Positions 1-64,000 of a stretch of DNA of 64,000 nt are shown in pieces; position 1 is the stretch's first letter; each line of letters opens with the position of its first letter. The notes beneath the pieces were generated by a model. The model was not told where the DNA came from. It was given only the letters and a program-made list of their open reading frames with translations, and searched no databases. Made by a program: the position numbers and the translations under genes. Where the stretch lies: the NCBI RefSeq assembly GCF_030295405.1, contig NZ_AP027080.1, forward strand, positions 2,666,001 to 2,730,000, given 5' to 3'. Source of the stretch: Mesoterricola silvestris (GTDB taxonomy: Bacteria; Acidobacteriota; Holophagae; Holophagales; Holophagaceae).

Positions 1-973
1 CGGTCTGGGTGTGGAAGCGCAGCATCTGGCTCTTGGGATCGGAGGAGCCGAAGCGCTCCTTGATGATCTTCGCCCACATGCGCCGCGCCGCGCGGAACTT
101 GGCGATCTCCTCGAAGAACTGGTTGTGCGCGTTGAAGAAGAAGCTGAGCCGGGGCGCGAAGTCCTCGAGCTTCATGCCCGCGGCCAGCGCGGCCTCCACG
201 TATGCGATGCCGTCGGCCAGGGTGAACGCGATCTCCTGGGCCGCGGTGCAGCCCGCCTCCCGGATGTGGTACCCGGAGATGGAGATGGTGTTCCAGTTGG
301 GAACCCCCGCCGCGCAGAACTCGAAGATGTTCGTGATGAGCCGGATGCTGGGGCGGGGCGGGTAGATGTAGGTGCCCCGGGCCATGTACTCCTTGAGGAT
401 GTCGTTCTGGATCGTGCCGCTCACCTGGCTCCAGGAGGCGCCCTGCTCCTCGGCCACGGCCAGGTAGAGGGCGAGGAGCACCGAGGCCGGGCCGTTGATG
501 GTCATGCTGGTGCTCACCTTGTCCAGGGGGATGTCCTTGAACAGCACCCGCATGTCGCGGATGGAGCAGATGCTCACCCCCACCTTGCCCACTTCGCCCA
601 TGGCCATGGCGTGGTCCGGATCCATGCCGATCTGGGTGGGCAGGTCGAAGGCCACGGACAGGCCGGTCTGGCCCTGCTCCAGGAGGTAGCGGTAGCGCTT
701 GTTGGATTCCTCCGCCGTGCCGAAGCCGGCGTACTGGCGCATGGTCCACAGGCGCCCCCGGAAGCCCGTGGGCTGCACGTGGCGGGTGAAGGGGTACTTC
801 CCGGGGCGGCCCAGGTCCCGCACGGCGTCCAGGTTCTCGATGTCCGCGGGGGTGTAGCTGTTCTTGAGGGGGATGCCGGAACTGGTCTCGAATTTGGGGG
901 ACCGCAGCTTGGTCGGGTCCTCCTTCACCTCCAGGTTCTCGCGGACCTGTCGAAGGTATTCGGGCTGGTACAT
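1..973 (-). CDS. Methylmalonyl-CoA mutase large subunit, N-terminal part (cut by window start)
   Basis: Reading the minus strand from an ATG at 973 gives a protein beginning [16 protein letters not shown] that runs off the left edge after about 324 residues. The stretch around residues 75-110 ([19 protein letters not shown], then [18 protein letters not shown]) and the later [11 protein letters not shown] are hallmarks of the adenosylcobalamin-dependent acyl-CoA mutase TIM-barrel domain, which interconverts methylmalonyl-CoA and succinyl-CoA. A GGAGG sits about 5 bases before the ATG. The B12-binding domain is not in view, so I cannot say whether it is fused or encoded separately. The gene is divergent from the amidohydrolase at 1061. 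A B12-dependent enzyme about 3 kb from a cobalt-type transporter operon is suggestive but not proof of a link. Confidence 0.93.
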
Positions 974-1060
974 GCGTCCTCCAAGGTTTGGCCCAGGGTA
1001 CCATGAGGACGCTGCGCGATTGGGTCACAGTGCTCTAGACTGGGTGGAAAGGTGGATTCC

Positions 1061-2656
1061 ATGCCCGTTCACGCCCTCCCCCCGCCCCCCGCGATCCAGG
1101 TCCTCCTGGGGGCCGACGTGTGGAGCGGCGACGGGGAACCCCGCTCCGGGCAGGCCCTGGCCCTGCGCGGGGCCCGCATCCTGGCCGCGGGACCGGCGGC
1201 GGAGATCCTCGGGAAGTACCCCGCGGCGCGCCGGGTCGAACTGCCCGGGGGCACGCTGCTGCCGGGCCTCATCGAAGGCCATGCCCACGTCCTGGGCCTG
1301 GGCCAGCAGGGCCTGCGGGCGGACCTGGCCCTGGCCCCCAGCCTGCCGGCGGCCCTGGACCGGGTGAAGACCTGGGCCGGCTCCCACGGCGGCTGGATCG
1401 AGGGCCGGGGCTGGGATCAGAACCTCTGGCCTTCCAAGACCTTCCCCACGGCCCGGGACCTGGACGCCGTGACGGGCGATCGGCCTGCGGCCTTGGAGCG
1501 GGTGGACGGCCATGCCCTCTGGGTGAATTCCGCGGCCCTGAAGGCCGCCGGCATCACCCGGGGAACCCAGGACCCCGCGGGCGGCAGCATCCTCCGGGAC
1601 GCCGCGGGCGAACCCACCGGCATCCTGGTGGACGGGGCCATGGATCTGCTGCTCAAGGTCCGCCCCGCCCCCTCCCCCGCGGCCCTGGAGGCCGCCCTGG
1701 CCGCGGGCCTGGCCCGGCTGCGCAGCCTGGGCTTCACCTCCGTGGCCGACATGGGCGTGGACCACCCGACCCTGGACGCCTACCGCCGCCTGGCCCGGGC
1801 CGGCAAGCTCCCCATCCGCGTCTTCGTCTACCTGGCCCACGATACGCGGCTCATGCTCCAGGAGCTGCGCCGGGCCCGCAACCCCAAGCCCGGCTTCCTC
1901 CAGGTGCAGGGCGTGAAGTTCTACCTGGACGGCGCCCTGGGCAGCCGCGGGGCCCGGCTCCTGGAGCCCTACGCCGACGCGCCCACCTCGGGCATCTGGA
2001 CCACGGACCCGGCCCGGGTGGCCGCGGACGTGAAGGCCACCCAGCGGGCTGGCTACCAGCCAGCCATCCACGCCATCGGCGACGCCGCCAACCGCAAGGC
2101 CCTGGATATCCTGGAACGGCTCCCCCGCAGGGCGGCCCTGCCCCCCCGCATCGAGCACGCCCAGATCGTCACGGCGGAGGACGCGGCCCGCTTCGGCCCC
2201 CTGGGCGTGGTGGCCAGCATCCAGCCGGTGCACTGCGCGGACGACCATGCCTGGACCCCGGCCCGCCTGGGCCCGGCCCGGGTGGAGGAGGCCTTCCCCT
2301 GGCGCTCCTTCCTCAAGGGGGGCGCCCTCCTGGCCCTGGGCAGCGACGCCCCGGTGGCCGACCCCAACCCCTTCGTGGGCATCGTCTCCGCCGAAACCCG
2401 GCAGGACGCGGCCCTGGACCCGCCCGGGGGCTTCCTGCCCGCCCAGCGCCTCACCCGCGCCGAGGCCCTGCGGGGCTACACCGCCGGCAACGCCCGGGCC
2501 CTGGGCCTCCCGGACCTGGGCGTCCTCAAGGCGGGCGCGGTGGCGGATCTGCTCTGGGTGCAGGCCCCCCTGGCCACCCTGCCCTCCGCCGAGCTGCGCA
2601 AGCTCAAGCCCGGCCGCCTTTGGGTGAACGGCATCGAATGCACGGAGAAACCATGA
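1061..2656 (+). CDS. YtcJ-like amidohydrolase family metal-dependent hydrolase
   Basis: This 531-residue protein has the layout of YtcJ-type amidohydrolases: a small beta-sandwich at the N terminus, the metal-binding GHAHV motif near residue 72 (in place of the usual HxH after LPGLIE), a His in HAIGDAANRKALD, IEHAQIV, and a late GSDAPVADPNPF Asp ligand. Such enzymes hydrolyse C-N bonds of imides or amides, but the substrate cannot be read from sequence. An in-frame GTG at 1052 would add three residues. I chose ATG 1061 because GGAAAGG lies 8 bases before it. Its stop overlaps the start of rpe (ATGA), so the two are translated together. No signal peptide is visible, so it is probably cytoplasmic. 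Confidence 0.88.
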   Translation: MPVHALPPPPAIQVLLGADVWSGDGEPRSGQALALRGARILAAGPAAEILGKYPAARRVELPGGTLLPGLIEGHAHVLGLGQQGLRADLALAPSLPAALDRVKTWAGSHGGWIEGRGWDQNLWPSKTFPTARDLDAVTGDRPAALERVDGHALWVNSAALKAAGITRGTQDPAGGSILRDAAGEPTGILVDGAMDLLLKVRPAPSPAALEAALAAGLARLRSLGFTSVADMGVDHPTLDAYRRLARAGKLPIRVFVYLAHDTRLMLQELRRARNPKPGFLQVQGVKFYLDGALGSRGARLLEPYADAPTSGIWTTDPARVAADVKATQRAGYQPAIHAIGDAANRKALDILERLPRRAALPPRIEHAQIVTAEDAARFGPLGVVASIQPVHCADDHAWTPARLGPARVEEAFPWRSFLKGGALLALGSDAPVADPNPFVGIVSAETRQDAALDPPGGFLPAQRLTRAEALRGYTAGNARALGLPDLGVLKAGAVADLLWVQAPLATLPSAELRKLKPGRLWVNGIECTEKP

Positions 2657-3315
2657 CACGTCCCCAGCCCCTCCTCGCCCCCTCCATCCTGTCGGCGGAT
2701 TTCGCCCGGCTGGCGGAGAGCCTCCAGGTCCTTGGGGACCGGTGCGTGGTGCACGTGGACGTCATGGACGGCCGCTTCGTGCCCAACCTCACCCTGGGCA
2801 TGCCCGTGGTGGCCGCCCTGCGCAAGGAGACGCGGCTCCCCCTGGACTGCCACCTCATGATCGTGGAGCCGTCCAAGTACGCCCTGGAATTCGTGAAGGC
2901 CGGCGCGGACTGGGTCTCCATCCACCAGGAGGCCGATCCCCACGCCCACCGCACCCTCACCGCCATCCGGGAGGCCGGGGCCAAGGCCGGCATCGTCCTC
3001 AACCCCGGCACGCCCGTGGAGACCCTCACGGACCTGGTGGGCGTCTTCGATTTCGTCCTGCTCATGAGCGTGAACCCCGGCTTCGGGGGCCAGTCCTTCA
3101 TCCCCCGGGTGCTGGACAAGGTCCGGCGCCTGGACGCCCTGCGCCGGGAGCGGGAGGCCGACTTCTTCATCCAGGTGGACGGCGGCGTGGGCCCGGGCAA
3201 CGCGGGGGCCCTGGTGGCCGCCGGGGCGGACGTGCTGGTGGCGGGCAACGCCGTCTTCAAGGCGCCCGACCCCCGGGCGGCCATCGCCGGTCTTCTCAAA
3301 GCCATGGATGCCTAA
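2653..3315 (+). CDS. rpe: Ribulose-phosphate 3-epimerase
   Basis: The 220-residue product matches the usual length and motif order of Rpe: LLAPSILSADF at the N terminus, HVDVMDGRFVPNLT with the metal-binding His/Asp, DCHLMI, GIVLNPGTP, LLMSVNPGFGGQSFIP and IQVDGGVGPGN. It interconverts ribulose-5-phosphate and xylulose-5-phosphate in the pentose phosphate pathway as a TIM-barrel metalloenzyme in the cytoplasm. The start codon overlaps the stop of the upstream amidohydrolase by 4 bases. No clear terminator hairpin with a T-run follows it. Confidence 0.97.
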   Translation: MTRPQPLLAPSILSADFARLAESLQVLGDRCVVHVDVMDGRFVPNLTLGMPVVAALRKETRLPLDCHLMIVEPSKYALEFVKAGADWVSIHQEADPHAHRTLTAIREAGAKAGIVLNPGTPVETLTDLVGVFDFVLLMSVNPGFGGQSFIPRVLDKVRRLDALRREREADFFIQVDGGVGPGNAGALVAAGADVLVAGNAVFKAPDPRAAIAGLLKAMDA

Positions 3316-3345
3316 TTTACCCCGGCTCACGGGCCCGCGGAAAAA

Positions 3346-3375
3346 TGCCAAGCCCCACCTGGAAAAAGGTATAAT
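3346..3375 (+). promoter_or_regulatory. Putative sigma-70-type promoter for the XRE-PAS regulator
   Basis: A perfect TATAAT lies at 3370-3375, 110 bases before the ATG of the regulator at 3486. A weak TGCCAA at about 3346-3351 could serve as the -35 element. The spacing is plausible but the -35 match is poor. It sits in a 170-base gap that is less GC-rich than its surroundings. Confidence 0.4.
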
Positions 3376-3420
3376 CAAGCGTGGTCCATCCCGGCGAGGG
3401 TAGGCATGCATGCCTTGTGG

Positions 3421-3437
3421 ATGAAGGGGCTCTTCAT
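3421..3437. repeat. Inverted repeat in the leader of the XRE-PAS gene
   Basis: ATGAAG-GGGCT-CTTCAT is a perfect 6-bp dyad between the putative -10 box and the start codon. It could be an operator or a small RNA hairpin. A second dyad lies at 3480-3491, which supports a regulatory role. Confidence 0.35.
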
Positions 3438-3479
3438 ACTATTTGCCGATGGCTTGGACACGGGAAGGCCCAGTAGGCT

Positions 3480-3491
3480 GAACAAATGTTC
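3480..3491. promoter_or_regulatory. Candidate operator palindrome overlapping the regulator start codon
   Basis: GAACA-AA-TGTTC is a perfect 5-bp dyad that includes the ATG of the XRE-PAS gene. Short dyads of this type are common binding sites for HTH_3 repressors, so autoregulation is a reasonable inference. No second copy was noticed near cbiM. Confidence 0.3.
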
Positions 3492-4157
3492 GACACGGGT
3501 GCACACCTGAGGAAAGTCAGGAAGAAGTTCAACCTGACCCTGGATCAACTTGCCGGCAGGAGCGGCATCGACCGGGGCACCATCAGCCGCATCGAGCTGG
3601 GCCACGTGTCCCCCCGCATCGACACCATCGCGTGCCTGTGCAAGGCCATGAACACCAGCCTGCCGGAGTTCTTCAGCCGGGGAACGGCCTGGACGGGTCC
3701 CGGCGACGGCGGGCCCCAGGCCGGACCGGTCGCCAACCTGGAAGCGGGCGCCGAGCCCGCCAAGGTCACCGACATCTACTGGCCCGTGCCCCGCACCATG
3801 TGGCAGGGCCTGGTGGACGTGGTGGAGCGCTTCGAGGCCCTCCTGGCCCACAGCAACGAGCTGGTGCTGGTCCTGGACGGCCCGGGGCGGGTGCTGTACT
3901 TCTCCCCCGGCGGGGAGGCCCTCCTGGCCCACCGCACCTCCGAGGTCCTGGGCACCTCCGTGCTGGACCTGGTCCACCCCGAGGACCGGACCCGCTTCCG
4001 CACGGCCCTCACCGGCGGCGCGCCCGGGGCGGCGGAATCCCGCACCTTCCGGTTCCGGCACCGCACGGGGGAATGGCTGGCCTTCCAGTGCACCTTCACG
4101 GACCAGCTGGAGAACCCCTCCATCCGGGCCCGGATCCTGAACGCCGCCCTCGCCTAG
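3486..4157 (+). CDS. XRE-family helix-turn-helix regulator with C-terminal PAS domain
   Basis: The 223-residue protein starts with a classical HTH_3 domain at residues 7-62 (LRKVRKKFNLTLDQLAGRSG, then IDRGTISRIELG). After a linker, a PAS domain occupies residues about 110-220 (LVLVLDGPGRVLYFSPGGEA, then VLDLVHPEDRTRFRTAL). No kinase, Cupin or GAF domain is present. The PAS domain suggests that a bound cofactor or small molecule modulates DNA binding. It stands alone between rpe and the metal-transport operon in the same orientation, so it may control cbiMQO, although this is only positional inference. Two dyads in its leader are compatible with autoregulation. Confidence 0.85.
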   Translation: MFDTGAHLRKVRKKFNLTLDQLAGRSGIDRGTISRIELGHVSPRIDTIACLCKAMNTSLPEFFSRGTAWTGPGDGGPQAGPVANLEAGAEPAKVTDIYWPVPRTMWQGLVDVVERFEALLAHSNELVLVLDGPGRVLYFSPGGEALLAHRTSEVLGTSVLDLVHPEDRTRFRTALTGGAPGAAESRTFRFRHRTGEWLAFQCTFTDQLENPSIRARILNAALA

Positions 4158-4223
4158 AACGCCGCGCGTGGGCAGAATGGAAGGATTCCGGAGCCCTTCG
4201 CCGCCGGGTCGCTGGGAGTCCCG

Positions 4224-5174
4224 ATGCACATGTCCGATGCCCTCGTCTCCCCCCTGGTGGGCGCGGCGTTCTGGGCGGTTTCGGGCACGGCCCTCTACGG
4301 GAGCGGAAAAGGGGCGGCCCGGGAAGCGGCGTCGGGGTCGGTGCCCCTCACCGGCGTGCTGGGCGCGTTCATCTTCACGGTCCAGATGATCAATTTCGCA
4401 ATCCCGGGAACCGGTTCCAGCGGGCATCTGGGCGGCGGCCTCCTGCTGGCCATCCTCCTGGGCCCCCAGGCGGCCTTCCTCACCCTGGCCTCGGTGCTCC
4501 TGGTGCAGGCCCTCTTCTTCGCGGACGGGGGGCTGCTGGCCCTGGGCTGCAACCTCTTCAACATGGGCTTCATCCCGGCCTTCATCACCTTCCCCCTGAT
4601 CTACCGCCCGCTGGCGGCCCGGGCCCGCACGGCCGGCATCCTCCTGGCGGCCGTGGCGGCCCTGGGCCTGGGGGCGGGGGCGGTGGCCCTGGAAACGCGC
4701 CTCTCCGGCATCTCGGCCCTGCCCTTCCGCACCTTCCTGGCGGCCCTGGTGCCCATCCACCTGGTCATCGGCCTGGTGGAGGGGGTGGCCACCGTGGCCC
4801 TGGTGCGCTTCCTGGCCAGCGCCCGGCCGGAGCTGGCGGAGGGCGGCCCCCGGGGGGGCTGGAAGGCGCCCGCCCTGGTGGCGGTCCTGGCCCTGGTGAC
4901 GGGCGGGGGCCTCACCTGGGTCGCCTCCCGCAACCCCGACGGCCTGGAGTGGGCCATCCTCCGGGTGGCGGGACGGGAACCCGCCCCCGCCGGGGACCCC
5001 CTGCACCGCGCCTCCGCCCGGGCCGCCGAGGCGGCCCCCCTCCCCGACTACGCCCCGAAGGGCCAGGCGGGCCGGGCCGCGACCTCCCGGGCGGGCCTCC
5101 TGGGAGGCGCCGCCACCCTCGCCCTGGTGGCCCTGGCCGCCCTGGGCCTGCGGGCCCTGAGGAAAACCCCGTGA
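4224..5174 (+). CDS. cbiM: CbiM-type ECF transporter S component with fused CbiN/PDGLE-like C-terminal region
   Basis: The protein begins MHMSDALVSP, the N-terminal His-containing metal-binding signature of CbiM/NikM (MHxxD, free N terminus inserted in the core). About six hydrophobic helices follow in residues 10-205 with the NFAIPGTGSSGHLGGGLL motif. Residues about 215-316 contain another TM helix, NPDGLEWAI (the PDGLE signature) and a final TM helix, so the CbiN/NikN-like part is fused as in NikMN-type proteins. It imports Co2+ or Ni2+ with CbiQ and CbiO. Sequence alone does not separate the two metals, but the B12-dependent mutase at the left edge favours cobalt. Its stop overlaps the GTG of cbiQ. 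Confidence 0.92.
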   Translation: MHMSDALVSPLVGAAFWAVSGTALYGSGKGAAREAASGSVPLTGVLGAFIFTVQMINFAIPGTGSSGHLGGGLLLAILLGPQAAFLTLASVLLVQALFFADGGLLALGCNLFNMGFIPAFITFPLIYRPLAARARTAGILLAAVAALGLGAGAVALETRLSGISALPFRTFLAALVPIHLVIGLVEGVATVALVRFLASARPELAEGGPRGGWKAPALVAVLALVTGGGLTWVASRNPDGLEWAILRVAGREPAPAGDPLHRASARAAEAAPLPDYAPKGQAGRAATSRAGLLGGAATLALVALAALGLRALRKTP

Positions 5175-5977
5175 GCGCCCTGGCCTCCCTCATCCCCTTC
5201 GGCACCCTGGACGAACTCGCCGCCGCCGATTCCCCCGTGCACCGCCTGGACCCCCGGGCCAAGCTCCTGGCCACGGCCCTCTTCATCGTCGCCGTGGCCT
5301 CCTTCGGGCGGTACGAGGTGGCCGCCCTGGCGCCCTTCGCCCTCTATCCCGCGGCCCTCATGGCCCTGGGGGGCATCCCGGCCGGCTTCATCCTGTCCCG
5401 GATGCTGGCGGCCCTGCCCTTCGTGCTTTTGCTGGCGGCCCTGAACCCGGTGCTGGACCGCGCCCCGCTCCTGACCCTGGGCCCCGTGGCCATCTCCGGG
5501 GGCTGGGTGTCCTTCGCCTCGATCCTGATGCGCTTCGCCCTCACGGTGGGCGCGGCCCTGGTGCTGGTGGCCACCACCAGCATGGACGGCGTGTGCCTGG
5601 GCCTGGAGCGCCTGGGGGCGCCCCGGGCCTTCGCGCAGCAGGTGGCCTTCCTCCACCGCTACGCCTTCGTGCTGGGCGCCGAGGCCCTGCGCATCCACCG
5701 CGCCCGGACCCTGCGGGCCTTCGGCGGGAAGCTCACCCCCGGGGAATTCGCCACCCTGGCCGGGAACCTCCTGCTGCGGGCCTGGGACCGCGCCCGGCGC
5801 ATCCACGTGGCCATGCTCACCCGGGGCTTCACCGGGCGGTTCCCGGAACCCCGGCCCCTGGCCTGGGGCACCCGGGACCTCCTGTTCACCGTCCTGTGCG
5901 CCGCGGCCTTCGCGGCCCTGCGGGTCTGGAACCTGCCGCGGATCCTGGGCGGCCTGCTGGCGGGAGGCGCCCCATGA
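5171..5977 (+). CDS. cbiQ: CbiQ-type ECF transporter transmembrane (T) component
   Basis: A GTG at 5171 overlaps the stop of cbiM and gives a 268-residue membrane protein. It shows the CbiQ/EcfT pattern: SPVHRLDPRAKLLATALFIV near the N terminus, several TM segments, and the coupling-helix Ala-Arg-Gly-like motifs (HRARTLRAFGG and HVAMLTRGFTG) that contact the ATPase. It links the CbiM metal-binding unit to CbiO in the inner membrane. Translational coupling with both neighbours (GTGA upstream, ATGA downstream) argues that the complex is made stoichiometrically. Confidence 0.93.
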   Translation: MSALASLIPFGTLDELAAADSPVHRLDPRAKLLATALFIVAVASFGRYEVAALAPFALYPAALMALGGIPAGFILSRMLAALPFVLLLAALNPVLDRAPLLTLGPVAISGGWVSFASILMRFALTVGAALVLVATTSMDGVCLGLERLGAPRAFAQQVAFLHRYAFVLGAEALRIHRARTLRAFGGKLTPGEFATLAGNLLLRAWDRARRIHVAMLTRGFTGRFPEPRPLAWGTRDLLFTVLCAAAFAALRVWNLPRILGGLLAGGAP

Positions 5978-6726
5978 CCCACCCCATCATCGAGGCCGTG
6001 GACCTGCACTTCAGCTACCCCGACGGCACCCGGGCTCTGCGCGGCGTCTCCTTCACGGTCCAGCCCGGGGAAGCCCTGGCCCTGGTGGGGGCCAACGGCG
6101 CGGGGAAGTCCACCCTCCTCCAGCACCTCGTCGGCGCCGCCTTCCCCTCCCGGGGCGCCCTGCACGTGGGCGGCCTCCCCGTGGACTCCGGGCACCTGCC
6201 GGCCCTGCGCAAGCGCGTGGGCATGGTCTTCCCCGATCCCGACGACCAGCTCTTCATGCCCACCGTGGCCCAGGACGTGGCCTTCGGGCCCCGGAACCTG
6301 GGCCTGGCCCCCGGGGACGTGGAGGCCCGGGTGCGCGCGGCCCTGGAGACCGTCGATGCCCTGGCCCTGGCCGGAAAGCCCCCCTACCGCCTGTCCTCGG
6401 GCGAGAAGCGCCGGGTGGCCATCGCCACGGCCCTGGCCCTGGAACCCGAGATCCTCGTCATGGACGAGCCCACCTCGGGCCTGGATCCCCGCAGCCGGCG
6501 CCACCTGGCGGAGCTGCTGAAGGCCTTCGGCCACACCATGGTCATCGCCACCCACGACCTGGACCTGGTCCTCGACCTCTGCCCGCGCACCCTCGTGATC
6601 CACGAGGGGGTCCTCGCGGCCGACGGCCCCACCCGGGACATCTTCCGGAACGAGGGGCTCCTGGCCACCTGCCACCTGGAAAAGCCCCTTTCCATGCAGG
6701 GCTGCCCCTTTTGCGGCCCGTCTTGA
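5974..6726 (+). CDS. cbiO: CbiO-type ECF transporter ATPase
   Basis: This 250-residue ABC ATPase has all core motifs: Walker A GANGAGKST (about residue 37), Q-loop VFPDPDDQLF, signature LSSGEKRRVAI, Walker B ILVMDEPTSGLD and the switch His in IATHDLDL. The FPDPDDQLF Q-loop is typical of CbiO/EcfA ATPases. The C terminus ends with a Cys-containing tail (MQGCPFCGPS), which is unusual and may bind metal. It overlaps cbiQ by 4 bases and is the last gene of the uptake operon. Confidence 0.95.
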   Translation: MTHPIIEAVDLHFSYPDGTRALRGVSFTVQPGEALALVGANGAGKSTLLQHLVGAAFPSRGALHVGGLPVDSGHLPALRKRVGMVFPDPDDQLFMPTVAQDVAFGPRNLGLAPGDVEARVRAALETVDALALAGKPPYRLSSGEKRRVAIATALALEPEILVMDEPTSGLDPRSRRHLAELLKAFGHTMVIATHDLDLVLDLCPRTLVIHEGVLAADGPTRDIFRNEGLLATCHLEKPLSMQGCPFCGPS

Positions 6727-6759
6727 TCTGCGTCAAGGCCGGCCCCCCCGAACCGTCTC

Positions 6760-7863
6760 ATGCTTGGGCGACCGGATCCCCGGACACCCGAGGTGGAGAT
6801 GCTCGCCCTGTTGGAGTTGGAACTTCGGCCCCTGGCGCGGGCGACCCTGGCCACCCTGGCCCTGGCCGGGCTCATCGCCCTGGGCAACGGGGGCGGCCGC
6901 TGGCTTGACCCGGCCCTTCTGGGCTACCTCATCGCGTGCCTTTTCGCCTGTTTCGGGGTGGCCTACCGGTACTTCACCTGGCTGGAACGGCCCGCCACCG
7001 CCATGTACTGGCGCTGGACCCTGCGCACCCTCCTGACGCCCCGGGTGCTGGTGAGGCTGCCCCTGATCCTCCTGGACCAGCTCATCCTGCAGCGCTTCAT
7101 CGGCAAGCGCTCCATCAAGCGGTGGGGGGCCCACGCCTGCCTGGCCTGGGGATGCCTGCTGGCCTTCGCCGTCACCTTCCCCCTGGTCTTCGGGTGGGTG
7201 CGCTTCACCAGCGACGGCCCCGACGCCGGCCGCTACCAGGCCTGGGTCCTGGGCCTGCCCGCGGGGAGCTTCCCCCTGGGCGGCTTCGCGGCCTTCGCCG
7301 CCTTCCACGTCCTGGACCTGGCCGCGGTGATGGTCATCGCGGGCTGCGTCCTGGCCTTTGTGCGCCGCAGCCGGGACGAGGGCGACACCGCCACCCAGCG
7401 CTTCGACCTGGACATCCTGCCGCTCCTGCTGCTCATCGCCATCTCCGCCACCGGGCTGCTGCTCACCGCCTCGGAGACCTGGCTCCAGGGCCGCAATTTC
7501 GGGACCCTGGCCTACCTCCACGAGATGACCGTCATCCTCATGCTCCTGAGCCTGCCCTTCGGCAAGCTCTTCCACATCGTCCAGCGCCCCGCCCAGGCCG
7601 GCGTGAAGCTCTACAAGGCCGAAGGCGACGCCCGGGGCCTCCTGCCCTGCAAGGCCTGCGCCGCGCCCTTCCTGCGGCCCAACCAGCGGCGCGATCTGCG
7701 GGTGCTGTGGAAGGAACTGGGCCTGGAGGCCGGCGCCGGCCACCTGGACCTGTGCCCCCGGTGCAGGCGGCGCCTGCTCATGAAGGCCCAGAGCCTGCGC
7801 CTGGGCGGCGCCTTCGATCCCTTCGCGGACACCCCCGTGCCCGTGGAACCCCTGGAGAGCTGA
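6760..7863 (+). CDS. NarI/cytochrome-b-like membrane subunit of the nitrate reductase operon with C-terminal Cys4 motif
   Basis: The 367-residue protein has about five to six hydrophobic segments (residues 25-75, 125-150, 170-205, 220-245, 255-275) with several His residues in or next to them, as expected for a heme-b quinol-oxidising anchor of the NarI type. After residue 290 it has a soluble tail with CKAC and CPRC pairs about 36 residues apart, which could form a zinc or iron site. It lies directly upstream of the catalytic subunit (2 bases between stop and ATG). It is therefore the probable electron entry point from the quinone pool. An alternative ATG at 6799 has a GAGG upstream but with very tight spacing. 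Family assignment rests mainly on context. Confidence 0.7.
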
Positions 7864-7865
7864 CC

Positions 7866-10090
<2,225 letters not shown>

Positions 10091-10091
<1 letters not shown>

Positions 10092-10672
10092 TGGTCAGCG
10101 AGGAATTCGGCTTCTTCATCGATCCCCAGCGCTGCATCGGCTGCCGGTCCTGCGTGGCGGCCTGCGCGGAGTGCGGCACCCACCGGGGCCACTCCATGAT
10201 CCACCTGGACGAACTGGACCGCCTGGCCTCCACCCAGACCGGCCCCACGGTGTGCATGCACTGCGAGGACCCCATCTGCGCCATGTCCTGCCCCGCCGAC
10301 GCCATCAAGCGCACCGAGGACGGGGTGGTGCACGCCAGCCAGAAGCCCCGGTGCGTGGCCTGCCAGAACTGCGAGCTGAGCTGCCCCTTCGGGGTGCCCA
10401 TCGTGCTTCCCGGGCTGGAGCAGATGCTCAAATGCGACCTGTGCTACGACCGCAGCTCCATCGGCCTCAAGCCCATGTGCGCCACGGTCTGCCCCAGCCA
10501 GGCCCTGCTCTTCGCGCCCCGGCACGAGGTGGCCGCCATGCGCGGTTCCAGACCCCTGCGGGAGTTCGTCATCGGCGGGCTGCGCATCCGAACCCGCAAC
10601 GCGATCATGGTGCCGGACCCGGAGGTTCCCCTGAACCTGGACGCCTCGATCCTCATGGAAGGAGGCCTCTGA
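10091..10672 (+). CDS. 4Fe-4S ferredoxin-type electron-transfer subunit of the nitrate reductase
   Basis: The 193-residue protein has four cysteine clusters in the NarH/DmsB/NrfC pattern: CIGCRSCVAAC near residue 15, CMHCEDPICAMSC near residue 56, CVACQNCELSC near residue 89 and CDLCYDRSSIGLKPMCATVC near residue 117. Each would ligate a cubane cluster, making a wire between the membrane anchor or Rieske protein and the molybdenum subunit. There is no signal peptide, which agrees with a cytoplasmic catalytic subunit. Its start overlaps the stop of the catalytic gene and its stop overlaps the Rieske start. Confidence 0.92.
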
Positions 10673-11175
10673 TGCCCGGCTGGAAATCCCTATTCCCCGT
10701 GGACCTGGCCGAGGAGGGCAGGCTCTCCCGGCGCGAGTTCGCGCGGTTCCTGGCCCTGGTGAGCGCGGGCTTCACCGGCGGCATCGGGTACCTGGCACTG
10801 CGGAAGAAGCCCCTGGACGGCGCCCCCGCGGATTCCACGATGGAGGTCAAGGTCTGCCGCGCCGGGGACGTGGCCCCCGGCAACAGCTTCCTGTTCACCT
10901 ACCGGGACCCCCAGGACCGCTGCATCCTGGTGCGCACCCCCGGGGACCAGTGGCGCGCCTACCGCCAGACCTGCACCCACCTGGGCTGCGCGGTGCGGTG
11001 GGACGGCAGGGGCCTGGAGTGCCCCTGCCACAACGGCCGCTTCGAGGTGGAGCAGGGCTTCCCCACGGCGGGCCCCCCCACGCGGCCCCTGTCGCGGCTC
11101 CGGGTGGAGGAGCGGGACGGGGACATCTGGGTGGTGGGCGACCTGCCCAAGCCCGGGGAAGGGAGCCCGGCATGA
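10672..11175 (+). CDS. Rieske [2Fe-2S] protein with N-terminal twin-arginine-like anchor
   Basis: The 167-residue protein holds the two Rieske boxes CTHLGC (about residue 102) and CPCHNGRF (about residue 119). The N terminus reads RLSRREFARFLALVSAGF, which matches a Tat motif (S-R-R-x-F) followed by a hydrophobic segment and would place the cluster outside the cytoplasmic membrane while remaining anchored, as in bc1/b6f Rieske proteins. This fits a bc-like arrangement with the upstream cytochrome-b-like protein. The contrast with the signal-less molybdenum subunit is odd. It is translationally coupled to both neighbours. Confidence 0.9.
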   Translation: MPGWKSLFPVDLAEEGRLSRREFARFLALVSAGFTGGIGYLALRKKPLDGAPADSTMEVKVCRAGDVAPGNSFLFTYRDPQDRCILVRTPGDQWRAYRQTCTHLGCAVRWDGRGLECPCHNGRFEVEQGFPTAGPPTRPLSRLRVEERDGDIWVVGDLPKPGEGSPA

Positions 11176-11378
11176 ACCGCTCCGTCTTCACCGGCGCCGC
11201 CCTGGCCGTGGTGCTCCTGGTGGTGCTCATCCAGGCCTACCTCTTCGAGACCGTCCTGGGGGCGGTCCTGGACGGGTCCAGGGGGATGCTCCCGGGGGCC
11301 TTCCTCGTCTCCCTCGCCCTGACCGCCGTGGCCCTGGTGCTGGCCTTCAAGGCCAAGGACCTGGACAACCGCAACTGA
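11172..11378 (+). CDS. Small two-helix membrane protein of the nitrate reductase operon
   Basis: The 68-residue protein has two hydrophobic segments (residues 7-28 and 42-60) and a charged tail (KAKDLDNRN). It overlaps the Rieske stop by 4 bases, so it is very likely expressed as part of the same complex. Its size and position resemble the small accessory subunits of cytochrome complexes. I do not recognise a named family. Confidence 0.7.
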   Translation: MNRSVFTGAALAVVLLVVLIQAYLFETVLGAVLDGSRGMLPGAFLVSLALTAVALVLAFKAKDLDNRN

Positions 11379-11414
11379 CCTTCTCCCCGCGCCGGGAAGA
11401 GCATAGGAGAACGA

Positions 11415-12908
11415 ATGCCGAAAATCGCATCCTGGGATCCGGAGGATCCCGTCGCCTGGGAGGCCGGGAACCGGTCCGTGGCCTGGCGGAATCTCGCGGT
11501 CTCCATCCCGGCCCTGCTCGTGGCCTTCTCGGTGTGGATGTTCTGGTCCATCCTCGCGGTGCGCATGAGGGACGCGGGGTTCCCGTTCTCGCCCGCGCAA
11601 CTCTTCACGCTCATCAGCATCGCGGGGCTCTCGGGGGCCACCCTGCGGATTCCCAGCGCCTTCCTGGTGCCCCTGGCGGGGGGGAGGAACACGGTCGCCG
11701 TGACCACGGGGCTGCTGGTGGTGCCGGCCCTGGGGGCGGGGCTGGCGCTGAGGGACGTGCATACGCCGTTTTCCACCTTCGCCGTCCTGGCGACGCTCTC
11801 GGGCATCGGCGGGGGGAACTTCGCCTCCAGCATGGCCAACGTGCCGGGGTTCTTCCCGAAGCGGCTGGCGGGGACGGCCCTGGGGCTCAACGGAGGGCTG
11901 GGGAACCTGGGGGTCAGCGTCATGCAGCTGGTGATCCCGTCCATCATCGGCGTGGGCCTGTTCGGGGCCCTGGGGGGGAGGCCTCCCCTCTACCTGGCCA
12001 ACGGGGCCCTGGTGTGGGTGCCGGTGCTGGTGCTCCTCACGGGGGCCGCGTGGGCGTTCATGGACAACCTGCCGGGGCAGGACGCCGAGCCCCTGGGGCC
12101 GGCCCTCCTCCGGATCCTGGGGCTGCACGCGCTGGGGCTGGCGGTGTCGGCGGCGGGGGTGTGGCTGCTGCTGGCCTTCAGGCTGGGCCTGGGGGCCCAA
12201 GTGGGGGTGCTGCTGGGGACCATCCTGGCCTCCCTGGGGCTGCTCAAGCTCATCCCGGGGCGGGTGCGGGAGCGGCTCAGGACCCAGTTCGCGCTGTTCC
12301 GCAAGCCGGACACCTGGGGGCTGACGGTGCTGTACCTGGGCACCTTCGGCAGCTTCATCGGTTTCAGCGGGGCCCTGCCCCTCCTCATCAACGTGGTCTT
12401 CGGCCGGCTCCCGAACGGCCTGGTGAACGCCCACGCGCCCCGGGCCATGGCCTACGCCTGGCTGGGGCCCCTGGTGGGCAGCCTCTTCCGGCCCGTGGGC
12501 GGTTGGCTGGCCGACAAATGGAAGGGCAGCCACGTGGCCCAGCTCTCCTTCGTGCTCATGGCCCTGGGGGCCCTGGGCGTGGCGCGCTGCGTGGTGCTGG
12601 CCCAGGGGGCCCCCGCCCCCGAGGCCTTCTTCCCGCCCTTCCTGGGCCTCTTCCTCCTGCTCTTCGTGGCCACGGGCCTGGGCAACGGGGCCGTGTTCCA
12701 GATGGCGCCCCACGTCACCGAACCCGGCATGGCCGCGCCCACCGTGGGCTGGATCTCGGCCATCGCCGCCTACGGCAGCTTCCTGGTGCCGGCGATCTTC
12801 CGGATCCAGGTGGACGCGGGCGCGCCCCAGCGCGCCCTGCACCTGTTCACGGCCTTCTACGCCGGGTGCGTCCTGCTCAACGCCTGGAGATACGCACGGC
12901 GGCGCTAA
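11415..12908 (+). CDS. narK: NarK-type nitrate/nitrite MFS transporter
   Basis: The 497-residue protein has about 12 TM helices and the NarK/NRT2 signatures: FSVWMFWSILAVRM in TM1 with the conserved Arg, the nitrate-signature-like GGGNFASSMANVPGFFPKRL following TM5, and GLGNGAVFQMAPHV in the second half. It exchanges or imports nitrate and exports nitrite across the inner membrane. A clear AGGAGA lies 5-6 bases before the ATG. Position at the end of the nitrate reductase operon strongly supports the assignment. A cytoplasmic nitrate reductase would need such a carrier. Confidence 0.92.
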   Translation: MPKIASWDPEDPVAWEAGNRSVAWRNLAVSIPALLVAFSVWMFWSILAVRMRDAGFPFSPAQLFTLISIAGLSGATLRIPSAFLVPLAGGRNTVAVTTGLLVVPALGAGLALRDVHTPFSTFAVLATLSGIGGGNFASSMANVPGFFPKRLAGTALGLNGGLGNLGVSVMQLVIPSIIGVGLFGALGGRPPLYLANGALVWVPVLVLLTGAAWAFMDNLPGQDAEPLGPALLRILGLHALGLAVSAAGVWLLLAFRLGLGAQVGVLLGTILASLGLLKLIPGRVRERLRTQFALFRKPDTWGLTVLYLGTFGSFIGFSGALPLLINVVFGRLPNGLVNAHAPRAMAYAWLGPLVGSLFRPVGGWLADKWKGSHVAQLSFVLMALGALGVARCVVLAQGAPAPEAFFPPFLGLFLLLFVATGLGNGAVFQMAPHVTEPGMAAPTVGWISAIAAYGSFLVPAIFRIQVDAGAPQRALHLFTAFYAGCVLLNAWRYARRR

Positions 12909-12979
12909 AAATGGGCATAATGGCAGGCACCCCCAGGGCGTAGGCCGCCCGGGGCGCCCGAAATGCCCGGAGCACGACC

Positions 12980-15085
12980 ATGACAACCTTGAACAAGCGC
13001 CTGGTGGAGGCCCCCTACCCCGTCGTGGGTCTCACGGGGGGCATCGCCGCCGGCAAGACCTATGCATCCAAGCGCCTGAAAGTCCTGGGCTGGGAGATCA
13101 TCAACGCCGACCAGGTGGCCCGCGAGGTGGTGGAGCCCGGCACCCCGGGCCTGGCCGCCCTGGTGCAGGCCTTCGGCGCGGGCATCCTGGGCGAGGCCGG
13201 CACCCTGGACCGGGAGAAGATGGCCGGACTGGTGTTCTCCGATCCCGCCAACCGGGAGCGGGTGGAGGCCATCCTCCACCCCCTCATCGAGACCCGGCTT
13301 TCGGACAAGCTGCGCGCGCTGCCCGCCGACGTCAAGGGCGTGGTGCTGGACGCGGCCCTGTGGGTGGAGCGGGGGCAGGCCCACATCTTCGACGCCCTGT
13401 GGGTGGTGGACGCCCCGGAGGAGATCCGCCTCAAGCGCCTCATGGAGCGCGACGGCCTGGACACGGCCCGGGCCATGGACCGCATCTACGCCCAGAGCGC
13501 CGGGGCCGAGAAGCTCCTGCACGCCGACCAGGTCTTCCACAACGACGGCCGCGACCTGGACGAGTCCCTGCACCGGGCCGAGGAGAACCTCCTGGCCCAC
13601 TGGAAGACCGCCCGCAGCCGCAAGTGGCGCCCGCCCATGGCGGCCCCCTTCGACCCCGCCCAGCTGCGCGCCGTCCTGGAGGCCCTGCTGGGCCGGGGCG
13701 GCGACTACGGGGAGATCTTCGTGGAGCACCGCCGCGCCTGCGGCCTGGGCATGGACGACGGGCGCATGGAGGACGTGGCCGCGGGCGAGACCTTCGGCGT
13801 GGGCCTGCGGCTCATGGACGGGGAGACCACCCGGTTCGCCGACCTCATCGCCCCCACCGCCGAGGAGCTGCTGGACGCGGCCCACACCCTGGCCGCCCCC
13901 GGCGCCGGGGTGGCCGCGGAGATCCCCGAGCTGGTCCCCCAGCTCCTGCCCAAGCCCAGCCCCATCGAGCGGGAACCCACCGCGGTGCCCCTGCCCGAGA
14001 AGGTCGACCTGGTGCGCCGGGCCGAGTACATCGCCCGCCGGCGCGCGGAGGCCCTGCGTCCCGGCGCCCTGCGCCAGGTGGCCGTGGGCTACGGGGACAG
14101 CACCCAGAGCGTGTGGATCGCCTCCGCCGAGCGCGTGGACGGGGCCTGGAGCGCCACCCTCACCGAGGACCGCCGCATCCAGAGCGTCCTGCGCGTCAAC
14201 GTCACCGCCGGGGCCGGGGACCTGCTCCAGACCGGGTACCAGGCCCTGGGCCAGACCCGGGGCTTCGAGCTGTTCCACTCCCAGGAGGTGGAGCGCACGG
14301 TGCACGAGGCGGTGCGCCTGGCCATCCAGGCCCTGGACGCCCAGCCCGCCCCCGCCGGCACCTTCCCCGTGATCCTCTCCTCCTCCGCGGGGGGCACCAT
14401 GATCCACGAGGCCTGCGGCCACGGACTGGAGGCCGACCTGGCCCTGGCCGGGGTGAGCGCCTTCTCCGGCAAGCTGGGCCAGAAGGTGGCCGCCGACTCC
14501 GTCACGATCATCGACGACGGCACCCTGCCCCACAAGCGCGGGTCCTCGGCCTGCGACGACGAGGGCCGCGCCGCCCAGCGGGTGGTGCTCATCGAGAACG
14601 GCGTGCTCAAGTCCTACCTCCAGTCCCGCAAGACCGCCCGCAGGATGGGCGTGGAGCCCACGGGCAACGGCCGCCGGGAGAACTACCGCCACATCCCCAT
14701 CCCCCGCATGCGCAACACCTTCCTGGCCCCGGGCCAGGAGGACCCCCAGGCCATCCTCAAGGACCTGGACCGGGGGCTCCTGGTCAAGCACATGGGCGGA
14801 GGCCAGGTGGACACGGTCACGGGCAACTTCGTCTTCCAGGTCACCGAAGGGTACTGGGTGGAAGGCGGCGTCGTGCGCCACCCCGTGCGCAACGCCACCC
14901 TCACGGGCTGCGGGCCCACGGTGCTCAAGGAGATCACCCGCATCGGGCGGGACCTGGACCACTTCGACATCGGCACCTGCGGCAAGGACGGCCAGGGCGT
15001 TCCCGTCTCGGACGCCCTGCCCACCATCCTCTGCCCCGCCCTGGTGGTGGGCGGCACCGCCGAACCCTTTCCCAGCGTCATCTAG
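12980..15085 (+). CDS. CoaE-TldD fusion: dephospho-CoA kinase joined to TldD metalloprotease subunit
   Basis: One uninterrupted 701-codon frame encodes two complete proteins. Residues 11-205 are dephospho-CoA kinase (P-loop GLTGGIAAGKT, then NADQVAREVVEPG, LDAALWVERG and a lid helix), the last step of CoA synthesis. Residues 220-701 are TldD, the zinc-metalloprotease subunit partnering PmbA/TldE. Its HEACGH (HExxxH) motif near residue 475 and the NGRRENYRHIP and GCGPTVLKEITRIG segments are intact. A possible internal TldD start is the ATG at 13637, but no stop codon separates the halves. PmbA/TldE lies two genes downstream. A sequencing error that removed a stop is possible, but both halves are in the same frame, so true fusion is the simplest reading. 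Confidence 0.85.
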   Translation: MTTLNKRLVEAPYPVVGLTGGIAAGKTYASKRLKVLGWEIINADQVAREVVEPGTPGLAALVQAFGAGILGEAGTLDREKMAGLVFSDPANRERVEAILHPLIETRLSDKLRALPADVKGVVLDAALWVERGQAHIFDALWVVDAPEEIRLKRLMERDGLDTARAMDRIYAQSAGAEKLLHADQVFHNDGRDLDESLHRAEENLLAHWKTARSRKWRPPMAAPFDPAQLRAVLEALLGRGGDYGEIFVEHRRACGLGMDDGRMEDVAAGETFGVGLRLMDGETTRFADLIAPTAEELLDAAHTLAAPGAGVAAEIPELVPQLLPKPSPIEREPTAVPLPEKVDLVRRAEYIARRRAEALRPGALRQVAVGYGDSTQSVWIASAERVDGAWSATLTEDRRIQSVLRVNVTAGAGDLLQTGYQALGQTRGFELFHSQEVERTVHEAVRLAIQALDAQPAPAGTFPVILSSSAGGTMIHEACGHGLEADLALAGVSAFSGKLGQKVAADSVTIIDDGTLPHKRGSSACDDEGRAAQRVVLIENGVLKSYLQSRKTARRMGVEPTGNGRRENYRHIPIPRMRNTFLAPGQEDPQAILKDLDRGLLVKHMGGGQVDTVTGNFVFQVTEGYWVEGGVVRHPVRNATLTGCGPTVLKEITRIGRDLDHFDIGTCGKDGQGVPVSDALPTILCPALVVGGTAEPFPSVI

Positions 15086-15093
15086 GAGCGTCC

Positions 15094-15615
15094 ATGGTTT
15101 CGCGTCTGAAGCTCCAGCTGGGCGACATCACGGCCATGGACACCGAGGCGGTGGTGAACTCCACTGACGAGACCCTGGCGGCGGGGGGCCCCGTGCACGT
15201 GGCCATCCACCGCGCCGCGGGCCCCGGCCTGGAGGCCGAATGCCAGGGGGTGGGCGACTGCCCCCCGGGCGAGGCCCGCCTGACCGGGGGCCACAACCTG
15301 GCCTCCCCCTACGTCATCCACACCGTCGCCCCCACCTGGCAGGACGGCGGCGGCGCCGAGACCGAGATCCTGGCCTCCTGCTACGTGAGCGCCCTCACCC
15401 TGGCCAAGGCCCACGGCATCCGGTCCGTGGCCTTCCCCAGCATCGGCTCCGGCATCCAGCCCCAGATCCCCCTGGAGGTGGCCGCCCCGGTGGCCGTGAA
15501 GGCGATCCTGGGCTTCCTGGACGCCAACGAGCTCCCCGCCCAGGTCTTCATGGTCTGCTTCAACGCCCAGACCTACCAGGCCCACCAGAAAGCCCTCAAA
15601 GAGGCCCTACCCTGA
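15094..15615 (+). CDS. Macro-domain protein (ADP-ribose-binding/hydrolysing fold)
   Basis: The 173-residue protein is a single macro domain: GDITAMDTEAVVNSTDETLA followed by GGPVHVAIHRAAG near the N terminus, GEARLTGGHNL, YVIHTVAPTW and AFPSIGSGIQ. Compared with YmdB-type deacetylases, the usual NAAN becomes NSTD and the GGGVDGAI loop becomes GGPVHVAI, so catalytic activity on O-acetyl-ADP-ribose or protein ADP-ribose is uncertain. It is inserted between tldD and pmbA, 8 bases after the tldD stop, with its stop overlapping the pmbA start. Co-expression with the TldD/E protease is therefore likely. Confidence 0.88.
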   Translation: MVSRLKLQLGDITAMDTEAVVNSTDETLAAGGPVHVAIHRAAGPGLEAECQGVGDCPPGEARLTGGHNLASPYVIHTVAPTWQDGGGAETEILASCYVSALTLAKAHGIRSVAFPSIGSGIQPQIPLEVAAPVAVKAILGFLDANELPAQVFMVCFNAQTYQAHQKALKEALP

Positions 15616-16997
15616 TGACCGATCCCGCCCTGTTCCAGTCCTACATTTCCGATTCCCTCGAGGAGCGGCTCCAGGCCGGCATCCGCTCCGCCCTGGCCCT
15701 GGGGGCCGAAGGGGCCGAGGCCTTCGTGAGCGTCTCCCGCTCCCGGCGCGCCAAGGTGCAGAACGGCGCCCTGGAGGACCTCACCACCAGCAAGCGCGGA
15801 GGCCTGGGCGTGCGCGTCCTGCGCCCCGGCGCCAAGGGCGTGCGCACCGGCATCGCCACCACCACCGACCTGGGCCGCGCCGATTTCACCGACCTGTTCG
15901 CCCAGGCCTGGGAGCTTTCGGCCCTGGGGGACGAGGACCCCTGGATCCGCCAGGCCTCCCCCTCCGGCGTGGACGACCTGCCCCCGCGCCACGATCCCCG
16001 GGGCGCCGCGCTCACCCCCGAGGAGCGCATCCGCCGGGCCCTGGAACTGGAAGCCCAGGCCCGCAGGGCCTCGTCCAAGGTGGTGGCGGTGCGGGACGCG
16101 TCCTGGGCCGACGGCGACGGGGCCACCCTGCTCCTGACCCAGCGCGGGGTGCGGGCCTACGACCTGGGCTCCTCCTGCTCCGCGGCCATCGAACTGGCCG
16201 TGGAGGAGGGCGGGGACCGCCAGGCCTCCTGGCACTGGGACATGGGCCGCCACCCCGGCGCCCTGGACCTGGCCGCCATCGGCGCCGAGGCCGCCCGCAA
16301 GGGGGAGCGCAAGCTCAACCCCGCCCAGATGGACGCGGGCCGCTTCAACGTGGTGCTCCACCCCGAGGTGACCGTGGACATCCTGGGCATCGTGGCTGGG
16401 ATGCTCTCGGCCGAGGCCGTGCTCAAGGGCCGGAGCCTCTTCGCGGGCCGGCTGGGCGAAGCCATCGCCTCCCCCCTGCTCACCCTGGTGGACGACGGCC
16501 GGCTCCCGGCTGGCCTGGGTTCCGAGCCCTGGGACGGGGAGGGCCTGCCCACCCGGCGCAACGTCCTCATCGAGAAGGGCGTCCTGGGCACCTACCTCCA
16601 CACCCTCAAGACCGCCGCCGAAATGGGCGTGGCCCCCACCGGCACCGCCGGCCGCGGCACGGGCAGCAACCCCGGCGTCTCCACCTTCAACCTCTTCCCG
16701 GAAAAGGGCGACACCGCGCCTTCGCAGCTGTACCGCATGGCCGGGGACGGCGTCCTGATCACCGAGCTCATGGGCCTCCACACCGTGGACCCCGTCTCCG
16801 GCGACCTGAGCGTGGGCGCCTCGGGCATCCGCATCCGCGGTGGGGAGCTGGCCGAGAGCGTGGACCGCATGACCTTCGCGGGCAACCTGCGGGATTTCCT
16901 CACCCGCATCGCCGCGGTGGGCGACGATCTCCACTGGTACGGCAGCAGCGCGGGCGTCTCCCTCCTCCTGTCGGACATGAGCCTTGGCGGGGCATGA
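15615..16997 (+). CDS. pmbA: PmbA/TldE family protein, partner of TldD
   Basis: The 460-residue protein has the TldD/PmbA fold with the PmbA version of the C-terminal domain (FNVVLHPEVTVDILG, ASPLLTLVDDGRLP, GTGSNPGVSTFNLF, GLHTVDPVSGDLSVGASG). It lacks HExxxH, as expected for the non-catalytic E subunit of the heterodimeric protease that cleaves unfolded or modified peptides, for example microcin B17 precursors in E. coli. It overlaps the macro-domain gene by 3 bases. Confidence 0.93.
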   Translation: MTDPALFQSYISDSLEERLQAGIRSALALGAEGAEAFVSVSRSRRAKVQNGALEDLTTSKRGGLGVRVLRPGAKGVRTGIATTTDLGRADFTDLFAQAWELSALGDEDPWIRQASPSGVDDLPPRHDPRGAALTPEERIRRALELEAQARRASSKVVAVRDASWADGDGATLLLTQRGVRAYDLGSSCSAAIELAVEEGGDRQASWHWDMGRHPGALDLAAIGAEAARKGERKLNPAQMDAGRFNVVLHPEVTVDILGIVAGMLSAEAVLKGRSLFAGRLGEAIASPLLTLVDDGRLPAGLGSEPWDGEGLPTRRNVLIEKGVLGTYLHTLKTAAEMGVAPTGTAGRGTGSNPGVSTFNLFPEKGDTAPSQLYRMAGDGVLITELMGLHTVDPVSGDLSVGASGIRIRGGELAESVDRMTFAGNLRDFLTRIAAVGDDLHWYGSSAGVSLLLSDMSLGGA

Positions 16998-17029
16998 TAA
17001 GGTAGTCGGTGCCTAATTCAGAGGATCCG

Positions 17030-18733
17030 ATGTCCATAGCCGCAGCCCGTCAATACCTAGCCTTTCCCCACCTCGAACCCGAACTCCGGGCCGAACTGGA
17101 ACCCCTGGTCCAGGCCGCCGAAAAGGGCGACGCCGGGGCCCTGGTGGAAGTCAACGACCGCTTCTTCGAACCGCTCGCCTTCGGCACCGGCGGCCTGCGG
17201 GGCATCATGGCCGCAGGCCTGCGCCGCATGAACAAGCCCAACGTCCGCCGCACCACCCTGGCCCTGGCCCAGGTGGCCAAGGCCCGGGCCCCCCAGGCCC
17301 GCACGGCCCTGGTCGGCTTCGACACCCGCCTGCAGTCCGACGTCTTCGCGCGGGAAGCCGCGCGGGTGCTGGCCGCCGCCGGCTACCAGGTGTACCTGGG
17401 CAGCCGCCCCCTGCCCACGCCCTTCCTCTGCTACGCCATGCGCAAGCTGGGAACCGCCTGCGGCATCATCATCACCGCTTCGCACAACCCCAAGGAATAC
17501 AACGGCTACAAAGCCTATGACGACAAGGGCGCCCAGGTGGTGAGCCCCTGGGACACCGACGTGGAAGCCGCCATGGCCTCCTTCCCCCTGGTGCCCGAGC
17601 CGCCCCCGGCCGAGGGCGACGCCCGCATCGTGCCCATCCCCGCCGAGCTGGAGGAGGGCTACCTGGCCCTGGGCCTGGAGCTCATGACCCGCCCCGCCGG
17701 GTTCAAGCCCGCCAAGGTCCTCTACACCCCCTTCCACGGCACCGGCATCGCCTTCGTGCCCGAGCTCTTCAAGCGCGCCGGCCTCCCCCTGGAGATCTGC
17801 GCGAGCCAGGCCGTGCAGGACGGCACCTTCCCCACCGCCCCCCGGCCCAACCCCGAGGAGATCGCCGCCTACAAGGCCCCCCTGGCCGACGCCGCCAAGG
17901 CCGGGGCCGACGTGATCCTCGCCAACGACCCCGACGCGGACCGCATCGGCCTCGTGGCCCCCCGCAACGGCGCCTGGGAGCTCATGAGCGGCAACGACCT
18001 GGCCGCCCTCACCCTGGATCACCTCTGCACCCAGAAGCGCCTCAAGGGCGTCCTGGTGACCACCGTGGTCACCTCCGACCTCCTGGCCGAAGTGGGCCGC
18101 CGCCACGGCCTGGAAGTCATGTGGACCCTCACCGGCTTCAAGAACATCGCCCTGTGCATGGATATCCTCGGGAAGAACGGCGAGACCTACGCCTACAGCG
18201 CCGAGGAATCCTTCGGCATGCAGCTGAGCGACCAGATGCGCGACAAGGACGGCGTCCTCGCCGCCCTGGTGGTGGCCGAGATGGTGGGCCACTACAAGGC
18301 CCAGGGCATGGGCCCCTACGAGGCCGTGGAGGCCCTCAAGGCCCGCATCGGCACCTTCCACAACCGCCTGGTGAACCTGGAGGATCCCCGCCCCGGAGGG
18401 GCCGTGCGCTTCGCCGAGGCCATGACCCGCATCCGCGCCGCCGGCCTCACCGCCTTCGCGGGCGAAAAGGTGGTCTCCTGGGAGGACTTCCAGTCCGGCG
18501 AATGGCACGGCGCCGGCAAGGTGGAGCCCATCCTGGACCGCCCCACGAACCCCGCCAAGGCCCGGCGCATGGACCCCTCCAACGTCCTGAAGTTCCGCCT
18601 GGAATCCGGCGCCTTCGCCGCCTTCCGCCCCAGCGGCACGGAGCCCAAGCTGAAGGTGTACCTCCAGAGCCGCACCGACGCGGCCCTGCTGGACCGCATG
18701 GAGACCGAGGCCAGGGCCCTGCTGGGACTCTGA
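17030..18733 (+). CDS. Phosphoglucomutase/phosphomannomutase family (alpha-D-phosphohexomutase)
   Basis: The 567-residue protein carries all four phosphohexomutase loops: catalytic Ser loop TASHNPKEYNG near residue 150, metal loop DPDADRIG near residue 300, sugar-binding EESFGMQ near residue 390, and phosphate-binding PSGTEPKLKVY near residue 540. Length about 570 and FGTGGLRGIM at the N terminus are typical of the long bacterial phosphoglucomutase branch that converts glucose-1-phosphate and glucose-6-phosphate. I chose ATG 17030, preceded by GAGG, over an in-frame GTG at 17009. It ends ahead of a strong hairpin and is convergent with the divIVA-like gene. Confidence 0.94.
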   Translation: MSIAAARQYLAFPHLEPELRAELEPLVQAAEKGDAGALVEVNDRFFEPLAFGTGGLRGIMAAGLRRMNKPNVRRTTLALAQVAKARAPQARTALVGFDTRLQSDVFAREAARVLAAAGYQVYLGSRPLPTPFLCYAMRKLGTACGIIITASHNPKEYNGYKAYDDKGAQVVSPWDTDVEAAMASFPLVPEPPPAEGDARIVPIPAELEEGYLALGLELMTRPAGFKPAKVLYTPFHGTGIAFVPELFKRAGLPLEICASQAVQDGTFPTAPRPNPEEIAAYKAPLADAAKAGADVILANDPDADRIGLVAPRNGAWELMSGNDLAALTLDHLCTQKRLKGVLVTTVVTSDLLAEVGRRHGLEVMWTLTGFKNIALCMDILGKNGETYAYSAEESFGMQLSDQMRDKDGVLAALVVAEMVGHYKAQGMGPYEAVEALKARIGTFHNRLVNLEDPRPGGAVRFAEAMTRIRAAGLTAFAGEKVVSWEDFQSGEWHGAGKVEPILDRPTNPAKARRMDPSNVLKFRLESGAFAAFRPSGTEPKLKVYLQSRTDAALLDRMETEARALLGL

Positions 18734-18792
18734 TCGGAGAAGCGAAGCTCCCGGCCGCGTCGTCGTGCGTGTCCCGGACCTTCGCCCCGGTT

Positions 18793-18821
18793 CGTCGCTG
18801 CGGGCCAGGCCCGCAGCGACG
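18793..18821. terminator. Strong GC hairpin between convergent genes
   Basis: A perfect 13-bp stem (left arm CGTCGCTGCGGGC, loop CAG, right arm GCCCGCAGCGACG) lies 60 bases after the phosphohexomutase stop. There is no T-run on either side, so it is not a textbook intrinsic terminator, but its position between two convergent genes fits a bidirectional transcription end or RNA-stabilising element. The rest of the 263-base gap (18734-18996) shows no recognisable gene. Confidence 0.55.
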
Positions 18822-18996
18822 GACAGCTCTCACCTGGTCCTTGGGCCTGTGCTTCCACCCATTGGCCCCGACCCATTTCTGCCGGCGCCCACGCCGAAGC
18901 CGAAGGGATGGTCATGTCGTCCCCGGATCCCAACGTGGCGACACACCCTCGCAAGGTTCTGCCGGGGATGCACGGGGACGGACGGGGATGGAAAGG

Positions 18997-19566
18997 TTAG
19001 GCGCCGTCCGCGCCGAAGCCGGTCTTGGCAGGACGGGGCGGAGGCTGGGCGGCGAGCTGGTCGATCTTCGCGGCGTCCTTCTCCTCGAGCCTGCGGGTGG
19101 CCTCGGCCGGGGGGAAGATCTCCGGGGCCTCCTCCTGGAGGAAGCGCCGGGTGCGGGCCAGGAGGGAATCCATGTCCTGGAGGAACCGCACCCGCTCCAG
19201 CTTCAGGCCCCGCAGGGCCGCGTCCATCTCCTGGGACTTGGTCATGGCGTCCCGCAGCAGCTCGTCGGCCTTGAAATCGGCCTCCCGCAGGATGAGGGCC
19301 TTCTCCCGGTTCACCGCGTCCAGGATCTCCTCCTTGGTGCGCTGGGCGTTGAGCAGCGTCTCCCGGAAGATCCGGTCCTGGTCCTGGTACTGCTTCAGGT
19401 GCTCCCGCAGGTCCAGGATCTCGGTGCGCAGGCGGGAGTTCTCCATCTGGAGCTCCTCCCATTCCCCGGCCACCTCCAGCAGGAAGGCCCGCACTTCCCC
19501 TTCCTCCAGGCCCCGGAACCCCTTCTCGAATTCCCGGCGTTGGATGTCCAAGGGCGTGAATTTCAT
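18997..19566 (-). CDS. DivIVA-domain coiled-coil protein
   Basis: The 189-residue protein begins MKFTPLDIQRREFEKGFRG, the DivIVA N-terminal lipid-binding motif (TPLDIxxxxF, then RGYxxxEV; here RGLEEGEVRAFL). A long heptad-rich coiled coil covers residues about 30-155, followed by a proline-rich acidic tail. DivIVA-like proteins bind curved membrane at poles or septa and organise division or envelope growth. It is 8 bases downstream of the yggT gene on the same strand, an arrangement common near division loci. Confidence 0.87.
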   Translation of the reverse strand: MKFTPLDIQRREFEKGFRGLEEGEVRAFLLEVAGEWEELQMENSRLRTEILDLREHLKQYQDQDRIFRETLLNAQRTKEEILDAVNREKALILREADFKADELLRDAMTKSQEMDAALRGLKLERVRFLQDMDSLLARTRRFLQEEAPEIFPPAEATRRLEEKDAAKIDQLAAQPPPRPAKTGFGADGA

Positions 19567-19574
19567 GGGCGCTC

Positions 19575-19829
19575 CTAGGAGAGGACGCTCTTCTGCAGGA
19601 GGGCCTGCAGGGCGTAGAGGATCAGGATGGCCACCATGGGGCTGAAGTCCATGCCCATGGAAGTGGGCAGCAGGGTCCGGATGGGGTGGAGGAGGGGATC
19701 CACGATGCCGTGGAGCAGGCGCACGATCGGATTCCTGGGGTCCGGCTGGAACCAGGAAAGGATGCTCGTGATGATGATGAGCATCGAGAGCAGGAAGATG
19801 AGCTTGTCGGCCACGATGACGAGGAGCAT
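19575..19829 (-). CDS. YggT family membrane protein
   Basis: The 84-residue protein has two TM helices (residues 5-25 and 62-82) flanking the family signature SWFQPDPRNPIVRLLHGIVD, then PLLHPIRTLLP. YggT/YlmG proteins sit in the inner membrane and are usually found near division genes or sepF. It is the first gene of a two-gene minus-strand unit with the DivIVA-like protein. Its start is only 89 bases from bshA, so a divergent promoter must lie in 19830-19918. Confidence 0.9.
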   Translation of the reverse strand: MLLVIVADKLIFLLSMLIIITSILSWFQPDPRNPIVRLLHGIVDPLLHPIRTLLPTSMGMDFSPMVAILILYALQALLQKSVLS

Positions 19830-19918
19830 GGGCAGGGGGACCTTTCCTTGCCATGATAATCGGAACCGGTTCCGGCGTCCCCTTGGACAATTGGGGAGAA
19901 CTGCAGTACAACCGTCAG

Positions 19919-21064
19919 ATGCGAATCGGAATCTCCTGCTATTCGACGTTCGGCGGTTCTGGCGTGGTGGCCACGGAGGTGGGCAAGGCCCTTGCCGCCC
20001 GGGGCCATGAGGTGCACCTCCTCAGCCCCACGGTGCCCCCCCGGCTCCTGGGCTTCGAGGACCGGATCATGTTCCACGAGGTGACGGCCAGCACCTACCC
20101 CCTCTTCGAGGCGGCGCCCTATTCCATCGCCCTGGCCTCCAAGATGGCCGACGTGGCCGAGCACCACGACCTGCAGATCATGCACGCCCACTACGCCATC
20201 CCCCACGCCTCGGCGGCGCTCCTGGCCCGCATGGCCCTGGGGGGCCGGCTCAAGGTGGTCACCACCCTCCACGGCACCGACATCACCGTCGTGGGTTCGG
20301 ACCCCAGCTACCTGTCCATGGTGAAGCTGGCCATCCGGGAAAGCGACGCCGTCACGTCCGTGTCCGAGTACCTGCGGGACGAGACCTACCGCACCTTCAA
20401 GGTGGACCGCCCCATCGACGTCATCCCCAACTTCGTCACCGCCCCCTCCGACCCCAACGCCGGGTGCCGCAAGTGGCTGTGCCCCGCCGGCACCTCCATC
20501 CTCACCCACATCTCCAATTTCCGCCCCGTCAAGCGGGTCATGGACGTCATGAGGACCTTCGAGCGGGTGCAGCGCGAGCACCCCGCCTTCCTCGTCATGG
20601 TGGGCGACGGCCCCGACCGGGCCGAGGCCGAGGCCTACGCCCGGGACCAGGGCTTCGCCGACCGCGTGCGCTTCACCGGCAAGCAACTGGACATCGACAC
20701 CGTCCTCGCTTGTTCGGACGTCTTCCTGCTCCCCAGCGGCACCGAAAGCTTCGGCCTGGCCGCCCTGGAAGCCATGGCCCACCGCGTCCCCGTCATCGCC
20801 AGCCGCGTGGGCGGCCTCCCCGAGGTGGTCCGCCACGGCGTGGACGGCTACCTGGAGCCCCTGGGCGACGTGGACGCCATGGCCGAGGACGCCCTCACCC
20901 TCCTGCGCGACCCCGCCCTCCGCAAGCGCATGGGCCTCTCCGCCCAGACCCGCGCCCTGGAGACCTTCGAGGAGAAGCCCATCGTGGACCAGTACGAGGA
21001 GGTCTACGAACGGGTCCTGGCCGTCCCGAAATCCATCGTGGATTTTGGCGCGCGGACACGCTAG
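19919..21064 (+). CDS. bshA: N-acetyl-alpha-D-glucosaminyl L-malate synthase (bacillithiol pathway)
   Basis: The 381-residue GT4 glycosyltransferase starts [20 protein letters not shown], the BshA-specific N terminus. It continues with [34 protein letters not shown], the nucleotide-sugar motif [18 protein letters not shown] and [10 protein letters not shown]. It transfers GlcNAc from UDP-GlcNAc to L-malate, the first step of bacillithiol synthesis. An in-frame upstream ATG at 19853 would add a 22-residue extension, but the family starts at 19919. It is the last core gene before the tRNA and the island. Confidence 0.92.
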
Positions 21065-21076
21065 ACTAGCTCCTTC

Positions 21077-21153
21077 GGCTGGGTAGCTCAGGTGGTTAGA
21101 GCGAGGGTCTCATAATCCCTAGGTCCGCGGTTCGAGTCCGCGCCCAGCCACCA
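21077..21153 (+). tRNA. tRNA-Met (elongator-like), anticodon CAT, CCA encoded
   Basis: A full cloverleaf can be drawn: acceptor GGCTGGG pairing with CCCAGCC, D-arm GCTC/GAGC, anticodon loop CTCATAA with anticodon CAT, T-arm CGCGG-TTCGAGT-CCGCG, and genomic CCA at 21151-21153. The GGC start, G-C first pair and GTAGCTCAG D-region resemble elongator tRNA-Met rather than initiator, which lacks the first pair. A tRNA-Ile2 with lysidine cannot be excluded by eye. The 3' end of this tRNA marks the left boundary of the accessory region. Confidence 0.95.
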
Positions 21154-21164
21154 CACGTAAGAAA

Positions 21165-21197
21165 GCCCTGACACCACTAGGTTTCGGGGCCTTTTTC
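21165..21197 (+). terminator. Intrinsic terminator of the tRNA-Met gene
   Basis: GCCCTGACACC (21165-21175) pairs with GGTTTCGGGGC (21180-21190) with one mismatch and one G-T pair around an ACTA loop, and is followed by CTTTTTC. It ends transcription of the tRNA 12 bases after the CCA. Confidence 0.75.
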
Positions 21198-21250
21198 TGT
21201 CCGGTTTCGTTCAACACTTAGGTGCGCCAGTTTTCGGCGAATTCCCCCAA

Positions 21251-21272
21251 GCGTAGGGTCTGAGCGTAGGGT
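21251..21272. repeat. Short direct repeat GCGTAGGGT x2 downstream of tRNA-Met
   Basis: GCGTAGGGT occurs at 21251-21259 and 21264-21272 in the 233-base gap between the tRNA and the first island gene. Paired short repeats are frequent near attachment sites as recombinase arm-binding sites, but this copy number is too low to prove it. Confidence 0.3.
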
Positions 21273-21386
21273 TTTTCAGGGAGTGGCTTTTATAGCCGGT
21301 CCAAGGGGATGGATGGGCAAAGGGCCCGACCGTCCAAGCGTAAATCCGCTATCCTGAAGCACGTCCCCGCACAACCAGGAGTGGCC

Positions 21387-23369
21387 ATGACGATGCATAG
21401 CCTCCACGTGGAGGTCCAGGACGAAGCCCTTGGCAAGTTCATGGGAGCCACCCCCCTTAATGCCCTCGCGGAGCTCATCTGGAACGCCGTGGATGCGGAT
21501 GCGTCCACCGTGCGTGTCCAGTTCGAGGAGGCCGACGGGTCCGGCAGGATCAGCCGCATTCTCATCACGGACGATGGGGAAGGCATCAATGAGCAGGATC
21601 TTCAGACCGGATTCGTCAAGCTTGGGAAGTCATGGAAAAGGCTCGCCACCACCACCCGCGGGAAAGCCCGGATGCTGCATGGGGAATCCGGGCAAGGACG
21701 GTACCAATCATTTGCCCTTGGGCACCTGGTTGAATGGCGGACCAAGTTCAGGGCCATCGATGGGAAGCTGCTGAAATACAGCATCTTCGGAAAAAGGAAT
21801 TCGCCGCGGGATTTCAGCTACACCGACTTCGAACCGGCTTCCGGCAAGACCGGGACGACGCTCATCATCGATCAGATCCACTCGACCGTCAGGGGGCTCA
21901 AGAAGGATGAGGCCATCGAGAAGCTCCATAAGATTTTCGCCCTGTACCTCAGACAGTACCCTGGGGATCCGACCATCGAGGTGAATGGCCACAAATTGGA
22001 TCCCTCCAAGGTAATTCTTGGTGCCTACACCTATGACCTGCTCGTGGATGACGGCAAAGGAAACGCCACCTCGGTTCACCTGGATGTCGTGGAATGGGCA
22101 TTCAAAACGGAAAGGGAGATATTCCTTTGCAACGAGAAGGGCTTCACCCTGCACAACCACCCCACAGGGCTTCGCGGTGCAGGAGCAAATGTCACCGTCT
22201 ATGTCCGTTCTCCGTGGCTGCAGGAATTGGACCGGCTGAGACAGATTGAGTTGTATAGGTCGCATGAACTTGGTGTGGCCCTGGAAGCCGCCGTCGTAGC
22301 CAAACTACAGGAGCACCTTGAAGAGAAGTGCAAGACCGAGGACGCGGCCTTGCTTGAGCGGCTCAAGAAGGACAAGGTCTATCCCTATTCGGCCCCGCCC
22401 CAATCTGTGGGCGAGGCGCTGGAAAGACGCGTGTTCGACGAATGCGCGGTCCGCGTCCACCGCGCCTTACCCGATTTCGAAAGCAACTCCAGCAAGAGCA
22501 GGAAGCTTTCTTACAGGCTCATCAAGGAGGCGCTCAACAGCAATCCAGACGCCTTGACGACAATTCTTCGCGAGGTGCTCGGGCTCACGAAGGAACAGCA
22601 GGAAGAGTTTGCGGAACTCCTCAGCAGGACCCAGTTGTCGGCCATCATCAGCGCATCCAAGACGATCACCGACCGCCTCCATTTCCTGGACGGGCTGGAC
22701 TGCATCCTGTTCGAAAAGAGGAGCCGGAAGGGCCTAAAGGAACGGTCCCAGCTCCACAAGCTCATCGAGCGAAACACTTGGATTTTCGGGGAATCCTATT
22801 CCCTTTCGGTTTCGGACCAGCATCTGAACAGGGTCCTGGACAAACACATCCAGATGCTGGGCAGGAACCAAAGGAACCCTGACCCGGTGTTGACGGCCGA
22901 TGGGAAGAGCCCCGGAATCATTGACCTCATGGTTTCCGGCTATATCCATCACCAGGAGGACGAACTCGAGCACCTCATCATCGAACTCAAGCGACCAAAG
23001 GTCGCGATCGACAGAAAGGTCATGGAGCAGGTCGACAGGTATGCCCAAGCTGTCGCCGGGGACGAGCGATTCCACCAAGCCAAGGTCCGATGGCGCTTCC
23101 TGGCCATTTCCAACGAAATGACGGAGGACATTCGTCGTAAAGCCAAGCAGAAAGATAGGCCAAGGGGCCTGGTGGAAAACTATGACGACCTCAACGTGCA
23201 GATCTGGGCCAAGACCTGGGCCGAAATCATCGAAGAATGCCGAAGCAGAATGAGGTTCTACCAGAGCAAACTAGAATTCAAACCGGACCGGGAAAGCGCC
23301 CTGGCCTTCTTGAAAAGCCTCAGCCCGGAATACCTGCCTGCCCACCTGAGGGGGGAGGAATCGGCCTGA
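21387..23369 (+). CDS. GHKL (HATPase_c_3) ATPase with C-terminal Shedu-like PD-(D/E)XK nuclease domain, putative defence protein
   Basis: The 660-residue protein has a GHKL ATPase module at residues about 10-200: N-box AELIWNAVDADAS, G1 box ITDDGEGI and a GESGQGRYQSFALG lid motif, as in MutL/Hsp90/MORC-like proteins. A middle region of unknown fold follows. Residues about 465-620 resemble Shedu/DUF4263 nucleases: LIERNTWIFGE, then a D in PGIIDLMVSG, then LIIELKRPKVAID (the D...ExK core). This suggests an ATP-gated nuclease. ATG 21387 has AGGAG 5 bases upstream and is preferred over ATG 21309. It is the first gene after tRNA-Met and lies next to a defence cassette, so an antiphage function is likely but unproven. 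Confidence 0.75.
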   Translation: MTMHSLHVEVQDEALGKFMGATPLNALAELIWNAVDADASTVRVQFEEADGSGRISRILITDDGEGINEQDLQTGFVKLGKSWKRLATTTRGKARMLHGESGQGRYQSFALGHLVEWRTKFRAIDGKLLKYSIFGKRNSPRDFSYTDFEPASGKTGTTLIIDQIHSTVRGLKKDEAIEKLHKIFALYLRQYPGDPTIEVNGHKLDPSKVILGAYTYDLLVDDGKGNATSVHLDVVEWAFKTEREIFLCNEKGFTLHNHPTGLRGAGANVTVYVRSPWLQELDRLRQIELYRSHELGVALEAAVVAKLQEHLEEKCKTEDAALLERLKKDKVYPYSAPPQSVGEALERRVFDECAVRVHRALPDFESNSSKSRKLSYRLIKEALNSNPDALTTILREVLGLTKEQQEEFAELLSRTQLSAIISASKTITDRLHFLDGLDCILFEKRSRKGLKERSQLHKLIERNTWIFGESYSLSVSDQHLNRVLDKHIQMLGRNQRNPDPVLTADGKSPGIIDLMVSGYIHHQEDELEHLIIELKRPKVAIDRKVMEQVDRYAQAVAGDERFHQAKVRWRFLAISNEMTEDIRRKAKQKDRPRGLVENYDDLNVQIWAKTWAEIIEECRSRMRFYQSKLEFKPDRESALAFLKSLSPEYLPAHLRGEESA

Positions 23370-23444
23370 CCCGGCCGACTTTGAGCCCGGGACCATGCAC
23401 TGATCCACAGGTCGCCCAGCGTCGGCTTGTCATATAGCTACCAC

Positions 23445-23465
23445 TACCCCTCTAGCAAGGGGGTA
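23445..23465. repeat. 21-bp palindromic element, left copy
   Basis: The element runs TACCCC...AAGGGGGTA and can form a 6-7 bp stem. A copy with 20 of 21 identical bases lies in opposite orientation at 36889-36909. The pair brackets exactly the three minus-strand genes between them. Here it lies 76 bases after the GHKL gene and 73 bases after the cassette's last stop, followed by AT-rich sequence (23466-23537), so a terminator or recombination role is possible. Confidence 0.75.
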
Positions 23466-23537
23466 ATCCAGCTGAAATAATTGATGTTATTGATTTTTGA
23501 CTGCATTTTCACTCAATTACAATTGCCTTCTTCTCTA

Positions 23538-26500
23538 CTAACGGCCGGAATCGTTTTTCACCATCCCAAGAAGGTCCTCGACAAGGGCCTCCCCTCTTCC
23601 TAAATCTACCGCCCGAAGTTCGACGATAATCCAGCCGATAGCCCCTTTCTGAAGCCGTTCCCGAATGGCTCGATCCCGGCGAAGCCTATTCCCGGTATGG
23701 AAAGCGGCACCATCAACGTAGATCAGAATTTTAGAGTCCTTCACCCGAAAGTCCGCCGAGCTTATTGGTGCGCCTACGCTATCGGGGGCAACAGGGACTT
23801 GCTTCTCTACATCCAGGCCATGTTGTTGGAAGAGCCGGAGGAACTTCAGCTCGAGCGGGGAACCAACGCCCGAATCGTAGGCTTCTAACCATGGACGGGG
23901 ATCATTGGCGTCCCCAAGTTCAGGAGAAAGACGCGTGGGAGCCTCTGAGGCCAGAGCCTCGAGGTCCGGCATGATGTGCGGCCAAGATAGATGCATGTGG
24001 TGCCGCTGGTTGGCGTAGGACTTCAGACATCGGTAACAGGCTGTCTCGCAGCGGGGGTGATCCAGGTGCTCGATGGCCCTGCCGGCGATCAGGTGGAGGT
24101 CATCCGCGCATCGATCCAGGAAGCCGCTGCCACCCACGGCGGGGTCGATGAAGGTAAGCGCCCCGAGCCTCCGGACTCCGCCCTCATCCCGTTCGTCCCA
24201 CATGGGTTCCAGTTCGAACTCGATTTCCGGGCCGTCGAGCAGGTAAAGCTGCCGGAGGCCGGTTCGAAGGGCATACCCCAGGGACAGGCCCCAGCGCTTG
24301 TATTCGGGTTCTTCAAACTGTCGGGGGAGCAGGACCGTGATACGCAGTGTGGTCGCGGGAACCGCGGTGGTGATCGCGCGGGGCATTGGCGGTTGTCCCG
24401 CCAACTGGCAGCCTCTGGCGTGCTCGAATGGATCTCGATCCTCCCCGCGCCTGGGACGTCTTCGGGCGCCGTTGTTGTTCTGGGCATCCGGAACCGTGAG
24501 GTTCCTTCCACAGCTTGGGCAGAGATAGAACCCTCGAGCGGCCTCATGCAACAGGGGCTTCCCTGTGGCCCGATCGGACGCCGAAGGGGGCTTCCATTCG
24601 TTGACCCACCTGACGGTCTCCGAGAAGCGAAGCTCGGCAATCCAACCCGACACCAGGCGATACCTGGACATTACGCGGCCATCACGCTGTGGGTGGCAGG
24701 TCACGAGCGAAGCAATGGAGAACCGATCCTCTTCTTCCAGGACAGGCGTGTCCTGGCGGATCGCCAGGAATCCACCGAAGGCATGGCCGGGGTACCCGCC
24801 TCGCCCGCCATCCACCGGGTCGTCATCGCCGCAGCGGGGGCATGCCGGAGTCTGATGATCGAAGCGCAGACCGCACCGGCGGCAGCGGACATAGACCCAA
24901 TCCGGGTCCTGGGACTTGGGGTTCCATGGGGAGGACAGATCCAGCCCAACCACCTTCCAGCGGTGGCCTCGGGCATGGACCAAGGCATCTGGCTGGAATT
25001 GGGCGATGCCAAACCGCCGGGCCACGGAAAGGGGGTCTTCTTCGTGGTCGTCGCCCAGAAGACGGAGGGTGCAGGGCTCGGTGGGGAACTCATAGCCCGG
25101 GAGGATGCCGAACTCGGCGAACCTCCTCATCGGATGCCCACTGCTGCGGTCATCCGCCTCCTGCCCGTTTCTCCGGGAAGGAATCCCAAGCAGGCGTTCC
25201 TGAAGATCCCGCGCATGAACCGCACGATAGGCATGGCCGCCCAGTTCGTTCCACCGGCTCACATCCTCCTGGAGCGTCCGAATCTGGAGCGAAGTTCGAT
25301 CAAACAGGTCCTGGACCTTGGCAGGCAAGGCTTCCAAAACCTGCTCCAAGGACTCACGGGTGGCGAGTTCCGCTCCGACCAGAACGTCTTCTCCCCAGGC
25401 ATCCAGTGCGAGGCTAATGGCGTGGGGGAATTGTGCCCGAAGCGATGCAATCAAAGCATCCACCTTGGCCTGGTCAATCTGGCCCTGGAGGTTGATGTAA
25501 TCCCCCATCCGGCCCGAGAGGCCGGGATCCGCGGAGCCGAAGGCCATGGCATGCAGGTGGCGGAGCACCACGTCGCGGTTTCCCAAACCCACGCCAGGGG
25601 CTGGAACCTCCCCCGCGATCATCTCGGCGGGTTTGTCAAAGAAATACCCATCGTGGGGGGTGCTGCGCGCATACCCCAGCACGATGCCGACGCGTGTGCG
25701 TCGCCCGGCCCGACCACCACGCTGGGCGTAGTTGTCTGGGCGGGGCGGGATGTTCCTCATCACGACGGCATCTAGGCCGCCAACGTCGATGCCCATTTCC
25801 AGGGTCGGAGAACAGGCCAGAACATTGATAGTGGAACGGAGGGTGTCGCCTTCCGCCACAGGGACGCTGGGAGGTGGGGCCTTGAATCGGTCTTCCAGTT
25901 CGATGCGATCGTCCCCCGTGACCTGTGCCGTATGCTCTCCAGCCACTAGGGGTAGTATGTCCGGGTTGAGGATCCGCTGGACGTAGCGATTGCTATTGAC
26001 CTCCGCCTCAGACCACGGCTGCAGGGCGCCCTGACACTTCGGACAGGGGCTGCCATCCACCACCCAGGGCATCCGCACATTGCAGATCGAGCACCGATAC
26101 CGGTCCTCAGGGGCGACCACTTCCAGGATGACGGCATCCGCGTTCACCTGAAGCAGACTCTGCGTGCGCCTGAAGCCGTGCAGGGGATTGGCCCTGAGTG
26201 GTCGCGGTCCGTTGGGAGCCGCCAGGAAGGACAACACGCTCAATAGCCCATCAGCGGACGGCTCGACCCCACCCATGCGGTTCAGGAGATGACGATACTG
26301 CCGTTCGAGGCTCGGCCCGCGTCCACCGGCCCTGGGTCGTCGCCAGATATTGGAGAGCGTGATACCGTCCTCAACCGCGTTGCTTTCCAACCACCCGATG
26401 GGTGCGCCGTTGGCCTCACAGGCAAACCCTGCGGGGCTCTTAATACGACGTTCCCAATCAGCCGCTCCCTTGAACTCCTCGGGGCAACTGGGGTTCTGGG

Positions 26501-28868
26501 GGTGATAGCAGATCATGGGACGCGATAGTGCAGAGCGTTTTCGCATCTCCTCAAGGAGACACCGGCAAAGGAACAGGAGTTGGTGCGTGGAAATGCCCAG
26601 CGAGCGGGCGAGTTCCTCCCCCTGCTCGTGGACGTAAGACTCCAGGCGGTCATAGCGCACGCCAACCAGGCCGAGATTGAACAGCGAGGCTCGGTAGCCG
26701 GTGCTGATTGCGAGATCGTCCAGCAGGGGCGCCTCTTCCCAGGCCCTGACCTTCGCCTGAACATTGGCCGGAAGGTAGTTGGCGTTGGTGTAGCCATCAC
26801 AATTCGGGTTGTCGCCACGCTGCACGCCCAGGGCCATGAGCTGGGTCAGCATCTCTTCCAGGGTGGCCTGCTGGTTGGGACGCTGTTTCAGGACCTGCAC
26901 GATGCGCCGTCTCATGCGGTCGTAGCGGCCCGAATAGGTGATGAAGCGGGCTTGGTGGGCCGCGTCCTGGCGGCTATCTGAGAAGATGAGCAGGCGCTCC
27001 TTCCCGTCATGGCCCGGGCGGTCCTGGTTTTGGACGGCGAGCCCTTCCAGCAGCCCCTCGGAGATCACGCGCACGGCGGCGGAGGTGCCCAGTGAGACCG
27101 GGGTGATGACGTTGCGGGCCCCGGCGGTACCTCCACAGACCAGGCAACGATTCCTGGCGGGCGCAAGGGCGACACGCATGGGGTAGAGGTTTTCATCGGA
27201 TGAATAAGCCCGTGTGGCCGGGTCGAAGCTGCCCTGCATGACCGGACGATTCCGCATCTGCTGCTCGACGCCAACCAGTCCCTCGTCTTCGTCGGCCTCC
27301 AAGCGCCTGCGGTCGTAGAGCATCCATTCGTCGTCGGGCTGGCGATCCGCATTCGGTTGAAGCAATTCAGATTCAGGGCCTGCTGGCCCAGTCTTGAAAC
27401 GCAGGGTATCTGCGCCACAGGAGCGGCAGAGGTAAAGGGGTGCGGCGGCCCGGCCGCATGTACACTGCTCCTCGCCCATGGGATAGAGGCGTCCGCAGGC
27501 AGGATCAACGCATCGAGTAAACTGCCAGCCGCCGCGAATGAAGCGGTGAACGCGCAAGCGAAGAGCCCCGGGCATGCCATCCGGTAGGGCGGCTCCCACC
27601 AGAAGGGCCGCGCAGACTTCCCGTCGAATGACCTCTGGATCCGTGGAGGCGCGCTCTGGCACCTCGGCCTTGACGCGCTCCACGATCTGGGTCACCGACA
27701 TGGGCCTGCGGGCCAGCATGCTGTTCAGGAACCACAAAATTCCGGCCTCCCGTGCAAGCTGGGCAAGGGGTTCATCTGCGGGGCGCCCGGCAAGCTGGGC
27801 CAAAATGGCACGTTGCCCGGTCTCGTCCTCCAGGCGGAGGGTGAGTTCAGCGGCTGGCGCGGCCGGCCACTGAGCCTCCAGGGGGGTCAGGAGGTCGCAG
27901 ATCTGCTCACCGACCACCTTAAACCGGGCTTCCGGAATCCCAGTTAGTTTCCCGAGGAATTCGCGTACGGCCTCGTCGCGCAGGCGCTGCACTTCTTCCG
28001 CCGTACGGCCGGTCTCGTCAACACTCTTGATGGTGGCGGATGTGGCCACCGGGAGTACTTCGGGGAACCGGCGCCGATCGCTGCGATCGTCGGCCGCCCA
28101 ATCTTGACGGGCCTTGCGAAGGTGAGCCAGAAGGCGACGGAAGAGCAGCGCTATGTTGGCGCCCAGGCTGCCCCGGTAGGTGTGTACCTCGTCAAGCACC
28201 ACGAAGCGGCAGCGGTGGTTGGCGAAGAGCGCGTCTCGGTCGGCGGGCCGAACCAGCAAGTACTCCAGCATCATGTAGTTGGTCAGCAGGATGTGGGGAG
28301 GGTGCTGCCGCAGCTTTTGTCGCTCTTCGTCCTTGGTCGACCGGTCGTAGCGGGCCACCTTCACATGGGTGTGTCCCGACTCCTCCAGATACTGCCTGAT
28401 GCGCTCCTCCTGATCGTTGGCGAGCGCGTTCATAGGGTAGACCAGGATGGCGGTAAGCCCGGACTGATTGAACCGAGCGGAGTCCTCGATGGCGTTTTGG
28501 ATGACCGGCAGGAGAAAGCACTCAGTCTTGCCGGAGCCTGTGCCCGTGGTGACCACCAGGGGGCCGGCTTCCGACCCCAGCAGGTGGATGAGTGACTCAC
28601 TCTGATGCAGGTAGGCCGTGGGGCTGCCGCTGCGCTCCTCCATGACTTGGGCCAGCTTGGCGTCCAGCCCCAGATCCCGCCACTTCTCTCCGGAGCGGAA
28701 GGCGCGGTGGGCCTGGAAGAAGGGCTCCTGGGCCAAGAAGCCCGCCTCGTTCAGGGCGGCTTCAAGGGAGGCACGGAGCTGGGGGTCCCTGGCCTGGAAC
28801 TCGGTGGAGAGATAGCTGCGGTACTCCTCAAGCACTTGGTCAACGACGGTGATGGGGTTCAGCGGCAT
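23538..28868 (-). CDS. DUF1998-type DEAD/DEAH helicase with zinc ribbons and C-terminal Vsr/DUF559-like nuclease domain
   Basis: The 1776-residue protein has helicase motifs in order: Walker A TTGTGSGKTECFLLP (about residue 105), YPMNALANDQ, LLTNYMMLEYLL, DEVH box VVLDEVHTYRG, VATSATI, and after a long Cys-rich insertion the motif V/VI region SPTLEMGIDVGGLDAV and YAQRGGRAGRR. At least five CxxC pairs (for example CSICN...CPKC, CRRCG...CPRC) look like zinc ribbons. A DUF1998-like region ends with CETACYRCLKSYANQ near residue 1610. The last 110 residues (SADFRVKDSKILIYVDGAAF, then RAIRERLQKG and WIIVEL) resemble Vsr/DUF559 nucleases. The domain order recalls DruE, DrmA-DrmB or Hma helicases. 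It is the last gene of the cassette, 114 bases after the methyltransferase. Confidence 0.85.
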   Translation of the reverse strand: MPLNPITVVDQVLEEYRSYLSTEFQARDPQLRASLEAALNEAGFLAQEPFFQAHRAFRSGEKWRDLGLDAKLAQVMEERSGSPTAYLHQSESLIHLLGSEAGPLVVTTGTGSGKTECFLLPVIQNAIEDSARFNQSGLTAILVYPMNALANDQEERIRQYLEESGHTHVKVARYDRSTKDEERQKLRQHPPHILLTNYMMLEYLLVRPADRDALFANHRCRFVVLDEVHTYRGSLGANIALLFRRLLAHLRKARQDWAADDRSDRRRFPEVLPVATSATIKSVDETGRTAEEVQRLRDEAVREFLGKLTGIPEARFKVVGEQICDLLTPLEAQWPAAPAAELTLRLEDETGQRAILAQLAGRPADEPLAQLAREAGILWFLNSMLARRPMSVTQIVERVKAEVPERASTDPEVIRREVCAALLVGAALPDGMPGALRLRVHRFIRGGWQFTRCVDPACGRLYPMGEEQCTCGRAAAPLYLCRSCGADTLRFKTGPAGPESELLQPNADRQPDDEWMLYDRRRLEADEDEGLVGVEQQMRNRPVMQGSFDPATRAYSSDENLYPMRVALAPARNRCLVCGGTAGARNVITPVSLGTSAAVRVISEGLLEGLAVQNQDRPGHDGKERLLIFSDSRQDAAHQARFITYSGRYDRMRRRIVQVLKQRPNQQATLEEMLTQLMALGVQRGDNPNCDGYTNANYLPANVQAKVRAWEEAPLLDDLAISTGYRASLFNLGLVGVRYDRLESYVHEQGEELARSLGISTHQLLFLCRCLLEEMRKRSALSRPMICYHPQNPSCPEEFKGAADWERRIKSPAGFACEANGAPIGWLESNAVEDGITLSNIWRRPRAGGRGPSLERQYRHLLNRMGGVEPSADGLLSVLSFLAAPNGPRPLRANPLHGFRRTQSLLQVNADAVILEVVAPEDRYRCSICNVRMPWVVDGSPCPKCQGALQPWSEAEVNSNRYVQRILNPDILPLVAGEHTAQVTGDDRIELEDRFKAPPPSVPVAEGDTLRSTINVLACSPTLEMGIDVGGLDAVVMRNIPPRPDNYAQRGGRAGRRTRVGIVLGYARSTPHDGYFFDKPAEMIAGEVPAPGVGLGNRDVVLRHLHAMAFGSADPGLSGRMGDYINLQGQIDQAKVDALIASLRAQFPHAISLALDAWGEDVLVGAELATRESLEQVLEALPAKVQDLFDRTSLQIRTLQEDVSRWNELGGHAYRAVHARDLQERLLGIPSRRNGQEADDRSSGHPMRRFAEFGILPGYEFPTEPCTLRLLGDDHEEDPLSVARRFGIAQFQPDALVHARGHRWKVVGLDLSSPWNPKSQDPDWVYVRCRRCGLRFDHQTPACPRCGDDDPVDGGRGGYPGHAFGGFLAIRQDTPVLEEEDRFSIASLVTCHPQRDGRVMSRYRLVSGWIAELRFSETVRWVNEWKPPSASDRATGKPLLHEAARGFYLCPSCGRNLTVPDAQNNNGARRRPRRGEDRDPFEHARGCQLAGQPPMPRAITTAVPATTLRITVLLPRQFEEPEYKRWGLSLGYALRTGLRQLYLLDGPEIEFELEPMWDERDEGGVRRLGALTFIDPAVGGSGFLDRCADDLHLIAGRAIEHLDHPRCETACYRCLKSYANQRHHMHLSWPHIMPDLEALASEAPTRLSPELGDANDPRPWLEAYDSGVGSPLELKFLRLFQQHGLDVEKQVPVAPDSVGAPISSADFRVKDSKILIYVDGAAFHTGNRLRRDRAIRERLQKGAIGWIIVELRAVDLGRGEALVEDLLGMVKNDSGR

Positions 28869-28982
28869 GTCGGCTCCGGATGGCTTAGGCCAGTGGGCTC
28901 AGATGGGGAGATTCATCCTACATGTTTCCAGAAATAATCGTGATTTCAATGAATAGACAGTGATTGACCAATCCAAAGCACC

Positions 28983-31900
28983 TCAATCTTCGCCCCGCCG
29001 CCGGTAACGCATGCCCCGGCGCTCGCCTTCAGTCTCGGCCAGGCCTTCGTCCACCAGGCGCCGAAGAAAGGGGCGGAGGCTGGCGGCGTCCAGCCCCGTG
29101 GCTTCTTGGGCCTCGCCGGAAGAGATACGCCCCCGCTCCTGAAGCAGGGTCTTGAGGGTTTCGTAGACCTGATCGTTCTCGGTGCGGGGCCTGCGCGGCA
29201 GCATCTGGAGGGGAGCAGGCCTAGAGGAAGGAATGGGCGCTGATTTGCCCTGGAGGCTGGCAAACATGGGGCCGAAGTCCTCCGTGGCCGACGTATCCTG
29301 GTCGGAGATGGGCAAGTCGATCACCGGCTGTGGCAGCCCTTCGTTGAGAGGAATGTCCCAGTATGGGTCGTGCTTCTTGGTAAATGCCTCCAGGCCCAAG
29401 GCCTTCAGCTCATCGAAGGCGGCGAGGCAAAGCTCCGGAGCTTTCTGGTAGCTCCGGTGGCTGAAGGCAGAGAGGACATGGGCGTACTGATCGCGGTCAA
29501 GGCCGTAGGCCTCGGCCACCACAGCATCGATGGCGGCGCGCACCTCCCAACGGGCCTCTTCGGTTTCCATAACTGGCCACATGTGCATGGGTTTGGTCTC
29601 GCGCCAAACCTCATCCACCTGTTCTAACCAAAGCGAATAAAAGCCTGCATGAGCACAGGAGAGCCTTAGTGCGGAATGAGCAAGTAAAATACGCGCATTA
29701 TTTTGTAATAGTGGCAGAGGAGTGGATAATAGTAAAAATTTAGTAACATGACCTGAAGCTCTAAAGCGTATAAGCCAATCAAAACAAAAGGAATTCATAA
29801 TTGCAAGTGAGCTTAGAGCCATTACTGATGTTCTTGCCCATGGTTTTTCATCTACAGGTGCTGTATGCCCTGTCATGCTACCTGGCGGTAGCATTGCAGA
29901 AATAACAGTTCTTTCATTTGTTGAACTTGCAACTTCTCTATAGGCAAGACGATAGTATCTCCCAGCCTGTATATAATTTGGCTTATCTTTAAGATCATCA
30001 ATTGAAACAAGGTACCGTAGTCTTTGACCCCACGAAATGTCATATTGTTCAAAAAATTTACCTTCAAATACAAGAAATAAACCATGGCGAACAACTTCCT
30101 TTGTGCCTTCGTATGAACGCGGCTCATATTTTGTTACACCAGATGACGTTCTAAACAAATGAGCGTCATGGCTTAGGTGCAATTCAGTCATGCGAAATGA
30201 AAGGCCGCTTTCAATAAACTTTTTAAAAGTATTTAAACAGCCTTCATATATTCCCCTTGCCACCCGAACATCTTCTTTAGAACGAAGCTCTGGGAAATTC
30301 AGGTACTCTCCACCGGTCTTTTGTAAAAATTCGGGTGTATACAATAATCTATCCAAATCTTGAAACAATCGTTGAAGTTCGTGCCAATAAAATCCACATT
30401 CAAAATTATAAATATTTAAATGCATATTCCTTGCAACAACAGCAGCAAATTTAAAGCTAGAATGGATATCAAACAGCTTTTTCTTATTTTCAAATGAAAA
30501 ACAGCTACGCAGTTCCATTTTTTCGATGTACAGCTGGCGAACACCTGTAGCACCAGCACTTCCATGAAAAGCTGAAGGAACCACAACTCCCGTCATTCCA
30601 TTGTCTTTCAACAATTGAGCATTGCGTTCCATAAAAACACGAAAAGCGTCCAATTGTCGCCCAGCAAGGTCCCCATCGATTATAATTTTTTGAAATTTAA
30701 ACAATTTGTCATTGGATCTTTTACTTTGTTCGAATTTCTCCTGCCCAGCAAAGAAAGTTGTTGCTATTGAAACATTTGCGAGCAGCCGTCTCTCTATAAC
30801 AGTTCTCTCACTCTTGGTGGGAGCTTCCATGATTGATAAGTCGAAGGATGCCAAAAATTCTTTCGACTTAAATTGGATTGCGTCCCAAGGCGGGTTCCCA
30901 AGGACTGCGTCGAACCCGCGACGCAAACCGTCGCCCAAATGGAAAACCTCGGGGAATGCGAATTCAAACGGCACCCCTTCGCTGCCCGTCAATACCATCT
31001 CTCGCAACCGAGGCTGCAGAGCCATCACACCCTCAGTGGCTCCGGAGTTTGCAATGGCCGAGGCTAACGCGAGGTAGGCCGCGTCATCACAGGCCTCGCC
31101 CAGCATCACCCCCCCACTCCACGCAGCGGCCAGCAGCTTCATAGGCTTAAGGGCGGCATCCAGCTTCTCCTTGGCCACCCGCTTCTGCTCCAGGTCCGCC
31201 GCGTCCTTGCCAACGCTGGCTTCCAGGTCGCGCACATGGGTAACGGCGCTGGCGAGAGTGGCCCGGAGCTGCTCCGTGAGGCCCTGAGTGTAGAGATCGT
31301 CAAGCTTGTTCCCGCTCCCCGGATAGGTAAGCAGGTGCTCGAAGAAGGGCCCGGTGAGGGAATCTCCGCACAGCAGGCGGTGGTCCATGAAGGTGAGGGG
31401 CAGGCCTTCGGCGTAGCTCTCTAACCACAGGGAGAGCTTGGCCAGTTCAACCGCGAGGGGGTTCTTGTCCACGCCGTATAAGCAATGCACGGCCACCAGG
31501 CGACGGCAGAGGGCCTCGGCCTTCTTCTGTGACAGGCCGCTGTCCTCGCCCTCTGGCACGCGGCTGGGCAGGTAGGCCACCAATTCGTCCTCGGGATCGG
31601 GCAGGCCTTCCACCCGCTTGCGCAGTTCCGCCGCACGGGCCAGGAGGGCCGCTTGCTCCGAATCCTTCACCTTCTCGGTCTGTTCCTCCGCCTGCACTGC
31701 CAGTTCGTCGCAGAGGCGACAGGCTTCGTACAGGGCCTCGCCCAGGTAGCGGCATGCCTCCACCAGGAAGTGGCCGCTACCCATGGCGGGGTCGATGACC
31801 TTCAACTCCAGGATCCTCCCCGGCTGAGGGTCCTCCTTGGGGCTACGCTCCAGAAGCTGGGGTCCCAGGGTTTCCTGAACCAAGAATCTGACGAACGGGT

Positions 31901-33461
31901 GCGGGGTGTAGTAACTGCCAGTGGCCTTGCGGCCCAGACCTACCCGCAAGAAGAAACATTTCGCGGAAATATCCTCGATGAAGATTACCTGGGTCCCTCC
32001 AGCGGAAGCGCGGCGACGGAGAGCCTCAGCCTCCTCGGCATCCTCGCCCCCACCGTCATCCTCGCCGCCCTCGTCCTCGTCGGTCTCCCCGACGGTACCC
32101 CCACTTGCGGCGCTGGCGCGGTAGGGAGCGCCCTGGGCGGCGGGCACGACCACCTCCAGTTTGGCCCGACGCAGGCGGCACATGGGCTCGGTGGAGATTC
32201 CGGGCTCCAGTTCTAGCAGGGCCTCGTAGACGCGGCCCAGGTCTTCCACGTCCAGCGCGCCGTAGTGCACGCGCTCCCGCTCAGCCCGACCCTCCACCGG
32301 CGTCCACAGCAGGGAGTCCAGGAGGCGGGCCACGGCCCGTTCGCCCCACCCCAGTCGGTCCAGGAGCGGAGTGGCGCCCTCGCCGAAAAGCATACCGCCC
32401 AGAGCCTTGATCTCCAGTTCGCTGGAACTCATACCCTCGGCGAACATCCGCCACAGGGTGCGAAGCGCCCCTTCCAGGAATTCGCCGCTGTCGGCGCCAT
32501 CATCCATGACCTTCCGGACGATGTCCGCCAGTGCGGTATTGGGGGAATAAGTGCGCCGCCAGAGGCTCGTGGCGGCGAAGCTGAAGGCCCGCGCCGGATC
32601 CGCCGAGGATTCCAGCTTGAACACGAATAGAAGCCGATAAACCAGGATCAAGCCCTCGCGCCAGAGCTGGCGGGCCAAGCCCTCGGAAGTGCCCGCCTCG
32701 CGGAGGGCACTCTGGTTCGCCGGATGATCGAGGACTTCCTGGAGGAAACCCTCGATGGCCGCTCGCGCTTGGAGCCGCAGTTTCTTGGTGACTTGGCTCT
32801 GGGCCAATCGTGCGGCATCGGCTAGGTCTGGCAGGGCGGCCACGCCGCCGGGCGAGGCCATGGCACGGATGAGCCTGTAGGAATCGGGAACATTCCGGGC
32901 AGAGCGCCACCCGCCCGAGCGCCCAAGATCCACGGCGATGTGGCTGTCGGGACGCGCTGGGTCGCAAATCAGGAGACGCAGTTCCTCACCATCCGTGAGC
33001 AGGCCTGCCCGCTCACCACTGGCAAGGAGCACCCGCTGAGCGACCCGTGACGCACTGAAGCGGTACGCCCGCCCCCGGCGGTTCGGTGCATCCAGGTCCG
33101 TGCCCAGGGCAGCGGCCCAGACCCGCAACTTCTTGCCCTCAGGTGTCAGGAACAGGCTCCCGCCATCCTCAGCGCCTTCGCGGGTTATCACCGACCCCTG
33201 GGGCACGAGGGTGACGTAGCCGAGTTGGGAAGCCAGGGGCTCCAGCACATGACTGAATACGCGCCGGTCCCCGCCGTGCTCACCCAGGTCGCGCAGCTTC
33301 CGGCGGAACACCTCCCAGGCCTGCTGGAGGGCGCGCCCCTCGTCGCCCACATTGCGGGGGAGGAGGCGGAGGTCGTTAAGCTTCCCTTCCAGGTTGTTGA
33401 GGACGAAGGGCTCGGGGAGGGCCGGTCCGAAGAAGGTGCAATCGCGAAGGCTGAGTGCCAT
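28983..33461 (-). CDS. Very large class I adenine-specific DNA methyltransferase (PglX/DrmMI-like) with C-terminal winged helix
   Basis: The 1492-residue protein contains SAM-binding motif I DPAMGSGHFLVEA (about residue 555) and the catalytic NPPW of N6-adenine methylases (GFDAVLGNPPWDAIQ, about residue 855). Between them lie YGVDKNPLAVELAKLSLWL and a long helical insert. The region after NPPW is the expected target-recognition part. The last 65 residues form a predicted winged helix (QVYETLKTLLQERGRISSGE, then LRPFLRRLVDEGLAETE). It is translated from an ATG with AAGGAGG upstream that nearly abuts the helicase stop. In DISARM or BREX such enzymes mark self DNA. Bases 29630-30890 are strikingly AT-rich (see findings) but the frame is intact. 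Confidence 0.87.
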   Translation of the reverse strand: MALSLRDCTFFGPALPEPFVLNNLEGKLNDLRLLPRNVGDEGRALQQAWEVFRRKLRDLGEHGGDRRVFSHVLEPLASQLGYVTLVPQGSVITREGAEDGGSLFLTPEGKKLRVWAAALGTDLDAPNRRGRAYRFSASRVAQRVLLASGERAGLLTDGEELRLLICDPARPDSHIAVDLGRSGGWRSARNVPDSYRLIRAMASPGGVAALPDLADAARLAQSQVTKKLRLQARAAIEGFLQEVLDHPANQSALREAGTSEGLARQLWREGLILVYRLLFVFKLESSADPARAFSFAATSLWRRTYSPNTALADIVRKVMDDGADSGEFLEGALRTLWRMFAEGMSSSELEIKALGGMLFGEGATPLLDRLGWGERAVARLLDSLLWTPVEGRAERERVHYGALDVEDLGRVYEALLELEPGISTEPMCRLRRAKLEVVVPAAQGAPYRASAASGGTVGETDEDEGGEDDGGGEDAEEAEALRRRASAGGTQVIFIEDISAKCFFLRVGLGRKATGSYYTPHPFVRFLVQETLGPQLLERSPKEDPQPGRILELKVIDPAMGSGHFLVEACRYLGEALYEACRLCDELAVQAEEQTEKVKDSEQAALLARAAELRKRVEGLPDPEDELVAYLPSRVPEGEDSGLSQKKAEALCRRLVAVHCLYGVDKNPLAVELAKLSLWLESYAEGLPLTFMDHRLLCGDSLTGPFFEHLLTYPGSGNKLDDLYTQGLTEQLRATLASAVTHVRDLEASVGKDAADLEQKRVAKEKLDAALKPMKLLAAAWSGGVMLGEACDDAAYLALASAIANSGATEGVMALQPRLREMVLTGSEGVPFEFAFPEVFHLGDGLRRGFDAVLGNPPWDAIQFKSKEFLASFDLSIMEAPTKSERTVIERRLLANVSIATTFFAGQEKFEQSKRSNDKLFKFQKIIIDGDLAGRQLDAFRVFMERNAQLLKDNGMTGVVVPSAFHGSAGATGVRQLYIEKMELRSCFSFENKKKLFDIHSSFKFAAVVARNMHLNIYNFECGFYWHELQRLFQDLDRLLYTPEFLQKTGGEYLNFPELRSKEDVRVARGIYEGCLNTFKKFIESGLSFRMTELHLSHDAHLFRTSSGVTKYEPRSYEGTKEVVRHGLFLVFEGKFFEQYDISWGQRLRYLVSIDDLKDKPNYIQAGRYYRLAYREVASSTNERTVISAMLPPGSMTGHTAPVDEKPWARTSVMALSSLAIMNSFCFDWLIRFRASGHVTKFLLLSTPLPLLQNNARILLAHSALRLSCAHAGFYSLWLEQVDEVWRETKPMHMWPVMETEEARWEVRAAIDAVVAEAYGLDRDQYAHVLSAFSHRSYQKAPELCLAAFDELKALGLEAFTKKHDPYWDIPLNEGLPQPVIDLPISDQDTSATEDFGPMFASLQGKSAPIPSSRPAPLQMLPRRPRTENDQVYETLKTLLQERGRISSGEAQEATGLDAASLRPFLRRLVDEGLAETEGERRGMRYRRRGED
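29630..30890. other. AT-rich block within the methyltransferase gene
   Basis: This stretch is full of A/T runs (for example around 29690-29770 and 30330-30500), while the gene on both sides is GC-rich like the rest of the cassette. It starts just after the NPPW codons and ends about 215 codons before the stop, covering residues about 857-1277. That is the target-recognition zone of PglX-like methylases. The reading frame stays open throughout. Confidence 0.7.
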
Positions 33462-33462
33462 A

Positions 33463-36400
33463 TCACCGCCCTCCTTCTGACAGGGGAAGCAGCATCAACA
33501 GTCCCAGGGGAATAGGAGCAAGGGTGCGGGCCTTGCGGTGGGCGGCGAGATCCTTCTCGCGCATGCGGAACAGCCGGAGGATGCCATCCGCTTCGCGGCG
33601 GGCCGCGACCGGGTTCTTGCCATCCGTGGCGTAGGCAGCGAGCCTTTCCAGCGGCGCGGCCTGAGTCGCCCAGCGGGGCAGTTCGACCGCCTCCTCGAAG
33701 AGGCCAGGCTGGGCTTGCTGAACCGGACCACAGATGGCCTCCACCCGAGTGCGCAGCCACTTCTCCACTTCCTCGTACTCGTCCTCGCACAGTCGGGCAT
33801 GTTCTGAATACCAAGGCTCGGCGATACCCTCGAAGGCAGCTTTGGAGGCATCCAGCGCCTGACGGGACCATGCCTCGCCCCAGGCCGTGAAATGGCGGTC
33901 CCAAAGGTCCTTGGGGGAGATGGCCTTCCCACCATCCAGCAGCTTGAGCCACTGGTCAGGGTGGTCGAACACGGTGCAACGACCATCTTGCTCCACCTTG
34001 ACTCCCAGCACGCGCTCGAACTCGTGGCCACGCGGACTCTCAATGGCACCCAGGTACGTGCACAGGAGCGCTGGATGGTCCACAGAGGCAGCGAGGGCGC
34101 TGACCCGCCGGTCGAGCCAGACACCCGCCTCGCCGAAGCGGATGTTGCGCACCCGGGACAGGGCACGCCGTACGACGGGATGGGCACGCCCCAGGAAGCC
34201 AAGCTTGCGCTCCCGTTCATCCTGGTTTCGGGTGTGGTCCTCGGTCAGGAGTAGGGTCGGGCCGCTGGCATCGTAGCCGGGGAGATCCTTCAACCCGTGA
34301 TCCCAGGAGGGCGGAAGCCGGAGTTCGATCACGCCATTCGCCCCTCGCTGTATGGCACCCGCCTGAGCATCCGCCTCCAAGGCCGCACACACAAACTTGA
34401 GCAAGTCCACGTCACTGAGGCTGGCGCCTTCCTGGCGAGCTAGTTCGGCATCGGCCACGAGCCGCGCCTCGGCATTCAACCCGGCATCCCCCAGCCAGGC
34501 ATGGGACTTGGCATTCTTCTCGAAGCCCGTCATCGCCCGTTCCACTTCGGAGAGCAGTTCCTGGTACGCGGGGGTGGTTGTGTCCTCAGGCTCCTCTTCG
34601 ACCAAGCGGATCTCACGCGGGGCGACCTTGAAGAGGCAGTTCTCTTCCTCGGCCAAGCCCTCCAGGAGGCGCACAGTCTGGGCGTCATCCGTGGTCAGGC
34701 CGCCGAGAGTGTTGGGAACAAAGGTCAGCCTCAGCCGCTGGCGTTCGTACTTTGCTACCAGGCGCATCAGCAGGCGTTCTTCGAAGGACCCCGCCAGATA
34801 TAGGTACCGGACCATAGGGATTTCCTTCTGCCCGTATCGGTCAATGCGCCCATTGCGCTGCTCCAGTCGGTTGGGATTGTAGGGAAGCTCTACGTGCAGG
34901 AGGTGGTGACAGCGGGCGTGGAGGTTCAAGCCTTCGGAAGTGGCGTCGGTGCTGACAAGAACAATCCCGTCGTGGGTCTTGAAGCGTTCCGTGACGGCCG
35001 TGCGGGTGGCTTCGGAATCGCTGCCGCTGATGGCCAGGACTTCGCCCTGGAGGTCGCCCTGGCTGAGAGCTTCCCGCAGGTAGGCAAGGACCGCGTCCTG
35101 GCTGTCGGTGTACTCGGTGTAGACCAAGAGGTTGGCCTTCGCCTTGTCCATTCGGATGGCTTTGACTTCGCGCAACAGCGCGCCCAGCTTGGGGTCTTCC
35201 GCGAGCGCCTCCTGGGCCATGGCGATGAGCACATCCAGGGCATCCCGCGTCGTCTGGATCCGCTTCCCCTGTTCGCGCAGCCGGCGCTGCGTGCGCTGGA
35301 TTTCCTCGATCTTCCCGGCGAATTCCTCCAGCCCATAGTCGAGCAGATCCGCCGCCATGTCTTCGGCCTCAAGGAAGGCCTGATCCTGCTCCTCTTCGAA
35401 GGACAGGGCACCGAACCGTTCCAGGCGCTTCCGGTACTCGCTCAGGGTCTTGAGCCGCTGTCGGCGGGACTCAGCTTCCGCCTCGCCACTGGATGCCATC
35501 TCCGTGTACCGGTCGCGGATCCTGGTGAGGGTTTGGAGGCAGGCGGCGGTGGTGGAGACAGACCGTTTGAGGAGCGAGAGAAAGGCCAGGACTTCGCCGT
35601 ATTTCTGTCGACGCACGGCCTGTTTGAGGCGCGGGGCGATGGCCGCAATCAGGGCCTGCTGGAAAGCTGCGAACTGGGGGTGAGAGTCCGGCGCGAAGGT
35701 AACGGCGCAGGGGAAGACCTGACGGTCCTTAAATAGAGGTTCGCCCGTTTCCGGGTCCTTGATGTGCTGCTTCAGGCGGCGTACCACGTGCTGTCGGTAG
35801 CGCTCTCCGCGTAACCCGCCACGGCCATCCACCAGGCTTGGATCCAGCAGTTCCACGACCGAGGCGAAGTGGGCGTCATAACCGTCATGCGGTGTGGCGG
35901 TGAGAAGAAGGAGGCCATCAGTCTGCCTGGCCAGGACTTCAGCAAGCCGCCGCCGTTGGGAGTCCTCTGAATCCGCCCCACTGCCAAGGCTGACGCAGTG
36001 GTGGGCCTCGTCAATGACCACCAGGTCCCACACGGTGCGCTCAAGTTCCTGGAGCACTTTCTCCTGCTTGGCGAAATCGATGGATGTCAGGCAGTAGGAA
36101 ACGTGATCGAAGGGGTTGGCGCCCAGAACCAGGGAACGGCGCCTCTCCTGAAGCTCACCCGAACTGGTTATCGTTTCGAACCGCAGGCCGAAGCGGTCCC
36201 GCATCTCTGTGCGCCACTGCTCCAGCAGGGGACCTGCTGGTGAGACGACCAGGATGCGGTGGGCGCGGCGGCGAGCTATGAGTTCGGCCATAACCAGGCC
36301 AGCCTGCACAGTCTTGCCAAGACCCACGCCATCCGCCAGGAGAAGCCTGGGCCGGCTCATACGAATCGCCCGCATCACGGGAACGAGTTGGTAGGGAGCG

Positions 36401-36702
36401 ATGTCGAGGCGGCCTGGTTGCACTGCCAGGAGGGCGGATGGGCCGAGAGCCTGTTCCAGCAGGAAGGCCTCGTGATAGAGCCGCCATTGCGCCAATCGAC
36501 CTGCCCGACGTGGGTCCAGCTCCGTGACCACCGGGGTCACGGATTCGAATGGATGGAGAAGGTCGATTTCGATCCCTCGCAAATCCCCGTCCACGCAACG
36601 AAGGCGATATCGATGTTGGCCCCCGGCAGGCTCAGAGTGAAGGACTTCCCAGGAGAGGCCACGTGCATGAACCTGAGTACCTGGGAGAATTGTACCGAGC
36701 AT
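33463..36702 (-). CDS. SNF2/DEAH helicase, DISARM DrmD-like
   Basis: From the ATG at 36702 (GGAG 9 bases upstream) the protein is 1079 residues and begins MLGTILPGTQVHARG. In-frame upstream starts exist at 36717 (ATG) and 36744 (TTG). Helicase motifs: Walker A LLADGVGLGKTVQAGLV near residue 130, DEAH in LVVIDEAHHCV near residue 230, LLLLTATPHDGYD, and the C-terminal lobe with LVSTDATSEGLNLHARC and RLEQRNGRIDRYGQ near residue 640. The architecture, with a long coiled middle region and an extended C-terminal domain, matches DrmD, the SNF2-like helicase of class 1 DISARM. It is the first gene of the three-gene cassette and its stop lies 1 base from the methyltransferase start. Confidence 0.87.
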   Translation of the reverse strand: MLGTILPGTQVHARGLSWEVLHSEPAGGQHRYRLRCVDGDLRGIEIDLLHPFESVTPVVTELDPRRAGRLAQWRLYHEAFLLEQALGPSALLAVQPGRLDIAPYQLVPVMRAIRMSRPRLLLADGVGLGKTVQAGLVMAELIARRRAHRILVVSPAGPLLEQWRTEMRDRFGLRFETITSSGELQERRRSLVLGANPFDHVSYCLTSIDFAKQEKVLQELERTVWDLVVIDEAHHCVSLGSGADSEDSQRRRLAEVLARQTDGLLLLTATPHDGYDAHFASVVELLDPSLVDGRGGLRGERYRQHVVRRLKQHIKDPETGEPLFKDRQVFPCAVTFAPDSHPQFAAFQQALIAAIAPRLKQAVRRQKYGEVLAFLSLLKRSVSTTAACLQTLTRIRDRYTEMASSGEAEAESRRQRLKTLSEYRKRLERFGALSFEEEQDQAFLEAEDMAADLLDYGLEEFAGKIEEIQRTQRRLREQGKRIQTTRDALDVLIAMAQEALAEDPKLGALLREVKAIRMDKAKANLLVYTEYTDSQDAVLAYLREALSQGDLQGEVLAISGSDSEATRTAVTERFKTHDGIVLVSTDATSEGLNLHARCHHLLHVELPYNPNRLEQRNGRIDRYGQKEIPMVRYLYLAGSFEERLLMRLVAKYERQRLRLTFVPNTLGGLTTDDAQTVRLLEGLAEEENCLFKVAPREIRLVEEEPEDTTTPAYQELLSEVERAMTGFEKNAKSHAWLGDAGLNAEARLVADAELARQEGASLSDVDLLKFVCAALEADAQAGAIQRGANGVIELRLPPSWDHGLKDLPGYDASGPTLLLTEDHTRNQDERERKLGFLGRAHPVVRRALSRVRNIRFGEAGVWLDRRVSALAASVDHPALLCTYLGAIESPRGHEFERVLGVKVEQDGRCTVFDHPDQWLKLLDGGKAISPKDLWDRHFTAWGEAWSRQALDASKAAFEGIAEPWYSEHARLCEDEYEEVEKWLRTRVEAICGPVQQAQPGLFEEAVELPRWATQAAPLERLAAYATDGKNPVAARREADGILRLFRMREKDLAAHRKARTLAPIPLGLLMLLPLSEGGR

Positions 36703-36888
36703 AAATATCGACTCCATCCTCGCAATAGACTTCAGTTCCAGCAACCACGTGCTGTTGTTATCGTCAGTTCAAGCTGGGCTCAAACAGCTTAACACTCTGC
36801 CGTCACCAGCCCGAGTTGGCCCCATCCACAGTTGTGACCATCGGCAGTCAGGGTAAGGGTGGCGAGATTCGATCCCTTCTATCTTTGT

Positions 36889-36909
36889 TACCCCCTTGCT
36901 AGGGGGGTA
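36889..36909. repeat. 21-bp palindromic element, right copy (inverted relative to left)
   Basis: It reads TACCCCCTTGC...GGGGGGTA on the plus strand. Its reverse complement differs from the element at 23445-23465 at one base. It lies 187 bases upstream of the helicase ATG. No target-site duplication is obvious in the bases outside the two copies. Confidence 0.75.
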
Positions 36910-36958
36910 ATGATGGCTTTCTGCTTCATCTGACAGGTCAAATGCCAAGGCGAATTTA

Positions 36959-37003
36959 GCTATAATTATAGCAATTACTGGTCCGGTACTAGATATTTTC
37001 TAG
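36959..37003. promoter_or_regulatory. Palindromes and TATAAT boxes in the integrase/helicase divergent region
   Basis: GCTATAATTATAGC at 36959-36972 is a perfect palindrome containing TATAAT on both strands, so it may act as a -10 box in either direction. CTAGA-TATTT-TCTAG follows at 36989-37003. Good -35 hexamers were not found at ideal spacing. Binding by the recombinase or a repressor is equally possible. Confidence 0.35.
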
Positions 37004-37046
37004 GTTACTTAAATTGAGTGGTATAGTAGTAAACATGAGGCGCTCC

Positions 37047-38345
37047 ATGGCTGACGTCGACTTGACCTCCCCCCAGACCAGGCTCTCCCTTGCCATCAGG
37101 AATGCCCCCTATTGGCTGCGCCTGGAAAGAGGGCTTCACCTCGGCTATCTCCGCGGCAAGCGGGGCGGATCCTGGCTCGTGAGGAGGCAGGACCAGTCCC
37201 TTGAGCAGCCCCGGCTCCAGGTGAGGATCGGCATCGCTGATGACTCCCATCCCAGCGACGGGCTCAAGATTCTCTCCTTTGCCCAAGCCAAGGATGTCGC
37301 GCTGGCGAAGTTCCCTGTTATGACCACCCGGGAGAAGGCCACCAGCATGTGGGTGACGCAGCATTCCATGGTCCGCCACGCGGTGACCAACTACCTCGGC
37401 TGGATGGAGGAGCACCGCGCCAGGTCGTGCGAAAGGTCCTCCCAGATGGCGCGCCAGTATATTCTCCATGAACCCATCGCCGAAATCCCGATCGTGTCCC
37501 TGACCAAGGACGCCATCATCCAGTGGCATCTGGACATTGCCAACCACCTCAAAGGCTCCCGCTCGAAGAAGGAACCATCCGTCAAGCGCCGGATTCCCCT
37601 GGATGCTACGGATGAAACGAAGCGGATCAAGGAGGCCAGGAAGTCGACCGCGAACCGGGTTCTGGGCTTCCTCAAAGCGGCATTGAATTATGAAAACAAG
37701 CTGACGGGAGGTCCCATTGCCAATCCCGCCATCTGGAGTGAAGTCCATTCTTTCAAGGATGCTGGCGTGGACGTGGCCCGTGCCCTTACCCTCGGAGAGC
37801 AGAAACGGTTGGTGGAGGCCTGCGACCCCAGCCTTGGACGCCTGGTGCAGGGAGCGCTTTTGACGGGCCTGCGCTTCTCGGAACTGGCAGGGCTCCGACG
37901 GCGCATGGTAATTGAAGGGATGAGCCGGCTTGGCCTCCCTCCCACCAAGGGGGATTCACGGAAGCGGGTCAAGCGTCACCTCATCGAGGAAGCAAAAATC
38001 TTCCTTGAGCAACAGATCAAGGACCTCGGGTCGGACGACTTCGTATTCAAGAAGGCCGATGGTGAGCCCTGGAAGAAGAACGATTACGTCCGCCCGCTCC
38101 AGGCTGCCCTGAAGGCAGCCAGCCTGGGTCACCTGCGGTTCCACGACCTCCGCCATTGCTTTGCGACGACGATGCTCCAAAACCGCATTGAGCCGCTTCT
38201 TGTCGCCAAGGCCCTTGGCCACGCGGACCTGAGGATGCTTAATGAGCACTATGAACATCTTATGGACGATTACATGGACGATGCCTACAAGCGCGGTTCG
38301 GCCTGGATCGGCTTGACGGGCCCCCGCCCCAGGCGCCGAAGGTAA
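37047..38345 (+). CDS. Tyrosine recombinase/integrase
   Basis: The product is 432 residues from ATG 37047 (GAGG 6 bases upstream; ATG 37035 and TTG 37014 are alternatives). The catalytic domain shows the full set: first Arg in LLTGLRFSELAGLRRR (about residue 285), HDLRH near residue 370, LGHADLRMLNEHYEHL with the second His and nucleophilic Tyr near residue 405. The N-terminal half contains an arm/core-binding region (EKATSMWVTQHSMVRHAVTN). Such enzymes integrate and excise islands, often at tRNA genes. The nearest tRNA (tRNA-Met, 21077) is 16 kb to the left. The gene is divergent from the defence cassette. Confidence 0.93.
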   Translation: MADVDLTSPQTRLSLAIRNAPYWLRLERGLHLGYLRGKRGGSWLVRRQDQSLEQPRLQVRIGIADDSHPSDGLKILSFAQAKDVALAKFPVMTTREKATSMWVTQHSMVRHAVTNYLGWMEEHRARSCERSSQMARQYILHEPIAEIPIVSLTKDAIIQWHLDIANHLKGSRSKKEPSVKRRIPLDATDETKRIKEARKSTANRVLGFLKAALNYENKLTGGPIANPAIWSEVHSFKDAGVDVARALTLGEQKRLVEACDPSLGRLVQGALLTGLRFSELAGLRRRMVIEGMSRLGLPPTKGDSRKRVKRHLIEEAKIFLEQQIKDLGSDDFVFKKADGEPWKKNDYVRPLQAALKAASLGHLRFHDLRHCFATTMLQNRIEPLLVAKALGHADLRMLNEHYEHLMDDYMDDAYKRGSAWIGLTGPRPRRRR

Positions 38346-38452
38346 TCGAGGCGCACACAGCCGTCGCCAATGCGCGGGCGCAACGATGTTACATAAGTCT
38401 AAGATTTATCAGTGTTTTGGTGGTCATTGTAGCCTTCTTGCAGGAGGCGACC

Positions 38453-38689
38453 ATGACCCACGATTCCACTTCGGTTGTCGGCGAATACACGCGGGAAAGC
38501 CTGATCGAGAACCTTGGGCTGGACGAGCTCAGCGTCGGGACCCTGATGGAGCTCGGGGCGATCTACGGGGAATACAGGAGCCTTGGGTTCTCCTTTCGGG
38601 AGATCGGTGACCACTTGGTGGAAGCCGGCGTCGACCGGGCCGTAATCGATGCCTTCCAGTGCCACCTCGACCACCAGGGGCGGAAGTAA
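38453..38689 (+). CDS. Small acidic hypothetical protein
   Basis: The 78-residue protein starts at an ATG with AGGAGG 6 bases upstream and is followed within 130 bases by the AAA gene. It has short predicted helices (LIENLGLDELSVGTLMELGA, IGDHLVEAGVDRAVIDAFQC) and a SFREIGDHL stretch reminiscent of an HTH. I do not recognise a family. Good ribosome site and GC-rich third positions argue that it is real. Confidence 0.6.
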   Translation: MTHDSTSVVGEYTRESLIENLGLDELSVGTLMELGAIYGEYRSLGFSFREIGDHLVEAGVDRAVIDAFQCHLDHQGRK

Positions 38690-38816
38690 AGATCCCGGCC
38701 GGAAACGCTTCTCGCGCGTGCCCGGGGCCGCCCTCCGCCATGGCAGATGGACTTAATTCTCTCGACTTGAGCGGCGGCCGGGAATGGCCATCCGCCACAT
38801 TCTTCTGGAGGTCTGC

Positions 38817-40007
38817 ATGCCCCCAATCACCGACAAACAAGCGGGAACTTGCTCCGCCCAAATCGCCGGGAAGAGCGCCGGAAGGCGCGACCCGAAGACG
38901 GAGGCCTGGCTTTCCTGTGCCGGTTTCATAGCCCGAGAGTGCAACCTTCGGTCTGTCTCCAGCGCCGTGCTGGCCGCGGCTCTGGATGCGGTGGGCCTCC
39001 TGGCCGACGCGGGCCTGGAAGCCCCTTCCCTTCCTCCCCACTGGTACCTTGCCTTCATGGAAGTGGGGTCGCGGTGGTCGGCCGGGCCGCGCACAGCCAT
39101 GAAGGGCCTGGAGCCGGCCGAAAACCTACCTCCTGGCCTCTTCGACCTCATGGGCCGGGCCCACGCCCTTGGTTCGTGCGTCCTGGAGTTTCTGCGCGCC
39201 CAGGACCCTGTCTGGGTCCCGCTCTTTTGGCCCGAATCGGCCAAGGGAGAGGATCCCGATGCTCCCCGCAAGCGGCTCCAGCGGGCCGGGGAATTCGCCG
39301 CCAGGGTGGAACGCAAGCTCCTGGCGTCCTTGGTGGGTCAGACCGAGGCGGTGGACGCCCTGAAGAAGCTCGCCTTCCAGGTGGCCCTCAGGAAAGGGCC
39401 CTCCGGGCCGCCTCCACTGGCGCTTTTCCTGGGCCCTCCCGGGGTCGGGAAGTCCATGGCGGGGGAACTCTTTGGGCAGGCGCTGGCTGAGTGGCAAGGG
39501 GAGGAGGAGCCGTCCTTGATCAGGATTGATCTGACTCAGTACACGCAATGGAGCAGCGGCTCGGACCTCTGGGGAGGCTCGGGCCGGTATGGGTCCGTCC
39601 CTCCCAGGGTCCAGTCTCATCCCCGGTCCGTCCTCCTGGTAGAGGAACTGGAGAAAGCCCACGTCAAATGCCTTGAAAGTTTCCTCCCAATCCTGGGCAC
39701 CGGAAAATTGGAAAGGGAAACCGGCAAGCCTGTAGATTTTTCCGGGACGGTATTCATCTTCACTTCGAACCTCGGTTCTGAACTCTGGGGCCGGCGGGAA
39801 GCTGCGGAAACGGGGCCCTTCTCGATGGACCTCAGCGATCTGATGGGGTTGCACGGCACCAGCGGCGAGCGTTCCGATTGGATGAAGGCAGCCATCCCCC
39901 GGGAGCTTTTGAGCCGCCTGGCGCAGGGGCACCTCGTCCTCTTCCACGCCCACGAAGGGCACCACCACCTGGATCTCATCGACCGCTTCGCAAGAAAGGA
40001 GGACTGA
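38817..40007 (+). CDS. ClpB/ClpA-like single-module AAA+ ATPase
   Basis: The 396-residue protein has an N-terminal region with no recognised domain (residues 1-175) and one AAA_2 module: LVGQTEAVDALKKLA, Walker A LFLGPPGVGKSMAGEL near residue 205, a Walker B-like SVLLVEELEKAHVKCLESFL with Glu-Glu, and sensor-1 FIFTSNLG. It then continues with GTSGERSDWMKAAIPRELLSRLAQGHLVLFH, matching the ClpB D2 region, but lacks a full C-terminal D2-small domain. ATG 38817 has GGAGG 5 bases upstream. It precedes the FtsH-like protein by 4 bases, so the two should function together. Confidence 0.75.
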   Translation: MPPITDKQAGTCSAQIAGKSAGRRDPKTEAWLSCAGFIARECNLRSVSSAVLAAALDAVGLLADAGLEAPSLPPHWYLAFMEVGSRWSAGPRTAMKGLEPAENLPPGLFDLMGRAHALGSCVLEFLRAQDPVWVPLFWPESAKGEDPDAPRKRLQRAGEFAARVERKLLASLVGQTEAVDALKKLAFQVALRKGPSGPPPLALFLGPPGVGKSMAGELFGQALAEWQGEEEPSLIRIDLTQYTQWSSGSDLWGGSGRYGSVPPRVQSHPRSVLLVEELEKAHVKCLESFLPILGTGKLERETGKPVDFSGTVFIFTSNLGSELWGRREAAETGPFSMDLSDLMGLHGTSGERSDWMKAAIPRELLSRLAQGHLVLFHAHEGHHHLDLIDRFARKED

Positions 40008-40011
40008 AACC

Positions 40012-42111
40012 ATGCCCACCCATTTGTATTCGTTCGAAGGTTTCGAGGTCAGGATCGAGGATGAGGCGCTGTGGGGATTGGTCATGAGCCGGTCGCTGGG
40101 GCGCGATCTCCGGGCCTCCCGCAAGGGAGTGGAAAGCCTCATCCTGGACCTCCTTCTCCTGGGCCAGTCCCGCTACGGCCGCGAAATCGCCAATGGGACC
40201 GGGAGTCTCACCTTCACCCTCCGGGCGGGGGAAGATCTCAGGAACCAGTGCGCGCAGTGTGTGGAGGGCCTCGAGGTTCAGACCTTCCTCCTGACCCGGA
40301 ACCAACGCCTGATCCCCTGGATCCAGGGCCTCCTGCCGGAGGAGGCCGGCACCCTTGAAGCAGGATCAGAGCCGCCGCATCCGAGGGCCTTTCCCAGGGG
40401 TGGCATCCTCCTAGTGGATGCGATGTCCGACGGGGCCGAACGGTCCCTCCAGCCGGTGCTGGGCCTGGACGGGCTGGTCCAGCGTCATCTGGTCGACCCG
40501 GAAACCTTCCGGACCTTGTCCCCGGAGGAACAGGAACGGGCGATCCCCATCCAGGCACCGGCCACCAAGTCACCCAGGTCCGGGCAACTTGCGGCCAGGA
40601 AAGGATTCGGAGTTGCGATCACTGCCGCGCTGTTCTCCCATGTCTTCCGGCGGGCCCGCGCCCGAAGCCTCAGATGGCGTGTCCACCTCGAGACGGACCT
40701 CGCCCCGGGGGCGAACCGGGTGGACGGTCTCCTTCATTTCGATAGCACCGAGAGGATCTTCCGGGCCCAGGACCTTCGCCTCGATGTGGGCTGGGGGGAG
40801 GTCCCCGCAGTGAGGTTCAAGGACATCCTGGGCCAGGATGAGCTCAAGGCTCGTTTCAAGGAACATCTGGCATGGCTCTCCGACCCCAAGGGGGCCCCGG
40901 GCCTGAAGGCATCGGTCCTCTGGGGCCCGCCGGGCACCGGCAAGTCGATGTTCTGTCAGGCGGTCTCTGGGGAGGCCGGATGCCCGAGCATCCTCGTCCC
41001 AGCATCCCAATTCCAGAGCATGTGGAGCGGAGAATCTGAGCGGATGGTCCGTGAGACGTTCGCTGCCCTGAGGGAGCAGGACGCCGCCGTCCTAGTCATC
41101 GACGAGCTGGACGCACTGGCCTGGCGGCGTGACCAGACCCATCCATGGATGGCCCAGGATCAGTCGTCCATCATGGGCGCCCTCATCGCTGCCATCGATG
41201 GGCTTCGCAAGGGCCCGGGAAGGGTCCTGGTCCTTTGCACGACCAACCAGCTCGACCGGATCGAGCCCGCCCTCCTAAGGAGCGGTCGCCTTGGCGAAAC
41301 CATCCAAGTGGGTCTTCCTGGGATCGAAGAGCGCGGCGCCATCCTTGGCGGCCTTGTGGGTATGGACCTGGACGATCAAGCACTGTCCGAACTGGTTTCC
41401 CTGACCACTGGCCTGAGTCCTGCGGACCTGCTCCAGCTCGTGGAGACGGCCCGGAAACGCGCCGTCCCTCCCCAGAGGCTGTCCATGAATATCCTCCGGC
41501 AGGTGGTCTTCGAATCAAGGGCCGGAGAAAGGAAGCGGGGGCTCCATCTCTCGGATTCCGACAAGCGCAGGGTCGCCTTCCATGAAAGTGGCCACGCGCT
41601 TCTCGCCCACGATCTTCTCGGCCCGGAAAAGGTCGCGCACCTGTCCTTGATGCCCCAGGCCAAGGGCTCCTTGGGGGCCGCATACCTTGCCCGCTCTGAG
41701 GACGGGGAGATGTTCGACCGGCGGGTGGTGATGGGGCATCTTGCCATGTTCCTGGCTGGGAAAGCGGCCGAAACGCTCCTCGCACCGGACCTCGGAGCCT
41801 GCGGCGGAGTGGAGCAGGACCTCGCTGAGGCGACTAATCTGGCCCAGCGCGCCGTCACAGCCTGGGGCATGGACGACACCCTGCCCCCCTTGTCTTTCGG
41901 GGACCTCGCCCCAACCGTTCAGCACCACCTGAGCCACAGGGTTTCGGAGCGGATTCAGGCCTGGATCCAGGAAGCTGACGCCTGCGCCAGAGGACACCTG
42001 GAGCAGAACCGCGACCGGCTGGAGCGGCTTGTCGAAGGGCTTCTTCGGGCCGAGACCCTCCATCACCCAGACATCCTGGCCATCCTCGGCACCCCGAAAA
42101 ATGACACCTGA
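40012..42111 (+). CDS. Soluble FtsH-like AAA+ zinc metalloprotease
   Basis: The 699-residue protein has an uncharacterised N-terminal half (residues 1-265), then an FtsH-type AAA domain: VRFKDILGQDELKARF, Walker A LWGPPGTGKSMFCQA near residue 305, Walker B VLVIDELDALAWRR near residue 363, TTNQLDRIEPALLRSGRLGE. The M41 protease domain follows with the zinc site HESGHALLAH near residue 524 and a third-ligand-like Asp in GGVEQDLAEATNLA. Unlike FtsH no TM helices are visible at the N terminus, so it is probably cytoplasmic. It is 4 bases after the ClpB-like gene. The N-terminal half may select substrates. Both AAA proteins lie between an integrase and a relaxase-like gene. Confidence 0.8.
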   Translation: MPTHLYSFEGFEVRIEDEALWGLVMSRSLGRDLRASRKGVESLILDLLLLGQSRYGREIANGTGSLTFTLRAGEDLRNQCAQCVEGLEVQTFLLTRNQRLIPWIQGLLPEEAGTLEAGSEPPHPRAFPRGGILLVDAMSDGAERSLQPVLGLDGLVQRHLVDPETFRTLSPEEQERAIPIQAPATKSPRSGQLAARKGFGVAITAALFSHVFRRARARSLRWRVHLETDLAPGANRVDGLLHFDSTERIFRAQDLRLDVGWGEVPAVRFKDILGQDELKARFKEHLAWLSDPKGAPGLKASVLWGPPGTGKSMFCQAVSGEAGCPSILVPASQFQSMWSGESERMVRETFAALREQDAAVLVIDELDALAWRRDQTHPWMAQDQSSIMGALIAAIDGLRKGPGRVLVLCTTNQLDRIEPALLRSGRLGETIQVGLPGIEERGAILGGLVGMDLDDQALSELVSLTTGLSPADLLQLVETARKRAVPPQRLSMNILRQVVFESRAGERKRGLHLSDSDKRRVAFHESGHALLAHDLLGPEKVAHLSLMPQAKGSLGAAYLARSEDGEMFDRRVVMGHLAMFLAGKAAETLLAPDLGACGGVEQDLAEATNLAQRAVTAWGMDDTLPPLSFGDLAPTVQHHLSHRVSERIQAWIQEADACARGHLEQNRDRLERLVEGLLRAETLHHPDILAILGTPKNDT

Positions 42112-42987
42112 ACCTGCAGACGATGTCGGCCCGGCACCGGAGGATGGCTTGGGTCCTGCTAGGGAGAAACTGAAAAGTCCATCCGACGGACCTTCCAGGC
42201 TTTGAGCCAGTACGACGGATCTTGTGGTGGCGACCGTTATGGCCATTAGGGCTATTGGTGACCTGGGCCTGGACGATCAGGTTCGCTGGGCCGCGTATTC
42301 GGCTCTCCTTCCAGCCCTTCAGCAATGCCTGGGGAATGCTTTGCTGGCGCACGTCGAAGCCTGGATCGAGACCGCCATCGACCGGGGTACGGGCATCCTG
42401 GTCCCACACCGCGCCTCGTTTGATCTCCTCGTCGAGGAACTTTCGCGGGAGGAAGTCCTGCATCGTGCACACATCATAGCCAACCTTGGTAGGGCGGATT
42501 GAGTTCCACCGTTGCGGGAATGTCCTGGATTCATACGACCACTTTCAGTCATGAATCCGACCATCTCGGGGGTGGTGGGTAGACACGGAGATCCTTACAT
42601 CTGCCCTTCCATCCGTGATATTGGGGTGATGGTGGCTCAACGCACGATGGCCGCCAGGACGAAATTCCCTCAACTCCGACCCCAAGATCAGGCCGTGTGC
42701 AAACAGTTCTTTCCGTCTACAGGCCGGTACGGTACCCCAACCCATCCTGAAACTGGTCTGCTTCGCCTTGAAGCGCGCCAAGGTGCGTGTACTCCGGGAC
42801 CCGGCCACCGCAAGGCTCGCTGACGGCGGGACCCGGGAACCTTTATGCGCCGGCCATTCTGAGATATGAGCGTCAGAAGCCCTTATAGGCCAATATTCCA
42901 ACCCCTCCCAACGGCCATCGAGCTAAAGCCCATTTGGACACATTCTGGGGACGGCCCGTACCGCGGCCATTTTATAGGGGGGACGAG
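42112..42987. other. 876-base region with no confidently recognised gene
   Basis: Only one modest open frame (42239-42502) looks gene-like. Stretches around 42740-42840 read like degraded coding sequence in more than one frame, but no family is recognisable. It separates the AAA pair from the relaxase-like operon. Confidence 0.5.
42239..42502 (+). CDS. Possible small helical protein
   Basis: From ATG 42239 the frame gives 87 residues (MAIRAIGDLGLDDQVRWAAY, then ALLAHVEAWIETAIDRGTGI), amphipathic and free of oddities. No strong ribosome site is seen, and the GTG at 42224 is an alternative start. It might be a remnant of a larger gene. Confidence 0.3.
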   Translation: MAIRAIGDLGLDDQVRWAAYSALLPALQQCLGNALLAHVEAWIETAIDRGTGILVPHRASFDLLVEELSREEVLHRAHIIANLGRAD

Positions 42988-43227
42988 ATGCACAAGACCA
43001 GCAGGCTGGAGAAGGAGGCCATGCGCATGCAGGCCGGCAAGCGGCACCGGGGGCTCAAGGTCGAGCTCCGGGGTTCGGCCCTCGAAATCTGGGAGGCCCT
43101 CGAACAGAGCGCCGCCAAGAAAGGGATCGAGCCGGAGGGGTTGGTCACCCTCCTGATCCTCCACGGCCACATCCAGGTGGACAAGGCCCTCGCTTCCCTG
43201 CAGGACCCGGCCATGGATCTCCAGTAG
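42988..43227 (+). CDS. Ribbon-helix-helix-like small protein next to the relaxase-like gene
   Basis: From ATG 42988 (AGGGGGGAC upstream) the 79-residue protein has a basic N terminus (MHKTSRLEKEAMRMQAGKRH), then LKVELRGSALEIWEALEQSA and EGLVTLLILHGHIQVDKAL, which read as the strand-helix-helix of RHH DNA-binding proteins. Its stop is 2 bases from the start of the next gene. RHH proteins often act as relaxosome accessory factors, which suits a MobF-like neighbour. The family call is by pattern only. Confidence 0.5.
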   Translation: MHKTSRLEKEAMRMQAGKRHRGLKVELRGSALEIWEALEQSAAKKGIEPEGLVTLLILHGHIQVDKALASLQDPAMDLQ

Positions 43228-43229
43228 CC

Positions 43230-45695
43230 ATGTGGGTCAAGGTCAGCCACCACTCCAGCGATCCCCGGCAGGCGCCGGGGTCGCTGGATGCAGTTGACCG
43301 GTACATCGAGGGGCACCTTCGTTCGACCAAGGAAGCCGGCAAGGTCCTTCCGCTTTCGCCGGAATACCTTGGGGAGGACGGCCACGTGAAGATTGCTTTC
43401 TGCGACCCGGACCTTTGGTTCGCCGTCGGCCTGACCCGGGCGGAATTCCAGTCCGGGATCCTTCCGCGGGATCTGGTCGCCCACCTCCTGTGGGGGCGTG
43501 ATCGCAGCGGGAGGCAACTCACCCTCAGGGCACCCCGGCTTCCGATGGCGCCCCACGAAATCCTGTGCACATTGCCCGCCGAGGCGTCAGAGGCGCTTGA
43601 AAGAGGGTGGGTTGATCCCAGGGCCGTCCACCTGCCCCTTCTTGCGGCGCTTCATGCGCAGGTTGAGCGCGCCGCCGTCAGGATCAGCCATGGTGGAAGA
43701 GACTTGCCATATCCGGAGCGGGTTCGCTTCGCCCCGGGTCGTGTGCTCATGATCGCGGTCGTTCACGGTTGGAATCGACTTCAGGAAGGCCACCACCATA
43801 TCCATACCCTGACCTTCAGCCCGGCGCTTGGGGAAGACGGGATTTGGCGTGCCTTTTCTCCCCGCGGCCACATCGCCATCCTGCATTTCGGGGGAGGACG
43901 CCAAGAGCTTTCCCAGGTTCTCAAGGATGGTTTCTGCAAGCAGCACTGTCTCCTCGATTACATACCTGGTCGTGCCCGTGACCAGGTCGGCCACGCCTTC
44001 GGCGCGACGGTTCAAAATGAAAATGGGAAAGTCATCCAGGCTGGTGAATCTGCGCACAGGCGCGGCGCCTCCATCCGAGCACTTCGGGAGCTCTATCGCC
44101 AGGTCTTCAACCATCTGCCGCCGGAAGATGTCTTGGTGGATCTGCGGCGTGAACTTCCCCAACGTGTCCGCAACCTGGGCACGTTGGCTCAGGCGGTCTG
44201 GGCCGTGATCGCCTTGGCCAAGAGCATCATCCGGCACAAGGGGCAGCCTCTTCCTTCGGACATCAATATTTCCTGGAAATGGCTCGACCTTCAAGCTGCA
44301 CGAGCCCAAGCCTGGCTCCAGCTCGTCTGGCCGTATCGCGCGGGTGAGCTGGCCGCTCAACATCTGGACCCCCTGAGGAAGGCGCTTCGGGCTCAGGTGA
44401 ATGAATCTGTTCAAGCAGACCACTCCAGGCTGGGCCGGGACGAAGCAGTCCAAGTCGTAAACGACGTGATCGTTGGTTTGGTCATTCGAGGTGAAGGGTC
44501 GGACATGCCGGTTGCGGCCAAGTCCGTCCTTTTTGATCTGCAACGCATCAACCTGGTCCAATGGGCCAGTTCAGGAGGCACCCATGAGCTCACCGATCTC
44601 GGCCGGTCAGTCGCCCGAAAACTGCTGGGGAACCAGCCGACGCTTCCCCCGCGAGGAATGGTGGATGGTCCTCGCGGAAATATACGAGACGCGGCCGATC
44701 TGGCGCCAGGTTCCCTTTTCGGTGGTGGAAAATCAGGCGAACCCGAAGGACCTGGAATCCGAAGTCTCATCGGCGATGGATTCGCTGCTGAAGAAGTTGA
44801 AGGCCCAATTGGATTCGCCGGCGATCTTGCCCTATCTTGGCCCATTCATGAAAGCGACGAGCTTGCCGATATTGGGGGGGACGCCTTACGACCCTCCGGC
44901 GGACTGGTTGCCCCATATACTGGTGGAACATCTTTCGACCCACCTAGCCCCAGCCATGACTGCCCGGATCCTCGATGGCGTTCAAGCCAGCCTGGCGATC
45001 CAGCCGGAGAGGACTCCTCTGAATCTGAATCCGGTGGGGCAAAGGGGGGAACGGTACGCCGGGCAACAGCAGCCAACCCGACGTCTCCGGGCGGTTCCCC
45101 GGCATCGGAATCCGAGCGGTCTCCAGGAGAGCGAGTCGGCACAGACGGTCGTCGGACGAACGATTTGGGACCCTCAGCTGATGCCAATACTGGTTCCCAG
45201 GACGGACATCCCGTACCTGCTCCAGGGGCGGGAACACCTGGCCTTGCAGCGGGTGGATGTGAACCAGGAGCAGGAGGAGGTGATCCTGCATCCGGTGCCT
45301 TGGTGGCGCCTGGACGTCATCTGGGCCATGGTCCATCCCATCGCCACCCTACCACTCGCAGCCATGGCCTGGCCCCCCGATCCGGACGCCCTGGACGCGA
45401 TCCGGCGCGACCTTCCGGCCGGGACCCCCAGCGCAACCGGCCTGGATATCCTGGCGGGCGCGCTGGAAGCCACCACGGACTTCGCCTGGTGGACCCTGGC
45501 CGACCTCCTGGACCCGACGGAGGAGCCGCCTGGGAAGAATGGGCCAGGCTGAACGATCACCGGCGCCACTTGGATGCTCCGGGGGCAGGACAGGGCCAAC
45601 CCCTCATCGGGGATTTCCCCGTTCAAGGGCCCCCTGGCCCACCCAGCCAAGACTCCGGGCAAGGGCTACTGCCCCGCCCAGGCCGCAAGCGGTGA
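43230..45695 (+). CDS. Divergent MobF (TrwC/TraI)-relaxase-like protein; C-terminal third of the frame doubtful
   Basis: The frame is open for 821 codons. The first about 470 residues look genuinely coding. An N-terminal Tyr (DAVDRYIEGHL) is followed by GLTRAEFQSGILPRDLVAHL and LLWGRDRSGRQL, then HAQVERAAVRIS, and then VVHGWNRLQEGHHHIHTLTF. The spacing H-x10-H-x-H in that last segment equals the three-His metal site of TrwC/TraI relaxases (HxTSRxxDPxLHTH). It continues GEDGIWRAF as in that family. No helicase domain follows. From about 44640 onward the translation becomes Gly/Pro/Ser-rich and is overlapped in another frame by a better ORF (44584-45552), so the real protein probably ends near 44640, possibly through a frameshift. 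Confidence 0.5.
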   Translation: MWVKVSHHSSDPRQAPGSLDAVDRYIEGHLRSTKEAGKVLPLSPEYLGEDGHVKIAFCDPDLWFAVGLTRAEFQSGILPRDLVAHLLWGRDRSGRQLTLRAPRLPMAPHEILCTLPAEASEALERGWVDPRAVHLPLLAALHAQVERAAVRISHGGRDLPYPERVRFAPGRVLMIAVVHGWNRLQEGHHHIHTLTFSPALGEDGIWRAFSPRGHIAILHFGGGRQELSQVLKDGFCKQHCLLDYIPGRARDQVGHAFGATVQNENGKVIQAGESAHRRGASIRALRELYRQVFNHLPPEDVLVDLRRELPQRVRNLGTLAQAVWAVIALAKSIIRHKGQPLPSDINISWKWLDLQAARAQAWLQLVWPYRAGELAAQHLDPLRKALRAQVNESVQADHSRLGRDEAVQVVNDVIVGLVIRGEGSDMPVAAKSVLFDLQRINLVQWASSGGTHELTDLGRSVARKLLGNQPTLPPRGMVDGPRGNIRDAADLAPGSLFGGGKSGEPEGPGIRSLIGDGFAAEEVEGPIGFAGDLALSWPIHESDELADIGGDALRPSGGLVAPYTGGTSFDPPSPSHDCPDPRWRSSQPGDPAGEDSSESESGGAKGGTVRRATAANPTSPGGSPASESERSPGERVGTDGRRTNDLGPSADANTGSQDGHPVPAPGAGTPGLAAGGCEPGAGGGDPASGALVAPGRHLGHGPSHRHPTTRSHGLAPRSGRPGRDPARPSGRDPQRNRPGYPGGRAGSHHGLRLVDPGRPPGPDGGAAWEEWARLNDHRRHLDAPGAGQGQPLIGDFPVQGPPGPPSQDSGQGLLPRPGRKR
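44584..45552 (+). CDS. Hypothetical protein overlapping the end of the relaxase-like frame
   Basis: ATG 44584 has AGGAGG 5 bases upstream and opens a 322-residue protein with natural-looking composition (EEWWMVLAEIYETRPIWRQV, LKKLKAQLDSPAILPYLGPF, VPWWRLDVIWAMVHPIATLP). No family is recognised. Two hydrophobic stretches near the C terminus (WAMVHPIATLPLAAMAW) may touch the membrane. It is in a different frame from the upstream ORF, and only one of the two can be the main product over 44640-45552; I favour this one. Confidence 0.55.
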   Translation: MSSPISAGQSPENCWGTSRRFPREEWWMVLAEIYETRPIWRQVPFSVVENQANPKDLESEVSSAMDSLLKKLKAQLDSPAILPYLGPFMKATSLPILGGTPYDPPADWLPHILVEHLSTHLAPAMTARILDGVQASLAIQPERTPLNLNPVGQRGERYAGQQQPTRRLRAVPRHRNPSGLQESESAQTVVGRTIWDPQLMPILVPRTDIPYLLQGREHLALQRVDVNQEQEEVILHPVPWWRLDVIWAMVHPIATLPLAAMAWPPDPDALDAIRRDLPAGTPSATGLDILAGALEATTDFAWWTLADLLDPTEEPPGKNGPG

Positions 45696-45870
45696 TGCCC
45701 CAACCCCGTTGGAGAAGCAATGGCTCGCCCTTTCACCACCGTGACCCCATTACCCGAGGAGATTCCGTTTCGCCTATCCGTGATCCCATGGCCAAGGCCT
45801 TGGACCTTGCGAAGTTCTCCTTACCGGAGAGGCCCTGAAAGGGGTCCATGTCCGGTTGGGGTTGATCGTG

Positions 45871-47160
45871 TCAGGGCGCCGTGATCCAGGAGGCAACCAG
45901 CCTGTAGACTCCGGCGTCATGAAACAAGAGACCACGCACTTGGACGTCATCACCATTGGCGAAGGAGGCGGCGCCATGAAGCTGGGTTCCGGCCTGTCGG
46001 TAGACCTGGACCGTGGTCGCCCCAGTAAGGGTGGTGAAGGCCGACCCAGTGGGCAAGGTCAAAGTGAACACCGCCTGGGACCCGCTTGCCGTGTAATTGG
46101 AGACCAATCCGTGCATACCCTGCTGCACAAGGCGAACCTGACTGGCTCCCAGGGAACTCGAGCCCCCCATCATGCCGCCACCCATCATCCCGGAGGCGCT
46201 CGGTACTTCGATCCGCTGTCCCTTGGTCAGCGTCGCCGCGCTGAAGGTCGGTACGAAAGGCAGATTCGTGAGATCGACGCCGTCCGCATCGAAGCTGTAC
46301 GGAGTGGCTGCGGGAATGGTCACCGACAGGGCAGCCGCGATAGAAGAGGTCATCATCCCGCCACCCTGGCCGCTGCCCATGGCCACCGTCACCTGGGTGG
46401 GCGGGTTCCCAGTGATGGTCGTCACCACCCCGCCTCCCATCATTCCGCCGGAACCGATGCCCATGGACTCCACCCTTTGCGCCAGATAGGTTCCATCCGC
46501 CTGGAGTGCCGCATCGACGTTCACCATCATGGCAGCGGCCATGGAACCCATGCCCGTGAAGCCCGTGCCTGCAAAGGTAGTGTTGGCATCCGTCTTGAAC
46601 GTCGCCTGCTGCATCCCCATCATCGAGCCCATGGAGAACTGCGACCCTGAAACCGCGGAAATGACACCGGTCCGGCGCTGCATCGTGCCCAGCCAGGGAT
46701 TCGTCCCGGTCCCAGAGGCCGTGCCCGTGGTCGCGGTCATTACCGGCGTGAGGGTGACGTTGCCGGACCCATCGATGGCCACGGAGGCCCCCATGTCCAT
46801 GTCGAAGCTCAGAGCCATGGGCGAAGTTCCCACCGTCATGGCCGGGCTGAAGGGAACCGTAGCGGTGAAGGGACCGGCCAGAGTCTTCTGTTTGTAGGCC
46901 AGGGCCACAGGGTCCATGTAGCCCATGGACACTCCGGAAAACGTCACCATAGCCTGGGTGTAAGTTCCCTGCGTAAGGGCCACCGAGGAAACAGGTTGCA
47001 CGTTGGCCATCAACTGCATCATTTCCATGGGGGAGGTGGAAGGTACGACATTCACCGTCCCACCGCCCGCCTGTGTGAGGGTGATGGCATTCACGTTCAT
47101 GCCGAAGGCCATGATCCAGTCGGCCGGGGCATCCCCCATGTTCACCTGCACGGTGGTGGT
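45871..47160. repeat. Tandem duplication, unit coding for the C-terminal half of the Met-rich lipoprotein
   Basis: Bases here are closely similar to 47161-48480, offset by 1320. For example the string beginning GTTGGCCATCAACTGCATC occurs at 47002 and again at 48322. Both units encode about 440 residues of the same domain order. Confidence 0.8.
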
Positions 47161-48606
47161 GCTCGCCGCGGCGGGAGGTGTAACCAGATCGGCGGTGGAG
47201 GCGATCCAGGTCGAAACCAGTTTGTAGGTTCCGGCATCATCGAACAGCAGTCCACGGACCTGAACATTGTCGCCATTGGCCAAGGTGGTAAGTCCCCGGA
47301 GTTGAGTTCCGGCCTGCTGATAGACCTGGACGGTGTTGGCCCCCGTCAGGGTGGTAAAGGCCGAATCCGAGGACAGGGTCAGGGTGAAGGCGCCCTGGGA
47401 GCCGCTGGCGGCATAGGCGGAAACCAGCCCATGGAGGCCCTGCTGTTCAAGACGCACTTGGCTTGCGGTCAGGGAACCGGACCCTCCCATCATGCCCCCG
47501 CCCATCATCCCCGCAGTGCTCACCACTTCCACCCGCTGGCCTTTTGCAAGGCTCGCGGCACCGAAAGCCGGCGTGAAGGGGAGGTTCGCCAGGTCCACGC
47601 CATCGGCATCGTAACTGTAGGGAGTCGCGGCGGGAAGGGTCACCGTCAGGGTTCCGGCGATTCCGGACGGCATCATGCCACCGCCCTGCCCTGAGTTGGC
47701 CGCCAGACTGATCTGGGTCGGCGGATTGCCGGTGATGGCCGTCACCAGGCCGCCGCCCATCATGCCGGAGGCTCCAGCACCCATGGCTTCGACCCGCTGG
47801 GCCAGAATGGATCCGTCAGCCTGCAGGGCGGCATCCACGTTGACCATCATCCCTGTCGCCATGGAACCCATGGCCGCCAGACCTGAGCCCGTGAATTGAG
47901 TGCTGGCGTTCGTAGTGAAAGTCACCTGCTGCATGCCCATCATGGCGCCCATGGTGAACTGGGGCCCGGAAACGGAGGAGACCACCCCTACCCTGTGCTG
48001 CATCGTGCCCAGCCAAGGATTGGTGCCCGTCCCCGACACCGGCGCCATGGAAGCCGTCATGACCGGCGCAAGGGTGACGTTGCCCGAACCGTCGATCGCG
48101 ACGGAAGACCCCATGTCCATGTCAAGACTCAAGGCCAGGGGTGTGGTACCAACGGTCATCACGGGGTTGAAGGGCACGGTGGCCGCATAGGGACCGGCCA
48201 TGGTCTTCTGCTTGTAAGTATGGGACACGGGATCAAGGTAGCCCATGGTGACAGCCGAGAAGGAAACCGTGGCCTGGGTATAGGTCCCGCGGGTCACCGC
48301 GAGGGAGGAGACGGGCTGGACGTTGGCCATCAACTGCATCATTTCCATGGGTGAAGCCACGGGAACCGTCTCGACCGTGCTGCCGTCGGAACCGGTCAGC
48401 TTGATCGAATTGACGGTCATGCCGAAGGCCATGATCCAGTCCGCCGGCGAATCTCCTAGGTTGACCTGGACCGAGGTTGTAGTAGCCACGGGCGGCTGGG
48501 GCATGGGAGCCGGTGATGAAGAGCCGCCGCCGCAGCCAAGCATGACCAGTCCTGCAAGGGACATCACCCCAAGGCCCATCGGATGCCACTGGATCCTGAA
48601 CGCCAT
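45871..48606 (-). CDS. Met-rich lipoprotein made of two tandem DUF4382/DUF5666-like units
   Basis: From ATG 48606 (AAGGAGC upstream) the 911-residue protein has a lipoprotein signal ending in LVMLGC. Two about 440-residue units follow, each with the order: VQVNxGDxPADWIMAFGM (DUF4382-like), SPMEMMQLMANVQPVSS, a beta-rich core, WLGTMQHR or WLGTMQRR (DUF5666-like OB folds), and MMGGG-rich loops. The high Met content (MMGGGMMGG, GAMMGMQQ) could bind Cu(I)/Ag(I), which fits the CusCBA-like efflux genes on the other side of the shared upstream region, but no function is proved. It is outer-membrane or periplasm facing by inference. It is divergent from the Cus cluster. Confidence 0.8.
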   Translation of the reverse strand: MAFRIQWHPMGLGVMSLAGLVMLGCGGGSSSPAPMPQPPVATTTSVQVNLGDSPADWIMAFGMTVNSIKLTGSDGSTVETVPVASPMEMMQLMANVQPVSSLAVTRGTYTQATVSFSAVTMGYLDPVSHTYKQKTMAGPYAATVPFNPVMTVGTTPLALSLDMDMGSSVAIDGSGNVTLAPVMTASMAPVSGTGTNPWLGTMQHRVGVVSSVSGPQFTMGAMMGMQQVTFTTNASTQFTGSGLAAMGSMATGMMVNVDAALQADGSILAQRVEAMGAGASGMMGGGLVTAITGNPPTQISLAANSGQGGGMMPSGIAGTLTVTLPAATPYSYDADGVDLANLPFTPAFGAASLAKGQRVEVVSTAGMMGGGMMGGSGSLTASQVRLEQQGLHGLVSAYAASGSQGAFTLTLSSDSAFTTLTGANTVQVYQQAGTQLRGLTTLANGDNVQVRGLLFDDAGTYKLVSTWIASTADLVTPPAAASTTTVQVNMGDAPADWIMAFGMNVNAITLTQAGGGTVNVVPSTSPMEMMQLMANVQPVSSVALTQGTYTQAMVTFSGVSMGYMDPVALAYKQKTLAGPFTATVPFSPAMTVGTSPMALSFDMDMGASVAIDGSGNVTLTPVMTATTGTASGTGTNPWLGTMQRRTGVISAVSGSQFSMGSMMGMQQATFKTDANTTFAGTGFTGMGSMAAAMMVNVDAALQADGTYLAQRVESMGIGSGGMMGGGVVTTITGNPPTQVTVAMGSGQGGGMMTSSIAAALSVTIPAATPYSFDADGVDLTNLPFVPTFSAATLTKGQRIEVPSASGMMGGGMMGGSSSLGASQVRLVQQGMHGLVSNYTASGSQAVFTLTLPTGSAFTTLTGATTVQVYRQAGTQLHGAASFANGDDVQVRGLLFHDAGVYRLVASWITAP
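47161..48480. repeat. Tandem duplication, unit coding for the N-terminal half of the Met-rich lipoprotein
   Basis: This is the second copy of the unit described at 45871-47160. Differences are scattered substitutions in frame, so the duplication is old enough to have diverged but is still recognisable at DNA level. Confidence 0.8.
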
Positions 48607-49074
48607 GTTTGCTCCTTTGTCTGTCGATCGGGATACGCAGGGACGTTCCGGATTCCCCGGTCCGAAATTACAGCAAGGATAGGTCTGAAGCTTGGATGAC
48701 GCCAAACAAATACAATTTTTATTATTAATATGACTATATGGTAATTTAGTATTTGTACTGGGAAACTGAAAATAATACCGTGCCAAGGTTCCCGAAAGAG
48801 GGCGCCAGATGTCAGCCTGGTTTCTGTTGGACCACATCCGTTCGCCCACAGATGGACAGCCCCGGACGGGCGATCCAGTCTCCCGGTTCAACCTTGGCGC
48901 TCCGGCCCATGCGGGGGTCCCATCTTCCGACGGGGTTTCCTGCCGTTGCGTCCGTGCAAACCCCGGCCTGCCGAATTGCCAGGAATACCGCCCAACATTA
49001 GAGTTTCGTTAGAACAGGTTGAAACAACTTGTGATGGCATCTGGCAGGCATAGGATGGGGAATAGGTGATTTCC
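48607..49074. promoter_or_regulatory. Divergent promoter region of the metal cluster
   Basis: This 468-base region separates the Met-rich lipoprotein gene from the Cus cluster. Bases 48700-48780 are very AT-rich (runs of A/T with TATTTG-type repeats), in sharp contrast to the flanks, and are the best candidate for promoters. An open frame at 48809-49012 looks non-coding. No perfect operator dyad was found by eye. Confidence 0.5.
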
Positions 49075-49506
49075 ATGCGTTCCATCCTCCGCTACATCGC
49101 GCTCGCTGTCCTGGCCCTGGTCGGTCCAGTGGACGGCGTCCAGGCGACAATGGCGCCTTCGACCCTGGCCTGCCGGTGCGGTTGTGCAGTGTCAACGGAT
49201 GAACCCTGCAGATGCCATGCTCCAGCCCGCCCCCAGCCTGCCGGGAAGGTGGATTCCCCCTGCCATCCCGGGTCCGCGACGTGCAGTCCATCCTCGAATG
49301 TGGTCCGGAAAACGGCATCTGGCATCAATGCCGAACCGGACTCGCCTCCGGTCAAACAGGCTGAGGCTCACCCTTGGCCCAACGATACGCTGAAGAAGGT
49401 CCAGGCCAGCCGTTCCGTGGCGGGCACGCTCCGGCGATGGGCTGGCCAGCAGAATCCGCCTCCCAACCTTGATCGATTGGCGCAACTAAAACGTTGGCTG
49501 ATTTAA
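49075..49506 (+). CDS. Exported Cys-rich small protein at the head of the Cus-like cluster
   Basis: From ATG 49075 the 143-residue protein has an N-terminal hydrophobic signal (MRSILRYIALAVLALVGPVD) and then a Cys cluster, CRCGCAVSTDEPCRCHAPA, followed by further Cys residues and a basic C-terminal tail. Such clusters bind soft metals. It precedes the CusC-like gene by 67 bases. No named family is recognised; a periplasmic metal chaperone is a guess from context. Confidence 0.6.
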   Translation: MRSILRYIALAVLALVGPVDGVQATMAPSTLACRCGCAVSTDEPCRCHAPARPQPAGKVDSPCHPGSATCSPSSNVVRKTASGINAEPDSPPVKQAEAHPWPNDTLKKVQASRSVAGTLRRWAGQQNPPPNLDRLAQLKRWLI

Positions 49507-49573
49507 GACGAAGGGAATGCCTGCCGATAGGCAGGTGGTTATGTTTTCCCATCTTGAATTCATGGAGACCGCT

Positions 49574-51007
49574 ATGCGCCAATTCGTGCGCTTGGCGTTG
49601 GGCATCATCCCGGTTGTCGGGTGGGCCCAACTTCAAGCCCAATCCCCCATTCCCCCATCTGCTCCGTACCAGCAATCCAGTTCGATTGACGATCCCCTTC
49701 TCAGGCGCTTGATCCAGGAGGCGCTCGACCGAAACCCGAGCCTGGCCCAGGCAAAGGCCCTGGTCGAGGCGGAAAAGGAACGGATCCCCCAGGCCAAGGT
49801 CCTGCCGGATCCCAGCCTGACCCTGGGGCTGCAGAACGACGGGTTCAAGGGGATCCAAGTCGGCAAGATGGAGACCAGCTATTACCAGGTGATGGTCACC
49901 CAGCCCCTGCCCTGGCCCGGTAAACGCGCCCTGAGGGGTGACATCGCCACCCTTGGGGCGGAAGCAGCGCGATCGACAACCGACCGCACTCGCCTCACCC
50001 TCATCGCGGATCTCAAGCGCGCCTACTACGGCCTCCTCCTGGTTCGCGGACAATTGGATTTGCTGGACCAGCAGGCCATGTTCTGGCAGAAAGCCAGCGA
50101 CATAACCCGTGTCCGGTACGAGGTCGGGCAAGGATCCCAGGCCGACCTGCTTCGCGCCCAGTTGGAACAGAACCGCATCCGCCAGGCGCGGTTGGCCCTG
50201 AATTCTCAGGAGGGGGTTCTCCTGGCGACTCTTAACCGCTTGCGCGGCGCCGGCGCCGCGGAATCGGTCCCAACCACGGCTCGGATCGCGGACCTCGCTC
50301 CCCAGGCACCTGCCGTTTCCGATTGGCTCCAGCGAGCCGAAAAGGAAAGCCCGGAACTCCAGGCAGCCAGGATTGGGGCGCGGCAGGCTGAACGGAGTCT
50401 GGATCTTGCCAAGCGCGATCGATATCCCGATTTTGCGGTCAGCGCGGGCCTGATGCCCCGCGGGGGCCTGGACCCCATGTGGCAGGTGGGCGTATCGATC
50501 TCACTGCCCATCTGGTCCCGGCAGAAGCAGCAACGGGCGGTTCACGAGCAGGAATACCGTCGCACCGCACAAGGTTCGGAAGCCGAGAATGTCCGAAACC
50601 TCCTCGGTCAGCGGATCCAGGAGCGGGCCACGCAGTTCCAGGCCGCCCAGGAAACCCTGAAGCTGTACAAAGAAGGTCTCCTGGTCCAGAGCGAGTCCAG
50701 TTTCCAGGCGAACCTAGCCCAGTACGAAGCCGGCCGCGCCCCCTTTCTGAGTGTGCTGGAGGCCCTCAACGGATGGATCGCGGACCGCGGGGGCTACCTT
50801 CAGGCGGTCGCCCAGGTCCTTTCCCTTCAGATTGCCCAGGAGGAGTTCAACCTCACTGGAACCCCCACCATTTCGGCCCAGAGCCTGAATTCGGCCGCCA
50901 TGGGCATGGGCGGCAGCCCCTCCGGGGCAAGCACGGCCTCTTCCCTGAAATCCGGTGCTACCCCCGCCTCCGGTGGCGATGCGGGTTCCGGCATGAAATC
51001 GATGTAA
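49574..51007 (+). CDS. TolC-family outer membrane efflux protein (CusC-like)
   Basis: From ATG 49574 (GGAG 6 bases upstream) the 477-residue protein has a signal peptide and two repeated TolC helical segments (LIQEALDRNPSLAQAKALVE near residue 40; LQAARIGARQAERSLDLAKR near residue 260; VGVSISLPIWSRQKQQRAVH in the second strand pair). Such proteins form the outer-membrane exit duct for RND pumps. Directly following genes encode the adaptor and pump, so it is the third member of a Cus/Czc-type tripartite system. A Ser/Gly/Ala-rich tail ends the protein. Confidence 0.88.
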   Translation: MRQFVRLALGIIPVVGWAQLQAQSPIPPSAPYQQSSSIDDPLLRRLIQEALDRNPSLAQAKALVEAEKERIPQAKVLPDPSLTLGLQNDGFKGIQVGKMETSYYQVMVTQPLPWPGKRALRGDIATLGAEAARSTTDRTRLTLIADLKRAYYGLLLVRGQLDLLDQQAMFWQKASDITRVRYEVGQGSQADLLRAQLEQNRIRQARLALNSQEGVLLATLNRLRGAGAAESVPTTARIADLAPQAPAVSDWLQRAEKESPELQAARIGARQAERSLDLAKRDRYPDFAVSAGLMPRGGLDPMWQVGVSISLPIWSRQKQQRAVHEQEYRRTAQGSEAENVRNLLGQRIQERATQFQAAQETLKLYKEGLLVQSESSFQANLAQYEAGRAPFLSVLEALNGWIADRGGYLQAVAQVLSLQIAQEEFNLTGTPTISAQSLNSAAMGMGGSPSGASTASSLKSGATPASGGDAGSGMKSM

Positions 51008-51020
51008 CCAGGAGCTGAAC

Positions 51021-52484
51021 ATGATTGACGAACCCGTTGAGACCCGCACTGAGCGTCCTTCCCGTTTTCGGACCATAAGCCTGATCGCCCTGGGGGTGGT
51101 TGTTGGCGTAGGCGCCACCCAGCTCATCCCCACACATCGCCATGGGGACGAGCATCCGCAGAGCGCAACTGCCCCTGCATCGGCCAGCAAGCAGATGTAC
51201 CAGTGCCCCATGCACCCCCAGATCATCATGGATCATGAAGGGAACTGCCCCATCTGCGGCATGACCCTGGTGGCGATGGAGAACGCCAAGCCCAAGGAGA
51301 AGGGCAAGATCGTCTTCTACCGCTCGCCCATGAATCCCAGCCTCACGTCCCAGGTTCCCATGAAGGACGAGATGGGCATGGAATACGTTCCGGTCTTCGA
51401 AGGAGACCTCCAAGGTGAAGGGAAAGGGACCGACACCCATGCGGCCGTGACCATCGACCATGAACGCCAACAGCTCATCGGGCTCACGACCACGAAAGTG
51501 GTTGAAGGCCCGGTCAGCGGAGAATTGCGGGCCGTCGGCCGCGTGGTCGTGGACGAAACCCGGGTCCGTAAAGTGAACGTGAAAGTTGATGGGTTCGTCG
51601 AAAAGCTGTACGTGGATTTCCTCGGGAAGCCGGTGACCAAGGGGACTCCCTTGTTCAGCCTCTACAGCCCCGAATTCGTCAGTGCCCAGCGGGAGTTCCT
51701 CCTGGCCCTAAAGACCCAGAAGGCCCTGGCTGGAGGCACCATGCAGACCAGCGGCGGCGATCTGCTGGAAGCCGCGCGCCGCCGGCTGTCCCTTTGGGAC
51801 GTGCCCAAGGAGGCCATCGAGCACCTGGAAAGCACAGGCGAGGTTCTTCGGGCCTTGACGCTCAGGAGCCCGATCTCTGGCGTCGTCACGGCCAAGAATG
51901 TCGTGGAAGGCGCCCGGATCACCCCCGCGGACATCCCCTTCGAGATCACCGACCTCAGCAGCGTGTGGGTCCAGGTGGACATTTATGAAGCGGAGATCGC
52001 CCGCGCGAAGGTCGGCATGGCTTCGGACCTGACGATTTCGACCTACCCCGGCAAGGTCTTCAAAGGGCGGGTCGCCTTCGTCGACCCCCTCATGGACCCC
52101 AAGACCCGGACCGCGCGGGTCCGCCTCGAAGTTCCGAACCCCAAGGGTGAGCTCAAACCGGAAATGTTCGGCGAAGTGGTGCTCCGGGGCCAGGGGCACA
52201 AGGGCATTCTCGTCCCCCTGGATGCGGTTCTGGATGCTGGAACTTCCAAAGTGGTCTTCATTGCTCTGGGCGACGGGAAGTTCGAACCCCAGGAAGTCAC
52301 CGTGGGCGCAGGTGCAGGTGAGAAAGTCGAAGTCCTTTCCGGCCTGAAGCCTGGAGATGAAGTTGTGACCCGTGCCAACTTCCTGGTCGATTCCGAATCC
52401 CGCTTGAAGGCGGCCCTGGCCCACATGAGCCAGAAGGGCTCCTCCCAGCCAGCCGCTGCCCAAACGGGCGGCCACCAGCACTGA
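51021..52484 (+). CDS. cusB: RND efflux periplasmic adaptor (CusB-like) with heavy-metal-binding domain
   Basis: The 487-residue protein has an N-terminal TM anchor (residues 18-38) and a heavy-metal-binding domain YQCPMHPQIIMDHEGNCPIC near residue 58. A second, Cys-less version follows (YRSPMNPSLTSQVPMKDEMG, GMEYVPV). The CusB adaptor core then follows: LYSPEFVSAQREFL, LRSPISGVVTAKNVVEGARI, VWVQVDIYEAEIA, VDPLMDPKTRTARVR. It ends with a His-rich tail (GGHQH). CusB hands Cu(I)/Ag(I) to CusA and CusC. It is 13 bases after the CusC-like gene and 10 before the pump. Confidence 0.92.
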   Translation: MIDEPVETRTERPSRFRTISLIALGVVVGVGATQLIPTHRHGDEHPQSATAPASASKQMYQCPMHPQIIMDHEGNCPICGMTLVAMENAKPKEKGKIVFYRSPMNPSLTSQVPMKDEMGMEYVPVFEGDLQGEGKGTDTHAAVTIDHERQQLIGLTTTKVVEGPVSGELRAVGRVVVDETRVRKVNVKVDGFVEKLYVDFLGKPVTKGTPLFSLYSPEFVSAQREFLLALKTQKALAGGTMQTSGGDLLEAARRRLSLWDVPKEAIEHLESTGEVLRALTLRSPISGVVTAKNVVEGARITPADIPFEITDLSSVWVQVDIYEAEIARAKVGMASDLTISTYPGKVFKGRVAFVDPLMDPKTRTARVRLEVPNPKGELKPEMFGEVVLRGQGHKGILVPLDAVLDAGTSKVVFIALGDGKFEPQEVTVGAGAGEKVEVLSGLKPGDEVVTRANFLVDSESRLKAALAHMSQKGSSQPAAAQTGGHQH

Positions 52485-52494
52485 GGAGCCTCCC

Positions 52495-55400
52495 ATGAGC
52501 GGAAACACGGCCTACGACCCCGAACATCCAACATTCCTTCAACGCATCATCCGTTTTTCAGCGGAGAACCGCTGGCTGGTGATGGCCGCCACCGCGGTGA
52601 TGCTCGTCATGTCCTTCTGGACCATGCGCAACATCCCGATGGATGCCCTGCCTGACCTCAGCGACACCCAGGTGATCGTCTACAGCAAGTGGGACCGAAG
52701 TCCCGACATCGTCGAGGACCAAGTCACCTACCCCATCGTCACGGCGCTCCTGGGTGCCCCCAAGGTAAAGGCTGTGAGGGCGCTGTCGGATTTCGGCTTC
52801 TCCTACGTCTACATCGTCTTCGAGGACGGGACGGACATCTACTGGGCAAGGTCCAGGACACTGGAGTACCTCAGCAAGATCACTTCGAGCCTGCCGACCG
52901 GCGTCGTGCCAACCATCGGCCCGGACGCCACGTCCGTGGGATGGGTCTACCAGTACGCTCTGGTGGACCATAGCGGCAAACACAGCAGTGATGAATTGCG
53001 CTCCCTGCAGGACTGGTTCCTTCGATACGGCATTCAGAGCACACCAGGCGTGGCGGAAGTGGCCACGGTTGGCGGACAGGCGCGGCAGTTCCAGGTGCAG
53101 GTGAACCCCAACAAGATGGCGGCCTACAAGATCCCCATCGAGTCCGTCATCGGCGCCGTGAAGTCGGCCAACTCGGAAGTCGGAGGGCGCCTGGTCGAGT
53201 ACTCCGGCCGGGAATACATGGTTCGAGGTAGGGGCTATGTGAAGACGACCAAAGACCTGGAAGACGCAGTCCTGAAGGCGGAGAATGGCACCCCCATCCG
53301 GCTTGGGGAGGTTGCCACCGTGTCCCTCGGCCCAGAAATGCGGCGGGGACTGGCGGACCTGGACGGCCATGGTGACGCAGTCGGTGGAATCGTCGTCATG
53401 CGTCAGGGCGAGAACGCCCTGAATGTCATCGAACGCGTGAAAGCCAAGATTGCCGAGCTCAAGCAGGGATTGCCGGAAGGCGTGGAGGTCGTCACCACCT
53501 ACGACCGGTCCGAATTGATCCACAAAGCCATCGAGACCGTGAAGCACAAGCTCATCGAGGAGATGATCGTCGTCTCGATCATCATCCTGGTTTTCCTGTG
53601 GCACATCCCCTCGGCCATCGTTCCCATCATCACCATCCCGGTCAGCGTGGCCTTGGCCTTCATCCCGATGTTCGGCATCGGCCAGAATGCCAATCTCATG
53701 AGCCTCGCCGGCATCGCAATCTCCATCGGCGTCCTGGTGGACGGGGCCATCGTGGAGGTGGAAAACGCCTACAAGAAGATCGAACGGTGGATCGAAGCTG
53801 GAAAACCAGGTGACTTCCATACGGTCCGGTTGGAAGCCCTGATGGAAGTCGGCCCGTCGGTATTCTTCTCCCTGCTCGTGGTGGCGGTGAGCTTCCTGCC
53901 CATCTTCACCCTGCTGGACCAGGAAGGCCGGCTCTTCAAACCCTTGGCCTTCTCCAAGAACTTCGCCATGGGCATAGCAGCACTTCTTGCCCTGACCCTC
54001 GACCCGGCCATGCGCATGCTTTTCGCCCGGGTGGAGCCATTCATGTTCAAGCCGAAATGGCTTGCCTGGACCCTCACCCAGGTGGCGGTCGGCAAATATT
54101 ACGCCGAGGAGAAGCATCCCATCAGCGTATTCCTCCACCGCATCTACGAACGGCCTTGCCGCTTCGTGGTGAAGCACGCCAAGGCGACCATCGGGGTTGC
54201 CGTGCTGTTGGTCCTGGGCACGATTCCGGCGTTCCTCCATCTTGGCAGTGAGTTCATGCCTCCCCTGAACGAGGGAACCCTACTCTACATGCCTTCCACG
54301 CTGCCGGGTCTCAGCCAGACCGAAGCCCAGCGCATCCTCCAGGTGCAGGACCGGATGATCCGGACCGTGCCTGAGGTGGACACCGTCTTCGGCAAGGCAG
54401 GACGGGCGGATACGGCCACCGATCCGGCGCCCTTCTCCATGATGGAGACCGTGATCAACCTGAAGCCTGAGGATCAGTGGAGAGAAAAACCCCGGTGGTA
54501 CAGCAACTGGGCTCCCAATTTCCTGAAGGCCGTACTCCGTCCGATCTGGAGGGACAAGATCTCCCAGGAGGAGATCGTGGCCGAACTTGACCGGGTGGTG
54601 AAGTTGCCCGCCATCCCCAACGCTTGGACCATGCCCATCAAGGCCCGCCTCGACATGCTCTCCACAGGCATCCGGACACCGGTGGGGCTCAAGATCAACG
54701 GCGCGGACCTGGAGAGCATCCAGAAGATCGCCGTGGACGCCGAGCGCATCCTTCAGGGGGTCCCGGGCACCCGCAGCGCCTTCGCGGAACGCACGGCCCA
54801 GGGTTACTTCTTGGACTTCGTCCTGAAGCGTGACCAACTGGCCCGCTATGGCCTGAGTGTCGAGCAGGCCAACATGCTGATCATGACCGCCATTGGCGGC
54901 GACAATCAGAGCACCGTCTACGACGGTCGCGCCCGCTACCCCGTGAACGTCCGGTATGCCCGGGATTATCGCGAGAACCCCGACGCCCTGAAGCGCGTCC
55001 TCATTCCAGCTCCCAATGGGGCCCTCATCCCCATGGAGGAGATCGCGGACCTGAAATGGGCCAATGGCCCAGCCATGATCCGGGACGAGAACGGGCAAAT
55101 GAATGGCTATGTGCTGGTTGACTTCGACACCGCCAAGGTGGACGTCGGCACCTATGTCCACAATGCCAAGGCAGCCATTGAAAAGGAACTCAAACTCCCC
55201 GCTGGCTATAGCCTGACCTGGTCAGGACAGTACGAGAACATGATCCGCGTGAAGGAACGGCTGAAGCTCATCCTGCCCATCACGCTCGTCCTGATCTTCG
55301 GCCTTCTTTACGCCAACACCAAGAGTGCCTTCAAGGCCTCCATCGTAATGCTGGCCGTGCCCTTCAGCGCCATCGGCGCCTTCTGGTTCCTCTACTTCCT

Positions 55401-55839
55401 CGGCTACAACATGAGCATTGCGGTATGGGTGGGTCTCATCGCTCTGATGGGCCTGGACGCGGAGACCGGCGTCTTCATGCTCCTCTTCTTGGACCTGAGC
55501 CATGAGGAGGCCCGCAAGGAAGGCCGGCTCAAGACCACGACCGACCTGGTCGAAGCCATCATCCACGGCGCTGTGAAGCGGGTACGGCCCAAGGCGATGA
55601 CGGTGTTTGCGGCCTTCATGGGCCTTCTCCCCATCATGTGGAGCACCGGCACCGGGGCGGACGTCATGAAGCGAATAGCAGCGCCCATGGTGGGTGGTCT
55701 CGCAACCAGCTTCATCCTTGAACTGCTCGTCTACCCCTCCATTTATTACCTATGGAAGCGAAAGGAAGTGGTTGAAGGCCCCCTAACGGAGGTTTTCATT
55801 GCCCATGACCCCATGGCGGAATTCAAAACCCAGCACTAG
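52495..55839 (+). CDS. cusA: Heavy-metal RND efflux pump (CusA/CzcA family)
   Basis: The 1114-residue protein has the 12-TM RND architecture. It opens MSGNTAYDPEHPTFLQRIIR, shows the early signature NIPMDALPDLSDTQVIVYSK, the central GVLVDGAIVEVENAYKKIER in TM4 with the proton-relay Asp, and a second set of TMs with LIALMGLDAETGVFMLLF. Methionine-containing segments in the periplasmic part (FSMMETVINLKP) fit Cu(I)/Ag(I) rather than divalent metals. Family length is typically about 1040-1060, so the protein is slightly long. Operon with CusB and CusC fixes its role as the energy-coupled pump. Confidence 0.94.
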   Translation: MSGNTAYDPEHPTFLQRIIRFSAENRWLVMAATAVMLVMSFWTMRNIPMDALPDLSDTQVIVYSKWDRSPDIVEDQVTYPIVTALLGAPKVKAVRALSDFGFSYVYIVFEDGTDIYWARSRTLEYLSKITSSLPTGVVPTIGPDATSVGWVYQYALVDHSGKHSSDELRSLQDWFLRYGIQSTPGVAEVATVGGQARQFQVQVNPNKMAAYKIPIESVIGAVKSANSEVGGRLVEYSGREYMVRGRGYVKTTKDLEDAVLKAENGTPIRLGEVATVSLGPEMRRGLADLDGHGDAVGGIVVMRQGENALNVIERVKAKIAELKQGLPEGVEVVTTYDRSELIHKAIETVKHKLIEEMIVVSIIILVFLWHIPSAIVPIITIPVSVALAFIPMFGIGQNANLMSLAGIAISIGVLVDGAIVEVENAYKKIERWIEAGKPGDFHTVRLEALMEVGPSVFFSLLVVAVSFLPIFTLLDQEGRLFKPLAFSKNFAMGIAALLALTLDPAMRMLFARVEPFMFKPKWLAWTLTQVAVGKYYAEEKHPISVFLHRIYERPCRFVVKHAKATIGVAVLLVLGTIPAFLHLGSEFMPPLNEGTLLYMPSTLPGLSQTEAQRILQVQDRMIRTVPEVDTVFGKAGRADTATDPAPFSMMETVINLKPEDQWREKPRWYSNWAPNFLKAVLRPIWRDKISQEEIVAELDRVVKLPAIPNAWTMPIKARLDMLSTGIRTPVGLKINGADLESIQKIAVDAERILQGVPGTRSAFAERTAQGYFLDFVLKRDQLARYGLSVEQANMLIMTAIGGDNQSTVYDGRARYPVNVRYARDYRENPDALKRVLIPAPNGALIPMEEIADLKWANGPAMIRDENGQMNGYVLVDFDTAKVDVGTYVHNAKAAIEKELKLPAGYSLTWSGQYENMIRVKERLKLILPITLVLIFGLLYANTKSAFKASIVMLAVPFSAIGAFWFLYFLGYNMSIAVWVGLIALMGLDAETGVFMLLFLDLSHEEARKEGRLKTTTDLVEAIIHGAVKRVRPKAMTVFAAFMGLLPIMWSTGTGADVMKRIAAPMVGGLATSFILELLVYPSIYYLWKRKEVVEGPLTEVFIAHDPMAEFKTQH

Positions 55840-55857
55840 CACTCTTCTGGAGACCTG

Positions 55858-56319
55858 ATGAAACGCATCCTTCTCGCAACGCTGATCTTCCCCATCGCCA
55901 TCGTGGCGGCCCCGGGGGGAACCATGGCCGATCCGAGCCACCTTGCCGAAACATGGGTAAGGGAAGCCGTAAAATTGGGCAAGGCCAGGGGGATCGAAGG
56001 GCTGGTGGCCGAAGTCCAGAACCCCGCTGGAAAATTTTGGCCAGCCATGCCTGAGATGGATCCCGAGCTCACCATTTATTCCTCTTCCTACATCGTCCTG
56101 GCTGTGAACCGCCCGAGCAAGCATGTGGGAATGGACCACGCCAAAATGCCCGATGCGGAGGGCAGTCCTGTCCTCAAAAAAATGCGTGCCTTCGCTGAGA
56201 AGTCCGGCCACGGGTGGTACGAATACGTTGGCACTGACGCCTTGGGTCACCCGAAAGCCTACAAAGCCTACCTCGCCATCCAGGGCGGCAACCTAATTGC
56301 TGCCGTCCTCCACAAATGA
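55858..56319 (+). CDS. Exported single-Cache-domain-like protein
   Basis: The 153-residue protein has a signal peptide (MKRILLATLIFPIAIVAAPG) and one compact domain resembling sCache ligand-binding folds (ETWVREAVKLGKARGIEGLV, TIYSSSYIVLAVNRPSKHVG, GHGWYEYVGTDALGHPKAYK, AYLAIQGGNLIAAVL). Free-standing Cache proteins may act as periplasmic ligand sensors. It is 18 bases after cusA. No transmembrane output domain is present. Confidence 0.7.
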   Translation: MKRILLATLIFPIAIVAAPGGTMADPSHLAETWVREAVKLGKARGIEGLVAEVQNPAGKFWPAMPEMDPELTIYSSSYIVLAVNRPSKHVGMDHAKMPDAEGSPVLKKMRAFAEKSGHGWYEYVGTDALGHPKAYKAYLAIQGGNLIAAVLHK

Positions 56320-56330
56320 AGGAGCAATAA

Positions 56331-56714
56331 ATGTCTCTTCGATCTTTCATCCTATTCTGCGCCATGGCCCTCTATGCCGCGGTTCCATCCTTCGCCCAAT
56401 GCTCCGGGCACAGCGGCCACGGTGACCATTCAGGGCACCAGGGACACGCTGGGCACCAGGACAGTGCCCCGAGGGTAACCGCCACCAACACCCTGTGCCC
56501 GGTGATGGGCCAGCCTGTAAAGGCTGGCCGTGACAAGGAGGTGGTGGTTGGCGGCAACACCTACCTGGTCTGCTGCGACGGTTGCGGGCCTGAAATGGCC
56601 GAGCACAAGGACAAATACCTCGACAAGGATGGAAAGCCCTTGAATGCCCCCAAGACGGACGAGGGTAACGCCGCGCCCGCTCCCTCCGCTGGCCACGAAG
56701 GGCACCAGCACTGA
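56331..56714 (+). CDS. His-rich exported YHS/TRASH-like metal-binding protein 1
   Basis: The 127-residue protein has a signal peptide, a His-rich linker (CSGHSGHGDHSGHQGHAGHQ) and then a domain with CPVMGQPVKAGRDKEV, YLVCCDGCGPEMAEHKDKYL. It ends GHEGHQH. The pattern CPVxG ... CCxxC resembles YHS/TRASH-type metal-binding proteins. It is the first of three related proteins in a row (56331, 56836, 57183), the others shorter and less His-rich. Confidence 0.7.
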   Translation: MSLRSFILFCAMALYAAVPSFAQCSGHSGHGDHSGHQGHAGHQDSAPRVTATNTLCPVMGQPVKAGRDKEVVVGGNTYLVCCDGCGPEMAEHKDKYLDKDGKPLNAPKTDEGNAAPAPSAGHEGHQH

Positions 56715-56835
56715 TCCATCGTACCTGATGATTAGACAAACCCACCCGCAATGCCGGGTGGGATGCGACGGCGGGCCTCGCAACGGCCCGGGGCCCACCG
56801 TTGTTCATTGGCCGTCCTGGATAGGAGGTACCATC

Positions 56836-57108
56836 ATGTTGAACCTTCTGCTCTCTCTGGCGCTCGCTACGGCTCCCCAGGCACCGCCCCCCGCCACCAG
56901 TACTGAATGCCCTGTCCTTGGGGAGAAGGTCACGGAGAAGAACCAGACCGTGACCATCAAGGGCCACAGCTACCGAATTTGCTGCGCTCCCTGTGAAGAC
57001 CGACTCCGGTCGGAGCCCAAGCGCTACCTTGACGATGATGGTTCCATCAAACGGGCGTGGGAACCCTCGGGTTACGGGCAAAAGATCGAACCCTTCCATC
57101 ACCACTGA
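56836..57108 (+). CDS. YHS/TRASH-like exported metal-binding protein 2
   Basis: From ATG 56836 with AGGAGGT 8 bases upstream, the 90-residue protein has a short signal (MLNLLLSLALATAPQAPPPA) and the same CPVLGEKVTEKNQTV ... YRICCAPCEDRLRSEPKRYL core as its neighbours, ending in HHH. It is a paralogue of the proteins on both sides. Confidence 0.68.
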   Translation: MLNLLLSLALATAPQAPPPATSTECPVLGEKVTEKNQTVTIKGHSYRICCAPCEDRLRSEPKRYLDDDGSIKRAWEPSGYGQKIEPFHHH

Positions 57109-57182
57109 CGTGTCTTAACCTCGAAACCCGACATCCGGCCCGGGTTTCCTGTCCCTCCATGGGCCGGGCTAAAAGGAGTCTC

Positions 57183-57446
57183 ATGCTGAATCTAGTGTTC
57201 ACCCTGGCCGTTCTCGCCGCTCCCCAGGCCAACTCTGCCTCCAACACGATTTGCCCGGTTCTGGGCCTCAAGGTGGACGGTAAGAGCCAGATCGTCACCG
57301 CAAAGGGCCGGGACTACCGGATCTGCTGCGCGGACTGTGAAAAGAATTTGAAGTCGAACCCTGACACATACCTGGATAAGAACGGCAACCCGAAAAACGC
57401 CGCCAAGGCGATGGGTTCCATGGAACACGAAGGCCACAAGCATTAG
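57183..57446 (+). CDS. YHS/TRASH-like exported metal-binding protein 3
   Basis: From ATG 57183 with AAGGAG upstream, the 87-residue protein has a signal peptide and core CPVLGLKVDGKSQIV ... YRICCADCEKNLKSNPDTYL, ending GHKH. Similarity to protein 2 is high, so the two probably arose by recent duplication. Confidence 0.68.
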   Translation: MLNLVFTLAVLAAPQANSASNTICPVLGLKVDGKSQIVTAKGRDYRICCADCEKNLKSNPDTYLDKNGNPKNAAKAMGSMEHEGHKH

Positions 57447-57471
57447 CTCCTGGTCCGGGAAAGGCGGGGGC

Positions 57472-59178
57472 ATGACCACAATGGATCTACTGACATCCCA
57501 CTACCGTCGGCTCAGGTTTCTTGGAGTCGTGGCTCTGCCTTTTCTCGGTTTACTGGTCTGGTCCTGGTTCCTGATTCACGCAACAAAGGATGCCTTCCTG
57601 GGCTTCGCCCATTGCAGCACCTGGACCCTGGAATCCTCCCGCCACCTGGAGGTTCTGGAAGACCTCCAGGAGAGAATTTCGCACTTCCCCTATTCGTCCA
57701 GCCCCGCCACGGATTCCGCGCCTCTGGAAGTAGCCCTGGATCGGCTCCAAGCATCCAGAAAGGAATTGGGGCAGCGGATCCACAGTGAGTCAGACCCCTT
57801 GTTGGTGGCTGTCGATCAGGCCATGGCGGATTACCTGGAACAAGTCGACAAGGTGCGCAGGACAGTCGACTTGAACGCTGAACGAACCGGAAGTTCGCCC
57901 GATCGGAAGCGACAGGAGGAGGTGTCGAGGGCCTTGGCCCACCTTGATCACCATCACCGGATCGCCTTGTCGGCCTTGAATGACCTGGTGAGGTACCACC
58001 GGGAGATGCTTGAGGCCTCCGTTCAGGACAGCCGTCGCAATGCGACCCAGCTCTCAGCGTTCGCCGGCGCATCCCTTTTGGCGGCCCTGGGGTTTGGGAT
58101 TGCGCTGGGCATTGCCTTCCTTCAACGAGGTCTAAAGCGCCAGGCGGACCGCTTCGTGCAGACCTTGGTGGATACGATCCCAGACGGAGTCGTGGCTTGG
58201 GATCAGGGGGGGTCCATCCTCACCGCCAACCCTGGATTGACGGCTCTTCTTGGCAAACCGCCAGGATTCACCTGTGGCAATTTGGAGTTTAGCTCCATGA
58301 TGCCCTCGGAAGCTCGGAAGCGCCTTGAGGCTGCTGGACCCGACCGGGCCATCAGGATCAATTTGGTCCATGCCAATGGCTCCCTCCGGGCAATCGAGGC
58401 TAGGGTTGGAACCCTCAATCGGGCGGCCGGCATCCTTTACGCTGCCGTATTGCGGGACGTATCGGCGCAGCTTGACCGGGAGCGTCGTCTCGTATCCAGC
58501 CAATGGCAGATCCAAGTGGGCCGGCAAGTGGCATCCACCGCCCGGGACCTCGAACGGGCCCTCCATCCCATGTTGTTCGCCCAAGAGATCCTCCAACAAT
58601 CGGTGCCCGTGGATTCGTCCCAGGCGGAAGCCCTGCAGACGCTTCAACGCAGCTCGGAACAGGCAGCCGTTCTTCTGCGGCAGTTCTCGCGGATGGCAGG
58701 GGAGGCTGGCGAAGCCCCGGATGTGAGGTACTTCGATCTTCAGGCCTGCCTGATGGAAGTCATCGAAGCCATTCAAACGGAAAGAGGCACCCTGCATGGC
58801 ATCGAGATGAATCTGGATCCATCCCCGTGCCCAATTCGAGGCCCTGTAGGCGCGGTAAGGAGGTGCTTTGAAGTATTGATCCAGCGTGCCCTGGATGCGG
58901 CCGCGGGAACCACACCTATCAGGGTGAACAGCCGAAGGGAACGGAACGTAGCCACAGTGCAGGTGCTTGATCCAGCCATTCCGCCCGTCCCAGAATCCGA
59001 CCTGGCGCGGATGTTCGACCCATTGTTTTGCTTCGCGGCCTCCGAGCCAGGTGACGGTTTCGGCCTGTTCAATGTTTGGGAAACCATGAAAAGCATAGGC
59101 GGGACCGTCGAGATCGCCCTAACTCAGGACGGATGGACTGAGTTCACGCTCCGCTTTCACTTGGAGGAAGGAACATGA
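57472..59178 (+). CDS. Membrane PAS-HATPase protein with degenerate phospho-acceptor box
   Basis: The 568-residue protein has TM helices at residues 15-38 and about 190-215 with a periplasmic four-helix-like sensor between, a PAS domain at residues about 230-340 (TLVDTIPDGVVAWDQGGSIL, TANPGLTALLG), then a HisKA-like region TARDLERALHPMLFAQEIL. The catalytic His of AHELNNPL-type boxes is replaced there by Arg. An ATPase-like C terminus follows with LARMFDPLFCF and GDGFGLFNVWETM. It may be an inactive kinase that senses or sequesters, or phosphorylates atypically. It is part of the metal cluster, 26 bases after the third YHS-like gene. Confidence 0.72.
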   Translation: MTTMDLLTSHYRRLRFLGVVALPFLGLLVWSWFLIHATKDAFLGFAHCSTWTLESSRHLEVLEDLQERISHFPYSSSPATDSAPLEVALDRLQASRKELGQRIHSESDPLLVAVDQAMADYLEQVDKVRRTVDLNAERTGSSPDRKRQEEVSRALAHLDHHHRIALSALNDLVRYHREMLEASVQDSRRNATQLSAFAGASLLAALGFGIALGIAFLQRGLKRQADRFVQTLVDTIPDGVVAWDQGGSILTANPGLTALLGKPPGFTCGNLEFSSMMPSEARKRLEAAGPDRAIRINLVHANGSLRAIEARVGTLNRAAGILYAAVLRDVSAQLDRERRLVSSQWQIQVGRQVASTARDLERALHPMLFAQEILQQSVPVDSSQAEALQTLQRSSEQAAVLLRQFSRMAGEAGEAPDVRYFDLQACLMEVIEAIQTERGTLHGIEMNLDPSPCPIRGPVGAVRRCFEVLIQRALDAAAGTTPIRVNSRRERNVATVQVLDPAIPPVPESDLARMFDPLFCFAASEPGDGFGLFNVWETMKSIGGTVEIALTQDGWTEFTLRFHLEEGT

Positions 59179-59408
59179 ATCGAAGAGCCGGAGACCTTCC
59201 ACCTCCAGATCAGACATCAATTGTGCATCAGGATTCCGAAGTGGCGGTTGGGAATCCATCCGGCCGTTTCACGCCCATGCGGTGGTTGATTATTGTTTGC
59301 GCCTGCCTCGGCATTGCGTTGGCTTTGATTGGAATGGAGCACACAGGGAAACCCGCCACAAGGGATGACTCACTCCCAAAAAGTTGTTTTGGTGGTTGCG
59401 GGCGATAG
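59175..59408 (+). CDS. Small membrane protein of the metal cluster
   Basis: The 77-residue protein has one TM segment near residues 36-55 (MRWLIIVCACLGIALALIGM) and a Cys-containing end (KSCFGGCGR). Its ATG overlaps the stop of the kinase-like gene by 4 bases, so translation is coupled. No family recognised. Confidence 0.55.
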   Translation: MNRRAGDLPPPDQTSIVHQDSEVAVGNPSGRFTPMRWLIIVCACLGIALALIGMEHTGKPATRDDSLPKSCFGGCGR

Positions 59409-59431
59409 CGTGGCATGGCACGGAGATGTTC

Positions 59432-59845
59432 ATGAAAAGACTTGGGAATCAAAAGCCCGAACGGATGAACCCGAGGACACCGCAAAAGCGATTTTTCAAG
59501 GGACTCCAAATGCCCCCAGTAGATCACCCACAGGGTGCAATCCCTGAGGCGTTTCAACCAAAACCCAATGCTAGGAATTTCCGACTGGCCCTTTGTTTCA
59601 TGGCGGCGGCGCTATTAGTTGTCGGGTCTTGGTATGGAGTCACTACATTTCGGCGGAGCCACGGGAAGGTAATGACGGGGGCAACCTGCTGTGGCTGTGA
59701 CCAAGGATTTGGGAAGGCTGGTTGTGGGGGCACTGCTATTTGCAAGAGTCCAAAGGCCGGATCCAGCCCATGCCCATCCGGGAAGCCCGCGCCTCAACCG
59801 GTTTCGACGCCATCGGCAACTCCCGAACGGTCCCGAAAGGAGTGA
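59432..59845 (+). CDS. Membrane-anchored Cys-rich protein
   Basis: From ATG 59432 (GGAG 6 bases upstream) the 137-residue protein has a single TM segment near residues 52-72 (LALCFMAAALLVVGSWYG) and then a Cys-rich soluble part (TGATCCGCDQGFGKAGCGGT, AICKS, SPCPSGK). The Cys clusters may coordinate metal. In-frame ATG 59426 is a weaker alternative start. No family recognised. Confidence 0.5.
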   Translation: MKRLGNQKPERMNPRTPQKRFFKGLQMPPVDHPQGAIPEAFQPKPNARNFRLALCFMAAALLVVGSWYGVTTFRRSHGKVMTGATCCGCDQGFGKAGCGGTAICKSPKAGSSPCPSGKPAPQPVSTPSATPERSRKE

Positions 59846-59851
59846 GGGTTC

Positions 59852-60211
59852 ATGATTCTTGAAGAGGCCGTGGCTGCCCATACTCGTTGGAAGGTGAGGT
59901 TGGGGCAATTCTTGAATGGTGGCTCCGATCCGGGAATTAATCCGGCAACGGCCCACCGGGATAACCTTTGCGAATTAGGCTGTTGGCTCCACGGGCAGGG
60001 AGCAATTGACTACGGGGGCGGGTCGGATTTTGAACGACTGAAAGTTTACCACCGTGAGTTCCATGAGGAAGTTGGCCGGGTCGTGAGGACCTACGCCGAG
60101 GACCCCGCTCAGGCAATGGAAATGCTGGATGGTCCGAGGTTCAGGGCCCTATCAGTCGCCGTGGTGACGGCCATTCTGAAAGTGAAGGTTGATGGGGTTA
60201 AAAGACCCTAG
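59852..60211 (+). CDS. Stand-alone CZB (chemoreceptor zinc-binding) domain protein
   Basis: The 119-residue protein shows the CZB pattern: an early HTRWK (first His), HRDNLCELGCWLHG with Cys and LGxWLxG, and FERLKVYHREFHEEVGR with the two late His residues. CZB domains bind zinc and often end chemoreceptors or diguanylate cyclases. Here the domain stands alone, so it would act in trans. It lies between the Cys-rich membrane protein and the radical SAM gene. Confidence 0.78.
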   Translation: MILEEAVAAHTRWKVRLGQFLNGGSDPGINPATAHRDNLCELGCWLHGQGAIDYGGGSDFERLKVYHREFHEEVGRVVRTYAEDPAQAMEMLDGPRFRALSVAVVTAILKVKVDGVKRP

Positions 60212-60264
60212 CGGCATGGCCCCGTGTTCGTTCCTGAATCCGTTGCTCCGTTTTTGAGGCTCAC

Positions 60265-61263
60265 ATGGACCGCGAATCTATCTTGAGTTTGTTGATGGGC
60301 CCCGCCGAGAAAACCTTGAAGGAATTGGAGCCCCTCCTGGACCGGGTGGGCTATCCCCAAACTAACGGGGAGGTCCGCCTCTTGGGTCGGATCGACATTT
60401 CAAACTACTGCGCGAAAAAGTGTCTGTTTTGCCACCAGGCTGCAAATCGATGGGGCGTTAAAAGGTACCGGATGGAAGCACCGGAAATCATTGCCTGCTG
60501 CATCCAAGCCAAGGCCCTTGGTTGTGAAGGCGTCATTCTCGGGTCCGGGATGGATCCACTGCTTGGCGCTGGCCTCGTAACGAAAATAGTTCGCTGGATG
60601 AAGTCTGAAACGGGCCTGCCCCTCACCCTGAGCATGGGGGAACGATCCGCGACCGAACTACAGGCCTGGAGAATGGCGGGAGCGGATCGGTATTTCCTCC
60701 CGATTGATTCAACGGACAGGATCTTATACCGCACCCTCCATCCACCCGATTTGAAATCGCTCCGGGGAAGAATCGATTTGGTAAAGCGTGCCCGGAACAT
60801 GGGGTATTCGATCGGAGGAGGGATTCGGGTGGGCTTGCCAGGACAGACCTGGAGAACCCTCGCCCGGGATCTCGAGACATTGCGACGCTTGCCAGTCGAT
60901 TATTTCGAGGTCGGTTCGTTTCCTTACGGTCCCCTGGCCCCTGGAGGGGTGGGCAAATATTCTCCCCTCATGGCATCACCTGATTTTCAAGTTCCCAATG
61001 ACAACTTGACCACTTTGAAAGTATGGGCTTTGGTTCGCCTCCTTCGCCCTAAGGCGATGGTTCTCGGACCATCCATGAGTTCTGCCCCTTCCGAACAACG
61101 GATGACGACCCAGGGCATAGCCTTTGGTATCAACGCCGAAATCATGAACCTGACTCCGAGGAGATTCTGGGCTAGGTTCAAGAAACCCATTGATGGCTCC
61201 CATACCTCTCCCCTTCCGGCATCTGGAGATGGGGTGGAATGCCATTCCGTGATGGGGTGTTGA
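60265..61263 (+). CDS. Orphan radical SAM protein, HydE/BioB-like
   Basis: The 332-residue protein binds a [4Fe-4S] cluster through CAKKCLFC (CxxxCxxC, about residues 49-56). It continues with GVILGSGMDPLLGAGLVTKI, YFLPIDSTDRILYRTLHPPD, GYSIGGGIRVGLPGQTW, YFEVGSFPYGPLAPG and VWALVRLLRPKAMVLGPSMS. The order and length fit the HydE/BioB/MqnE-like branch, HydE being the closest by eye. HydE matures [FeFe] hydrogenase with HydF and HydG, but none is visible in this window, so a different substrate is likely. It sits in the metal cluster between the CZB protein and the cytochrome c. Confidence 0.72.
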   Translation: MDRESILSLLMGPAEKTLKELEPLLDRVGYPQTNGEVRLLGRIDISNYCAKKCLFCHQAANRWGVKRYRMEAPEIIACCIQAKALGCEGVILGSGMDPLLGAGLVTKIVRWMKSETGLPLTLSMGERSATELQAWRMAGADRYFLPIDSTDRILYRTLHPPDLKSLRGRIDLVKRARNMGYSIGGGIRVGLPGQTWRTLARDLETLRRLPVDYFEVGSFPYGPLAPGGVGKYSPLMASPDFQVPNDNLTTLKVWALVRLLRPKAMVLGPSMSSAPSEQRMTTQGIAFGINAEIMNLTPRRFWARFKKPIDGSHTSPLPASGDGVECHSVMGC

Positions 61264-61332
61264 ATTTGTGAGTCCTGGACCTCATTCAGCCGATAATTCA
61301 CCCCGCAGGTCGCAGTATTCATGGAGCCCAGC

Positions 61333-62016
61333 ATGGCCAAACAGAATTTCAAAGCGGGACAGGGTGGACGGTTCCCCCTTCGCCCCTTTTGTACGGCCGT
61401 CATCATCCTCGGCTTGGTACTCATTGGTCTGGTTTTTTCAAGCCTGGCGCGGATCCTACAACACGGTGTCAGCGCCAGAGACGCACCAACATCTGTTGAA
61501 GCATGGCTGGCCCGGGAGCTTCGGCATATTGCGGTCCCCTCCCCGGATAGGCGGCGGGCCAACCCCGTTGCCTTTTCCACGGACGCAGTGGCTGCAGGGA
61601 TGGCCCATTGGGCGGATCATTGCGCAATCTGCCACGGAAACGACGGGAAGGGCTCCACGGAAATGGGTATGCACATGTACCCGCGCGCGCCGAACATGAC
61701 GCAGAGCGGCACCCAACGGCTGAGCGATGGGGAACTCTTTGCCATCATCAAGAACGGGGTGCGCCTCACCGGGATGCCCGCCTGGGGTAGTCCTTCCGGT
61801 GAGACGGATGTGCAGACATGGCAACTCGTGCGCTTCATTCGACACCTTCCCGGTTTGACTCCCGAGGACCTTAACCAGATGAAGCGCATGAATCCGGCCT
61901 CCCCCATGGAGCTTGAACAGCAGCAGAAGGAGAATGAGTTTCTGAATGGAGGCGACGCCTCCGACACAGTGCCATCGAACCCGATTTCCCACAGCGATAG
62001 AAAGGGTAAGCCATGA
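61333..62016 (+). CDS. Membrane-anchored cytochrome c
   Basis: From ATG 61333 (GGAG 6 bases upstream; ATG 61321 is an alternative) the 227-residue protein has an N-terminal TM anchor at residues about 23-42 and one heme-c site CAICH at residues about 97-101 followed by GNDGKGSTEMGM. A distal Met ligand is plausible in RLTGMPAWG. A glutamine-rich tail ends it. It would carry electrons at the periplasmic face. Its stop overlaps the next ATG. Confidence 0.85.
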   Translation: MAKQNFKAGQGGRFPLRPFCTAVIILGLVLIGLVFSSLARILQHGVSARDAPTSVEAWLARELRHIAVPSPDRRRANPVAFSTDAVAAGMAHWADHCAICHGNDGKGSTEMGMHMYPRAPNMTQSGTQRLSDGELFAIIKNGVRLTGMPAWGSPSGETDVQTWQLVRFIRHLPGLTPEDLNQMKRMNPASPMELEQQQKENEFLNGGDASDTVPSNPISHSDRKGKP

Positions 62017-62318
62017 ATTACGCAAAGACCTGCCTCCTGGCCTCGACCATCCTCCTCAGCCCAGCCATTGCCTCGGCCCATACGCACAAGGAGATCATGG
62101 GGACTGTAAAATCCTTGAATGCCAGCCAGATCGCCCTGGTGTCCCGGGACGGCAAGGCCATCACCATACCACTCGCCAGGACAACAATGTTCATGAGGGG
62201 AAAGGACATGGTCGGCGCCGATCAGGTCAAACCCGGTCAGCGTGTGGTCGTGGTCCTCGGGGAAGACGACAAGACTGCGGAGACGGTCAAACTGGGGCCC
62301 GTCCCCAAGGGAAAGTGA
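62013..62318 (+). CDS. Small exported DUF5666-like protein
   Basis: The 101-residue protein has a signal peptide (MNYAKTCLLASTILLSPAIA), a His motif (AHTHKE) and a small beta-barrel-like domain (IMGTVKSLNASQIALVSRDG, QVKPGQRVVVVLGEDDKTAE). The domain resembles the OB-like units of the Met-rich lipoprotein. It overlaps the cytochrome c by 4 bases. Confidence 0.65.
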   Translation: MNYAKTCLLASTILLSPAIASAHTHKEIMGTVKSLNASQIALVSRDGKAITIPLARTTMFMRGKDMVGADQVKPGQRVVVVLGEDDKTAETVKLGPVPKGK

Positions 62319-62430
62319 CTTTGGGAATCCGGTTCTAAGGGTTTCCTAAGATTTCGTCCCTTCTCGGGATTTATCACCGGTCATGGAGACCCGGCTGGTT
62401 TCTGGCCAGGGTCAATCGGAGGAATTGGGC

Positions 62431-63111
62431 ATGCGGGTCCTCATCATCGACGATGAAGCCAAGTTCGCGCGGGTACTGGAACAAGGGCTCAAGGAGCATG
62501 GGATCACAGCCGAGGTGGCTTTCGACGGGCTGTCGGGACTGGAGAAGGCTCTCGCCAGGACCTTTGATGCCATCCTGCTGGACGTGATGCTGCCGGGCAT
62601 GAACGGGTTCGAAGTGCTGAAAGCGATCCGGGCCGCCGGTTGTCCGGCCCCAGTCCTCATGCTGACCGCGCGTGGAACCGTGGACGACCGCGTCCGAGGT
62701 TTGAACCTGGGAGCAGATGACTACCTGCCCAAGCCCTTCGTCTTCAAGGAGCTTCTGGCCCGCCTCCAGGCCATCACCCGGCGCCCCCAGGTGGAGCCCC
62801 AGACCCTTCTCCGGGCCGGGGACCTGGAGATGGATCCCCAGAAGCGCGAAGTCAAGCGGGGCGGTCAGCTCATCGACCTCTCAACCAAGGAATACGCGCT
62901 CCTGGAGCTGCTCCTCCAACGGAAAGGCACGGTCGTCACCCTGGCTACGGTCATGGACCGTGTTTGGAATTCCGACTACCGCGCCACTGAGGACAGCAAC
63001 GTTGTGGCCGTCTACATCACCTACCTGCGGAAGAAGATTGACAAGCCCTTTGGCTCGAATCTGATCCAAACCGTGCGAGGCACGGGTTACCTTTTGCGCG
63101 AGGAGGCGTGA
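62431..63111 (+). CDS. OmpR-family response regulator (CusR-like)
   Basis: From ATG 62431 (GGAGG 8 bases upstream) the 226-residue protein has a receiver domain with acidic pocket IIDDEAK, phospho-acceptor Asp51 in LLDVMLPGMNGFE, Thr79 and Lys101 in YLPKPF. An OmpR-type winged helix follows (STKEYALLELLLQRKGTVV, SNVVAVYITYLRKKID, VRGTGYLL). CusR/CopR-type regulators activate copper efflux genes. It is translationally coupled with the kinase gene (TGATG). It is probably the regulator of the upstream metal cluster. Confidence 0.92.
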   Translation: MRVLIIDDEAKFARVLEQGLKEHGITAEVAFDGLSGLEKALARTFDAILLDVMLPGMNGFEVLKAIRAAGCPAPVLMLTARGTVDDRVRGLNLGADDYLPKPFVFKELLARLQAITRRPQVEPQTLLRAGDLEMDPQKREVKRGGQLIDLSTKEYALLELLLQRKGTVVTLATVMDRVWNSDYRATEDSNVVAVYITYLRKKIDKPFGSNLIQTVRGTGYLLREEA

Positions 63112-64000
63112 TGCGCCTGATCCGGACTCTCCGCCTACGCCTCACCGTCTGGTACGGGCTCATCCTGACGCTGGTCCTGGCCGTCTTCGGCTCCCTCGTG
63201 TACCAGGCGACGCGCCATCGCATGCTCCAGCACCACGACGAGCCCCTGCGCGAGATGGCGGCGGCCGTCGTGCACATCCTCAACGAGCACGAGGACTGTC
63301 ACGATCTTACCCCTGACCAGCTCAGGACACTCGACCAGCTCGGCCACTTGGTGCTCGTCCACGAGGTGGAAGGGGGACGCGAAGTCTTCTACCAATCCCC
63401 GGAGATGCGGGCCAACGTCTTGGCTCCCGCCGTGGGAGCCTTGGGCTGGGAGGCCGTGCCCACCGCCCGCCTCGTGACAATCCGGCAGCAGGGCGCACCC
63501 TGGCGCGTGTTGTCGATCCCCTACCGCTCAAGGTCGGGGCGGCCCGGCATCGTCCGGCTCATGGAAAATCTCGGAGACATCGAGCTGACCTTGACGAATC
63601 TCCGGCTGACCCTGCTTCTCATGACGCCTGCGGGGCTTCTTCTTTCCCTGGCTGGGGGTTACTGGATCGCCGGGAGGGCGCTGGCTCCGGTGGACAGGAT
63701 CGCCCGCCAAGCCCTTGCGATCGAGGCCAGCCAGCTCCATCAGCGCCTGCCTCATCCCGGGGTGGACGACGAGATCGGCCGTCTGGTGGATACCCTCAAC
63801 CGCATGATCGAAAGGCTCGAGCAGTCCTTCCAGGCCATGAAGCAGTTCACCGCCGACGCCTCTCATGAACTGCGCAGCCCGTTGTCCACCCTCCGGAACA
63901 CCATCGAGGTGCTGCTGGACCAACCCCGCACGGTGGAAGAACACCGGAAGGGCCTGGAAAGCCTGGGCGAAGAGGTGGACCGCCTGCACCGGATCGTGGA
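63111..64000 (+). CDS. Sensor histidine kinase (CusS-like), cut by window end
   Basis: The frame begins MRLIRTLRLRLTVWYGLILT and runs to the window edge (296 codons). TM1 is residues about 12-34 and TM2 about 165-188, with a periplasmic sensor between them containing HEDCHDL. A HAMP domain (residues about 190-240) and the HisKA box FTADASHELRSPLSTLR follow (phospho-acceptor His near residue 251). The ATPase domain lies beyond the edge. Start overlaps the regulator's stop. The domain order matches CusS/heavy-metal sensor kinases. Confidence 0.9.
   Translation, partial: MRLIRTLRLRLTVWYGLILTLVLAVFGSLVYQATRHRMLQHHDEPLREMAAAVVHILNEHEDCHDLTPDQLRTLDQLGHLVLVHEVEGGREVFYQSPEMRANVLAPAVGALGWEAVPTARLVTIRQQGAPWRVLSIPYRSRSGRPGIVRLMENLGDIELTLTNLRLTLLLMTPAGLLLSLAGGYWIAGRALAPVDRIARQALAIEASQLHQRLPHPGVDDEIGRLVDTLNRMIERLEQSFQAMKQFTADASHELRSPLSTLRNTIEVLLDQPRTVEEHRKGLESLGEEVDRLHRIV

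Follow-up and report, generated by a model that had tools for sequence, protein, structure and literature searches.

An ARMADA-like operon with a PglX-type methylase

The 64,000-nucleotide stretch of Mesoterricola silvestris DNA analysed here (contig NZ_AP027080.1, positions 2,666,001 to 2,730,000; hereafter the window) carries an operon of three minus-strand genes. The central one (28983-33461) encodes a 1492-residue PglX/DrmMI-like adenine-N6 DNA methyltransferase, and its frame is open from end to end, as the first-pass annotation had stated. Profile searches returned DrmMI, Type IIG and PglX-like matches (PADLOC DrmMI, 2.5e-85; Pfam Eco57I and N6_Mtase). Its upstream partner is a BrxHII/RapA-like SNF2 helicase, also ArmA/DrmD-like (33463-36744; PADLOC DrmD 2.6e-109, BrxHII 4.1e-73; NCBIfam RapA 1.3e-53), which is 82% identical to its counterpart in the nearest relative of the same family, a Holophagaceae MAG (G051, Acidobacteriota). 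Downstream lies a 1776-residue YprA/DruE-like SF2 helicase with an MZB/DUF1998 region, which is ArmC-like (23538-28868; DruE 1.1e-117; MZB 8.2e-07). The C-terminal tail of this helicase is conserved and resembles Vsr/MTES_1575; its restriction endonuclease matches are weak and under cut-off. The helicase-methylase-helicase trio occurs in the same order in Cyanobacteriota, Myxococcota, Planctomycetota, Chloroflexota and others; several further loci lack a part of it because they are truncated at contig or locus ends.

In the ARMADA anti-phage system, ArmA is a BrxHII-like helicase, ArmB a PglX-like methylase and ArmC a YprA-like helicase that bears a Vsr-type PD-(D/E)xK nuclease at its C-terminus (Bell et al. 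2025 preprint, PMC12458937). The NPPW motif of ArmB is required for defence, and the A-B-C order is found in many archaeal and cyanobacterial Type I ARMADA systems and in Type II (PMC12458937). The window locus shows these features: an SNF2 helicase of BrxHII type, a PglX-like methylase that has both a GxG and an NPPW motif, and a DUF1998/MZB YprA-like helicase closest to DruE, in a conserved A-B-C operon. Because the three products match ArmA, ArmB and ArmC, we assign the operon, from sequence resemblance, to the ARMADA type and its methylase to the ArmB-like proteins; the three Arm names are used here by resemblance. The locus differs from Type II ARMADA in that no ArmD gene (GajB-like helicase with a RelE-like domain) adjoins the ArmC-like gene. 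The next gene (21309-23369) encodes a GHKL ATPase on the opposite strand, so that the locus is at most Type I-like.

Two other system names were considered and rejected. With class 1 DISARM, the locus shares a pair formed by a DrmD-like helicase and a DrmMI-like methylase. However, the DrmD score (401) stays below the cut-off of 610, neither DrmB nor DrmC was matched among the scanned neighbours, and a separate DrmA is lacking, the DrmA matches being cross-hits on both helicases. With BREX PglX/BrxX, the methylase shares a common methyltransferase-TRD (target-recognition domain) architecture (PDB 8q56, 8c45, 9ewz), but sequence identity is about 16%, the NCBIfam BREX PglX score is 41.6 bits against a cut-off of 500, and BREX genes are absent among the scanned neighbours. 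Of the earlier description of a PglX/DrmMI-type methylase, the PglX type stands; for the operon as a whole, ARMADA is the name that fits by resemblance, and those of DISARM and BREX do not.

A sharp AT-rich block begins directly after motif IV

The first-pass annotation had reported an AT-rich block at 29630-30890 within this GC-rich gene, starting just after the NPPW motif. A two-changepoint segmentation of GC3 places the block at residues 861-1280 (29622-30881, minus strand), with a GC3 of 0.286 inside and 0.785 outside. This model gains 161 in log-likelihood, whereas none of 200 codon shuffles gains more than 8.0, which bears out the early description. GC1 and GC2 also drop, from 0.73 and 0.47 outside to 0.48 and 0.39 in the block, and the block codons are of AT type (TTT, AAT, TTA, AGA, AAA). 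At its minimum, the block has 38.5% GC per 1200 bp, below all of the 3780 sampled windows of the same size (mean 68.0%, sd 5.0, minimum 44.1%), which come from 20 sampled stretches of this genome that total 400 kb. These windows were used in place of a ranking of genome ORFs by GC3 dip, which is uninformative because stop-to-stop and shadow ORFs dip as well.

Both edges coincide with conserved motifs. The left edge falls within residues 857-886, an interval that takes in the end of the catalytic motif IV NPPW (residues 856-859; 30885-30896), which is invariant in 30 homologues and marks the left junction. The right edge falls within residues 1275-1286 (29604-29639), inside the conserved stretch ALRLxCNHxGYxxLWxEQ, in agreement with the codon alignment. 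Upstream of the block, residues 1-860 (30882-33461; GC3 0.79) comprise the N-terminal region and the motif I-to-IV half of the methyltransferase domain, and show 76% identity to homologues from Holophagaceae and deltaproteobacteria. They contain the SAM-binding motif I, DPAMGSGHF (residues 557-565; 31767-31793), which is invariant or almost so in the family alignments. Downstream, the GC-rich C-terminal segment (residues 1281-1400; 29262-29621) is conserved; its residues 1290-1385 share 78-80% identity with the relatives of the flanks. It is followed by a winged-helix-like tail (residues 1406-1490; 28992-29246) whose HTH matches are under cut-off. This tail resembles the ends of proteins of about 200 residues in many Holophagaceae; the window methylase and one homologue (L043) carry it as a fusion, and a Pseudanabaena plasmid homologue lacks it.

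Structure prediction extends the content of the block beyond a recognition domain. The AlphaFold2 model of residues 490-1395 (pLDDT 78.9) matches PglX, CamA, M.BseCI and M.TaqI, with PglX scoring highest (Z 20.9, 477 residues aligned at about 16% identity). The model of residues 1005-1290 (pLDDT 85) matches the same four enzymes and also an S subunit of Type I. From the matches of both models, the block is predicted to consist of the half of the catalytic domain that follows motif IV and of the whole TRD. Its left part (residues 861-1010; 30432-30881) is the remainder of the catalytic domain and carries the tail of the Pfam Eco57I match; a conserved island within it (residues 955-1010) also has low GC4. 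Its right part (about residues 1011-1280; 29622-30431) is the TRD. The proposal that this region holds the TRD thus stands, and is to be widened by the catalytic half past NPPW.

The block and its flanks have different relatives

A contig scan for homologues with the single sequence found none, and a three-sequence alignment query retrieved 53 loci, with methylase relatives in about ten phyla. In the tree of the flanks, the window methylase groups with L043, L048 and L037 (support 99), which are Holophagaceae, deltaproteobacterial and Cyanobium genes. This four-member group is rejected by the block data (lnL loss 156, p-AU 6e-62). In the block tree, whose branches are long, the window block joins a Phycisphaerales gene (support 97). 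A forced pair of the window and L043 is not rejected by the block data (p-AU 0.13), and a claim that these two are not sisters is not significant.

Pairwise identities in the family alignment lead to the same separation. Identity in the N flank correlates with identity in the C flank (r=0.49), whereas TRD identity correlates at 0.27 with the N flank and 0.08 with the C flank. In contrast, the TRD and the conserved in-block island correlate at 0.77, which argues that the block travels as a unit. The first-pass annotation had suggested aligning homologues to see whether only this block differs, and close pairs indeed combine near-identical flanks with unrelated TRDs: L044 and L069 are 0.91 identical in the N part, 0.23 in the TRD and 0.77 in the C part, the window and L048 0.76, 0.18 and 0.80, and L061 and L071 0.86 in the N part and 0.21 in the TRD. 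Along the window gene, the nearest relatives switch from L043, L065 and L070 before the block to L051, L065, L044 and L050 inside it, and to L048, L055 and L043 after it. The residues that follow NPPWD in the window, AIQFKSKE, are identical in L044 in the codon alignment. The nearest relatives also change within the block; this mosaic interior makes more than one exchange event likely. Overall, exchange of the recognition segment is well supported by these comparisons between homologues, which stand independently of base composition.

Neither plasmids nor phages, viral contigs or 396 genomes of Acidobacteriota yielded a close donor of the block: identity to it peaks at about 40%, and phages and viral contigs gave no match. 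Phase variation, by inversion or from silent cassettes, was considered and rejected, since positions 28400-34000 showed no inverted repeat and the block occurs just once in the genome.

A GC offset recurs in the recognition segments of adenine methylases

Low GC at the position of the block is not particular to the window. Block GC3 is below flank GC3 in 33/37 homologues (mean -0.16, p 3e-8), and at fourfold sites the block is below its flanks in 33/35 (mean -0.18). The homologues that show the offset belong to hosts of 38 to 73% GC, AT-rich hosts included, and the offset averaged by phylum or clade is negative in 10/10. As a control, the partner helicase was measured at 30 loci of this set, where its deepest dip averages -0.05 and the largest is -0.09. 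The first-pass annotation had named the same AT-rich block in distant homologues as a finding that would refute a horizontally acquired recognition domain. Distant homologues do carry an AT-shifted block at this place, which goes part of the way to such a finding; AT-richness alone is hence no signature of one recent import, and AT composition by itself is weak evidence for fresh import; the part of that reading that stands is the separate history of the block, seen in the rejected flank group, the identities and the switches of relatives at the edges.

The offset extends to other families. It was observed in 23/25 other TRD-bearing adenine methylases (mean -0.21), a set of MmeI, PglX and other IIG-like proteins, mostly from Acidobacteriota, picked by homology and not by GC. 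In HsdM subunits, which share the catalytic fold without a TRD, the dip is only -0.04; a direct comparison of TRD methylases with HsdM, made on rounded values, gives p 0.0007 in the TRD region and p 0.025 in the region of motifs IV-VIII. A dip just as sharp was seen in a BREX PglX of an Acidobacteriota genome (L131), with a GC4 of 0.89 before NPP, 0.41 and 0.36 after it, and 0.87 in the C-terminal part.

An unlikely explanation is a single recent import of the whole block from an AT-rich donor, for instance a cyanobacterium or a member of Chloroflexota or Bacteroidota, whose composition it would have kept. The low GC and AT-type codons of the block fit such an event, and an AT-rich cyanobacterial plasmid homologue exists. 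However, the block relatives are scattered and not notably AT-rich (block GC3 of 0.73 in L044 and 0.48 in L038), the top identity is about 40%, and across homologues block GC4 follows flank GC4 with a slope of 0.91 and an intercept of -0.11. Block composition therefore tracks that of the host at a constant offset, unlike what random donors would give.

Absence of any exchange, with a native block evolving fast under arms-race selection and drifting towards AT under relaxed codon selection, is improbable and already disfavoured. In its favour, TRDs are expected to diverge fast, the AT lean is found at the same place in distant homologues, and the window-L043 pair is not rejected by the block data. 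Nevertheless, conserved and variable columns of the block are alike 0.17 lower, whereas variable columns of the N part are just 0.025 under conserved ones. The offset is hence not due to variability, because conserved block columns are shifted equally. A native block would also have to accommodate the rejection of the four-member flank group and TRD versions of about 20% identity within genes whose flanks are 76-91% identical.

There is also a slim chance that AT-richness is no trace of mobility but a constraint imposed by the function or expression of this segment, for instance through the pacing of translation where two domains meet or through a DNA property that promotes recombination. Recurrence of the offset in independent methylase families and in hosts of 38 to 73% GC, and its start right past motif IV in several of them, would agree with a constraint. 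On the other hand, four well-aligned blocks (L076, L080, L064, L068) show almost no offset, and its size ranges from 0 to -0.6 and differs even between the close relatives L061 and L071. Finally, an assembly chimera or sequencing artefact, which the abrupt change within a single gene might evoke, is extremely improbable, as the genome is a single 4.99-Mb contig, the frame is intact, the family motifs are in register across both junctions and independent genomes share the architecture.

A probable exchange of a specificity cassette

Cassette exchange in an ARMADA-type methylase, with the AT-richness of the window block as an extreme case of a recurrent GC offset of TRD segments, is the explanation we consider probable, with good confidence. 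By homology, the ArmB-like methylase would mark host DNA and supply the recognition of the system. Residues of about 861-1280, from just past NPPW to the end of the TRD, behave as a cassette with its own history; the phylogenies show that this cassette was swapped for another version while the N-terminal catalytic and C-terminal parts were kept in the lineage. The simplest route would be homologous recombination between conserved anchors, with GNPPWD at the left edge and ALRLxCNHxGYxxLWxEQ at the right edge. The swap would be expected to give the methylase a new recognition motif, and with it a changed DNA specificity, while the rest of the system stays as it was. In BREX, the PglX TRD determines the methylated and targeted motif (PMC11341690).

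Mobile DNA is commonly AT-richer than its host. The AT-richness of the cassettes probably arises because they move more often and are acquired more recently than the remainder of the gene, and keep this lean.

TRD exchange and domain movement are known from the HsdS proteins of Type I and the Mod proteins of Type III systems, where a recognition segment is likewise swapped between conserved flanks and methylation specificity changes (PMC3077401, PMC3983042). Here, in contrast, the unit takes in the catalytic half past motif IV, has relatives across phyla and is marked by a GC offset. The ARMADA preprint (PMC12458937) does not discuss whether the recognition part of ArmB is exchanged. TRD exchange itself is thus already described; we found no description of a directional GC offset of TRD segments in the open-access literature, and as far as found this offset is apparently undescribed.

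The window methylase is a clear example, with both joints mapped closely, of an exchanged recognition segment in a defence system that was described only recently. Tentatively, and with slightly less than even confidence, we propose that the TRD-bearing halves of adenine methylases past motif IV are as a rule separately mobile and carry a downward GC offset that stays constant whatever the phylum or the GC of the host, that the dip is a general, alignment-free mark of them, and that motif IV is an exchange joint shared by unrelated families. The case also points to a rule that can be measured: in any genome, a drop of synonymous-site GC past motif IV could reveal where exchangeable specificity cassettes lie, and the frequency of target change in defence systems would become open to study. 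The same rule cautions against taking such dips as single recent imports.

Neighbourhood of the operon

The GHKL ATPase gene, convergent with the ArmC-like gene, encodes a relative of BbrUII/HgiDII-type restriction proteins and of MutL. Beyond it, a tRNA-Met gene (21077-21153) adjoins the defence genes where GC falls from some 70% to 57%; the genome has no further copy of the 3' end of this tRNA gene, and hence no attachment repeat was found. On the other side of the operon lies a tyrosine recombinase gene (37014-38345; Phage_integrase), which suggests that the island is or was mobile. Next to this integrase, an AAA ATPase and an FtsH-like AAA protease (38784-42111) form a pair with IetA-like matches, possibly further defence genes. 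Farther along, direct repeats about 73% alike and spaced by 1320 nt (46382-48491) are found within the gene of a 1006-residue DUF4382/DUF5666 protein.
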